Source: Chrysoperla carnea
Taxonomy: Eukaryota > Arthropoda > Insecta > Neuroptera > Chrysopidae
Reading direction: 5' to 3'
Assembly: GCF_905475395.1 (NCBI RefSeq)
Contig: NC_058339.1
Location: 18,174,001 to 18,238,000, forward strand
DNA: 64,000 nucleotides
The translations under genes and the position numbers were made by a program. The number at the start of each line of letters is the position of its first letter. The first letter of the stretch is position 1. This document shows, in pieces, positions 1-64,000 of the stretch. The notes under the pieces are model-generated. The model was given only the letters and a program-made list of their open reading frames with translations. It made no database searches and had not been told where the DNA came from.

Positions 1-1145
1 TAAATCATAGCTAATTTTAAAATTCTTACTTCATATTAACAAAAACGAGTCAGTATTAAATTTTAAAATTAAAAAGTTAAATTACGTCTATTGGAACTGT
101 TGATTTCTCTGAAGTTAAATAAATTGGCAATTCATAGTCGGTGTGGTACTGAAGTCGTGTGAGTGCGACCCCTGTAGTCCACACGACTGACTTCCCAGAG
201 GAAGAAAAACATTAAAAAAAAGGTCTTGTTTATGCTGGAACGATCATTATCTCCATAGATAAATGATGTGTTTTATCCACTTTTCAGATTCGGTTTGTTC
301 AGTTTTATTCCAATTTTTTTATTACCATTTAAAAAAGGCTCAACTAATTCTACTGAAAACTCTTTAAGTTCTTAAATACGCGATTACGCATCGAATAAGT
401 CCAGTCACGTGTTAATGTCATAACTGGTTCGCGAGATAACCGAGACGAAATAATCCGAACGAACATACCCACATACGTATACACACTCACAGAAATCACA
501 TTGAAAAAGTTTGATTCGGATATTGCGGCCTTGAAGCCGCGGAAATATGTAAAACTGGAGATTTTCAAAAACGGCCCCATTACATTAAGTTCCTCTGGGA
601 AGTTAATAAAGAATTCGTAGAGAAAACAAATTTCAAGCAGATACAGGATTGTCAAATTCAAAATTACACTGATAAATTTGAAATAAAAGAAAGTTTCACT
701 TCAACCGTGTGATATTTCTAGATTAGAACACAAACATTTTTATTTATTTTTTTAGATTTCCTTTCTAAATAATTTAATAAATCTTGTGATAAACTTCCTT
801 GTAAATATAAACTCCTCAAATAAAAATGATATCCCGTACATATTTCTTTTGTAATAAATGAAGAGCATCGAACATTTTGTAAATATTTGTTCATAAATAT
901 TTTATATCAAAACTAATAAATAGAAAGAATGTAAAAATTATTTAAGCAAATTTACTAAAAATATTCTAAAGTAAATAAGGACAGAAGTGTAAATATATTG
1001 GAGATGAACCTTATGAGATAGGTAGAACATTTGTAAAACGACTATTTAAGATTTTATAAATATATAAAAAAATTTTACTAATAATAATTAAAAATAACAG
1101 TAATTAATTTTTAAATCTAGAGTAAATTATTTAATATTGCTAATA
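1..1145. other. AT-rich non-coding stretch
   Basis: I see no gene here. The longest open frame (350-661, minus) has no recognisable domain and an amino-acid mix typical of translated AT-rich DNA. No convincing element ends are visible. Confidence 0.5.
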
Positions 1146-1600
1146 GAGCGGGCTCTAAATGGAGTTGAGTGTGCAAAATATGAGTACCGCATTTAGTCAA
1201 TTGATTCTTGTTTAGAAAAGCTTATAGATTAATATTGTGGACTCTTCAGAACTTCATAAAGGATGTTCAAACTTTATTTTAGAATTTTGATAAGCCGAAA
1301 AATCTAATTTTATGCCCCGTTTTTTGGCAATTAAAATGGCTTTTTGGAGTTTTTCCAAACATTAAACTGTTCGACTCGAAAACGAAGAAGCTTACGAAAA
1401 AATCACAAAGAGCCTTTTTGACGTTAAATGACCCAATTGATTGATTCAAAAAAATGTCATTTAAATGTCAAAAATTAGACAAATAGGGTTTCTGGCAAGA
1501 TCCACAATATTAAACTATAAGCTTTTCTGATCAAGAATCAATTGACCAAATGCGGTACTCATATTTTGCACACTCAACCCCATCCAGCGCCTGTACTATA
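1146..1600. mobile_element. MITE with ~80-bp terminal inverted repeats
   Basis: The segments 1161-1240 and 1502-1584 are inverted copies of each other over about 80 bp with few mismatches. Both carry the core GCAAAATATGAGTACCGCAT on the left-arm strand. They enclose about 260 bp with no coding capacity. The outermost few bases match poorly, so the exact ends and target-site duplication are not resolved. Long arms around a short non-coding core fit a non-autonomous DNA transposon; the superfamily is unknown. Confidence 0.7.
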
Positions 1601-1969
1601 AATTGTAGAGACAAAAATATATATAAACCCATAAAAAAATTTCCTTCACACTATTTTTCTTCAAAAAAAAATATAAATTTTTTTAATAGTTGTACATAAT
1701 ATGGTATTGACAAAATATACTTATTTTTTGTAATCTCTAAATAATTAAATTTGAATCTAAAGAAAAATTTAAAATTTAGTACTGTTACAACCATTTAAAA
1801 ACTATATGCAAGTTAATCCTTTCCATAGAAAATTATATTATCAAAATGAAAATTTTATACACTGCAATAATTTACAGATCTTACAATGTTTTTGTAAGTT
1901 TACAAACAGTACATTCTAAATTTCTTCAGCTAGTTTTCATTAATAGAATAAACGGTAGAAAATTTATTA

Positions 1970-2620
1970 GAGGAAAGTGGTCTATAATGATCCCTCAGGG
2001 CAAAATGATGCCTCGTTGTTTTAAAGTAAACCATTAAAGCCTTCTAGTATATTTATCGATAGATGGTTTCCGTGCGATCAAATTAATCGTTCAACAAAGA
2101 CTTATGGTGATGTATAAGCTAATTTGTGTTTCGTAGAAAAAATTTTGCTGCGTATGATTTATGGTAAGACAAATTTCAACGTAAAATTTCTTTTTTTGTA
2201 GTAGTTTTTGCCGGCTGGCTGTTTTTACTCTTGGCATTTGTTGACTTTTAATAATATATAACACGTTTTCATAGGCGTATAATAAATTTTTAAAGGTTAG
2301 TTTTATGACGAATTTAAAATATGTCGTTGCGGGTAAAATGATCCCCATTATCTAGGCTAAAATGATCCCTATTTTGTGTATAAAATTATAATAAATAAAA
2401 AGATCCCCCATCATGTAACGGGTTTGGATAAAAAATGCAATGGGATCATTTTACCCACTATCCTTACGAAGTCGACAGAACAGATCAAAATAAATTTATA
2501 TACCCATATTATAACATTTGAATAAAGAACTCGAAAATATTTCGACGTTGTACATATGTCGAATAGTTTGGCTATAAATTACATTTTTTCTTAGGGGGAT
2601 CATTTTAGAACACCTTCCCC
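1970..2620. mobile_element. Tc1/mariner-like (TA-flanked) decayed element
   Basis: The 28 bp from 1970 and the reverse complement of the 28 bp ending at 2620 match at about 22 positions. Each sits directly against a TA dinucleotide (1968-1969 and 2621-2622), the target duplication expected for the Tc1/mariner/pogo group. The motif TAAAATGATCCC occurs at 2334-2345 and 2358-2369, in reverse at 2442-2453 and 2596-2607, and with one mismatch at 1983-1994. A minus-strand frame near 2240 begins MPRVKTASRQ, faintly like the start of pogo/jerky-type proteins, but it is short and not convincing as a transposase remnant. Confidence 0.55.
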
Positions 2621-2622
2621 TA

Positions 2623-4421
2623 TTAGCATGAACAAATCTTCTTATCTACAATTTTTTTTCACTTTCTAATTCATTACCTTTTTCATTCTATATTACGAGT
2701 GCCTTAGGTCGTACGTCAGTCGAATCTTAGTTGCTTATCGCCAAAGTCTGATTTTTGTTGTTATAAGAGTTCTGAGATGTTGATAACAATTGTAAAGCTT
2801 TGATTTCTGCATTACCAAAAAAATCACCTTGGCAATTTTAGAAATTTTACAATTTTCGAACACAAATTACAAACTGTAAAAATAATAAGCTAAATATGAA
2901 AACAGAGGGTCGCATTTTGTGTAAGGGAATTCAAGAATAATTAATTAATTATTATTTTAAACTCTTTAAATTAAATTAAATTAATTAAATCTTTATTTTA
3001 TACTATTTTTGTTTAAATCAATTCTCTCTGTTTTTGCTTTTATCTGTGTAATGACGCCAATCATAACATAACAGGTCAAAGAGCTTACAAGTGTAGTAAT
3101 ACATATGCTTGATAGGAAATTTTAAATAATATAATAAATCGTTTATCAAGATTGATTAATTGTCTAAATATCTGTAGGTATAATGAACTATTTTGTACTT
3201 TTGGAAATCATAATATAGATAAGTCGTTGAATGGAATCCTTTCCAAACAGAGAAAATAACTGTCGAAAGTTTTTGGATGCAAATTGTGAAATATTTTTTC
3301 CAATCAGCCCACTTTGTCTCTATTTTTCGTTTAAAAACAAACAGTTTTTAGAGAAAATATTTACTTACACGATAAAATATTAAACGGATAAATATTAAGA
3401 AGTAAAATTACTTGAAGGCGTTTGTATTAAAAATATTTTTCTGAAATTATTATTTAAAAATATATCTAATACCGTTTAATCTATTAATGAGAACTATTAT
3501 TTTTTAATCGAAATCATTTCCTTTATCTTGTATCTTTGTTATTTTTAAGATAAATAAAAAAGAAAAAAACAATAATATTAGCCAAGTTTGAGTTTTGTGA
3601 TTTTGACGTGTGACGTATATACACTAATTTTAAGTACTGCAAGAAATAATTTATTAAAAATTCATTTGTGTATTGAATATTTCTATTTTATTATAAGAAA
3701 ATTTATGAAAAATTCTCAAACCGAACATGGAAGTCATTGTATCATGTTTTGCTCAATGCTTTAAATTTTTCGTATAAAATATATTCGTAACTAAGTACCT
3801 CCTCTTTTTAACTCTTATATTAAGATTAATTAAGGAATCGCAATTATCAATAATTGAGGAATTTCATTATTCCGGTTAATAATTAATATTTTTTTACATT
3901 TCTGTAGAATCTTCAACCTAGCCCAATTACTCTTCAGAGTAAAAAATACGTCGAACAACAGCAAAAGCATGGAAAAAGATAACTAGTAAAAACAGAGGTT
4001 ATTGATACCAATTATTTTTTGTCTATATTTGGCCCAGAAAATTGGAATGAGACTCCGATCCTGGCGTAACGATAAAGAATACAAGACTGAAACAAAATAA
4101 ACAATCAGCGCCAGTATTTTTATATATTTTAGGATGAGGCAGACTCTCTTAACAAGAGTCTTTGGTAGGATTTTCGGCAGATTTTAAAATTCGTTTCATA
4201 TACAGAGCTCAAATACAGAGTGGCTTACGCATACATCTGTTTCGGCTTTGTATTATTGATAAAGGGCGATCGAATTTAAGGAAACAAATTTTAAAACTTT
4301 ATATTTCGATGTAAACGGGAATGAAAGTTATTGGAATAGATAAGAAATGTTTTTTGAATGAATTTCAACAATTGAGTTGCATCAAAGATCAGAGTCCCTA
4401 GCCATTTTTCAAGCTAAGGAC

Positions 4422-4518
<97 letters not shown>

Positions 4519-7500
4519 GTTATTACGCATTTTACTGATGGTCGCTTGGGCTAACCCTCTTTGCGGACTTTAATTTATGATTTAATTAGCATTCTACGAC
4601 GTATTATTTTGAAGTTTTTGTGATTCCTTGTTATTCTTAATCATAAAGCTTACCTGAATAAATAAAGCAATCATGTGTTGGGTATGAAATAAATATGCAC
4701 TGACATATCAACTAATACCTATTGTATTATAAATATAATTTAATAAAATTATAAACAATTATATTTTAAAAAAAGTAATATAAATTTCAATATAATTGTA
4801 ATTGACACAAATTATTGTAAATTTTAAAATTAAACAATGAAATACATGCAAAATATTTAAATGACGAATAAAAATATTAATTTATATATTATGATAAAGT
4901 GCTTCCACATTTAGATCATTAAAAAAAAGCAATGTACCACTTATATTAAATTGCAATAAAAAAAATATATAAATGACCATTACTTTCATTAAAATTTCTA
5001 TAAATTATATTTGAAAAAAAAAAACACTAATAAAAACTATTATTTCCAATTGAATTATTCTCTTTTGTGGACCTATTTCGTTTAAATCATCGCGGGTTTT
5101 TTTAAATTAGTTTGTATTTACATTTTAAGATATATGGTGACATCTATTTTAAAAATATTTTAATGTTATCCATGTATATACATATTTCTGTTTTATCGAG
5201 GTAAATAAAAAATTTTCTAATGGAAAATGTATTTAATATTTCAACTTTTTTGGGAAATTCCAAGTTGTTTTTTACGAAAATTAAGGGAATTAGTTGCATA
5301 TTATCTTTTCGGAGGTAAGTTTTATTTAAGTGTATGATAATTTTTTTGCATTGTGTGATATTTAGTTTATTTAAGTCTAACAACCAAACTAAAATAGATT
5401 TAAAAATAAACACACTCTTAAATAACATTCACCATCGACGAAATAATGTTAAAGTCCTTAAGTGAAAATCGTTGAAAATACAACGATGCTATTGCGAAAA
5501 TATTACTGTTTAACTTTCTGATAAGAAGTTATTGTTTTCATCACGAAAATTGATATCAATGATATAAAGGATGGTACGACTATTTCGCAATTCACTTTTA
5601 TCCAGGAAATCGCCCGTTTTAAGATACAGAGTGTACAAATTTTTGAACGAAAGTATATTCTTATGAATACTTCAAAAAAACCTGTTTTAAAAAATTGGAT
5701 ATTTGACTGTATATGAGATAAATACCCTTCTATATAGCTCCGTTTCAAGAATACCTCTGTTACTGACTTTATTCCAAAATCCAAATACAAGAACGTTATA
5801 CAATGTCCCTTACTTGAGGCATTGTGTGCCAAATTTATAATTTTTCTTAGCAGAATTTATGGTAAAATTCACAATAATATCAACATGTTCAAAATTGTAT
5901 TGAAAAGGACGTTTTTCCGGCCGTAAGGGTATTGAGAAATTGGCGTTATTTCAACGTTATCTATCATTTGAAAGAAGTCTTGCTACAATAACATGAATCA
6001 CCCTGTATATCTGATATTAGATATTAATGTAGTGCAATACCTATCAAAAGTAAAATTGTAGAAAACTTATTTTACAATAATTTATCAAAAATTTATGCAT
6101 ATTTCAGAAAGTTATTGCTCTTTTTTAAGGTATTTCGAAATGCCTTAAGCTCTTGGAGAGTTTTCATTTTATCCGAAAAACTTTTTTTTTAAATAGGCCT
6201 TGTTTTTGAAGGATATATTGCCACTTCTAAATTGTTCTCTAAAATATTACTTTTTTCGCCTCTTTTGCATTTTACCACCCTTAAGAATGCAAACCAGAAG
6301 ATACCGCCTTTATTTTCTTTTTTTTAAGAAGTACGTAGAATTTTTTAAGCGGGTGTGATTACGTTATGCTTACGTAAGTAATGTGGCATTCACAAATTTT
6401 GTCACAGCCCAGAACGATGATTAGATAAACGGACATTCAAGAAAAATATATTGATCTACTATAATAATGCATGATTGTGATCTGTATTACATATTGATCC
6501 TTTTAATTGCTATTATTGTGAATCTATTTATTTTACATTATAACAAAATACAAAATAGATAATTATTATTAATTGCTAGCAACCTAAAATTTTAATTGTT
6601 AAAACTCAAGCACAGTTTTCTTAAGTTTATGATAGTAATTCTTTGTTTTAAAAAATTTTTTTAAATGGAAAGTTCAAAATATTTCCTAAATCGCTACACT
6701 TTATAATAAATATCTTACCTTTATTATAAATATCCTACCCTTTATCTGCATTTTACTTCCTTTAATTGCTTCTCTGGCTTCTCCCTTGTATACCTACAAG
6801 GCCACTCTCAAAATAAAAAGTACGACAAGTCTATAAATTCAATCAAGATTTTATTTTTATTTAAATTCATTTGCTAAGTATTGTATAAATTAATAATTCT
6901 GATTTATTCTTTTTAATTATATTAATTATTTATTATACCTTAAGAGCAAGTAAGAATCGAAAGGTGGTAACAAAAATAAAACATGCTAGAAATAGGATAA
7001 TAATGTTAGCAAACGATTTCTATAAATAATTATTATAATTTCAGAATTTTTGTAACAAAACTTACCTACAATAAATTTAAAAAAATACCAAACAGTATTG
7101 TGTAAAAAAATATCCTCCTTAATTAAAAAATATTTTTCCGAAGCAGATCTCAAAAACTAGACATTTTTTTACCAAAAAATAGTGTAAAAAACTGTTCTAT
7201 GATCATATCATTTCATGTTTTTAGTTTGCTTAATTTTCAAAATTCTGAAAATATGTTCAGGTTAGTTTGGATTAAATTGGCTGTCTACGAGAAACATACC
7301 ACAGAGCCCATACATGATGGAATCCATAGAATTATATGCCCATCCATACAATTATATTAATAAAGTAATAACAAATTTTCATAAATTTTTTCATAGACTT
7401 TTTGAGGAATGGAAATCTTAAAAATAGCGGTTTTTTCAAATTCTACGATTTTTTTACTCAAAAACTGGAGTTGAGAACATTTTTTATTAATTTTGACTTC

Positions 7501-8345
7501 AATTTTACGATTAAAATTTTTTCCGAAGCGATTCAGTCAATATTACTCATTAGTTAAAAAAAAATAGTCCTACCGGGCCACCCATCGGCAACTTTTACGT
7601 CCTGGAGGATGTTTCAAACGGAATCTTGCAACAATTTCCCATGCGAAAATTAATCATGTTCAATGACTGATTTTATCGGGACTAAATGATACCTCACGTC
7701 TTGTAATCGATTTACGATTAAAGGATTAAGTAAAAGGTGAGAAATGCATGAGAAGGCGTTATTTACAATACGATATAGCTATGGAGTATTACCAGATATT
7801 AATTTAGTATCTGTGTATATACCATATCAGCACTCTAATAAACGCCATGCATTTCTAACCGCATATTGATTTTGCAATAAAACGACTTCTTTACTAATGA
7901 TATTTAAATTTTGTATTGTTCCAAAAAAAACACAATAACAATAGCATAATAAAACCGATTTCATCTTATTTTTTTCACTATGATGAGACAGTTTTTGATG
8001 AATTGATTTTCAAATTATAATAAATAATAAATACTTTATCTCACTATAAAATTAAAACATATTGATTTATGTTTATAATTTACTTGTCATACTTTTCATA
8101 AAGTTGCTAGCCTTGTATTACAGTTATTACATGAAAAAGAATTTTAATTATTATTTTTAAGTTAAGGGAAAAATAGTTAATTTTTAGAATAAGTAATTGT
8201 AAGTTATATATTTAGTATAGGAAAAGCAATACATTGCCGGGTGACTATGAAATTTCTCGCCTGGCGGTTCAGCTAGCAACCATAGAAGTCCGGGAATATG
8301 CTTTTCCAACGAAATATACAAGCTACTTTTTTGAAGTTTGTTATA
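2623..8345. other. Long AT-rich intergenic stretch
   Basis: No gene could be supported in these 5.7 kb. Open frames at 5144-5428 and 5503-5832 (minus) are under 110 codons and show no domain, splice context or composition that sets them apart. The segment around 5440-6010 reads like a dispersed insect repeat, but I found no second copy in the window. An (AT)n microsatellite is listed separately. Confidence 0.5.
4424..4515. repeat. (AT)n microsatellite
   Basis: An uninterrupted run of alternating A and T, about 46 units long. It is a simple-sequence repeat, likely length-polymorphic and prone to cruciform or slippage. Confidence 0.97.
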
Positions 8346-8812
8346 ACATGAAGTTGTAACAAAATTCATCATCAAAGTTGAAAATAAGGTACAATAATTT
8401 CATTATGGATGTATGAGCATGACAACAATGTTTGATTTAAAGGCTCAAAATTTGTTTGTAGGTAGTCTTTTACTCAAAGAATATGTGGTTAAAATTTCAG
8501 CTTAGGTACCCGTGCAAATTTTTAAGAAAAAAGTCATTAAAAATCGATATAAAATACATTGGCTCTTATGGAGGAATCTCAAAAAACGACATATTTTGGA
8601 AGTTTTTGATCATTTTCATTTGGAATGAATGAAAACAAATTAAAAAAAAACTTTTTAATAGAAAGTAAACATATTAGCAATGAATTAGAAAAGAAAAAAA
8701 CTAAGTGTCACCGTCCATATAAGGGATGTAAGAGCAGGGTAGATTAAGGGTTGAAATTATTTTTATCTTATTTTCAACTTTGATGATGAATTTTGTTATA
8801 ACTTCATGAATG
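8346..8812. repeat. Foldback repeat, copy 1
   Basis: The segment 8346-8425 is repeated in inverted orientation at 8722-8812. Both contain the shared core AAATTCATCATCAAAGTTGA, read on the plus strand of the left arm. The right arm runs on into sequence (8812-8915, resuming at 9424-9510) that is homologous to 11640-11900. This marks a dispersed foldback family with at least two loci in the window. There is no coding capacity. Confidence 0.65.
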
Positions 8813-8919
8813 TAGACGAAAAATAAGAATAAAATTTTTCGATATGTGTCTTGGTTTTCGAAATATCGAAAGCTAAATAATTAAACAAAATTTTCAATTT
8901 TCGATATTTTGAAAATTAA

Positions 8920-9419
8920 GGATGTTCCAGCATGGTATTTGCAGTTTCTATGTTAAAGCAATGGTACAATTTTTTTTTCGACAGAATTTAACGAAAAATT
9001 AAATTTAAGAATTTAATAATGCTTACTATTAATTCCCAAAGTTTCAGAAATTTTGACCGTTTAAAATGGGAAATAATTATGCCAACGTCCCAATTTCGAT
9101 CAATTTACGTCAAAATTAATATCTCGAAAGTGAAAATTAATTTCTAAATTTTTTTTTTAGAATTGTATTGTATAAACATTTTTTTCTACTTTTTCTTCAA
9201 TATATAATAATATCATAAAAAATAGTTGGAGAGACCGGACATTTTACATGCTTTAAATGGGACATGACCCTCAAAATCGCGAACTTTGTCTTTAAATATC
9301 TCGCGATCTAAACGGTCAAAAATTATGAAATTTTAGGAATTCATAAATAAAGCTATTATAAACCCGAGAAAAAAAATTCGGCCAAATCTGTCGAGAAGTG
9401 ATTTCATGCTGGTACTACC
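8920..9419. mobile_element. TTAA-flanked foldback MITE nested in another repeat
   Basis: TTAA at 8916-8919 and 9420-9423 brackets a 500-bp unit. Its ends are imperfect inverted repeats: GGATGTTCCAGCATG on the left and GGTAGTACCAGCATG on the right read inward, 12 of 15 matching. Further inside, the arms keep pairing imperfectly; for example, the ACCGTTTAAAA region near 9057 pairs with AAACGGTCAAAAATT near 9312. The TTAA duplication is the hallmark of piggyBac-type insertion. The flanking sequence on both sides belongs to the foldback family of 11628-13160, so this is a nested insertion. No transposase is present. Confidence 0.7.
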
Positions 9420-9510
9420 TTAAAGTAATAATATAAATTTATCATCAAAATTGAAAATATCTATTTTTAAATTTGTGCCTCCACTACCATGCTCATACAT
9501 CCTTAAGCGA

Positions 9511-10172
9511 TTATTCACAACAATAGCAGAACGCGAAAGTTTATTGAGTTCTCCATATTATATCGGACATGGAATTTGCGGCTAAGATGATTATCTATCT
9601 GCATCTGGGAGATCTGGTAGTCACCTAATTATTTGATGTCTATTAAAAAATATTTTGAAACTCATTGCTTGTACTACCTGTAGCTCTACCATCAATTTTT
9701 GATTCCAGCCTTTGTCTACAGTTTTAGATCCGCACAAAAGTATAGATCCTTGGTCCCGGAAGAAACTTCTCAGAACGATATTTTTGTTTCCCCTTGTTTC
9801 TGTGACCATTTCTTATCAAATAATAAAAAAAAAATGGAAGATTAAGTGTATGCTTATCATTTTCATACTCTAAGCATTGAGATCTACATTTCGACCAATA
9901 TTCTGTTGATCCAAAATTTCCACTTGAGAGATGATGGAGTAAATCCTTAAAGGATTCACGCATTTTATCTTCACAAAAAGAGCATCTGTGTACAAAAAAC
10001 GGTATAATCTGCTTGCCATGGTCATTTTTTACAGTTCAATTAAAGTGATAAAATTTGGTATAAATATTTTAAGTCTTTATCTATTTATTGCAAAAAACGA
10101 TCATGACTTTAACATTTCGTAAATATTAACCATGAATAATTCACAGACATTAGGATTTTTTTTAAATGTATT
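9511..10172. other. Non-coding stretch
   Basis: Two overlapping minus-strand frames (9621-9809 and 9724-9963) were checked. Neither has a recognisable domain or credible splice structure, and no gene is called. Confidence 0.5.
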
Positions 10173-10660
10173 GAACAAGTGAAAACAAACAATTGACTGA
10201 GTTAATTGTTGAAATACCATGTAGCATGATACTCCCATATAATACCTACTATACAATTTACGCCTAATTTGTGCTTTCACGGGTAAACAGTGATGTTTAC
10301 GAAAAAATGTATCAAACAAAAGTTGTTTTGTTTTTTATAAGGAACATTTTTTACATTTAAAACTTTTGTTCTATCTCTAACGGCTTAGAAGACCCAATTA
10401 ACCTATGTTGCTCATTTATGAACTCGACCTTACTTTTTACGTCCTGAGTACGCTATAAAAATTTCATCTTTATATCTCTTTTCGCTTTTGAGTTATCGTG
10501 AAGACAGACAGACGGACAGACGGACAAACAACCGGAAATGGACTAATTAGGTGATTCTATGAACACCTATACCAAAATTTTTTTCGTAGCTTCAATATAT
10601 TTAAGCGTTACAAACTTGGGACTAAACTTAGTATACCTTGCATATTACATATATATGCAT
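10173..10660 (-). repeat. Dispersed repeat family A, copy 1
   Basis: First of six copies in the window of one non-coding family. Diagnostic blocks in family-sense orientation are AGTCCCAAGTTTGTA near the 5' end, a GTCCGTCTGTC-type simple run, CATCACTGTTTACCC, and the 3' block TTTCAACAATTAACTCAGTC. This copy lies in reverse. The last block can form a short hairpin (CAATT...AATTG). No coding capacity and no clear terminal inverted repeats are seen, so the class is left open. Confidence 0.8.
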
Positions 10661-11004
10661 AAAAATTCCAAAACTCGTGCTTCTACAAATGAGGTAATAT
10701 CCTCAATAATCGGAAATGCAATATAATCGTTTTATACTGATTTTGCAAAATATGATTAGTATCAACTTTCACTGCATCAAATAAAAAAAATTTAACTCGA
10801 TCAATTAAGATAAAAATTTCATAGACGTAGTTTATTTTTATTTGAAAAATTTTATTAATGGAGATGTGTTGAATCTAACCATAGATTATTATCTAATGGT
10901 AGAGTCATAATTCATTGAGTATATCAGAAAAGGTAGCCATGAATCTCACTTGATTTAAGTGACATCAAAAGAGGTGGAGGGTATAAAGCGATATTTTTTT
11001 ACTT

Positions 11005-11038
11005 TTAAGCCCAGTGAAGCGGGCGGGTATCAAGCTAG
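11005..11038 (+). mobile_element. Helitron 3' terminus
   Basis: A short GC hairpin (CCC...GGG around AGTGAAGC) is followed about 10 bases later by CTAG and then T, the standard Helitron 3' end. It closely resembles the end of the complete element at 20041-20514. The matching 5' TC end was not located, so only the terminus is annotated. Confidence 0.55.
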
Positions 11039-11627
11039 TAGAGAATAAAATTCTAAGAAGGAAATTTCTATATGGTTTTTTAATCCCATCTATCATTATC
11101 GGGATTTCGGGCTCCATTTATTAATATATTGATCACAGTATAAATGTAACAAATATAAATGTAATTTAAAAATATAAAATAATTTATGACATATTGTAAC
11201 GATTTTTCAAGTTTAATACAATCAAAACACTTAGATTCTTTACTATGATATATTTTACGAATAAATACCAGTAGGTACATTTTCTACCAAATCAATTTTG
11301 GAACAATATTATGCAACTAGAACAATCAACTCGTATGAACAACAACACTCTTATTATTTCTACAACACACTCTTAATTAAACTTTTCTATACAATGTAGT
11401 TGCCTGAGGTGCCAGACTCTTTATTTTCATTAATTCTTCCACGCGCTTAAAATGATTCAATTGTCATTATTTTCCACATTACTAATTAAACTTTTCCAGA
11501 GTAGCCTATTACTCGTTATAATATAATAATCATATTAATCTAATTATAATTTATTTGAAAAAGAATTTACACATTTCAAATTTTGTTTCTCTTTAACGCG
11601 TACCAAGGCAAGTTTAGAGTTGTGGTT

Positions 11628-13160
11628 GAAATTATTTGTACCTTATTTTCAATTTTAATTATGAATTTTGTTATAACTTCATGAATGTAGACGAAAAATA
11701 AGTATAAAACCTTGGTTTTCGAAATATCGAAAGCTGAATAATTAAACAAAATTTTCAATTTTCAATATTTTTAAAGTTGATGTCGAAAAATTTTACTCTT
11801 ACTTTTCGTCTTATATTATCAAGTTATAACATAATTCACCATCAAAATTGAAAATATATATTTTTTTAATTTGTGTCCCCACTACCGTGCTCATACATAC
11901 TTAATTAGTCGGTCACAACGGGTTTTTTTTTGTTTTCAATAATTTAATTAGGTTTTTGACTTTAATTTAAATAGTTTTTTTTTTCATTTCCACCGACTAG
12001 TTTTGGAGAAATCGGGCAACCCTTCCCCCTAAAATTTTCAGAATTGATTTAGACTTAGTCCAACTTCATATTAAAAAAATCAAGCCTTTTATCCAAAATT
12101 AAAATATCGATAAATCTTATATACTTGCAAGACAATAATGATATTTATAAATTTAAGAAAAATTTGTTTTTCTAAAACTTAAACTTACGAGGTCCAAGTT
12201 TTGGTTCTCCTCTCCAAACGTTCCTTCGAAAAGATCCGTTTTAATTGCAAATTTAATGAGATCCATCCCTTATAAATACACATTATGTTATTTTAACATA
12301 GTAGACAAACTTCATAAAACAAAAAAGTCTAGAATTCGTTTTTCGGTGTGAAAACTATGGCTTATTAATTATCATAAAGCTAATATTGAATACCTAATCA
12401 ATTAAATCATCAAAAAGACACAGTAAATATAAGAATTAAACTTGAGTGTGGATAAATTGTCTTATCTGAGACAATTTAAACAATGTTTATGTAACGGCAA
12501 TGTTTTTATCATTTTTATTGTTTTGTGTTGCACCAAATCTTTAAAAAGTTGATTCACCCAGTTGAACAGTCGATAAATGCTTCTTAATTTTTATATCACT
12601 TTTTTTATTTTAATATTTTAATTTTTTGGTTCATTAAATGAGTTATTGAACAAATAATTTCAGATATCTGTATCTTCGCGAAATGATCCAATCTTAACCA
12701 TATACAGCTCAATCGAAAGCATACACTATCAGCTTTTTGAAAGTTTATTATCATCCTTTACTAAGAATAAATCAATTCTGAAAATTTTATAGGGGTTGCC
12801 CCCCGATTATTTAAATTAATTAATTAATTCAAAAGTAGGTATATTTAACATTGGTCTTATGGGAATACGGAGGGATGATATATGTGTGCATAAATTTCTC
12901 CAAAATAAGTAGGTGAAAATTTAAAAAAAAAATTAAATTAAAAATAAAATCTAATTAGATTATTGGAAACAAAAAAAACCCGTTGTGCCCGACTAATTAA
13001 AGAGGCATGAGCCGGTAGTGGGGACACAAATTTAAAAAAAAAATTATATTTTCAATTTTGATGGTGAAATATCTTATAACTTGACAATATAAGACGGAAA
13101 GTAAGAATACAATTTTCGATATCTATATAGTCATTTTCAAAATATCAAAATAGAGTCATT
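11628..13160. repeat. Large foldback repeat, copy 2
   Basis: The left arm (about 11775-11965) and the right arm (about 12948-13130) are inverted copies carrying CCCACTACCG and CGGTAGTGGGG, and AATTAGTCGG and CCGACTAATT. Weaker inverted matches continue inward (GGGCAACCCTTCCCCC near 12013 pairs with GGGGTTGCCCCCC near 12792). The outer left flank 11628-11775 is homologous to 8750-8920. No transposase remnant is seen. Confidence 0.7.
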
Positions 13161-14534
13161 TTCAAAATATCAGTCAGTTAAATGTTGGAATTGAGCTGGT
13201 CAGTCAAGCCTAATGTATCTACACGATTCGCCTGGAACTTATTACTGGTGAATCATGAAGTTATTCATGAGTTAATTCTTAATTTTGTTTGAATATTTTA
13301 CAACAATTTCGTTATTTAAATCGTATTCATAAACACGTATCCAACAACAGTACGAGAAAATCGTCTTGAAAATCTGACAGTAACAAACGATTTTTCTCTG
13401 TGTACCTCAAACATTGTACACTTAACGACCATACTTAGGTACATATACTAAGATGTTTTACGACTTTATAAATGTGAATTTAAACAAGAAAGAATTCCAT
13501 TCGATTTCAGCGTAACGGAGCTATTCATTCCGTCTTAAAATCTAACTAAAAAAATTTTAGAATTTTTATTTGTGTATAGAGGTAAAATTTTAAACTTCAG
13601 AAAATGATTCCTTCCAAACAAATTTGCATTTATCTAAAAATTTTTGTTTACTAATTATTTCTTACAATTAGATAATTTTTTTATCGAAATTGCACTTTCA
13701 GTGATGAACTTGTACAGTTCGCTCCGAGCGTGAATTTCGTTTCCATGACAACGATACACTACTTTAATTATAGAATTAATGGATGCATATATAATTGTGT
13801 GGATTGCATTGAAAACTTACATTTAAAATTTAATATTCTTGTTTCACAAATTTAAATAAATAATTACGATAATTAACATTTGAAAAATAATATTTGTACA
13901 ATTTGATTTCTTATTTTCACAATTTTTAATGCATTAAGTTTAATTAATTAGTGTTTTTCAATCATTTTAATTTGACAGTTTCTATATCATTAACATGTAA
14001 ATAATTGCAAATTAGTCATAACAGCCCACTTTATCTCCAAAATTTTTCACTTAAAGCGCTGGCATCGATTTTATTATCCCCACCATGACTACGCACACAA
14101 CGAAGCTAATTATGTTATACATGCTATTTAATATTCATAGTATTTATTTGTAGTATAGTGTATAGGATATATTGGCGAACACCTATTAATATAAGTAAAC
14201 TTAATGGATCGAAATTGAATTGGAAAAGAAAATGCCACTATCCGCACCACTTTTGAAACATCGGTTTTTACAAAAAAAAATATACCGTAGATGCTCGTCT
14301 TTTTTTTAGTCTATTTTTTTCGGGTCAATTTTATTTATTTGTTTACGAATAAAATTTCGGATCTATTTTTCGGGCTATTTTTACCGGTTTATTTTTTCCA
14401 GTCATTTTTTTTTTAAATCCACATTTGCCCTTACTCTTTTTATTTAAGGATAATTTTTTAAGCATTCGCTACTGTGCCCTGTGCTAAATGTGATAATTTA
14501 TTTCAGTAACTTGAAATGTAGTTTTGCTTTTTTA
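13161..14534. other. Non-coding stretch
   Basis: No open frame of note, no element ends and no RNA gene were recognised between the foldback repeat and the MITE upstream of the PNPO-like gene. Confidence 0.5.
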
Positions 14535-14998
14535 GACGAAGAAATTTAACACAAAAAACGTCAAAACCGCAGAAATTTCTAGAGTAATATGAATCGAAAT
14601 GCGGTTTTTGGCATTACTTTCCAGAAAGTATTTATAAACTTTGTGAATATTACAAATTATCTTGGGATAATTTCCCCAGTTTGTGCATTAAAAATGCATT
14701 TTTTGTTATGAACTTTTGTAAACAATTGTATGTACTGAACGGATTGAAATGGTTAATCGGTAGTTTTTGAGGTCGCTGAACACGAATCTGATGTCAAAAA
14801 AATTTCTCGGAGTGCTTGGGGACCTGAGCATCCTAATTTTAAAACCAGCTATTATCTTTACAAAGGAGGGAAATTATCTGCCGATAATCTGCAATGTTCA
14901 CAAAGTTTATAAATTACCTTCTAGAATCTAATGGAAAAATCCGCATCTCGATTCATTTTACTTTAGAAATTTTCGCAGTAAAATGTTAAATTTTCTTG
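14535..14998. mobile_element. MITE/foldback element with ~120-bp arms
   Basis: Inverted arms at about 14535-14665 and 14878-14998 share blocks such as GAAATTTAAC, GAAATTTCTA, ATGAATCGA-ATGCGG and TATAAACTTTGTGAA. The core of about 210 bp is non-coding. It ends about 200 bp upstream of the start codon of the PNPO-like gene, so it could overlap that gene's promoter or 5' UTR. Confidence 0.65.
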
Positions 14999-15201
14999 GC
15001 TATTTATTTAATAAAACTTGTTAACATACTTTTTAAAGTCTTTGTAATAATTCATATTTTATTTATTAAACAATTTTTTCAACTAAATCTTTAATTGAAA
15101 TTAATAGCATATAAATAAATAACTTTACAGTAAGTTTCATTTTTGAATCAAGTTTTCTTATACAAAGTGTTTACAAGTGTTTTAATATAAAATAGTTAAC
15201 A

Positions 15202-18200
15202 ATGACTTCCGAATGTGCAATATGGGATTTACGTACGGACGAAAATTTTTTTGGTAGAATTTTTTTTTAATTTTAAATATTTTAAGTTTTTTTGGAATTT
15301 AAATATTATTTTAATATATTTAATTATTTTGTTAAATTTTTTTTAACAGATTCGAAAAAAATCAATCATTCAAATTTATCACATATTGTTGTGAAATCAA
15401 GTAATCCAATGGATTTGTTACGTGAATGGTATCATGATGTCAAAAAATATGCAGACCCAAATTGTACAATGCCAAATCTAATGAATTTAGCAACTTGTAA
15501 TAGGTAATAAATCTGGACAATTTTAGAATGAAATTTTTTTTTTTTTTGTACAATCGTCGATAAAAAAAGTAAAGTCTTTTGTTTATAATTGCCATCCCAG
15601 ACCGAGAACTCATATATAGAAGTCCACAAAAAGGAAAATATCGAAGAGAGAAGTAAGTATTATTCTTTATTATTTTAGAGAAAATTTTGGAGGAACAAAT
15701 CTGTTTAAAACTTAAAAACTTTGATTAAAAATTTCGAAATTTCAAAATTTTACGTTTGTTCTGTCTGGATTACTTAAAAATAGAAATAAGAAGTCTGTAT
15801 AACTTAAAAGTAGAACTGCGTATTTTAAACGCGAAAATAATTTTTGATAGTTGCAAACTAGTAATTAGGTTTTAAAGTTTTGAACAGTTTCATTTCTTAA
15901 AAATTTTTCTGTAAAATAATAAATGATACCACTTCTCTCTTCTAAGGTTTTCATTATAAACATTTTGACATGTACTCTCGTTCTGGAATGACTGTTCTAA
16001 AACAACGAGCCTACTTTTTTGCCTTTTTCCATATTTCTACAAAATAAATGTCTAAAATTTCTGACAAAAAAATTCAAATACCCGTTTTCATTCAAAAAAA
16101 TTTGATCAATCCGGTTCATTTAAATATGTACCCAAAATTTCAGCACACAGGTGCTTTTTGTCTTGTACTCACAGTAATATAATTACATAAACATGCTTAT
16201 AATTTTAATGGTACGGGAAATGCAAGGAAAAAATTGGTGGGAAATGACTGAAGATTTGAAGGATGTACGAACGCTAGTGCAATTTTGGATAAAAGGCTTG
16301 ATTTTTTTAAATGATGTTTTAGAAAAGTTTTTCTAAAAATAATGGAAATTTGACGGATTAAATTTGGTCCAAAGTGGGAGAATGGAAGGTACAACGCAAT
16401 ATATCTACCCATTTTTCGCAAGGCAATCATATTGAAAAAGTCTCGCCGGGATTATTTCAATATTTGCAGGATTATATCTCCCCTGATTAAAATTTGAAAT
16501 CGAGTCTTAGTGCAGTCATTAAAAGCTTATTAGAAGTTCATACATTGTAGGGGTATTTAGATTATTTATACAATAAATAATTAACTCTGTCAGAAGTTCT
16601 CTTTATTTGTTTGGTGTATTTTATAGATAATTATTTTTAAATTTTATTGACAGTGATGGTGAAGTTCATGCCAGAAATTTATACATGCGACAAATTGTTA
16701 ACGACAATATACATATTATGACCGATCGAAGAGGAACTAAATGTAAAGATTTGGTAAGTAAGTTTGTAAAAGTTAGTTTCTATGGTAGGAAGCTGTAATG
16801 GCACCACCGATAAAAATCTACTACAGTGTTTTCATTGCTTCCCAATGAAATCTAACTGTTTTATATTTGTAAAAAATATATTTGGAAAATTTGAGAAAAA
16901 AATTAACTTAAAGTTTGGGTCAAATTTTTTTAGACATATTATGTTTTTTATAATATTTTTGCACACTGAAATATATATAAATAGAATACCATTAAAGACA
17001 ACTCAGAGTCAAGTGCGGATACATGACGGAGGGGGCTTAGAAAATTAATTTAATTATCAATTGGAAAAAATTTTTATTATTATTTTCTTAAATAGCTTGT
17101 CCAGGACTATAAGCCATTAAACTCATTAACAAAATATAAATACATTACATTCGATCAAATATAAATACATTACATTTAGATCAATAGTAAACCAGATGTA
17201 GCTGGTTCAAATCCGACTCGAAGAAACCTAATTTTTTTACCTATTTGCAGGTATAAACCTTTTAATAAAAAAATATTGTTTCAAACTACGTTGTATTTCA
17301 AAACAACAATATTTGAAATTTATATTAACTTAACAGTATATTAATAATCATACAAACTCATGTGTTTGTGTCAACTTCACCACTCAACCCCGTAAGCTAG
17401 TTGCATCTCGCTATGATGTTGAGAGAACCTCATATCTCGCTATGAATTTTTTTCAGTGTATTATCCTGACCAGGATCTCCAGAATAAACGATCGATAATC
17501 TTATTTTTATTACTTTAATAATAAATAATAACTTGAAATATTAACAATGAAGCAGCTAGGGTGCCTGCTCTTTATGAGGAAGGGCGTCAAATCGAAAGCA
17601 ACCAATTCACATAATTCGAATTTGATTGATCTAATCTACTTTGTTACCCAAAGAATAACACAACTTTCTGACTAGAAAATCCAAATTTTGTTATACCATC
17701 ACTTCCTCCCCCAAAAGCAATAAAAATATTTCTTGCCTTAGTTTGACCTAATCTGCCCCGCATATATATATAGTTCAATCGAAGCATAGTGTATCTATTA
17801 GCGATATTATTTTAACTAAAAGTTTACTTCACTAACGTAAACTGTAAAACTAACAAACTATGGAAAAAATTTTTACTGCGGCACTGATCAAATGCAATTT
17901 TACAATAATAATGATATCAGAATAAAAAAAAATAATTTTTATAGTGGACATTGTGTCACTTGACCTGTTTAACAAAATCCTATATCATCAGATTAAATTT
18001 AGCACAACAAGATAAAAAGTTCTTTCTTTTATGAAAATTATTTATTATGTAACAGCAGACAAGTGTGCTACGTTAATTCGTTGACAAAAAACGTCTGGGG
18101 AATATGAAAGTGAAACTTTTGAAAAAAAGCTTTCGATACTCATTTATTCAAAAATAAATAAAATAAAAACCCAAAAGTTTTGCTTTTCAACCCAAGTAAG

Positions 18201-19862
18201 TGGAGACTTTCGAATTTAGTTTTCAGGGCTTTTTTCCAAAAATTATAAAAATAGAAGGTGGCCTTGTGGCTAACTTCGAGCTGACAGTATATCCTAATTT
18301 CATGTCAACACAATACCATAACACAAAAAGGCCAAAAGTCTAAAAGAACCTTTGAAAAAATTTAGCCATAAATTTAGCTTAAAATCGAAAACATTGGAAG
18401 CTTGAGCGTATTTAGCTTTGGGCCTAGAGGTAGATCAAAAGGAGGGCATTCTATCTCTCCTCCCCACCATCAGAAAACCTATATTAATAAATCTTCAAAA
18501 ATTTGCTCGAAAACATAAAAAATGTTAAAAGTAAAAATTCCTTTCACAAAATGTTGGTTCCTAGAATTGTAACCACATAAAACAAAACAAAAATTTTGAA
18601 AGCATGCTTTGGTCCCAGAGAAAATAATGAGAAATATTACCCTTTAATGCCTTACATACTTATAAATGACAGCCACATTTCCAAGATCGAATCACAAGAA
18701 TGTATATTTTATAATATCTAATATTCAAATTGCAAATCTTTCTGTTTCAGATTGAAAATACAAACGTAGCTTGTACATTTTTCTGGTGTTTTACAAAAAA
18801 TAATATCAAGTATGCACGACAGGTAAATTAATAATATGACTAAAAATCCAATCACACTTTACGAGACGTTATAATGTAACTTTTCGTGGTAGTAAGTGAC
18901 ATTACAAGAGACCCGAGAAAAAATTGTTATACACGAAGATGCGTTCCATATATCTCCTAAGAGATGTTGGAGACCACTTCTCTTTCTGACGCATTATGCA
19001 CAAGTTGCTGTAGATTCATCGTTCTCTAGGTTTTTATATTTTCCATCCAAAAGAAATTCTTTTTCTACCTTTGGCTTTTGTAGACTGATGTTTCCCTAAC
19101 TGCTGTACATATAGTACTTGTCAGATCGCATGATGTGGCCAAAATACGAGACTTACCTTTGCTTAACTACCCTACCAGCTCTTGGTTTTGATTAATTAAC
19201 ATATTTATATTAACAAATGTTTAATTTTTTTATACTTATGTGTAGGTACGAATTCAGGGGATAGCCAAAGAACTAAATACAGAAGAAACACAAAAAATGT
19301 ATTCAAATGAACCTCTTTATTGTAAAATCAGATCACATTTATGTCATCAAGGTTTACCAGTTGAGTGGACGGAAGCAAAAGCAAAACACGATAAGATGTA
19401 TGAAGAAGTATTAGCGGGGAAAAATCCCTTACCCATGCCAGATCATGTGTAAGTCATAATTATATTGAGTTATTAATATCTTAAATAGTGAAATAAATAC
19501 CTACCCAATATTTGCAATAATTAAATCTGATTTAAAGCTTTGAGACTTTTATTTATGAACTGTTATGACTAATGAATTTAGTTATTTTAAGTTACTTTTT
19601 GGCAAAAAAATTAATTTACCGAGCTTATTTTGACTATTTCACGGTAAAAGAGAAATATACACTTGATCGTGATACCCCGGAAAGCTGATAATAAACAAAA
19701 TAGACAAATAATTATAAACGTATTTATTACATTTTTAGTGTTGGGTTTGAAATTGTACCGCATAAGTTTGATTATTATCAAGCTGATGGTGAAATTATTG
19801 GTGATCGAGTTGTGTTTGAAATGAAATGGGGAAAATGGGAAAATTATCATGTGTACTCATAA
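15202..19862 (+). CDS. Pyridoxine-5'-phosphate oxidase-like protein (divergent paralogue)
   Basis: Six phase-consistent exons: 15202-15253, 15350-15503, 16654-16753, 18751-18822, 19246-19448 and 19739-19862. They encode 234 aa, the usual PNPO length. The FMN-binding split-barrel pattern is recognisable in order: LATCNSDGEVHARN (about 65-76), MTDRRGTKCKDL (about 91-102) matching the family FYTNxxSRKGKEL, CTFFW (about 110-114) matching FYW, VRIQGIAKEL (127-136) matching VRVEG, and a C-terminal block ending GDRVVF (214-219) matching HDRIVF. Canonical PNPO oxidises pyridoxine or pyridoxamine phosphate to PLP. Here the residues that hold the substrate phosphate and ring are changed: the SRP Arg is Glu148, the following Ser is Cys152, and the RLH of RLHDR reads IIG (212-214). 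I therefore call it PNPO-like, with lost or altered substrate use (inference). The donor of exon 1 (GTAGAA) is the weakest junction. Confidence 0.85.
17178..17220 (+). other. tRNA-like A/B-box fragment
   Basis: GGTTCAAATCC matches the RNA polymerase III B box exactly and sits in a near-complete T-arm. TAGATCAATAG just upstream resembles an A box. The A-to-B distance is about 18 bases shorter than in a functional tRNA, and there is no anticodon arm or acceptor stem. It looks like a decayed tRNA pseudogene or SINE head inside intron 3 of the PNPO-like gene. A 26-bp direct duplication (about 17134-17184) overlaps it. Confidence 0.3.
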
Positions 19863-19906
19863 TCTCATATTGAATAGATTAAAATATGTATGTAATTAAT
19901 CGTTTT

Positions 19907-19912
19907 AATAAA
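19907..19912 (+). promoter_or_regulatory. Poly(A) signal of the PNPO-like gene
   Basis: AATAAA lies 45 bases after the stop codon, the typical position for a cleavage/polyadenylation signal. Confidence 0.6.
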
Positions 19913-19997
19913 AAGCCATTTATTTTTAGAAAAAATTGCATTTTTATTATTCCATGTTTTATTGATAATATTTGGTAAAATTTTTAGTATAAAGTAT

Positions 19998-21204
19998 AAG
20001 CAGCTAAAATCAGTAAATTATGAAGTTAAAAACCAGCAAATCTATAAATATATAGGAGACTTTCTATAGATATAGATAGATAGATAGATAGATAGTCACT
20101 CATCACGATATCTCTGGAACTATAAGACCTAGAGACTTGAAATTTGGCAGGAATATTCCTTTTGCCAAGTAGAGGTCAGCTAAGAACGGATTTTACGAAA
20201 TTCCACCCACAAGGGGGGTTGCGGGGGTGTTCATGAATAAAAAATTCATATTTTTCAATTATGGCTTTTAATAGTTCAAAACTTGGTAAGAATGTTTTAA
20301 ATTACATTTAGAAATTTTTTTAACCTTCGGAGGGTAGAAAGGTGTAGCGAGAAAGTGGGAAGGAAATATCGAATATTTACAAATATACCTAAGTGGGATA
20401 TCAAATAAAAGAGCATGACGTGTACATTACAAAACTGTTATCCAACGCAAGGAAATGTGGAGGGAGGGGTGCAAGTGGGGATGTTGCCCAGCAAAGCGGG
20501 CGGGTAACAGCTAGTAGTATAATATAATCTTACATACTTCAAACTTTAATGTCACGTTTGTATACAACCGTTAGTACAGTTTTGCTATGATTTTGCCTAT
20601 AGACAAATTTAAAAAGTTTAATATTTATGAATTCACATTTATCAAAGTTTTATATACCTAAATATTTTTTATATATTTTGTTAAAAAATTCTATGATATT
20701 ATTATTATTGTTTAAGCAGCTAAAATCAGTAAATTATAAAGTTAAAAACCAGCAAAAAATATAATATAATCTTACATACTTCAAACTTTAATGTCACGTT
20801 TGTACACAACCGTTAGTACAGTTTTGCTATGATTTTGCCTATAAACAATTTTAAAAAGTTTAATATTTATGAATTCACATTAATCAAAGTTTTATATACC
20901 TAAATATTTTTTATAAATTTTGTTAAGAAATTCTATGATATTATTATTATCATTGTTTAAGCACCTAAAATCAGTAAATTATGAAGTTAAAAACCAGCAA
21001 ATAATATAATATAATCTTACATAATTCAAACTTTAATGTCACGTTTGTACACAACCGTTAGTACAGTTTTGCTATGATTTTACCTATAGACATATTTAAA
21101 AAGTTTAATATTTATGAATTCACATTTATCAAAGTTTTATATACCTAATTATTTTTTATGTATTTTGTTAAGAAATTCTATGATATTATTATTATTATTT
21201 TTAT
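19998..21204 (+). repeat. Tandem array, 3 units of ~243 bp
   Basis: Units begin near 19998, 20714 and 20959 with AGCAGCTAAAATCAGTAAAT or a close variant. They share TAATGTCACGTTTGTA and GTTAGTACAGTTTTGC blocks. Unit 1 is split by a 474-bp Helitron; removing it leaves about 242 bp, against 245 bp for unit 2. The units are over 90% alike by eye and non-coding. Confidence 0.9.
20041..20514 (+). mobile_element. Complete short non-autonomous Helitron
   Basis: It begins TCTATAAATATATAGG after an A and ends GGTAACAGCTAG before a T, which is the Helitron A^T insertion rule with 5' TC and 3' CTAG. A GCCC...GGGC hairpin sits about 12 bases before the 3' end. A (GATA)n run lies near the 5' end, followed by CACTCATCACGATATCTCTG, a block I recognise from insect Helitron-type repeats. 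There is no Rep/helicase. The intact neighbouring tandem units give the empty site, so both borders are fixed to the base. Confidence 0.88.
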
Positions 21205-22410
21205 TTTTTTATTTAAAAAACAATAATAACACTACTTATATACAAAATATGATAAAACAAAAAAAGTTCGAAACAAAAAAATAAAAAGTAACAATGGAAA
21301 TAATTGTCCGAAACGATTGTCCGAAACGACATCTGTTTTCGTTTATGTAAAATACATTTTAAATGTATGACAATATGCTTTATTATGGAAATATCGTGGG
21401 TGTTGAGGATATCGATAGCAGATTTAATGTTTAGCTCGCCAGCAGTGCTCAGACACTACTCTAGCAAATGCTCTACCGACTCAATCGCTCCACACAACAC
21501 CCACATTCTAATAATAAAAAATTATAAATAAATATGATTATCCTTTTTTAATGTAATGGAATCAAAGATAAATGTGTCAAATAATAATCATAATCCAAAA
21601 AAAGGATTTGAACGCAGAACGTAGTAGTTAAAGTTTCATTAAAATACATTCAGTAGTTTACGAAATCGTCCAGCAAAGCGGCGGGTAATTGCTAGTATCT
21701 TTATAAATTATAGCCTGACAGCGAAGAGGTCAGGTAACTGCTAGCGCATGATATTATATAGCCTATAGCCTTCCTCAACAAATAGGCCATCTAAAACTAA
21801 AATAATTTTTCAATTCGAACCAGTAATTCCTGACAAACATCATTGACGCCTGCAGATTTGAAAACAAAGAATGAGATCTAAAGAGATGATATATACCAAA
21901 AATTTCTTCTAAGCAACCTTAATTTCGTTTATTATAGTTGTTTACAATATATAAAATATCAATAAGCAACCTTGAAAATATCTCAATAAATAATAAATTA
22001 TTATTAAGCTGAAATAGTTTCTCTAATAGAAATAACACGAGTATATTGTTCAGTTAAAACCTTTTGACCCTTAGTTTATTTAATTTTGAACGTAATAAAT
22101 TCTGTGATCTTGTATCTTGATTACAAAAGCATTTACAAAAGTTTGTGATACTCAAAAGAATTGCAAAGTTAAATTTAAAAATTATCTTTTTTTACCTGTT
22201 ATATTATTATTATTGAAGGTGTACCAACATATTAAATTGCAAAAAGTGCAAAATTTATTCGTTAATTTTTTCAAAACAACCTGTTGAACTTTTAATGTGA
22301 GTTAAATAAACCAATAAAATTTCCGTGATTTCTACTTGTTTAGTTAATTAAAATAATCATACTTTAAAGAAGAGCCGAATAAAATTTTTTTATAAACGGA
22401 AATTATTGAA
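21205..22410 (+). other. Intergenic region upstream of CAD with two Helitron-like 3' ends
   Basis: Two hairpin-plus-CTAG termini occur, ending at 21695 (CAGCAAAGCGGCGGGTAATT before CTAG-T) and at 21744 (GCGAAGAGGTCAGGTAACTG before CTAG-C). Matching 5' ends were not found. The remaining ~670 bp before the CAD start codon should contain its promoter and 5' UTR, but I see no diagnostic core-promoter motif. The plus frame 21304-21531 has no recognisable domain. Confidence 0.5.
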
Positions 22411-25400
22411 ATGTGTTTAACTTTGCATGAAAAGCGAAGTGTGTGTAGTTTAATATTAGAAGATGGAACAATTTTACAAGGAAAATCATTTGGAGCCGCT
22501 GTTAATTCCGATGGTGAAGTCGGTAGGTTTTTATTCGATTATTTTTAGGTTATAAAAACATTTATTTAAACAATTGTATTGGAATACAATCAACACGTGG
22601 TAGAAAAATGATTATTGACTTCATGTTTTTTAAACTTGTACAACAGGTGTTATTTTTTGAAACTGATGAATAAATAAAAATAACAATTTTTAATACGCAT
22701 TTACTTTATAAAAATTTATGTATTTAGAATTATAATGACATTTAAACTTACCAAATATTCAAATTACCGAAATATTTACTTAATCTTACCCAAATTCATG
22801 TTTACTTGTATCAGATGTCGAAATATTTCAATTCCTTACTAAATAAATTACTTATCCCGTCGCTATCGTACAAAATAAGTTTCAAAATGAGGATATGAAA
22901 GTTCTAAATTGTGCATTTATAGTATTGGAAAATTTTGCTTATTTTGCAATTTTAATATAATCTCGTTAATAATTTATTATCTAGAAATAAAAATTGTAAT
23001 CTTTTATAAAATTTCAAATGCATTTTTATTCATGAAAATAGTATTTTTCCACTTCAAATGAACATTTTGACGAGTTCTATTAGGTACTCGGTTTTCCTCA
23101 AAATTATTATTTTGAGAAGATGAAATTAGTTAAGAGTTGTGTTGCTAAAGTTCGAAGCCGGGATACTAATAACCCTAATGATAACCCCTGAATAAAAAAA
23201 ATCAAATAAAACTATTTGATAGCGTTTTGTTTATATTCCAAGCAAATTTCATCTTCAAATTAGGATCCTTGAACTTAATTTCTTAACAAAATTAAAAGGA
23301 TGTGAAACCCAGGATTACAGGTGGGTAAAATTTTTCACTATGCTGTAAGATCTGATATAGCACTCACCACTCACTTCAAATCTTTCGCAGATACGAAGTG
23401 AGCACATCTTAATAAGCAATTTCATTTATCTGTTTCTAGTATTTCAAACGGGAATGGTCGGATACCCCGAATCACTAACGGATCCTTCATATCATTCCCA
23501 GCTATTAATTTTAACTTATCCACTAATCGGCAATTATGGAATTCCAAATGAACAAAAAGATGAACATGGTTTACCTTAGTAAGTAGTAAAATTTGAATTT
23601 CTCTCTGTACGTATCAAATTGGCGAGATTCCTTCAAAATGCTATTTAATCCTTAAATAATAAAAGGCTGGAATGAAGTTGATAAATGATGTACCTTTCCG
23701 ACCCCTTAGAATAGGGAATAGGAAATAAACATAATTTTTCCAGTTCAATTTCACTCACTCTAATTTAAAAATTTGAATGAGTTTTAATCGAAATAGATTG
23801 GAAATTCCAATTAATCCTCGATTCATTTTCAAGACGATTGAATCGAACTTTTTTATTGGAGACTTTTTTTTGTGTGTTTAAAAATTTTGTTTGTCCAAAA
23901 AATTTAGTTTTTTACTTTTAGTTTTTCTTTTATATTATATTTTGTAAAATCCTTATTTGTTGAAATAAACGGGAATGATAATTATCGGACCAGTTTAGAC
24001 TTTTGGTTGAAGGTATACCAATAATTTCATACGTGAATATATAATATATACCTTAAAATTTTAGCTGGTTTGAATCTAATCGAATATGGGCAGCCGGATT
24101 GGTTGTTGATGAATTATGTGAAGTCCCAAGCCATTGGAGACATTCGCAAACGTTAGATCAATGGATGAAAAACGAAGGTGTTCCCGGAATATCTGGAATT
24201 GACACACGTGCATTAACGAAAAAAATTCGTGAAAAGGGAACAATTCTTGGCCGAATTATTCAAGGTATACCAACAGATGCAGACTTAGGAAATTTCAAAG
24301 ATCCCAATTCGAATAATTTGGTTGCATCAGTATCCATAAAGGTAATTATTAGAGTTTATATTTATAAAATTTGAAAATAATATAATTTTTTTTTCGCAGG
24401 AACCAAAAATTTATAATCCTAATGGTTTTCCTAAAATTTGTGCAATTGACTGTGGAATGAAATTTAATCAAATTCGATGTTTTCTTCAACGAAATGTTCG
24501 CCTTGAAGTAGTACCGTGGAATACATCATACGCTAAAGGGTTCAATTTCTTTGATTACGATGGAATTTTTATCAGTAACGGACCCGGAGATCCAAAAATG
24601 TGCAAAGAAACAGTCGAAAATTTAAAAATACTATTATCTGAAATGGATAAGAAAAAAGTTATTATCCCAATATTTGGAATTTGTTTAGGACATCAACTTT
24701 TATCTGTTGCTGCTGGATTTAATACTACCAAAATGAGGTTCGTAACCAAGAATTTTATGCATTTTTTTAAGTAAACATTGACATTTCAAGTTTAGGTATG
24801 GAAATCGTGGACATAATCAACCTTGTATCCACCATGGAACGAACCGATGTTATATGACTTCACAAAATCACGGATTTGCTGTTGACACTAAAACATTACC
24901 ATCAGATTGGGAATCTTTATTTACAAATGCTAATGACAAAACTAATGAAGGAATTATTCACAAATCTAAACCCTATTTTAGTGTCCAGTTCCATCCTGAA
25001 CATACAGCAGGTCCTACAGATTTAGAATGTTTGTTTGACGTATTCCTTGAAACTATAAAAATGAGTATTGAGAAGAAAGATTTTAGTCTTAAAAGTTACT
25101 TAAAAAATTGTTTAACTTATAAACCAAAAGAAATTTCAACATATGATAATCCAAAAAAAATACTCATCATCGGATCTGGTGGACTATCAATCGGCCAAGC
25201 CGGTGAATTTGATTACTCTGGCTCACAGGCTATCAAAGCTTTGAAGGAAGAGAATATACAAACAGTTTTAATAAATCCGAACATAGCCACTGTTCAAACA
25301 TCGAAAGGTTTAGCTGATAAAGTATACTTTTTACCCTTAGTTCCAGAGTATGTCGAACAAGTTATTCGATCTGAAAGACCTGGTGGGGTTTTACTTACAT

Positions 25401-28400
25401 TCGGTGGACAAACTGCTTTAAACTGTGGTGTTGAATTAGAAAAAGCAGGAGTATTTAAAAAGTATGGTTGCAAAATATTAGGAACTCCTATTCAATCAAT
25501 TATAGAAACAGAAGACCGTAAAATGTTTGCAGAAAAAGTCAATGAAATTGGTGAGAAAGTCGCACCAAGTGCTGCGGTTTATTCTGTTGAAGAAGCTTTA
25601 GAAGCTGCTAATGTTATTGAATACCCTGTAATGGCTAGAGCTGCTTTTTCATTGGGTGGTTTAGGATCAGGATTTGCAAATAATAAAGAACAATTGAAAT
25701 CTTTAGCAGTACAGGCTTTAGCACATTCTAATCAGTTAATTATAGATAAATCACTCAAAGGATGGAAAGAAGTTGAATACGAAGTAGTTAGGGATGCATT
25801 TGACAATTGCATAACTGTGTGTAATATGGAAAATGTAGATCCGTTAGGAATACATACTGGGGAATCGATTGTTGTTGCTCCTAGTCAAACTTTATCCAAT
25901 CGTGAATATAATATGTTAAGAACTACTGCCATAAACGTTATCCGTCATTTCGGAGTAGTTGGTGAATGTAATATTCAATACGCTTTAAACCCACATTCAG
26001 AAGAGTATTATATTATTGAAGTAAATGCACGTTTATCAAGAAGTTCTGCTTTGGCAAGCAAAGCAACTGGTTATCCACTAGCTTACGTGGCTGCCAAATT
26101 GGCACTAGGAATTTCACTAGTTGATATAAAAAATTCAGTTACTGGTGAGACCACAGCTTGTTTTGAACCTAGTTTGGATTATTGTGTGGTAAAAATTCCT
26201 CGCTGGGATCTCAGTAAATTTGCCCGTGTCAGTACAAAAATAGGTAGTTCAATGAAAAGTGTTGGAGAAGCTATGGCAATTGGTAGAAAATTCGAAGAAG
26301 CATTTCAAAAAGCATTGAGAATGGTTGACGAAAATGTAATGGGTTTTGATCCACGTTTACAAAAAATTAATGAAGAAGATCTAAAAGAACCAACGGATAA
26401 ACGAATGTTTGTACTTGCTGCTGCTTTAGATGCAAATTATTCTGTTGATTATTTGCATGAATTAACGAAAATTGATTGTTGGTTTTTACAAAAAATGAAA
26501 AATATTATTGATTTACATCAATTATTAGGAAAATTAGATCAACAATCTGTTTCCAGAGAAATATTATTACAAGCAAAACGTTATGGTTTTTCTGATAAAC
26601 AAATAGCCAGTATTGTGAAAAGCACGGAACTTAGTATACGAAAACAAAGAGCAGAATCTGGAATATTACCATTTACAAAACAAATTGATACTGTTGCTGC
26701 AGAATGGCCAGCTACTACAAATTACTTATATTTAACCTACAATGCATCAACTCATGACATAGAATACCCTGGGGGATATACAATGGTTATTGGTTCTGGA
26801 GTTTATCGTATTGGTAGTTCGGTTGAATTTGATTGGTGTGCTGTCGGGTGTTTAAGAGAATTAAGAAATCTCAACAAGAAAACTATAATGGTTAATTATA
26901 ATCCTGAAACTGTGAGCACAGATTACGATATGTGTGATCGTTTATATTTCGAAGAAATATCATTTGAAGTAGTTATGGATATTTATAATTTAGAAAATCC
27001 TGAAGGTGTAATATTATCAATGGGTGGTCAATTACCGAATAATATAGCCATGGATTTACATCGACAACAAGCAAGGATTTTAGGATCATCACCTGAATCT
27101 GTTGATGGTGCTGAAAATAGATTTAAATTTTCTCGTATGTTAGATCGTATTGGTATTATGCAACCAAGATGGAAAGAGTTAACTAATTTAGAATCGGCAA
27201 TCAAATTTTGTGAAGAAGTTGGATATCCATGTTTAGTTAGACCTTCGTATGTTTTAAGTGGTGCCGCAATGAATGTTGCTCATTCCAATCAAGATTTGGA
27301 AACGTATTTGAATGCAGCTAGTGATGTTAGCAAAGAACATCCAGTTGTTATTTCTAAATTTTTATTGGAAGCGAAAGAAATTGATGTAGATGCAGTTGCT
27401 TGTGATGGAACCATATTATGTATGGCTGTATCAGAGCATGTAGAAAATGCTGGAGTACATTCTGGAGATGCAACTTTAGTAACCCCACCACAAGATATTA
27501 ATAAAGAAACTTTGGCTAAAATAAGAGCTATCTGTAAAGCGATAGCTGCGTCACTGGAAGTAACAGGACCGTTTAATATGCAGTTAATAGCAAAGGTACT
27601 CTAAATTTATAGATTCTAAAAATGATTTTATTTCATTTTGATTAATAAATTGAAAAAAAAAATTTTAATTGACAGAATGTCAAATTTGTAATATTAAATA
27701 GTTAAAAATTATTTTATTTTGTAGGACAATGATCTGAAAGTAATCGAATGTAACGTTCGAGTATCTCGGTCATTCCCATTTGTGTCAAAAACATTGAATC
27801 ATGATTTTGTGGCAATGGCAACACGAGTTATTGTCGGAGTTCCAGTTGAACCCGTTGACGTTCTTCATGGTTGTGGAAAAGTTGGCGTTAAAGTACCTCA
27901 GTTTTCATTTTCTCGTTTATCTGGAGCAGATTTCATGTTAGGTGTAGAAATGGCATCCACAGGTGAAGTTGCTTGCTTTGGTGAAGATCGTTATGAGGCG
28001 TATTTGAAAGCAATTATGAGCACTGGATTCAATATTCCAAAAAAATCTATTTTATTATCAATTGGTAGTTTTAAAGTAAATTAATTTTTATTTTAAAACC
28101 TTGGCAGAATTGGATTATTGTAAACATGCTTTATTTTTTTAGCATAAAATGGAATTATTACCAAGTATGAGATCTCTTAGGCATATGGGATTCAAATTAT
28201 ATGCTAGTATGGGAACGGCTGACTTCTACAACGAACATGGAGTTGATGTAAGTTTTCAGTCCTATTTATTTTTAAAAATGATGATCCTTTTTTGTTCGAG
28301 GGTAGTATGTAAAAAAAATTAAAGTAAAAAAATACTATATATCACAGATTATAATTTATTACATAAATAGATAGGCAACTCTACTGTACATAAAATGTTG

Positions 28401-31400
28401 TCCAAAAAGGCCCCTAGATTAAGGCACTTACAGTGAACTATTAAAAAAAAAATTGCGGGAATTAGGTACTATTGAAATAATTTTTAGAAGTTCTGCAATA
28501 GAGTTTAAATTTTTTCGGATTAACACAATAATATAAATAATCACAGTTATTAAATACACTCCAACACTTAGTTACTACATTTACAATTCAGTACATTCAA
28601 ATTCTTCAGAATCTTCGCGGAGAATAATTGAATTTACGTTTGATCTTGTTTGCCCACTATTAGATCGTAATGTAATTCTTGAATCCAATTTGTTTGCAAT
28701 AATAACATCATCATCTGGGCTACTTTCGTTTAAACATTTCGTATTGCCATAATTTAATCGACTTGAATATTCATCTTGTAGAGTAATAACTTCTTGCCTG
28801 GTGTTTTGTGGAATTAATGTCTTGTTTTGATTTTTCTGATCAGTCTCAATATTAATATTTTGCTGAATTTCATTCAAGTTTTCATTACTTTTTGAATTTA
28901 GATGAGTTAAATAGACGTCATTTTTCGTAGGGGCTTTTTGAAGGATGTCTTTTTCTGATTTATTTTCTATAACAATATCTTGATTATCTTCTTCCTTTCG
29001 TTTGTTGGAATTTAGAACAGCTAAGTAGTCATCGTTTAAGGTAATTTCTTCTTGGATTCTTTTTATTTTACTTAAAGTATCGGTTTTTGAGGATAATATT
29101 GAACTGTTGTTTGATTCGTTAAGAATTTCAAAATGTTTTTTATTATTCTCATCAATTTTTTGATTAATTTCATTGAACTTTTCGTTAATACTTGAATTTG
29201 GATGTTCGTCTTTTGGTGCAACATTTTTTCGAGGAAGTTTCCGCCTCGAATTATTTTCAATATCTTGATAAACTTCTGTACGCTTGTTATAATTTAGACG
29301 AGCTAAATAGTCATCGCTTACAGCTATTTCTTCTTGGTTTTTATTAATTTCATTTACCGTGGGATTTTTTGATAATGATATTGAACTTTTAGTACTATTT
29401 GTTTTATTTGGTTCCTTATTTAAGTCAGAGATTCCTAAATTATTCTGATTTGAATTATTTTCGATTTCATTAACACTATTTTTACTCCCAGAATTTAAAC
29501 GCGTTATATAGTCATCATTTAAAATAATTTCATCGTGCACGCTTTTAGTTTTTTCTGCGATATTCATTTTTGAAACATCCTTTTTATTTTTACCAGATTC
29601 TTCATTATCATCAAATTTTAAAGTATCTGAATTATTCTCATTTGAAGTAACTTGTTTTTTATTTGAAGAATGTACATCAACTTGTACTATTAATACATTT
29701 TCAAATGACTTTTCTTCTGATATTTTTCTATTTTGATCGATATCAATTTTATTATGTTTTCCTATTTCAGTTTGACTTTCAACCGCTGTATCTTTTATTT
29801 GCTCTTCTTCTCGTGTATTGAAATGATGTTTTTGTTTCAATTTTTCGTAATTTTCAATTTCTGTTAATTTTGATTTTTCAAGTATTTCATCCACATTAAC
29901 ATAATTGGAACTGGTCGTTGATGCTTTTGGTTCATTAATAATACCTGTATTTTTTATATTTCGATAACTTTGTGATTGACCTTTTCTAGACGGTAACTTC
30001 GGTACATTTTCCTCTTGAGCAAGAGTTATTTTTAATAATTCTTCAACTTTAGAAATGTGCGAAAAATATTCAATGCTATCTTCTTGTCCCGATGGCATTT
30101 CATTTAGTAATGTATTTAAATTTTTTGCTTGTTGTAAATACATAAGTCCTTGGTGCGGATTATTGAATTCATTACTTTTTCTTGCCATTTCAATAAAGTG
30201 TTCAACAAATAGTTTCAAAACGAACATTTGTTGCATCGTATCCATTACACGTACTGGTTGAGTCTATGAAGAAAATTGTTATTAATACGAAATGTAGTTT
30301 AATTAATTAATTAAGGACCTATTTTAGGCCATTTACAAACTTGTATTGGGAACCGATATTTGTAACGTGCAACATGATTGTCACAAACGTGAATTAAGAA
30401 CGTTTTATAGATATTGATGTGACGTTAAAATTCCTTCGAATCAATAATAGAAACGAGTATAAATATTTTCACCGACCTTTTGTAGTATTATTTCCATAAG
30501 TTATTGTAAATAGTAAATGAACAAATTAAAATTTGACAAACAAAATATATTTCCTTATGTCCAGACTACATGAGGCAGGTTTTTCAAGCCAGAGCATTAA
30601 CATTAACAAGAGTTTAATTTCCGTAAGATTTTTGACGTGCAGAATCTGAATCTGAGGAAATTATTGTCTGTCAAATTCAAATGATAATGATATTGTCCAC
30701 GCTTAGAGACTAATTTAGATGTTTTGCCGTTCTAGACTGGCTTTGACCATGCCGCTCTAGCAATGTAAATTTTTCACCTATACCTGAATTTAATTTTTTT
30801 AGAATGTCTAGTATTTGTGTCAAAAATGTTAAAATGAAAATATCATGTTGAATAACGTACCTCTGTATTAATTGAATCGCTAGAAATACGACGTTTACGT
30901 TCTTTTTTTTTCTTTTCAATTTCTTTCTCCTCCATTCGTTCACGATAGGCATCTCTGAACCATCTTTGTTCAGGGTCAAGTTCATCCCCCGATGAGCTTG
31001 ATTCATCTAACTCTGTATTTGTCATTGCTAATATTGGGTTAATCATCTGGAGAATATTATTATTACTCGATGTTAAAATTGTATATAATCTCTTGTAGTC
31101 TAACATTGGGTAAAAAGAATCCTTCCTATATTTTAAATTTCGCAACGCTCTTAATGTATACATCACTGGATTTTCTAAGATATCAAGTATTTTTCGATGT
31201 GCAATCATTAATCGATTTTCCGGAATATTTTCAAACAAATTTCGTGTTGGAATAAAGTAATCCGGCAATTCACGATAGGCTAAATGCCTTTGTAAATTTC
31301 TTAAAAATACTATCATTTTTTCACCCAAACGGTTCTCAGGCCATCGTACATAATCTCGTTCGCATTCCCAAAATAAGTGTGTTCTTATATGATCAGCAGT

Positions 31401-34400
31401 CAAACCTAATTTATTATCTTTGGATTCAATGAAACTCTTAAAATAAGTTAGTGTTATCAAATAACATCGAACTTGTGCATGATGTAAATGTGATTCTAAA
31501 AATCGTTCAGCCACTGGAAATTGTAATCGCCACTGTAAGTCTCGATTAATATTTTCACCCCGCTTGGGATAAAATCCAATTGGATAAATATAGCTAGGGA
31601 ATGATTTCACTCGACTTATCATTCCTGGTGTTGGCCAACAATATGCTGTTTGTGTTTTTGCATCTTGAATTACTGGACGAGTGCGTAAACTCCATTCGAA
31701 AGCTTCATCTGGCCACGAACTTGTTACTGTTGGTATCACTTCATAATTAGTAACATGTTTAGTTTCTTTATCAATCACATCTATGTAAATTATTGCACTT
31801 TGCATCACTGCGAATTGGATATGTTTTTGGGTAAATCCTAATTTTTTTCCAATGTATTGAGGAAACGTATCACCAAAATAATCATGAAAAGCTATTGAAT
31901 TTAAATAAACAATCTTGTTGTAAAGTTTATGCTTTTGACGTAACATCATTTGACGACGAAATTCATTTTTATCTGGATATTTTTCACGAAGTTTTCGTTT
32001 TTCTTCTTCTTCTTCAATTTTATCACGATACACTTTTACTTGAACTGAGGTTATACAGTTACTTGGCAATCGGATGATATTAGTAAGTGAGGATGATGTT
32101 TTTCCACTATCCGTGGTATCAATCTTAACTTGTTTTAATGGTTTTGCTGTATAATGGTTGGTTATTGTGCTATATCCATAGTCTGATTCTTCAGGTATGT
32201 TTTGTATTATCATTTGTTGTTTTGAAAGACTTAATTGCCTTATTAAAGGTTGTTTTTCATTTGGTAATGGGATCGGGGAATCTACAAAAACGTCATCATT
32301 TAAGTTACTCTCATTTCCATCTACGTCATCAAAATTATTCTCTTCATTTACGATTTCGTCAGAATTGTCATCAATTTTAATTATCTCTTTCTTTTCTATT
32401 ATTTTTTCAGGATTATTTGGATTACTCATTTTACGTTTTACTTCAATCTCTTTCAATTTTAACTGCACGTATCCTCTTAATTCAGTACCTTCAATAACAC
32501 ATTTATAGATCGGCCCATCTAATGCACTACTATATTCTGCAGTTTCACTTGGATTACGTACCTCAATATTATCATATGCTACTAATATTCGTTGTCTATG
32601 CAATGTTTCGGTATAATATTTCGCAGCACCATGTTTGGGTTGAAAACAGACGTTTGTGTCAATTAATTCATGTAAAGTGTCTGGCATTAAGCAATGTTTT
32701 TGTTCTTTACTTAGATCAGTATTAATTTTATTTTCTTTGCTTGATATGTTGCTCATTCTTAAATCGGCTATATCTCTGCAAAAATTAAAGAAAGGACCCT
32801 GTGATAAGGCGGTTGTCATAAAAACGGAGGTTAAACCCCCCTTTATTATTATTATTAAATATGTGAAGTCACTTTCGAATTCAAGGAGAATCGAATGATA
32901 TCTTATTTATTAAAAACCATCAAACCTTTTAGGCAACAGAATGAGACGAAGAAAGAGAAACACAAACATATGTAAATACGTACAAACAATAAACATACAT
33001 TTAAAATCAACAATCAATCATACTTACTTTTCATAATTATTAAAAAATTGTATCGATAACAATAAATTATTCAAAATAAATGTTGGTGCATCATGGTATA
33101 ATTGTCGTCGCATTTTTGCTAAATTATTATCTTCTGTTTTTTGCGTATTAGATGGTATAATCGGTGGTAAATTTTGTGGCATCTCAGGTGTTTTTTTAAA
33201 TTTATTTTTCGAACCAAAAATCCCCATTTTATTTCACTGTTGTATATCCCAAAAAGGTTTTGTTTCACTAGGTCAAACTAGTCATTCTAAATGAAAGTTT
33301 TGCACTGTATGATTTAATAAAAATGGTATTTTCGTTTTAAGTATGTATTTTATTGATAGGATAGTATTAGTGATATCTAATTTTTTATCTGTTTTAATCA
33401 ATTTTTATAATCAAGTGTAGTGTGTACTCAAACACTTGTCCTTTATGATGTTCGTTAGAATTATTTTATATTACTAAGTATTAGGGTATTTACGTGGCTA
33501 TTATCGACTCATTTAAACCTTATTCTTAAGAATTTTTAAAACAAAATCAGGTGTGGAACACTTAAACAACCTCCATATACATATGTGTACAATTTTTGAA
33601 ACTTGTTGTAAGTCTTCATAAATAACACTCGTTGAATTGATACAAGAAAATTACAAATGATTCGCCAGGTTTTTAAGTCTGGCAGCTACAAAACTATAAT
33701 GCATTTTGTTTATACTAATAATCAATTAGCTATCCCTTCTAAGTTAATTGACATCTTAAACCTAAGCAGTGATGGAACTTTTTGATCTCTCGGAAGTTTC
33801 AACGCAAAGGTCGGAAGAAAAAAAGGAGAAAACACAGTTCATTGCTATCTTAATTCTGCTGGAACTAATACACAATGAATTTTTTATAATGAGAAGCGAC
33901 ATAATTTCTAAATATCCATGCCAAAATTAGCAATTGCTGCCCAACTTGGTCCCATATAAGCCACGAGCCCCAGTGCACAAACTTCCGATAAAAATTTCCT
34001 GATGAAGGTACTTAACTATATGGAGGAAAGTGTTAAGGTTTTACTATTTTCTGGATTTGTACCTCGAATATTTCGTATGTACATAATAGTAATTAAGTCT
34101 ATGTTACATCCATACTTGCACATGGATGTAACATAGATAAAATTTTACCAAATTCTAAAATGTGAATTTTAATCTCAAAAATAAAACCGTTTTAAAACCG
34201 CAAAAGTTTTATAATTGATTTCATTAATGAAGAACAAAATATTTTCACTGTTTTATTTGGAAAATAGAATTTGGGTCAATTTTTATAAAACTTAAATCGA
34301 TAGAGCTACGATTGTCTTGGTAAATGTAGCAAATTTATGCAATTTTCGTGCGCATATAACTCCAAAAATAATTATCCCAACATAAGAAAATTTGGCATTC

Positions 34401-37400
34401 ATAATCTGAACATAAAAACGCAGGGTAAAACACAGTCTTTTTCTGTGGAAGAACTGTCGTTTTCGTGTTCAGATTTGGGAATACATATTTTGCTTTAAAT
34501 TCCAATTCAAGTACACAATTTAAAAAATGTAAAAATATTTCCGTTTCTTCAAATTTCACAGAGATAAAATTAAGTTAATTAAAGTCTTTAATAGATATTA
34601 TCATCGAGTTATATAGAATTAATTTTTTTAAAGAATTACTAAAAAATATAATATGATATTTAAAACAATAATTTATTTTACTAATTTTTTAACAATAATT
34701 TTCATAAAATTAAAAGATTATCAAGTAAGATTAAAATTTTCATAAAATACGACATAATATTAAATAATGGAACTGTTCACAAAATTTTATATTAATAAGT
34801 GAATGTTTTTATTTACTCACCTGCACAGAATATGCGAAATATCTGCGAAAAATGATCCCATACAGCTTAATCGAATGTGTGTACATTCAAATTTATGAAA
34901 ATTTAGCTCAAAAATCATTATCATCACCTACCGCTTTGTTGCGAGTATGGAATGGATGGGAAAAAATTTTGCATTTATTTTTACGATCTTAAAAAGTGTA
35001 GGAAGAAGCTATGCTAAACTTGTTATTTTTTCAAGGTAAAGCGTTATTCAGCGTTGTTATACGATCGCTTTTTGATCGAGTTTTTAATTGTCAAAGCGAA
35101 ATTGATACTTTTGATTTGAAACTACTGTATCTTCTAGAATAAAGAGTCTTTTACGACTCTCTGACTGACCTTAATATTTCTAAAAAAAATCTTTTTTTTC
35201 TTTAAAAGAAATTGAGTACATTTTATTCACTTTTTATAGAAAAAATTTTAAACTAGTTACTTCTCTCTAATGCATGAAATCATAAAAAAACTTGCTGCTG
35301 AAGCTCTTTGTTGAATAATGTTAATAATTTATAACTTCCATAAACAGTTATCAGAGAAATATTTGATCCAAACCAACGAAAAAACTATGAAGTTTTTTCG
35401 TTCAATATTTATTTGAACAATTTTTTATTTCAGGTTGAATCGGTGCAATGGACATTCGAAAAAATCGATGATAGTGCTAGCCAAGGTGAATTAAAGCATC
35501 TAGCCGAGTTTTTATCGAATAAAAAATTTGATATGGTTATTAATTTACCTATGCGAAATGGCGGAGCACGACGTGTTTCAACATTTATGACTCATGGCTA
35601 TCGAACACGACGATTAGCTATTGATTATTCTATACCTTTAATTACTGACGTAAAATGTACAAAACTTTTAGTTGAGGTAATCAATTTTAATTATACCTTT
35701 TATTTTAAAGTATTATTAATTTCTAACTAACTCTAAATATTTTTAAAAGGCTATAAGGAAGATAGGATTTGCAAAATCACCACCAATGAAAACTCACACA
35801 GACTGTGTTACTTCGCGCGAAGTCATAAAACTGCCTGGATTTATTGATGTGCATGTTCATGTCCGCGAACCTGGTGCTGAACATAAAGAAGATTATGCTT
35901 CTTGTACAGCGGCTGCTTTATCTGGAGGTGTTACACTTATATGTGCAATGCCAAATACTAATCCAGCTATTGTCGATCATGAAAGTTTTGATTTAGTTCA
36001 AAAACGGGCTCATGCAGGAGCTCGATGTGATTATGCAATTTTTGTTGGAGCATCATCCACAAATTTTAATACCATACCCGAATTAGCACAGCATGCAGCT
36101 GGTTTGAAAATGTATTTAAATGAAACGTATACCACTCTGAAATTAGATGACTTAGGCATTTGGCTAAAACATTTTACTAACTGGCCAAAATGGGCACCTC
36201 TATGTGTTCATGCTGAAAGTCAAACAACAGCAGCTGCTTTACTTTTAGCCACATTTCATAATCGTCCTATACACGTTTGTCACGTTGCTCGTAAAGAAGA
36301 GATTCAAATTATTAAAGCCGCAAAAGAAAAAGGATTGAAAGTAACTTGCGAAGTGTGTCCACATCATTTATTCTTATCAACTGATGACATTGAAAAAATT
36401 GGTATAAAACAATCTAGTGTGAGGCCAGTTTTGGGAACTCCAGAAGACGTAGAAGCATTATGGGCTAATCTTGATATCATAGATTGTTTTTCAACAGATC
36501 ATGCTCCGCATACAGTTGAAGAAAAATCTGGAGAAAAAGCTCCACCTGGTTTTCCAGGCGTTGAAACTATACTTCCATTATTACTAAATGCAGTTCATGA
36601 AGGGAAGTTAACACTAGAGGATCTTATCGATAAATTTCACAGAAACCCTAGGAAAATATTTAATTTACCTGAGCAACCGAACACTTATGTTGAAGTGGAT
36701 ATGGATGAAGAATGGATTATTCCAGAAGCTATGCCATTTAGTAAATCAAGATGGACTCCATTTGCTGGGAAAAAAATTCGTGGGGCTGTACAACGCGTAG
36801 TTTTAAGAGGTGAAATTGCCTATGTCGATGGTCAAATATTAGTTCCACCGGGATACGGACAAGATGTACGTAAATGGTCAAATAAAAAAATATATACTAC
36901 ACCAGAAAAAAGAGTTAGACATAAAAGTATTGGAGAAGATGATCTCCGGTTATCTGCTGGAAATTTACCAGATAGTCGTCCTTCTTCAGCATTAGATTTT
37001 CATACATTTTCTGAAAAGATATTTGAAGAGCAGCCTGATAGACAAACAAATGAAATATTTTCAAATCTACTTTCGGAAAGACCAAAGTCTGCTGTTCACT
37101 TCTCTAGAGAATTTAATGTTGATTCTAGAGATTTTATGCGAAGTGGTGGATATCGTAGTACTTCACCTATTCCTTTCGCAAATTTACTTCGATACAAAAG
37201 TGAAAGCAATCCAAAATTAGCAATTGAACCGATTGTCCATCATACAGCTAATTTTGATCTGACCGGAAAACATATTTTAAGTGTAGATATGTTTTCAAAA
37301 GAGCAATTGAATGATATATTTAATTTGGCGGAATCATTTCGGAATTATGTAACAAAAGATCGCCCATTAGATCATATTCTAAAAGGCAAAATAATGGCTT

Positions 37401-38640
37401 CTGTATTTTATGAAGTTAGTACACGTACCAGTTGCAGTTTTTCAGCGGCAATGCAACGTCTTGGTGGTCGAGTTATTGATATGAATGAATCAAGTTCATC
37501 AACGAAGAAAGGTGAAACACTGGAGGATTCAATATCAGTTATGGCTGGATATGCAGATGTAGTTGTTTTAAGGCATCCACAGCCTGGTGCTGTAGGGGTA
37601 AGTAATAAATATAATATTCCACAAAAAAATGACGATAACCCGGTACCATTCGGGTTCAAGTTTTGTTTTTTCTTTTTCTGTTAAATTGGAGTCCGCGTCA
37701 TTAATAACAGTTGTAAAAGGAAACATATTACTCATTTTTATGAGTGTGTCATTTTTTTTTATGAGTGTGTCAAAATAAATCAACGTCTATTTTGTAAACA
37801 TAATTCAATTTATTTTTCAGAAAGCTGCGCAGCATTGTCGTAAACCTTTAATTAATGCTGGTGATGGTGTAGGCGAACATCCTACGCAAGCTCTACTAGA
37901 TATTTTTACCATTCGAGAAGAAATTGGTACTGTTAATGGTTTAACGATAACATTAGTTGGTGATTTAAAGAACGGCCGAACAGTACATTCGTTGGCACGC
38001 TTATTAACTTTATATAATGTACAATTGAATTACGTTAGTCCTGCTGGTCTGGGTATGCCTCATCACATTATGAAGTATGTAGCATCGAAAGGAATTCAAC
38101 AACAGGAATATAATAGTCTGGAACAAGTATTACCTGATTCAGATGTTCTCTATATGACTAGAATCCAACGTGAACGTTTTAATACTCAAGAAGAATATGA
38201 TAAGGTAGGTTGATTGAAGTTTTTTTTTGCTACTGATGTTCTTAATCCAAATTCAGAATTTAACCATTGTTTTGAGGAAAATCTGAGTAGAGAGAATACT
38301 TGAAGGGGAAATGCTTAATATGTATGTGTCTTTGAAAGTATTTATTACTCAAATGTCCAGCTATAACTTAATGAAAATAGTCCTTCGTAAAAGTCTCTAT
38401 TTAACTTTGTACCGTTGAATTAATAAACAATTTTTTTTAAAGGCTTGTGGTCACTTTATTGTTACACCTCAATTAATGACACGTGCGAAAAGAAAAATGG
38501 TTGTAATGCATCCGTTACCAAGAGTGTTTGAAATTAGTGCTGAATTTGATACAGATCCACGTGCGGCATATTTCCGTCAAGCTGAATGTGGAATGTATGT
38601 TCGAATGGCTTTATTAGCGATGGTGCTTGGAAAATGTTAA
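22411..38640 (+). CDS. CAD: CAD trifunctional pyrimidine-biosynthesis protein (rudimentary)
   Basis: Eleven coding exons: 22411-22522, 23440-23578, 24065-24341, 24400-24737, 24796-27595, 27725-28075, 28143-28247, 35434-35676, 35750-37597, 37821-38204 and 38443-38640. All junctions are GT/AG and in phase. The product is 2264 aa (animal CAD is about 2225). It carries out the first three steps of de novo UMP synthesis in the cytosol. Domains: glutaminase (1 to ~380) with nucleophile Cys271 in GICLGHQ and partners His355 and Glu357 in FHPEH; two-lobed carbamoyl-phosphate synthase with ATP-grasp halves (about 390-1330); the MGS-like allosteric domain (about 1330-1455); dihydroorotase (about 1475-1820) with HVH at 1490-1492, carbamylatable Lys1575 in [12 protein letters not shown] and STDHAPHT; a Ser-rich linker; and aspartate transcarbamylase (about 1955-2264) with STRT at 2012-2015, a TKKGE loop and HPTQ at 2091-2094. 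The C-terminus ends like other CADs. Nothing is missing. Intron 7 (7.2 kb) hosts an antisense gene. Confidence 0.97.
28581..33227 (-). CDS. Mab-21-domain protein with myristoylation-type N-terminus and repeat tail
   Basis: Three exons on the minus strand: 33227-33028, 32775-30861 and 30263-28581, all GT/AG and in phase, giving 1265 aa. It lies wholly inside CAD intron 7, antisense to CAD. The start [12 protein letters not shown] fits the N-myristoylation rule (Gly2, Ser6) followed by a basic cluster. The Mab-21/cGAS-like fold is recognisable from about residues 140-600: [12 protein letters not shown] (411-422), WPTPG (about 447), [14 protein letters not shown] (482-495), then the helical part HLFWECE...LGEKM...YFIPTRNLF (about 533-580). 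An acidic, disordered insert (about 175-320) splits the nucleotidyltransferase half. Residues 620-700 are highly charged ([15 protein letters not shown]). The tail (712-1265) opens with a helical segment, then is Asn/Ser/Lys-rich with five DDYLxRLN-type motifs near 955, 1022, 1116, 1154 and 1202. Function unknown. The closest named groups are Mab-21-like and cGAS-like proteins, but the catalytic acidic pair looks lost (ELR at 165-167). A candidate poly(A) signal (minus AATAAA) is at 28355-28360. Confidence 0.85.
34098..34137. repeat. Perfect 16-bp hairpin in CAD intron 7
   Basis: TCTATGTTACATCCAT and its exact reverse complement are separated by 8 bases. The pairing is perfect and stops abruptly at both sides. 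It lies between the nested gene and CAD exon 8. It could be a tiny foldback insertion or an RNA hairpin; nothing in the sequence decides. Confidence 0.9.
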
Positions 38641-40087
38641 ACTTTTTACATTCCATTTATTGATATTATCAAATCAAATATTATATGAAATATTTAAATT
38701 TGCATTTATTTTAAATTTTTATTATAGAATTTCAATTTGTTTTTAATAGCAACCATTTATATTTTTAGAATTTAAAATAAAAAATTTATGCTTCTAGTTT
38801 CAGTTCTCTATTATTCTTCTATAGAAATAAAATAGTCAAAGATCCGATATTAGAAAAATATACTATCATATGTTAATTGAGGAAAATAGCATTGAATGGG
38901 TTTATTAAAAGATAAACAATTTAGGACTGTTATCAAGGGTAAGGCTCCAGGTAAAAAGCAATGGGACCGGGCGCGAGGGGAGTCTTTAATGGTAAATCCT
39001 ATACAGTAGATTTAATATGTGTTTTATAATTCTAAAAGAGCAACGGAATCCGTAAAATAAGTAAAAAAAAAATAAATTATGAGACTTTTATTTTGTAAAT
39101 ATTTTTAATATAAAAATATTTTCTCTCTTATAACTAATACAATTTTTTTAAAATATAAATTATACAATTAATTATTCAAAAGAGTTCGTAAAATTCAAAT
39201 TAAATTTAGTCAATGTGATGTAAATTGAATTCAAAAAATTCAATTTCTATATAAAATTATTTTCAGAAAATTATTTCAAAACTATTTATTAATTAAGCTA
39301 CTAATTCACGAACTCAATTTTAATTTAATTACAAATTTGAAATTTCAATGTTCTTTTATTAATTTGCAACAGAGTAATTTGAGATTAAACCAAAGCTTTA
39401 AAATAATATGGAGATATGGAGAAAGTATAATATTTCAAATGCAAAAAAAAAGTACAAATATAATTTTTTTTAATTAACAGCCCTGACAATATCACAATAT
39501 TGTTATCTTAAAAATGAGTTTAGAATTTGTAATCGTTCCGTGTATTTACATATTTTAATATTCTAACAATTAAATTTACAATATACAATTTACGTTTTTA
39601 ATAACTCAAATTATCACAATTTTAATTTATCACAAAAATTATGATTTAGTTTAATTGTGGCCTATATTATATTATGGATGAGCAATTTTCAAAATGAAGT
39701 AGTTGATCATTCCCAAAATTATTTTTGTTCATTCAATGTTTGATAATGTAGCAATTTTTCTAGTCAATTAAGCTCACCCTTCTCTTTTTCATTACAAAAT
39801 GCCAACAGAGTTGGTAAGGTTGTATACATAAATTTCAATCACCTACTTATTAAATAATACGAAAATTAATTTTCTAATTTGAACTACTTCTTTAGTTCTT
39901 CAAGTGCTTGTTTGGTGTTTAAGTGTATGGCGCTTTTATTTTCTTCATCCAGGAAATTCTCTTATTTACTTACTTCATTTTCAGCTTCATTGCTGAGAGT
40001 AATTGATTTTCACTCTCAAAATTTTATCAATAATATAATTAATTAAACGTTAATTAAATACTAGATGATATAATCTCATATTCATGA
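38641..40087. other. CAD 3' flank and convergent intergenic region
   Basis: A poly(A) signal for CAD (AATAAA) is at 38776-38781, 136 bases after its stop, with another candidate near 38826. The rest is AT-rich non-coding sequence that must also hold the 3' UTR of the minus-strand membrane protein ending at 40088. A minus AATAAA at 39935-39940 is a candidate signal for that gene. No further gene is seen. Confidence 0.55.
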
Positions 40088-43000
40088 CTAGTTTATATCC
40101 GCTGTGGGAGAAGTAATTACAATTGCAGCTGGTGTTGTTGATGCATTTTCATTATCCATTTGATTAGCTATTGAATCCGTATCATTATCTACATTTCTTC
40201 GTAAAAATTTGGGTATTCTTAAACGTAAACTTCGCCTTGGCTCACCGTCTCGATTTAAAGTTCTGAAACAAAATATTTTATTTAAATTATATATTAATCT
40301 TAAATGTCCTCTTCAGGGACATTGATAATTGAATTTTTCTGAACCGTTTTTTTAAATATCTATAATAGCTTTCAGGTAAATTACCTTTTTTATTTCAAAA
40401 AGATAATTTAAAAAGATTGAAAAAGTATCATCTACATGCGAAACATAAATTACAAACATAATTGATAGTAAAATATATACATACTGATGTCTACAATCGA
40501 TAAATATCGCCATTCCAAATAAACCAACAATTGCAAAAAGAATTCCAACAACTAATACTGCGACAGTTGCTATACCAGCTGCATCATGTGCTGGTAGAGG
40601 AGTAGCTCCTGGTGCGCTTGTAGATTTTTCAAATATATCTATAACAAAAAAAAGGGCAAATATAAAATGTGCATAAAAATTACTACAGGAATGGAAATGC
40701 TTCAAAGAAACGGTTTAAGAGAGATCAAGAAATTGTAATTTTTAAATAGGACAGCGAAATGGGTTTCAGACCTCCGAACAATTATCGGCACAGCCGAATA
40801 GACCTTCCACAGCGAATAGACATTCGCACAGTTCGTCTGAGAGAGCGCTCTTTTTAACCTTATGACTACTGGGCTTTTCAAATTTTTTTACACTACATGA
40901 TAACTTTTGTCCCAAATGCGGGACATTAATTTTTAAAATGACTTTTTTTCGGTTATACCATCTTGTTTTGATTTCTGTAAGCTCTATTACAGAAATAAAC
41001 CTTTTTTTAAGTAAAATATGTCATTATCATCTCATTTATGGTATTACAACAATAAAATAATTGCATGTTTAAACAAGTGTTTGTTGTGTCATTCAAAGTG
41101 TGTTATTCATATAAGTGATTAAAGCGTTTTTTCGAAGGAAATCTGACGAGTTTCGTGAAAATTTTCATAAAATTGATTTTTCAAATTATTAAAATAAAAA
41201 CTATTAAAAAAAAAAATTAGAATTTTTTTATAATATTGTGATTAGAAAGGTTTTAAAATTAATGTCCCATATACTGGACAAAGTGAATCATCGGTTGTAA
41301 ATAAAAAACATGTACGTATTTTATGTATATCAATATTTTTGAATTTATATCTAAAAATTTATGTTTCATCTAATAATTTGTTGATTATTTTTGGCAGAAA
41401 AATGGCCAGAAAACCTTTAAGCTCCAACGATATTCTCCAAATGTTGGAATCAGGCAATGTATCTGACATAGATTTATCGGAGGATGATGAAGAAGATCTC
41501 ATTGAAATAGCAGATGACTCTTTAATTTTTAACGACCCTGCATTAATTGGTAGAAGAGAAAATTTTGTAAGAGTAGGGGCGGATGTGATTCATAATAATC
41601 AGACCGAATTGCCTGAAGATTTAATTTTTGAAGAAAGTGACGATGAAAGTTCTAAAGAAAATATAGATACTTCGAACAAGCAAATTTCTACAAAAGCAGC
41701 TAAAATAAAAATACAGTGGAAAAAAGCTGAATTTCAAATAAAAAAACTGGACGCATGGGACAATAGTTTCGAATGCGAAGAAGTTGGGTCTCCAATTTCG
41801 TATTTTAATAAATACTTGCCCGCTGAATATTTTTCGGAAATCGCCCAATATACAAATATGTATGCCTTGCAGCTAGATAAGAAGGGGTTCAAACCTTGCA
41901 AAGAGCAAGAAATAAAAATTTTATTCGCGTTGCACATGATGATCTTTTGAAAAAAACTGTTTCAAAAGTTTTCACTTAAATAAATAATTTTCATTTTCGT
42001 TTATTATTTTTGTTTTGTTTCGTATACTTTTTTTATAAATATTTTTGTATTTTCCCTGTAATTATTTTGAATTTTATAAGAATAAAAAATTTATTTTAGA
42101 ACATATTTAAATAAATATATACAATCATTTAACAACCATAGACAACCAATGTCCCAAATATGGGACATTTTGAAACATGATAAGTAAATCATTTTTTTTT
42201 AAATTTTACGTTATATATCCCTTATTTAAACTAATAAAATTAAATTTTAACAAAAAAAAAATTTTTTTTTCATTAGACAAAAATTTGGTACTCTGGGCAC
42301 CATAAATTTTTTTGTCCCATATACGGGACACCAGTAGTCAAAAGGTTAAGTAGTTTGTTTGCGAACTACACAAACCTACTAATTTAATTATACACTGTCT
42401 GTAGGTTTTATACCATGTATATGAAATATACACAGTATATTAACTTTAGTCCCAAGTTTGTACGCTTAAAAACATTGATGCTACGATAAAAATTTTGGTA
42501 TAGGTGTTTATAGAATCACCTAATTAGTCCATTTCCGTATGTCTGTCTGTCTGTCTGTCGTCTGTCCGCCTGTCATCACGATTACTCAAAAACGAAAATA
42601 GATATCAAGCTGAAATTTTTATTTTGTGCTTAAGACGTAAAAAGTGAGGTCGAGTTCGTAAATTAGCAACATAGGTTAATTGAGTCTTGGGTCCGTAGGA
42701 CCCATCTTGTAAACCGTTAGAGATTGACAAATGTTTAAATGTAAAAAATGTTCCTTATAAATAACTTTTGTTTGAAACATTTTCTTGTAAACATCACTGT
42801 TTACCCACGAGGGCGCTAATTAGGTGAAAATTTTGTAGTATGTATTAATATGGGAATATCAGTTAAGTGTGGGTGGCTATTTAAGAGTGGAAAGGTTTCT
42901 TTATTTACGTGACGTCAAAAAACAAACGATTGCGTCATCAAAACTGTCTATACATGGTATTTCAACAATTAACTCGGTCAATTGTTTGTTTTCACTTGTT

Positions 43001-46000
43001 TAAGTATATTATTTTGTTATTTCATTGCCTATCATTTATTGTTTACCGAGTTAATCAATTAATTACTAAAATTAAAATTTATTTGTATGATTTTATAAAA
43101 TAAACATCACAATACAAAAATTATTATTATTAAATTAGACGTGCTCAATAATATTTATTATTTTTAATAATATTAATAATTTTTCACAAATATAGTAATT
43201 TTGTTATTTATTTATTTAAACTAATTATTAACTAAAATAATACATATCAAAATAATTCATTGTTATTGTTTAATAAAATCAAATTAAAAACGGATGTTTA
43301 TACAATTTATGTATTTGACAAAAAATTATACTCTCAAGTAGCTTAAAACGGATATGGGAGGATTTTCGTAAAAATAAACTTTTTGTCCTGAAGTTTACCT
43401 TGAATTTGATTTTTTTAGGTAGTTTGATGATATGTTATATAAAAATCATACAATTGTTGTAATTAAGGATTGTGTTTATATTATTAAAAATTAACTATAA
43501 TTATATGATAAATAATTCGTCAAGGTTGTATTTTTGTACCTATGTGGATCATTAGGTAATATATTTTATATAATAGGTAAATTTGATAAAATTTAATGAA
43601 AACCGTTTTTAATAATTAACAGAAATTTTTCAAGTTTTTAACGTTAACAGAACAGCTTTACGAACAAACTTTTATAAACTCTAAGATAATATTTCAAATA
43701 TTTTCCGTTGAAAATTGAAATCGTAATAAAAGTTTTATTCTATAATTAAGTTTTTGTTCTAAGCTTGAAATAACTGCGATTGATAAGAAAAACGATTTCT
43801 TATATGTCATAACTGTTATATATTTGTTGATTTGTAGAATTGAAGCGAAAAAAAACTGTCTTTAATTCAATGATTTGATCATCTGTGTTGCTATTCTTCT
43901 ATGAGAATGAAAATTGTATATGCTATATGGTGAGTAAACCGAGTTTAAAGGAAGTAATGCAAATGGGTGGGTGGAGGGGTGTGAGAAGGTTTGGTGAAGG
44001 GATTTGTTTATCTGCTTGCTTATACGAATGGGTATCTTTGTGCTCTGGAAATGAACATTGGTTACTTTGTTTTCTGACAATCAACAACTTAAAAGGTGAA
44101 GAGCAACATACAGCTTTTTAAAAAAAAATATTACTCTTCTGAACTTCTAACGGAATTGGAACTTCGTTTCAAGTTAAAAATATTATTTCTCATTAAAAGT
44201 TTCAAAACATTTTCAATCGGAAGAGAAACAATTTGTCCAAACAAATGCTGCTGGTTAAATAAAGTTTATTATAATTAATATTAATATTTTATACAATAAT
44301 TTAAATAAATAATTTCTTTTTCGGAAGTATAGTCTAGACTTCTAGAGACGAAGAATCTAGAGGTTTTTGTTCAAAGCGTTTTTTATTTTCTATTATCATT
44401 AATGAAAATGTAGATATATCTCTTCCAGACATAAATAAAACTAACAATTCGAAAAAAAATAACGTGACCGGAAAACAAATATTTGAATAGTCTCATTATT
44501 TTGGAAAGTGTCGCATCGGTTTCAAGGTATATTTATTTATGCATTTATTTAAGAAGATATATGCATAAATAAACAATAGGATGGAATTTTTAAAATTAAA
44601 AAACATATGTACAAACAATATGTTTTCAGTAATATCTCAGAAAATATTTTGCATTTCAGGTTAAAATATGCAAATACAAAAATGTGAGCGAAATAAAAAT
44701 CATCGGAAATATCATCATTTCCCATTAAAATATTTAATTTGAATAATAAAGATAATTAAAATATGTCGGTATTCAAAACATACAGGTGACTTGTCTCATT
44801 ATTCACTTTCGCAATCTTTATAAATTTTCCTAGGCACATGTTCGTAGTGACGTAACTAGGCGAGTGCAACAAGTGCACTTTTTGACCGCCATTGAAAAAT
44901 TTGTAAACTTTTAAAAACGAATTTCATAATTTAAATACGATAATAATTATATATCTTAAACTATTGAGCTCCCCCTACCGTTGTTTAAGGTTAGGTACGT
45001 ATGAGCCCAGTGACTGAAGTACCTACGTTTTGCTCCTGCTTCCCTTTTGACCCCTGTATAGGGGAGTATGAACTGGGAATACTATATTAGCATACATTAT
45101 ATTATATCTTAGGGTTGTAAATATTGTATTTCGAGTGTAGCTAGAACCGATACCATTAGCCATGGCAAAGATCACCATGACATCCCCCACTCCTCATTGA
45201 TCTCTTTTTGAGGGTCTAAATTTCAATACATACCTATATACATAGCTGTTTTGAAATTTGTAAATAAACAAGTGAAATCAAAGAAATAACTGAGTTAATT
45301 GCTGAAATACCATGGCGAGACAGTGTTGACACCACACGACTGTGGTGTCACACATACATTACTGATATTCCCATGTAATACATAGTATAATGTTCTAATC
45401 TAATTTGCAACCTCGCGGGTAATCAGTGATGTTTACGAAAAAATGTTTGAACCAAAAGTTCCTAATTTTTTTATAAGGAATATTTTTTATATTTAAACTT
45501 TTGTTCTATTTCTAACGGTTTACAAGACCCAATTGACCTGTATTGCTCATTTACGAACTCAATATTACTTTTTATGTCCTGAGCACGCTATAAATTTTAG
45601 GTTGAAATCTCTTTTAGTTTTTGAGTTATGATGTTAACGAATGGACTGACAACCGGAAATGGACTACTTATTTGATTTTATGAACACCTATACCAAAATT
45701 TTGTTCGTAGCATCAATATTTTTAAGCGTTACAAACTTGGGACTAAACTTAGAATACCTTGATATATTTCATATATAGGTATAAAAATATAAAAGGCTTA
45801 GATTTATAAATCGGGTACCCAATTTTCACAGATTGTTTTTGAAAATATAAAATGTCATGCAATTATTTTAAATGAGCCGAGTCGCCGGTATTTTTTGAAT
45901 GCCGATATACATATTTTCGTTATTGTTATCCAAATAAATTATTTAAATTACGAATTTTCAAGGTTCAAAAAAAATTTGTTTTTTTGCAACAAAATAATCA

Positions 46001-49000
46001 TTAGTATTTATTAACTTTAAATCACCTTGGTATTATTATTTCTTTGTTATAGTAAGTGAAAAAAACGTTAATATTTCATGCGCGTGTCTACAGGGAGAGG
46101 AAAATCGGGGTAATTATCCCACATCCAAAGTAAAAAGTAACTTGCAGGCCCTTACCCATCTAAGAAAATTGGATAGTCAATGGTTGGATTAAAAAATAAA
46201 GACTCCTAATAAAGTAAACAAAAAGTCCAAAGTCCAAAACTAGTAGACAATGATTTAAAAAATTTTCCTCCGACAACAAATTTTCTGAACCCGCGCTTAT
46301 ATTTATATGTAATTGCATTATTTGTTTAAGATTAGCAATACCTAATAAAAATACAATTAATAAATTATCATTTTCGGTATTAACATAACGAAATGTACCT
46401 ACTGCAAAAATTCAATAAACTGCCTGAATTGTAATGAGCAGCATACACGATCAAGCCATTTTTGTTACTACTTATATATAACAATCTGTTTCCAGAAACA
46501 TGGGCCAAAAACAATTTGGACGAAATAAAAAGGGTTCATAACAAAAATGACTTTTTTCGTTAAATGTCAAAAAATTATTTTTCTGAAGCAGCAAGATTTG
46601 CAATAAAAAAACGGCGCTAGCCATCTATTTAGAAATCAAGAAAATTGACAAAGCTCGTTTTTGTTCCCCAAACGAGGCGTATCAAGCATTCATTCGCTTT
46701 GACTCCAATGACCTACTAGATTTTCGGATATAGCAAATTAGAACTACTTAAGCTATAAGTCCAATAATAATCAGTTTCTACATTCGAAAAACAAGAAAAC
46801 AAGCTTCGTCGTCAAGTCGTAGTCCATCTTCTATTACGTCAGATATCTATTACGACTAATTTTATATAAACTTAAAGTATTTTACTCATATTGTTTGATT
46901 CGGGCAACCTTGAATATTGCCAAGAAATTAATAAGAAAAACAAAACATGCTCGCCTTCAATTTTTTATTATAACTTTAAAGATGTTTCATTTATTACGAT
47001 AATTGTATTCATTAAAAATCTGATCGTTTATAGGTACTAAATATTAATGAAAAGTTATTAAAAATTAATTAATTTTATATTTGATAAAAATAATGTCTTG
47101 AGTAGATACTTAAGAAAACTTCGTAATAAATTTTATTATAATAATAATGCCTCAAAGCGCTCAAGTGCCTATTTTTCAATTCGTACATTTGGATTGTTTT
47201 TTTATGTCGTTATGTATCTGATATTTACTTTGTTTGATACGCGCTTGTACAGTGTGTCGCATTTAAGATGAAGACACCCTTATATTTTCGTTATTTGTAG
47301 GAATATCGATTTGAAATTTTGCACAGTCATACAACAACTTTAAATCCAGAATCCTACAAATTGACAAATAGGGCCGATTCTTAATATTTTGCCTAGCATC
47401 AGAAATGGTTAAAGCGTGCTCAGGACGTAAAGAACGAGGTTTAGTTAGCAACATAGGTCATTTGTTAATTGCTAAACATAGGACAAAAGTTTAAATGTAG
47501 AAACCGTTCTTTATAAAAACAACCAAAATAAACAACTTTTGTTTGAAACATTTTTTCGTAAACATCACTGTTTACACGTGAGGGTGCACATTAAATTAGA
47601 ACAAATATAGTATTGAATACATATATTATAAAGGATACATGTTTTGTGTTTGTTTATTACTATGCATAATGAGGAAATGAGAAGAAAGATACTCTTATTA
47701 CTTTGTGTGGAAGAGTGACTATCTTTTTTTACGTATATGTATCAATTAACTCATTTGTTTGTTTCCACTTGTTTTAAGTATCTTTAATTAAATTTTTTTT
47801 TTATTTAAAAAAATTAATGAATTTCGCAATTTATATAATAATAGATAAGTACTATACAAATATCTTTGCGTATGTTCTTTTTTAAAATAAAGCCTTTAAT
47901 AATATTGAATTAAAAAACTGGAAAATTAATAACAAATAGGTATTTATAGTTATTATTTATGCTTTTGATTAAAAATGTCATATACCTAAACGACACAACG
48001 TGTCTTTGTTTTTTGATGAAAATTATCACGTTTTTCTGTGTTTATCACCTATTGTTTTTAATTTACAATGATAAGGTATATAACCTAATAAATAAATTAT
48101 GACCCCGAAACTCGCTTTCAGAGATGATTTCAATGATTTTTGTTTATGATGACTTTTGTAACACAACGTGTAAACCTCTGCTTTTTCTAATATCGATTTC
48201 GGAGGTGAAACTACCCCTTACGGTTGAACCAAGGGGTAGTCAAAGTTAATTTTCGAACGTTTAAGAGGAACAAATGCTTGTTTGTCTGACTCTATGCCTA
48301 TATGCTTGGGGTTTAGATTGATTTTAAGAAGACCTCGTTATTTCCGATATTCCTGGATAGTTCGATAGGTATAATTGTTTCTAATCCACGAGATGATGAT
48401 TGATATGCGTAAACTTTTTCTGAACTTTAGTTCATACGAAGAACTGTCTCTGATATGAACTTAAGTTCATACGAAAAAATTTCTTGAAACAATTTTTTTA
48501 TAATTTTGGACAATTGTACTGATAAGCGAATATTTCCTAAAATAAATATTTTATTAGGTGGATAATTTTTTATTAAAATTATCTCCATTCATTATTGAGT
48601 AGTAATATTTGCAAGTAGGTAAATGTTTTATTATTTTGATAAAAATAATAAAAGTTTTAGCGAATACATTCCAAAATATTATATTTATCTATTACAGTTA
48701 ATTTTTTCAACCAACTTCAAAAGATATTTATTTTAAAATAGACGCAAAAAGAAGGAATATTGAAAATCATCGTAGGATGATTTAGGTCAATTAGGTCTCG
48801 AGTTGGACCCATCTCGAAAATCGTATAAGATAGAATAAAAATTTAAATGTAAAAAATGTTCCTTATGCAAAAATAAACAACTTTTGTTGAAACAATTTTT
48901 TGTAAATATATCGTTGCTTTCCCATGAGGGAACAAATTATGGCAAAATTTGGTGTCCATATTATCCAAAACTATAAAAGATAGAGAGTTGAAAATTTATA

Positions 49001-50843
49001 GGTGGCTTCAAAACTAGTAAGTTTTTTAAAAGATTTTGGATAAAAGAAAAAAAAAAGTTTTGTTCATATTTCAAAAATTATCGAAAACAAGAAGAAATGT
49101 TAGCCGAAAGGCCGGCAATAGATTGGTTGGTTTTATTAATTTTTTAATTTATTAAAAATATAATGAAAATACTGATTATCATTACTGTCTATACAAGGTA
49201 TTTCAACAATTGATTTAGTCAATTGTTTGTTTTCACCTGTTTAGTACTAATTTAAAATACTAGTTTTGTCTTTTGGTTTAATAATGATCAATAATTTTTT
49301 TGAACAAAAAGCGAACACTATTTAGACATAAAAATGCCGAATAAATTTTAATTAAAAAAGAATTGAGTGCAATATCAACAGCCCAGAAATAGAACACTGA
49401 ATCCCATTCTTTGAAATTTGTAGTAAATATATTTTATTTGCATTGTTTCTTTATTTTGACAATTTTTATTTTCACACAAAAGAAAAAATTTCAACACTTT
49501 TGTACGCAAATATATTTTGAAATAAAATTATTTTTGAAAGGTGTATTTTTACACATAATCTCCTCGTTATGAAAATGACAGTTTTTTTAGCAATTAATAT
49601 TGTCAAAAATTTTTTAACTGTAATTGATTTAGTAATTTCAAATTGTATGATGATTCATTTTTATTATTGATAAATTTTAAGAATTAAAATCTGGATTTTA
49701 CTTGTTGAAAACAATACACGTAAAACGAATGACCTGAGTCATTTTTAAATGAACGGAAATCATATGATTTTATCAATTGATTTATTTGTAACAGCACAAA
49801 GATTAAAAACTGACCTTTCTAAATAAATTAGTCATAAAATTTTTTTTCACAATATTTACAAATACTCGAAAAATGTTTATTTCCGGGTAAACTTTTATTT
49901 ACATGAATAATGATTATTTTATTTTTATCATATAAGTAAAATTATAAGCTTTTCTGGAATGGAATTATCGAGGGACAATTTTTGTACTATTTTTTAAGGT
50001 TTTTTTGATTTGTTGTAACCTCCGTTTGTCGTAACTTTGCAAGAGTCTCTATCAACAAATCAATAATTCCTTGTTAAAAAAAATTAACATGCGAATTTTA
50101 GTACTATTTAAATTCGGTCGGTCTGACGAACAGTTTTTAAATATCGCACGCAGTTTCCCGTTTCGCTCCAAACTAATCCGTGTCTAACAACAAATTTTGA
50201 TGATGCCCAAATTCGCAGTTCCAGAGATGTTAACTTTTGAGTTAAAAACGAATTATTGATTTGTATTATTGAGATATGTTTCGTAACGTTGGATATGATT
50301 TTATGGCGGTTAAAAATCCAGGATTATTGGGGTGGGGGTGGCGATAGACAGGCAGGTACTTATTTTCGAAGTATGATAATATCAAACGAGTTATATTTTT
50401 TCCGGGCAAAATTATTTTGTTATAACATAAATGTTTATTTAATCAGAAAATTTCAAATAAATTATAGGCATATTTTCAATATTTTGTATAGTTTCGATAA
50501 ATTATGATTATTATTAGCCTAATTAAAATAGAAATTTCCCAATTTGTTACAAAAACAATCAGTTTCCCAATTTATTGGAAACAATTGTTTTATAAAATTT
50601 AAATAAATGTTTCAATGAATAAAAATTCAATTTTAAAATCATATTTATCGATTATTTAATTATTAATCAATTTGTACAACAAAAATAATAAATATTTCTA
50701 ATTAAATTTTTTTTTTATGATCAAGGTTCATTCTAAGAGGTGATTTCTATGATTATGATATTAAAGATTTATTAAATACCTGCAAATTCTTCCATAGCCT
50801 TCTTACTTTGTTCATAAAAACCAGTACCTTCAAATTCACTCAT
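40088..50843 (-). CDS. Small single-pass membrane protein, unknown family
   Basis: Three exons on the minus strand: 50843-50780, 40638-40485 and 40262-40088, giving 130 aa. The first exon encodes MSEFEGTGFYEQSKKAMEEF and ends CAG|GTATTT in phase 1. The second begins after TTTGTTATAG in the matching phase, so the join reads smoothly through EEFADIFEKSTSAPG. One transmembrane helix spans about residues 43-68 (GIATVAVLVVGILFAIVGLF and on), rich in small residues with glycines at 53, 60 and 63. After it comes a strongly basic stretch (CRH, then RRSLRLRIPKFLRR at about 82-95) and a Ser/Thr/Asn-rich tail. There is no signal peptide. The charge pattern (acidic N-terminal side, basic C-terminal side) predicts N-terminus outside or luminal and C-terminus cytosolic. 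The 10,141-bp intron 1 contains a piggyBac remnant and four family A repeats. I do not recognise the family. The alternative is a start at 40705 without the distant exon. Confidence 0.7.
40908..42330. repeat. Four copies of an 18-bp palindrome, TGTCCCAWATNNKGGACA-like
   Basis: Copies are at 40908-40925, 41263-41280, 42150-42167 and 42313-42330. All begin TGTCCC and end GGACA, with an AT-rich centre. Copy 4 lies 15 bp from the right terminus and copy 1 lies 50 bp from the left terminus. In the well-studied Trichoplusia piggyBac, palindromic subterminal repeats are bound by the C-terminal cysteine-rich domain of the transposase. By position and symmetry these are the likely counterpart (inference). 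Confidence 0.85.
41402..41950 (+). pseudogene. Truncated piggyBac transposase (N-terminal part only)
   Basis: An open frame of 182 codons begins MARKPLSSNDILQML. It has the acidic N-terminal region typical of PGBD-type transposases (SDIDLSEDDEEDLIEI, later EESDDESSKENID), followed by the start of the DDE_Tnp_1_7 region (LPAEYFSEIAQYTNMYALQ...KEQEIKILFALHMM). It stops just there, so the catalytic Asp triad and the cysteine-rich DNA-binding domain are absent. The frame itself has no internal stop, pointing to a fairly young internal deletion. An upstream in-frame start at 41339 exists, but the second Met fits the family better. Confidence 0.8.
42409..43003 (+). repeat. Dispersed repeat family A, copy 2 (longest)
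   Basis: Near full-length copy in family-sense orientation. It starts at TACCATGTATATGAAATATA and ends at TTTGTTTTCACTTGTTT. It contains the (GTCT)n run at 42540-42562 and the block GGGTCCGTAGGACCCATCTT. It lies 60 bp beyond the piggyBac remnant. Confidence 0.82.
43004..45266. other. Intron sequence, no further feature
   Basis: This is part of the 10.1-kb intron 1 of the small membrane-protein gene. The short frames 43862-44080 (minus), 43885-44121 (plus) and 44096-44278 (plus) show no domain. I see no additional element ends. Confidence 0.45.
45267..45780 (-). repeat. Dispersed repeat family A, copy 3
   Basis: Reverse-oriented copy with the same ordered blocks as the others, including GTGATGTTTACGAAAAAATG and CTATACCAAAATTTTGTTCG. 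It carries a short palindromic segment around 45317-45345 (GACAGTGTTGACACCACACG...GTGGTGTCA) that is missing from the shorter copies. Confidence 0.8.
45781..47413. other. Intron sequence, no further feature
   Basis: Part of intron 1 of the small membrane-protein gene, AT-rich. No coding, RNA or element signature was recognised. Confidence 0.45.
47414..47779 (+). repeat. Dispersed repeat family A, copy 4 (5'-truncated)
   Basis: Contains only the 3' two thirds of the family: CAGGACGTAAAG, then GTAAACATCACTGTTTACAC, then the terminal TTGTTTGTTTCCACTTGTTT. The 5' third with the AGTCCCAAGTTTGTA block is absent. Confidence 0.7.
47780..48770. other. Intron sequence between two family A copies
   Basis: Part of intron 1 of the small membrane-protein gene. 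A short repeated phrase TTAGTTCATACGAA / TAAGTTCATACGAA occurs near 48425-48475. No other feature was recognised. Confidence 0.4.
48771..49244 (+). repeat. Dispersed repeat family A, copy 5 (5'-truncated, decayed)
   Basis: Starts within the GGTCAATTAGGTCTCGAG region and ends TCAATTGTTTGTTTTCACCT. The CATCACTGTTTACCC block is degraded (TATCGTTGCTTTCCC). This is the most diverged of the six copies. Confidence 0.65.
49245..50779. other. Intron sequence next to first exon
   Basis: The last 1.5 kb of intron 1 (upstream end on the minus strand). The frame at 50256-50507 (plus) is not supported by any domain. Confidence 0.4.
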
Positions 50844-51202
50844 GTTTTAAACAACAATATACAAACAAAAAGAAATAAAAATAAACAGAATACAAATTAC
50901 AATAACAATAAAAATGTTGTCCTTTACGAAATCGTACGTGAATGGAAATAAACCAAAACAAAAATAAAAGTAATACGCGACAACAATTAATAAAATACAA
51001 ATTTATTTAGCGCGCAACACAAAGTATATCTATCCAAAGAGTTTCAAAGTAATTTGTGTCAGTAGTAATGTTGTTTAAACATTGCCTGGTACTAACAGTT
51101 ACTAAAAATTCTATTTTGTATTTAATTCATACAACACATAATATTAAAATTAAATATAGTTGATTCAGAAATATCGCTGTATTAGTAGTAAAGCGGCCGG
51201 GG
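50844..51202. promoter_or_regulatory. Probable promoter/5' UTR region of the small membrane-protein gene
   Basis: This is the sequence immediately upstream of the minus-strand start codon at 50843. It is A-rich on the plus strand. No TATA or initiator can be assigned with confidence, so the call rests on position only. Confidence 0.3.
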
Positions 51203-51501
51203 CAGGCCCGTAGCCACGTACGGGCCATGCCTGTACTAGCTATAACTTGTTAGCCCATAAGGCATGTGGTCAAAGTGCTTAAAAAGAGTTAAAAGTTACA
51301 AATTATTGTGCAATATAAATTGTTTAAAAAGTCGCGAAAGTGAGTTTTGAGTTTCAAAATATCAAAAATCCACTGAAAATTCTCTCAAAAATAACTGCTA
51401 TTATTAGACTGCTTAGAATTTAGCAGAAAATACATGTTTTTTTAAATTTATCCTGTTCGTCTTTGTGTCCGTACTAGTAGCTTGGCCTGGCTACGGGCCT
51501 G
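51203..51501. mobile_element. hAT-like MITE
   Basis: Terminal inverted repeats CAGGCCCGTAGCCA (51203-51216) and TGGCTACGGGCCTG (51488-51501) are perfect over 14 bp. Ends starting CAGG...CGTAGCCA are common among hAT-type non-autonomous elements. The 8-bp flanks do not match well, so a target duplication is not proven. The 299-bp body is non-coding. Confidence 0.65.
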
Positions 51502-51710
51502 GGCTGAGCGTAGCAGCCTCTTTATTTAGTGTGCCTTATTCCACAACAAGTGGAATTTTTTTTTTCAATTTTTATCTTCACAGGAAAAAGGCCTGGAATT
51601 ATTAATTATTGTATGTCCGGATTTAATGATCATATGATAATGTTTATAATTTGTCTTATGTAGTTAGTTAAAAATTTTTATTAGTATTATTTAAAAAATA
51701 TAATGCTTTA

Positions 51711-51833
51711 ATTAGCCTTTTTACTCAGAAGATTAAAAAAAGAACAGCTAGATGGCAACAGTAGGGGGGGGGGTACAAATATATCATGCCATCTAGAGGA
51801 TCTTTTTTTAATCTTCAGAGGAAAAAGGCTAAT
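51711..51833. repeat. Long hairpin with G10 loop
   Basis: Arms of 47 bp, with about 6 mismatches, run ATTAGCCTTTTT...CTAGATGGCA and its inverse. They enclose about 29 bases including a run of ten G. Possible readings are a miniature foldback element or a stable RNA hairpin. The outermost bases AATTAGCC/GGCTAATT extend the symmetry. Confidence 0.85.
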
Positions 51834-52649
51834 TGTTAATAATGGAAAAAAGGTACCGAATTTTTAAAAATTCAATTTTTTTATATATTCGGTTGGGGCA
51901 GCAAGATTTTATTATGAAATATCGATTAATAAATAAATTATGAACGGAAATTATTTTGAATTTATCAAAAATTTTAATTAGATCCAAAGTCATTTTGAAA
52001 ACTAAATACGAAGCGAACTTTTGGCCGCCATACTATAAAAATTTTCTCTGTATTTCTGAACTAATTATAGTAATTTACGTATATATTTTAAATTATTTAT
52101 ACAAATTTCTATGACGTGAATGTCATATGTTTTGTGTGTGGTTAATGAAATCCAGCAAAATACTACAAACGAGCAATATTTTATAAAAATTTAACATATT
52201 TCAAGTTATTTTTATACCACAACTGTACTTGTGTGAGGTATGCCTTACATTAACTTCTTATGTGTTTACAGTATGTTTCAATTTTGTTTCTCTACCTTTC
52301 ATATAGTTTTTTTTTAGTAATGAATTTCCACCTCCATAAGTCTTAGTAGAAGTACATGGGAATAAATGGTACAGCAATATTCTGCCTATTTTAAAATGAA
52401 CAGTGTCGGATTCAATATAAGTTAATAAAGTGAATAACTAGATCCAATAGATAGATTTTTTTAAAATAGGTTTAGTATCATGTACTGAATGTAAATTCAA
52501 AAAATCCTAACAAATTTGGATGGCGGAATTGCCATCATTTCGAGAAAAGCCGTGTTGGCCTATGTCTCTGTAACTGTGTACCTACTTTAGGTCAAAATGG
52601 TAATAACCTATCTTTATGTTTTTTGTATCATTTACCGTTTACGGCTATT

Positions 52650-53142
52650 TGTACTATTCCAAACAAACACCACTAGCAAAGACCCCAGAGTTATAACTAT
52701 CCATAACAAGCTTCACCAACTAAACGACAGTAAATGCCACACAATACTAGCATGGCTACCATCACATCAAGGACTCCGTGGCAATGAAGCAGCAGACCTG
52801 GCGGCGAAAAAAAGCTCTAACTGAAGGTACCTTTAAAAAAGTGAACAAGCCATACTCGACGAGTTTAAAAACGCAATCAACGATTACATATGGGCCAAAT
52901 GGAATGGAGTTTGGATGAGCTCCGAATTACTATTACAGCAAGTGAGAGATAATGCATGGGAAGTACCCCCGAAATCACTAAACCGCAAAATCCAAGCAAT
53001 AATGGCCCGCTTAAGAATTGGTCACACGTTTATTACACATAACCACCTAATTTCATGCGAGCCTTGCAACAAGTGCCGAAAATGCAACGCGCAATTAACA
53101 GTACACCACATACTTGGACCATGGACTTGTCCAGTTGTCTGA
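52650..53142 (+). pseudogene. Broken non-LTR retrotransposon 3' end (RNase H and C-terminal region)
   Basis: A single reading frame is interrupted by two in-frame stops (52822-52824 and 52834-52836). Upstream part: KCHTILAWLPSHQGLRGNEA followed by ADLAAK, the RNase H C-terminal signature of jockey/I-type elements (His and Asp present). Downstream part: RLRIGHTFITHNHL followed by CEPCNKCRKCNAQLTVHHIL, the Cys/His cluster that follows RNase H in those elements. The reverse transcriptase part is missing. It is a dead fragment, apparently 5'-truncated. Confidence 0.8.
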
Positions 53143-53759
53143 GAAACGAGAAGAACGTTCAGGAAGTGCTTAATACATTAAGGGCACTAAAAATCTTTTC
53201 AAAAATATAATGTCGTTTAAAATATTCAATATTGTTTGTAAGTCGCTCATGACCATGCTGTTTATGCGACTATTAAATAAACTAAAATCAAAAAATTATA
53301 AAAAAAGAGTAAAAAAATTATTTGGAAAAATAAGAAACGTTCTTGTTTTACAGCAATACATCAATAAAAATATTTACTTGAATGGTAGTATTTATTAAAA
53401 AGAAAAAAAAGTGTATACGCCACTGTTTATTTAAGATTAAAGAAGAAACCTTATATAAAATTTCTTAGAAGAGAGATTCAAAAACTAATTTAAGTGATTA
53501 TTATAGTATAGGACTATAGGTAGTATTAGTATAGGCAACTTTTAGTATTAAGAAACTAATTCTATTATATTAAGTTTACCTGTAAAATATTTCAATACAT
53601 TTTATACATAACATATAATTTGTATTTCGTGTTGTAAAAAAGTTACTTTTTTTTATCGATTCTTATTTTTTTACTTTTTCTTATTATAATTTATTGAATG
53701 ACATTAAAAACTTATAGATTCTGTACATAAGTGACCTATATTTATAAAGAAGACTAGGA

Positions 53760-54435
53760 CTCCACCTTCTTGAAACCTATTAGAGCTAGAATAATTTTGA
53801 TCACAAATTTGAAAAGTATGACCCAAATTTAGTAGGATTACATACTTGGTTTATCAAAATTGGATAAAATTTCGATGTAATAGAGCAAAATTAAATATTT
53901 TGAATTTTGATGACGTCATCAAGTTCAAAAATTCGATTTTTTTAATAACACAGGCAATTTTGATCTGATCTTATTGAAATTTTTTTTGAAACCTACTAAT
54001 TTTGGGTCATTCTTTTCAGCTGTGATGTCAGTTTTTCGCTAGTTATCACTTATGTGCTTAATTCCGGGACCAGACCTCCACATTCTTGAAATCTAATAGA
54101 GCTAGGTTAATTTTGATCATAAATTTGAAAAATATGGCCCAAATTTAGTAGGATTACATACTTGGTTTATCAAAATTGGATAAAATTTCGATGTAATAGA
54201 GCAAAATTAAATATTTTGAATTTTGATGACGTCATCAAGTTCAAAAATTCGATTTTTTTAATAACACAGGCAATTTTGATCCAGTCTTATTGAAATTTTT
54301 TTTGAAACCCACTATTTTTGGGTCATTCTTTTCAGCTGCGATGTCAATTTTTCGTTAGCTATCACTTATGTGCTTAATTCCAGGACAAGGACTCCACATT
54401 CTTGAAATCTATTAGAGCTAGATTAATTTTGAGAA
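53760..54435 (+). repeat. Tandem array, 316-bp period
   Basis: CTCCACNTTCTTGAAA recurs at 53760, 54076 and 54392, exactly 316 bp apart each time. The first two units are nearly identical (ATTTTGATGACGTCATCAAG is present in both) and the third is cut short. An inverted, diverged copy of the same unit lies at about 59800-60130, next to a Helitron-type 3' end. The array may therefore derive from the inside of such an element. Confidence 0.92.
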
Positions 54436-55498
54436 CAAATTCTCTAAAATACGTTCAAATACACCATTAAATCCTTCAGCGTTCTTTTTCTGCGACTAGA
54501 CTAGTTATGTATACTTTCTATGAAACGCTTTTGTAATTTATGTTTGAGCAGTGTTTGTTTCGTTTAGGGAATTTCATGTGTAGTTCCTCAAACTTTTTAA
54601 ATTGTTTTCATTACTATTCCATTTTAATTCGTATATAAAGATAAATAAATAATTTTATGGAAAATCCCAGTAAACAAATTTTTTCCAAGTAACAGTTAGA
54701 AGTTGATAATCAATTTAATGAAATAATTTTGATATAAAAGTCCAATTTACTAAAAAAAGCGGATACATTAATAAAATTTTATTATTTTTTGGAAAATCTA
54801 TAAAAACAAGATGATAAATCAGGAAATTAGATATTAAAAATGTTAATTAATACAAATAGAAGTTAGTTTGTTGTTTTTTGTCGTTAAGATTACATAAATG
54901 TTAATAATCAGATTATGTATATACAGTTTAAATTTTTTTTTATCGAGTCCATGTAGAGTATTTGCTTAGTGTCAAATCTCGTATAATATTGATAACTTAA
55001 AAAAATTTTGTAATTACTTTTTTATTTTAATAATATCATATTATACAGTATGATCATTTTAAAAGTATCCCCCTTAAAAACTCTTGACCTGATGTGATTA
55101 TTCTTTTGAATGAAAAATGTAGGTACTTAATAGATTTAACACTATTTCAAACTACTAACTTGAAAACACTTAAACTTATTAGACTTAGACTTAAAAAAAA
55201 CTGAATTAGGTATTTGCTTTTTTCCTCATTCTTCCTAAAATTATCGATTACCTATTCACTGTCTTCAAGGCTTTAGTTGTCCTGATAATATATTATAAAT
55301 GATAAAGAAGGTCTCAAAAACGAATAAAGAATACAATAAGCCAGAGATATTCCAGTTTTAGGTTTCAAAAAATTTGGAAAAACCAAAATATTTTTCTTAG
55401 ATCTCTGTTAGTTAGATTCCAAGACATTTGCTTTCCTTACTAGTCTGTACACTCACCTGTAGTATTTTTGACATTTAATTAAAAAAAAATTGTAATTA
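54436..55498. other. Non-coding stretch
   Basis: AT-rich. No gene, element end or RNA feature was recognised between the 316-bp array and the last family A repeat. Confidence 0.45.
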
Positions 55499-56003
55499 TA
55501 CCATGTATATATGAAATATACATAGTATATTAAGTTTAGTCCCAAGTTTGTAACGCTTAAAAATAATGATGCTAAAAAAGTCCGTCCGTCCGTCTGTGGA
55601 CACGATAACTCAAAAACGAAAAAATATATCGAGCTGAAAATTTTACAGCGTACTCAGGACGTAAAAAGTGAGGTTAAGTTCTTAAATGACCATGATAGGT
55701 CAAGTGGGTCTTGGGTCCGTAGGACCCATCTTGTAAACCGTTAGAGATAGAACAAAAATTTAAATATAAAAAATGTTCATGATCAAAAATTAAACAACTT
55801 TTGTTTGAAACATTTTTTCGTAAACATCACTGTTTACCCGTGAGGGCGCCAATTAGGCGGAAATTTTATAATATGTACTATACTTGATTATCAGTTATGG
55901 ATGTGTCACATGTTTGTATGTGTTATGTGATAAAGAAATCAACACTGACTATGCATGGTATTTCAACAATTAACTCAGTCAATTGTTTGTTTTCACTTGT
56001 TGA
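55499..56003 (+). repeat. Dispersed repeat family A, copy 6
   Basis: Near full-length copy. It has both the 5' block AGTCCCAAGTTTGTAACGCT and the 3' block CAACAATTAACTCAGTCAAT, plus GGGTCCGTAGGACCCATCTT, which is itself partly palindromic. A short fragment of the family (GACAACCGAAAATGGACTAA) also occurs at about 57214-57233. Confidence 0.85.
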
Positions 56004-56103
56004 TATTTGATATTAAATTTTGTTTAGTTGTTTACGTTACGTCATATTAATTTAATATAATACGTATTTTCATATCTTATAGCCGTATTTTATTACTGAT
56101 ATT

Positions 56104-56294
56104 ATAGTACAGCGGCCAAGGGCGTTTCACCGCTCTATATATGTGTTGTAAATTTTTCGACCTAAACCTTTTTTTTTAGTATTTTGACCCGCTGATACCA
56201 AATTTGGAATAGTGCGCTTTCAAAAGTGCAGGAACAATTGTTTATAACAATTTTTCATAAACAAAGAGTGAAAAGCCCTTAATCGCTGTACTAT
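56104..56294. mobile_element. Short MITE with ~27-bp inverted ends
   Basis: ATAGTACAGCGGCCAAGGGC and the reverse complement of AGCCCTTAATCGCTGTACTAT match with few differences and enclose about 140 non-coding bases. TA dinucleotides next to CAGCG on both sides suggest, but do not prove, a TA target duplication. Confidence 0.65.
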
Positions 56295-57264
56295 GTATTA
56301 ATTATCATATGTAATATGATCGGTAAAGCGCAGTATTTACAAGTTTTTAATGAATAATTTGAATGTCACCGTTTTACAAAAGTAGTGTCAGGGTTTTACA
56401 AAAACTGTTAATAGAAAAATAGTCCAAATTATTACATCCAAGAGTTGTTGCCTAAACAAGCCTCTGTTTCGTACTTTTTTAAAATTAAGGTCAAATTTAT
56501 TATAAGTGGTACGTGTAGCCCAAAATAATTATGAATAAAGTAATTTAGTAAACAATATTAAATTAAACAATAATTATTGTGTTTTGCTTAATTTGCACGT
56601 TTTTCTGTTTATTTACTACAATATTTCAGATTCTTTTAAATGAACTTAAAAAATTCATAGCCTATTTAATTCAATTAATTCATTCAGATACTGGCTAAAC
56701 CGCTATTTGGATACCGCAATTTACCGTTTAGGGTAAGGACATTCGATATTATAAGGATTAAAAAATAATATCTAGGGAGTCCGTAATTATGTAATTGAAT
56801 ACAAAAGAAGAGTTGCTTGGTAATCATTTCCAGCGTTTTTATTTAGGGGGTGTAGACTATTATTATCAAATATCAATTTTCAATGTTATGACGCCGAATA
56901 AACATTATAGTATGCAGAGGTCATAATATATGTGCGTTATACAGATAAATGTACATTTCATGATATATTTTACAAATACTATTGTCAATTGTCATAGATC
57001 AATCTATACAGTCATAGGTTATCTAACTATATTGTGCCTAAATTCCATTTAAATTACGCGAATTATGATTTTATTTTTTAATTAAAAATTAAACTTTAAG
57101 TTGTTCATATGTATAGGGTGTCTATTAATAAAAAAAGAAATTTCAAAACTGGGACAGGCATTAAACACATTCAAAAAATTAAACATATTTTTTGATTAAG
57201 CTTGATGGACAGGCAGACAACCGAAAATGGACTAATATAGTTCTTATTTAAAAATGCACTCTCA
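56295..57264. other. Non-coding stretch
   Basis: AT-rich, with only the small family A fragment near 57214. No gene was recognised. Confidence 0.45.
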
Positions 57265-58440
57265 TAAATATTCATTTTTGGTTACTTATTATTTCGTTTC
57301 ATTTTTTATGTGGAATACAGATTTGCTGCTTTATTGTTACAAATAAACAATGACGATAATAAAGTTCAAATTCTGTCTAACGGCTGGTTCAATATTTACC
57401 TACTGATTGCGTTGCAATATTTGCCGAATAATATTGTATTAGGTGTTTTAATATTTGTCTAATGATGGCTTCTCTATAAAGTTATCATTTATCGTACCGC
57501 CTTTTAATTAGGCAGTGTATTTTAGCTATGTAAGTGTTTATACGCAAAATCGATACCATATCTGACAAGTAAGTTGCCTATATTACGTAAAATAATGAAG
57601 TTACAATTTTGAACAATATACAGGCCACACTTATATTGTTGGAATGGGTACTTATTTTCTTGCACTTTTATGATAAATTTCTTATTTTTGATTGCTTATT
57701 TTTTCGATTTTTAATGTGGAATTCATATTTGTTGCTATATTGTTACAAATAATTAATGACGATAGTCAAGTTCAAATTCTGTCTAACGGCTGGCTCAATA
57801 TTGGCCTACGTATTGCGTTGCAATATTTGCCTAATAATATTGTATTGGGTGTTTTAATATTTGTCTAATGATTGCCTCTCTATAAAATTATCATTTACTG
57901 TACCGATTAGGCAGTGTATTTTAGCTATGTAAGTGTTTATACGCAAAATTGATACCATATCTGACAAGTAAGTTGCCTATATTACGTAGAATAATGAGGT
58001 TACTTTTTAGAACAATATGCAGGAAACACTTTCAATACTTTGTTGAAATGGGTAGTTATTTTCTTGCAATTTTATGATAAATTTCTTAGTAAAAATGAAA
58101 CTTATTATTTCGATTTTACGTTTCATTTTTAATGTGGAATTCATATTTGTTGCTATATTGTTACAAATAAACAATGACGATAATAAAGTTCAAGTTCTGT
58201 CTAACGGTTGGTTCAATATTTGCCTACTGATTGCGTTGATTAGGTGTTTTAATATTTGTCTAACGATTGTTTCTCTATAAAATTATTATTTATCGTACCG
58301 CTTTTTAATTAGACAATGTATTTTTGCTATGTAAATGTTTATACGCAAAATTGATACCATATCTGGCAAGTAAGTTGCCTATATTAAGTTGAAAAAGAAC
58401 AATATTCAAGAGTCACTCATATTGTTGAAATGAGTTATAT
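57265..58440 (+). repeat. Tandem array, 3 units of ~406-418 bp
   Basis: The landmark AATGACGATA recurs with its GACGATA part at 57352, 57758 and 58176. Each unit also carries TTCTGTCTAACGG, TTTTAATATTTGTCTAA and CGCAAAATTGATACCATATC (or a close variant). The third unit has internal deletions. It is non-coding and ends about 520 bp from the 3' end of the CMTM-like gene. Confidence 0.9.
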
Positions 58441-58962
58441 TAATTTATTACATACTGGCTATCATTAGAAAATAGAGGCGCGCGTGGTTTGTTGCAACAT
58501 ATTACTTACCTCAAGGCATTTTTTGTTCAGCTATCCGAATAGTTATTATCATCGTTGGCGTTAGAACAACGCAAACTCCCCAGTCCAGATGTGAATAATT
58601 ATTCGGACTATATTTTCAGAAATTAATTGTGATCAAATGGGAATGTTTTGGTCATAATTATTAATTTTAGCAACGTTAGAGAAAATCAATTATCAATAAT
58701 ACTCCAATTTATATTAAAAACAAAATTATTTTTTACTTTAAAATGATACAAAAGTTTCTTCATATAAATATATTGTTTTTTTACAAAAATAGCACCTTTT
58801 CTTGTTTATTTATTAAAACGAATTTATTAAAAACGAACGCATAATTTTTAAAACGCCAAAACGGGAGTGGCTAATACTATTTCATGATAACACGATATGC
58901 CATCCCTTCAATAACAAGTTTTTTGGCCACTCCTGCATAATATTTCTACTAATTTGTATTAT

Positions 58963-60811
58963 TCATCGATATCCCATAAAAAATCGATATGATTGATACG
59001 CATCGAACGCATGTAAAATTCCCAAAACTGTACCCAGTCCCTGCAAAATATAAAAAAATAATTATGAATAATAGGAGCACTTAAATACAAGAAGTACAAT
59101 AACGCTTACATAAACTAGTGACATAGCTGGATACGCTTGATGGCGCATTACATTTAAGTGTAATAAAAATGTTTTTACAGCAAATGCGAGGTATGATGAA
59201 GCACTAAAGTATGTAATAGCCGCTACTGCATTAAATGCTGTTTCCTGTATAAAAATAGAAATTTTTAAACGTATAGGATAATTTGCATATGGTGGATCAA
59301 TAGCAAGTGAGATATTAGCGAGAAAATTTACCCACACGGACATCAATGTCTCATTCGGAGTCAATGCTTTACTGATACGTCACTGAATGATATTGATCCA
59401 TAGATATTGATAGTTTTACTTACAAATAATGATTGTCGAATTAAATTATATGATTTTTCTGATACTATATAACAACCTAAAAGAATCGTTGCTGTCATCA
59501 TACACGAAGATGCCGTTGTTAAAAATCCAAAATATGACGCACCAATTGTTCCTGAATATTCCATTCCATATTCAAGTAAAACACTTTGACAAAAACTTGC
59601 TAATAACTAAAAAATTACGAAAAAGATTTTATAGAACATAGAAAATCTTAATAATTTGTTATTTCTGTTTATCATAGTCTGGTAAATACAGGGCCGTAAC
59701 GAGGGTACATAGCGCCGGTGGCAAGTATTTAAGTTGCGCCTTATATATATCGAGATCGGCTCTAACGATTTTGATGAATATTCGTATACTTTTATATTAT
59801 TTTGATAAACCAAGTATGTACTCCTTGGGTAATATTTTTCAAATTTGTGATCAAAATTAACCTAGCTCTAATAGGTTTCAAGAATGTGGAGTCCAGGTCA
59901 CGAAATTAAACATATAAGTGATAGCTATAGCGAAAAATTGACATAACAGCTGAAAAAAATGACCCGAATTTTTTAACTTTATGACGTCATAAGAATCCAA
60001 AAAATTTAATTTTGCTCTATTACATCCAAATTTTATCCAATTTTGATAAACCAAGTAAGTAATCCTACTAAATTTTGGTCCTATTTTTCAAATTTATGAT
60101 CAAAATTAACCTAGTATTAGAGCTAGGACATTCTTTGACTGCTGGGCGGTAGGAAGTTCGCCGGGTCTGCTAGTTTATTATAATAATACAAAAGACTAAT
60201 TCTACATTTGGACGTATAATGATTAACATTTTCTGAATTCAAAACTCTAATTAAAACTCATTATTGTATAACAATTTCAGAAAAATTCTTTTTACAGAAT
60301 GATTCCTAAGTAAAACTAAAATTTTCACTTTTATGTGGGAACTATTTCTGTGTTTATATGATAAGCTTTCTAATATTAAGAATTGGAAAAACCCAATTAA
60401 TGTATATAAATAAAAATGAATCCCATTTTTTCTTTCTGTTTGGGGATTTTTAATTTTTTTAAATTTTTGTTGTACCTGATATTTTTTTCAAAAATATTTT
60501 TTAAAGGGTTGTGTAGTCAGAAATACGACCCATCTTTGTTTTGATCTGCGATATTAAATAAATTAATTTTGCTTTCCAAGTACTAAATGTACATACCTAC
60601 TTAAAATTCAAATAGTTAAGATAAACACATGTTCACTTACAATTTCTACAATTTTCATAACTCCAGGCGTAGTTTTCAAAAATCGAAAATGTATACACGT
60701 ACAACACGTACAACAGCAAACATTAATACCACTACCCCCGTAATTATTATTTGGCCCAAAACCACCACCTCCGTTCATATTAATTATATGAGGTCTTGCT
60801 CGACCTGCCAT
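58963..60811 (-). CDS. CMTM-like MARVEL-domain four-helix membrane protein
   Basis: Four exons on the minus strand: 60811-60641, 59606-59424, 59244-59110 and 59040-58963. All introns are phase 0 and the product is 188 aa. A Gly/Asn-rich N-terminus and a cysteine run CCCTCCTC (32-39) precede the MARVEL domain. FLKTTPGVMKIVEI (44-57) enters helix 1, a typical CMTM motif. The second exon reads LLEYGMEYSGTIGASYFGFL then CYIVSEKSYNLIRQSLF, and the third starts ETAFNAVAAITYFSASSYLA. The last exon ends GILHAFDAYQSYRFF. Predicted helices: about 51-70, 80-103, 120-140 and 155-175, with both ends cytosolic. MARVEL proteins act in membrane apposition and vesicle traffic. The cysteine run just before helix 1 is a likely palmitoylation site (inference). 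A minus-strand AATAAA lies at 58805-58810. Confidence 0.88.
59800..60173 (+). mobile_element. Helitron-like remnant containing an inverted 316-bp-type unit
   Basis: Sequence homologous to the reverse complement of the 316-bp tandem unit runs through 59800-60130. The segment 60140-60169 forms a GGCG...CGCC hairpin, and CTAG-T follows at 60170-60174, the expected Helitron 3' end. It lies within intron 1 (59607-60640) of the CMTM-like gene. The 5' end was not found. Confidence 0.55.
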
Positions 60812-61744
60812 TTTAAAGTGACTACACTCAAATGAATTATCACAGCACTAAATAATTAAATTAATTTTAATTAAATTTAATTCTTTTGTTGAAAAATATT
60901 TAATTGTTAAAATATATACGCTGTACCTTTGCGGGAGTGTGTATACCATGTATGTTTACTAACTATTAAAGTATGCCGTCAGGAAGACGTCCTGTGGCAC
61001 GCGACTACGACGGGTGTTTGCTCCCGGTATCTATTTTTATACATTTTATAATATATACAGGAGATACCTATACACATGTGTATGTTAAAACATATGTTGG
61101 ATTTTTAAGTATCGAGAATAATAAAACTACCGCAGATTTATTTCACAAAAGTTTATTACTATGTTCAACTAAATATTTTTCGCTTGATTTTGATTGTAAT
61201 AGATTATTTTTCGACAGGCACTGAGATTATTTAGGAGGCCGTTGATCGTCTGCCAGAGATGGACAAAATTTATTCGAATGGCAAAGAAGAATAACCAAAT
61301 TATTCGTGGATGACGAATATAATTATCGAAGGATCTTATTATTATTCGAATAAATTATTCGTTGAATTAATTGCCACGAATAATTACTTATTGGAAAACC
61401 TTATTAACTTTTCTCGGAAAATAATAACTAAACATATCTGAAAGACTGTTGTTTGAATCCACAAAAACAACGAAACTATGAAAAAGCTATCAAATAAGGA
61501 ATTTTAATTAATTAATTGATTTAATCCCAAGAGTTACTTGAAATAACAGTGTCCCATTTTCTTTAAGGAACGATGATTTTTTTTCTTCGTTTGATTACAA
61601 TAGTTTATTTTTATATTCAAAATATAATGAAAATAAAATGATTATCGGGTGAATATCCTAATTATTAATTTTTCTAGTAGATCACTTTTGAAAGCATATC
61701 AAGGAGTCATAGCAGTGGGGGCCCCCGAAACACGGGTTTCAAAA
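60812..61744. other. Upstream region of the CMTM-like gene
   Basis: A locally GC-richer segment (about 60970-61030, with the palindrome GACGTC) sits about 160-220 bp upstream of the start codon. It may be promoter or 5' UTR sequence. The plus frame 60973-61224 has no recognisable domain and is not called. Around 61265-61395, AATTATTCG/CGAATAATT phrases recur as low-complexity sequence. Confidence 0.35.
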
Positions 61745-61930
61745 GCACTTTCGAAGACTAAAAAAAGGGATGAGAAGTCGAATTTGTATAAAGAGGCATG
61801 ATAAGGGAGCACCAAGTGCGTTGACGAAGACTAAAAAAGGGAAAAAGAGAAAATTTTATGGAAGGATGCCTCAAGGAGGGCACCAAATTAGTTAACGAAG
61901 ACAAAAAAATAAGTCCATTTATAGATTTTC
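61745..61930. repeat. Tandem repeat, 72-bp period
   Basis: The landmark CGAAGAC recurs at 61752, 61824 and 61896, exactly 72 bp apart. AGGNGGGCACCAA-type phrases are repeated between them. About 2.5 units are present. The period is a multiple of three, but the frames contain stops and I see no coding signal. Confidence 0.75.
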
Positions 61931-62784
61931 TCCTTTTGAATAAATTTTGTGGCATTTTACACTTTTGGGACCTACAAGACTGATTTATTCCGGAATTTAC
62001 GTCGAAGTATTTTAGATTTCTTAAATAGTTATTTTTTTTAGATGAAAAATATTATTTAAATAATAGAAAATAAGGTTTCGCGTAGGTTTCGCTTTCGTCA
62101 CTAAATATATTTTCCAACTAGAGGAAAAATTAAATTTAATAGTGAATCTTTAGGTCTTCAATAAATTAAAATGTAATTACAGTAAATACAGTGTGTCCTT
62201 TTTAACTTGAAATTTTGTTAAGAATATCTCCTCTCTTATGAGTAAAGGTTCACTTCTGAAAGATCTCGAAAATCTCAACCACGCCCACGTAGTGCCAGCT
62301 CTTATAATAATTTTTTTTAGCTTCTAATACAACTTCTATAATAATTTTGTTTAAAAACCTTTTTTATGTAAAAAAAAAAAAGAATTACAGCTTAGTCTTA
62401 AATTAAGTGGGATATTCTGTATACTATGCGGAAATAATATACATGAAGGTTGTTAAAATTGATCATATATTTGTTTTTTTAAATCTTTTAAGGAAAAATT
62501 CGAGAAATTCGAGTATAATAATGAAAAAGACATGTCCCAAATAGACTTTTCTATGCCAGATTATTTAAATAGAGCTGCAAGACGGTTTATAGTATGCTAT
62601 ATGGCGCAACTGATATCTACGAAATTTACGAAGAAAATATTCTGTGTAACAACCATTTTTGTTATGGAATTGTCGTTCAAAGAATTGAAATAAGACATAG
62701 TGTTTAGGAAGGGATAAGCTAGTTCAAGATTGAAGGTGAAGGATATTTTATATTTATATTTGAGGGTATTTATTTTTAAAGTTA

Positions 62785-62818
62785 ACATTTCCTAGCGAAG
62801 CGGACAGGTAACGACTAG
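62785..62818 (+). mobile_element. Helitron-like 3' terminus
   Basis: CCTAGCGAAGCGGACAGGTA followed by ACGACTAG and T has the hairpin-spacer-CTAG-T layout of the element at 20041-20514. The 5' end is not identified. Confidence 0.5.
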
Positions 62819-64000
62819 TTAAAATAAAACTAAACACTTGCTTTATTATAATATGAACACATATTTTTATTAGTAAAATAATACAAAAGTATTTTTTTCA
62901 AAAATTTGTATATAAGTTAATAATATTTATAAAATTATTCTTATTTCTTATAAATAATTAAAATAAAATTTATTGTAAGATAAACTTAAACCTCAGTTGT
63001 CTCTATGAAGAAAATAGTGTGTTGGAAAATATTATCTGTTTCGTTGTGCTTAGACCCCATATCTTGGAGGTTTCATAAATAGATACCTTCCAATTTTGTA
63101 ACTGCAAATCCATGAAATAGAAATTTGTGTTGAAAGCTTTGAGCCTTTATTATACCTCGTTTTATGATTACTCAGTATAGTGATAAGACTCCTCATTTTT
63201 GTTTACATAAAATGTGGAATCTTATCTGCCATACCTATATTATTAATTTGATTAATTTGCATAATTGCAGAAATAATAAATAGTTATGTAGAAATTTCAC
63301 AGAGACAACTGTAAATAAAATAACAATATAACTTCATACCATTCTCTTAAAAAATTTAGTATAACTCCTGGGTCAAAAGTAAAACAATAATGGGACGTAT
63401 GAGTAGGAACAAAAAAAATCAACGTTAAATTATTTTTAATTACCAATTTTCTTTCACTACCGGTTTCGCTAGGATTTTTTTTCGTTTGGATTTATTTGAA
63501 AAAAAGGAAATAGTTTAGCTATTTTCTTTAGTTGCTATCTATTATTTAATTTGATTTTTATGCGAAATGTAAAGCTAAATGATACATTAAGTAAATTGCA
63601 ATTTTCTACCTGTTAGGTATTTCCTTTCGCTACATTTATTCTCTCAAATATATAAAATTGTGTCCACCCACCCGTCATTTAAATAATATGAAGATATATT
63701 AAAAATAAATATTTTAATTTTTGCATTTTCATTAAAGGTTGAAGTTCGTTGATGTTGATAGTTTTCTTATAAATTATACAAAAACAAACACATAAATATC
63801 ATTTTTACATTTTTGTTCTGTTCTTATAAATCAAAGAGTTTAGGCACATTTTGAAACACACTTGCATTATACTGTGGAGTCGCGGTAATTGAGCTTTCGC
63901 TAAATTTAATATCTCTTATAATCGGGCATAGTGAATGGTGTGTAATTTTATACAAAGTTTGTGGCTTGTTTCAAACTTTTCATGATTCATTTGGCATAAG
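62819..64000. other. Window end, nothing recognised
   Basis: AT-rich sequence with no supported gene, RNA gene or element border. Confidence 0.45.

Follow-up and report, generated by a model that had tools for sequence, protein, structure and literature searches.

The analysed window comprises 64,000 nucleotides of the Chrysoperla carnea genome (contig NC_058339.1) and carries the gene for CAD on the plus strand. A phase 0 intron of this gene (28249..35433) splits the MGS domain: the exon ending at 28248 matches positions 1-34 of the MGS profile, and the exon that starts at about 35434 matches positions 37-94. Counted from the CAD exons identified by visual inspection of the open frames, it is the seventh intron. 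The complete coding region of a second gene lies within this single intron on the opposite strand, and the gene is thus nested and antisense. Reading-frame and splice-site analysis yielded a frame of 1,265 codons and a stop (33227..28581, minus strand), joined from three exons of 200, 1915 and 1683 nt.

Exon 1 (33028..33227) encodes residues 1-66 and two bases of the following codon. Intron 1 (32776..33027) and intron 2 (30264..30860) are both of the GT-AG type, and the acceptor of the former is pyrimidine-rich. Exon 2 (30861..32775) encodes a nucleotidyltransferase lobe, an acidic insertion (about residues 181-344) and a Mab-21 C-lobe, whereas exon 3 (28581..30263), which contains the stop codon, encodes a polar tail that is probably disordered, judging from its composition. 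A candidate polyadenylation signal (AATAAA, 28355..28360, minus strand) is the first of three between 28600 and 28100. The stop-free runs measure 687 and 560 codons, whereas the longest in the parts 1-20000 and 45000-64000 of the window reach 117 and 105 (28.5% GC), and for each of the three exons the codon score was positive in the annotated frame alone out of six. From its sequence the nested reading frame therefore looks like a real gene. The original prediction of a three-exon antisense gene of 1,265 residues in a CAD intron was borne out by the in-frame joins, the GT-AG introns and the flanking plus-strand CAD exons. Rfam gave no match at gathering scores, and no tRNA was found.

The C-lobe places the protein in a family. 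A profile search identified a Mab-21_C domain (PF20266, HhH/H2TH-like) at residues 512-596 (31188..31445, minus strand; genome position G000:C3:18205188-18205445) with E=6.6e-13 and 49.1 bits, against a Pfam cut-off of 24.1, which assigns the protein to the Mab-21/DANGER group. Among the best sequence matches in the PDB were cGAS-like receptor 1 (cGLR1; 8gjy, E=7.4e-9), the human protein MB21D2 (7lt1, E=3.1e-8, spanning residues 407-548 of the exon 2 query) and MAB21L1 (E=1.1e-6). A search of the own genome with exon 2 returned, among the best candidates scored, only the gene itself and a mab-21 gene, at 26% identity over the matched part. The Mab-21 nucleotidyltransferase domain (PF03281) was not matched at E<=10, NCBIfam gave no match for the protein, and exon 3 matched neither Pfam nor NCBIfam. 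We firmly assign the protein, by its sequence, to the Mab-21/cGAS superfamily as a divergent member. The predicted family membership thus held, with the reservation that Pfam recognises the C half only and that the catalytic lobe looks degenerate. Two collections of viral and prokaryotic contigs, with 9 and 98 pattern matches, yielded no relative. A weak PADLOC match (E=0.019) and two PDB matches of residues 1-178 (E 0.76 and 1.3) were taken as chance. AlphaFold2, applied to exon 2 alone without an alignment, gave no usable model (mean pLDDT 33.3, pTM 0.21).

The protein starts with Met-Gly, and the predicted combination of a Gly2/Ser6 pattern with a basic patch is present in its first twelve residues. 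The start agrees with PS00008, the sequence signature of N-myristoylation. By a post hoc calculation from the composition of the protein itself, the pattern would arise at residue 2 with a probability of 0.0035, or of 0.00096 when Ser6 is included, and at least four Lys or Arg would occur in residues 7-12 with a probability of 0.0048. The start fits a candidate myristoyl-plus-basic signal. Another possibility, to which we give roughly one chance in three, is a Mab-21-type protein that is soluble, in the cytosol or nucleus, and acts via protein partners in the manner of MAB21L1 and MB21D2, its Gly2 and Ser6 being coincidental and a lipid anchor being absent. Met-Gly starts that match PS00008 are not unusual in proteomes at large, and both these proteins are among the best PDB matches; the low chance values above, post hoc as they are, argue against coincidence.

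The candidate signal depends on exon 1, the support for which consists of its splice sites and its codon usage. Its donor reads GTAAGT after an exon end of AAAA, and its codon score in frame is +0.118, a value attained by 9.1% of 175 randomly drawn 200-mers that are open by chance. Comparison with the N-termini of five relatives from the own genome revealed no significant similarity, as would be expected if exon 1 were non-coding and translation began at a Met in exon 2, in which case the myristoylation signal would be lost. The exon 2 frame is indeed open for 132 nt farther upstream, a stretch that includes a Met, but its codon score is -0.151. Since, moreover, the donor is good, the acceptor pyrimidine-rich, the frame kept across the junction and an in-frame TGA present 9 nt upstream of the ATG, we consider a start in exon 2 unlikely and retain the candidate signal encoded by exon 1.

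The catalytic lobe was compared with cGLR-type genes of the own genome. When the acidic insertion was excluded, lobe 1 could be aligned to three of the four genes covered by the shuffle test (L004, L005 and L006); of 2000 shuffles, 0 to 0.4% attained the alignment score. These three genes come from one cluster and are not independent. The alignment to the fourth, L003, was unsupported (shuffle fractions 0.16 and 0.08), and hhalign gave no lobe 1 match. In all three MAFFT modes EYSSAL of the nested protein was placed opposite EYDLDL, while the GS of the cGLR-type genes was opposite a gap in two modes and opposite AK in the third. By this alignment the GS loop is missing and EYD reads EYS, the catalytic Asp being replaced by Ser. 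A MAFFT alignment with the insertion kept, which paired lobe 1 with the sequence following the insertion instead, was rejected. The pattern described for cGAS-like receptors, h[QT]GS[X8-20][DE]h[DE]h[X50-90]h[DE]h (in the available part of PMC9980059), is absent from the nested protein in its strict form, which is not discriminating here, because the own-genome genes read VGS or AGS and would fail too. A loosened form that L003 satisfies occurs in the nested protein only at tail residue 964, outside the domain.

The protein is therefore probably a pseudoenzyme, as far as its sequence can tell, and the absence of GS and the Asp led us to discard catalysis as the leading interpretation. An active cGAS-like receptor, whose cyclic dinucleotide would signal through STING and which acylation would bring to membranes, could find its context in this genome, since exons of the cGLR type (GSY[YF][DE]G...DEYDLD) and fragments of a STING ligand-binding domain are present, and E147 and E412 may keep two of the carboxylates. 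Against the loss of GS and Asp in all three alignments, the unmatched PF03281 and the failure of even the loose pattern within the domain, we regard such activity as very improbable. That the gene is a decaying or unexpressed nested copy, as its strong divergence and degraded catalytic site might indicate, is hardly credible in view of 1,265 stop-free codons, consensus splice sites and frame-specific codon use in three exons out of three.

A new observation, absent from the original prediction, is a motif in the tail. Exon 3 encodes five spaced copies of D-x-Y-x-x-x-L-N, on the minus strand: NDDYITRLN (stretch 29454..29549), SDDYLARLN (29253..29348), NDDYLAVLN (28971..29066), NDVYLTHLN (28857..28952) and QDEYSSRLN (28713..28808). 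The five-copy motif had a best score of 12.4, whereas 60 shuffles gave no score above 7.3; the first pattern had been written after the copies were seen. Copies 2 and 3 lie in a direct repeat of 118 nt (74%). In 10 of 10 pairs of motif cores, which are not independent and were taken from windows centred on the conserved part, pN was smaller than pS. A PDB search with the tail-motif profile gave five matches of E 2.4-2.9, which were rejected.

Taken together, these features suggest that the nested gene may encode a non-catalytic, membrane-tethered Mab-21 scaffold with docking motifs, a reading to which we give an even chance. Following removal of the Met, Gly2 would be myristoylated, and the KNKFKK patch would strengthen binding to acidic membranes. 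The Mab-21 core would then bind a ligand or a protein without making a nucleotide product, and the five tail motifs could engage multiple copies of a single partner, with a gain in avidity. This binding may be under the control of tyrosine phosphorylation, which we propose because in every copy an acidic residue precedes a Tyr by two positions. More tentatively, the protein might be a lipid-tethered, catalytically dead nucleotidyltransferase relative that has become a membrane scaffold or adaptor, in which the cGAS fold is a binding module only and the five Tyr motifs recruit a partner multiply. Several Mab-21 relatives are without a settled function. If the reading is true, the lost active site, the acyl anchor and the countable tail motifs would offer a handle on a role of the fold other than in cyclic dinucleotide synthesis, and recruitment by acylation, already known in the OAS branch, would extend to the Mab-21 branch.

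The rarity attributed to a membrane-tethered Mab-21 protein was overstated. MiD49/51 are membrane-anchored, and Tsang et al. 2009, as cited in PMC10732462, reportedly treat MAB21L1 and MAB21L2 as a nested pair in introns of NBEA and LRBA. The nested gene shares the fold and the nested habit with this pair, but its host is CAD and its product has 1,265 residues against about 360. PMC1784063, in its available part, describes MAB21L1/L2 themselves as nested and reports predicted signal peptides or transmembrane parts for several members of DANGER (Mab-21). OAS2, a nucleotidyltransferase fold with an N-myristoyl anchor that belongs to the OAS branch of the CD-NTases and not to Mab-21, is reported to lose Golgi localisation and antiviral effect upon G2A mutation (PMC13372824, available part). 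Because nested Mab-21 genes, membrane-targeted relatives and a myristoylated OAS2 are known, the arrangement is a variation on known kinds. A literature search on the Mab-21 domain and myristoylation gave no papers, and in the wider literature searches neither a myristoylated Mab-21 protein nor a Mab-21 gene in CAD appeared in the titles or abstract openings of the matches listed. Nesting in CAD is in itself ordinary and of little interest, because intronic genes make up about 6% of Drosophila genes (PMC3786989, available part), and it is probably incidental to function.

MB21D2, the second-best PDB match, is an orphan Mab-21 member that resembles the nested protein in the C-lobe. It is reported to bind E-cadherin intracellularly (PMC7718949) and to retain a putative catalytic triad and Gly-Gly loop (PMC8410604; both in the parts available), which the nested protein appears to lack, whereas the latter has the tail repeats. 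With cGAS-like receptor 1 the nested protein shares the superfamily and the C-lobe. CG15865 may be its counterpart in the fly. In the available part of PMC1784063 CG15865 and CG7194 are named as Drosophila DANGER sequences, and in that of PMC8582830 CG15865 appears in a fly RNAi table only. A long arthropod Mab21 protein is also found in shrimp: LvMab21-1 (1,042 aa), likened here by description only, is reported to bind IKK-epsilon without producing cGAMP (PMC12928593, available part).

Inside an intron of the CAD gene, three exons on the minus strand (33227-33028, 32775-30861 and 30263-28581) join in frame to 3,798 nt, encoding 1,265 residues and a stop. The donors are AAAA/GTAAGT and AGAG/GTACGT and the acceptors TTTTTGCAG and TTCATAG; 9 nt upstream of the ATG is an in-frame stop (TGA), and an AATAAA starts 3' of the gene at 28360. 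In a window of 28.5% GC, the two long exons stay free of stops for 687 and 560 codons, against maxima of 117 and 105 codons in the comparison regions (1-20000 and 45000-64000). A codon score was trained on the window's CAD exons. Its values are positive in the annotated frames of exons 1, 2 and 3 (+0.118, +0.212 and +0.200), and negative in the five other frames of each exon and in the three forward frames of each intron, in line with the original prediction of a three-exon, 1265-residue gene opposite to CAD. Exon 1 is less well supported than the other two, since its score is equalled by 9.1% of the random 200-mers that happen to be open (n=175); it is reached by 0.14% of 20,000 random 200-mers from window parts taken as non-coding.

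The Mab-21/cGAS-like fold proposed for the protein is supported by the Pfam domain Mab-21_C (PF20266; residues 512-596, E=6.6e-13, 49.1 bits vs a cut-off of 24.1), but not by the Mab-21 nucleotidyltransferase domain PF03281, which is absent at E<=10; Pfam gave no other match. Sequence comparison with the PDB identified cGLR1 (8gjy; 7.4e-9), MB21D2 (7lt1; 3.1e-8) and MAB21L1 (5eog; 1.1e-6). Against a profile of three relatives from the same genome, exon 2 matched at residues 350-536 with 94.7% probability, and its first 162 residues showed no match (0.4%). The structure model had a mean pLDDT of 33.3 and its fold is not usable. CG15865 may be the fly counterpart.

Searches of the Chrysoperla carnea genome found six places for PF03281, which do not include the nested gene, and six for PF20266, which do. 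These searches identified two mab-21 genes on C4, one gene on C3 (87.4 Mb) and a cluster of five exon-sized places on C1 (three PF03281, two PF20266). Exon 2 itself, among the best candidates scored, retrieved only the nested gene and a C4 mab-21 gene (26% identity, E=5.5e-5). The two mab-21 genes (L001 and L002, C4:28.10-28.12 Mb) lie ~13.7 kb apart, which fits the mab-21 duplication reported for insects (PMC1784063). The C1 cluster of cGLR-type exons (L004, L005, L006, L011 and L012; 105.37-105.39 Mb), in which L004-L006 retain the signature GSY[YF][DE]G...DEYDLD, probably represents several cGAS-like receptor genes. On one strand of C5 (7.797-7.799 Mb), a STING ligand-binding domain is represented by two pieces: L015 (E 2.0e-8), which runs across two stops, and L016 (7.2e-7). 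This species may therefore have the cGLR-STING pathway.

With the acidic insertion (residues 181-344) removed, three MAFFT modes agree in placing a 19-residue stretch of the nested protein opposite YDGLKVGKPD---EYDLDL of the cGLR-type genes. The alignment of lobe 1, the nucleotidyltransferase lobe, depends on this removal, since MAFFT places the lobe elsewhere when the insertion is kept. EYD reads E147-Y148-S149 in the nested protein, with a serine in place of its second acidic residue, and the activation-loop GS lies opposite AK in one mode and opposite a gap in the other two. Local alignments of residues 95-182, at two gap costs, covered L003 and the clustered L004-L006; the score was equalled in 0 of 2000 shuffles at both costs for L004, in 0.4% and 0 of 2000 for L005, in 0.3% and 0.05% of 2000 for L006 and in 16% and 8% of 2000 for L003. 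E412 may be the third carboxylate (NYEVIP vs SIDIVP; score equalled in 0.55% of shuffles). The strict active-site pattern published for cGLRs (PMC9980059) was not found in the nested protein, but it would also miss the genes of its own genome, which have VGS or AGS. L003 fits a loosened pattern, whose only match in the nested protein lies in the exon 3-encoded tail, at residue 964. The protein is thus a probable pseudoenzyme. MAB21L1 is reported to keep the triad only partly, and its authors saw no activity (PMC4897736).

The Gly2/Ser6 myristoylation pattern and basic patch described for the start are both present: Gly2, Ile3, Ser6 and a non-proline residue 7, with four lysines among residues 7-12. 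This start fits PS00008, a pattern that allows Ile3. Given the composition of the protein, the post hoc chance of such a pattern at residue 2 is 0.0035 (0.00096 with Ser6), and that of at least four K/R in six residues 0.0048. The myristoylation motif is a good one, though it does not prove acylation. Comparison of exon 1 with the N-termini of five relatives from the same genome gave nothing significant (shuffle fractions 0.59-0.99).

No Pfam or NCBIfam family matches exon 3, which contains five copies of a block with a 17-residue majority consensus; the motif within them begins at residues 955, 1022, 1116, 1154 and 1202. When residues 721-1265 were scanned for any four-residue pattern within a nine-residue span, D.Y...LN was the most over-represented (score 12.4; the highest among 60 shuffles was 7.3). 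A separate pattern, composed post hoc from the copies, occurs five times and at most once per shuffle in 10,000 shuffles (one in 65 of them). Copies 2 and 3 lie within a 118-nt direct repeat (28991-29108 and 29273-29390, 74% identity), so duplication accounts for at least part of the array's growth. The 14-codon motif cores have pN < pS in 10/10 pairs (pN 0.15-0.40), the 20-codon flanks in 7/10 (pN 0.49-0.72), a contrast that is supportive only, since the pairs are non-independent and conservation guided the choice of cores.

The best reading is that of a membrane-tethered, non-catalytic Mab-21 scaffold. The acyl chain and basic patch would anchor the protein at the membrane, the Mab-21 core would serve as a binding module, and the flexible tail would offer five docking motifs to a putative partner, with a possible role for the motif tyrosine. 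A protein-binding role is credible, because shrimp Mab21 proteins are reported to bind IKK-epsilon and not to make cGAMP (PMC12928593), and MB21D2 to bind E-cadherin (PMC7718949). Precedents exist separately for nesting (MAB21L1/L2 in NBEA/LRBA introns, PMC1784063; ~6% of Drosophila genes reported as intronic, PMC3786989), for membrane targeting (signal peptides or transmembrane regions predicted in the DANGER members D1A-C, D2B and D3A, PMC1784063) and for acylation (N-myristoylated OAS2, whose Golgi localisation is reported to be abolished by G2A, PMC13372824). The new part would be a variant, a Mab-21 protein that has a motif array and is putatively acylated; the titles and abstract openings of the matches listed mention neither a Mab-21 gene in CAD nor a myristoylated Mab-21 protein.

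The host is identified as CAD by the plus-strand predicted proteins P0001 and P0002, with matches to carbamoyl-phosphate synthase and amidohydrolase/carbamoyltransferase domains. Of the MGS domain, positions 1-34 lie in the exon that ends at 28248 and positions 37-94 in the one from about 35434, so that the host intron, of 7,185 bases, splits this domain; a count from the CAD exons recognised in reading frames agrees with its designation as intron 7. Further along the plus strand, one open frame of 645 codons (35747-37681) spans an amidohydrolase and a carbamoyltransferase match of CAD. Downstream of CAD, a plus-strand frame at 41246-41947 combines an acidic stretch with DDE_Tnp_1_7 positions 1-49 (E=2e-5), and is apparently a truncated piggyBac-type transposase, represented by its 5' end.
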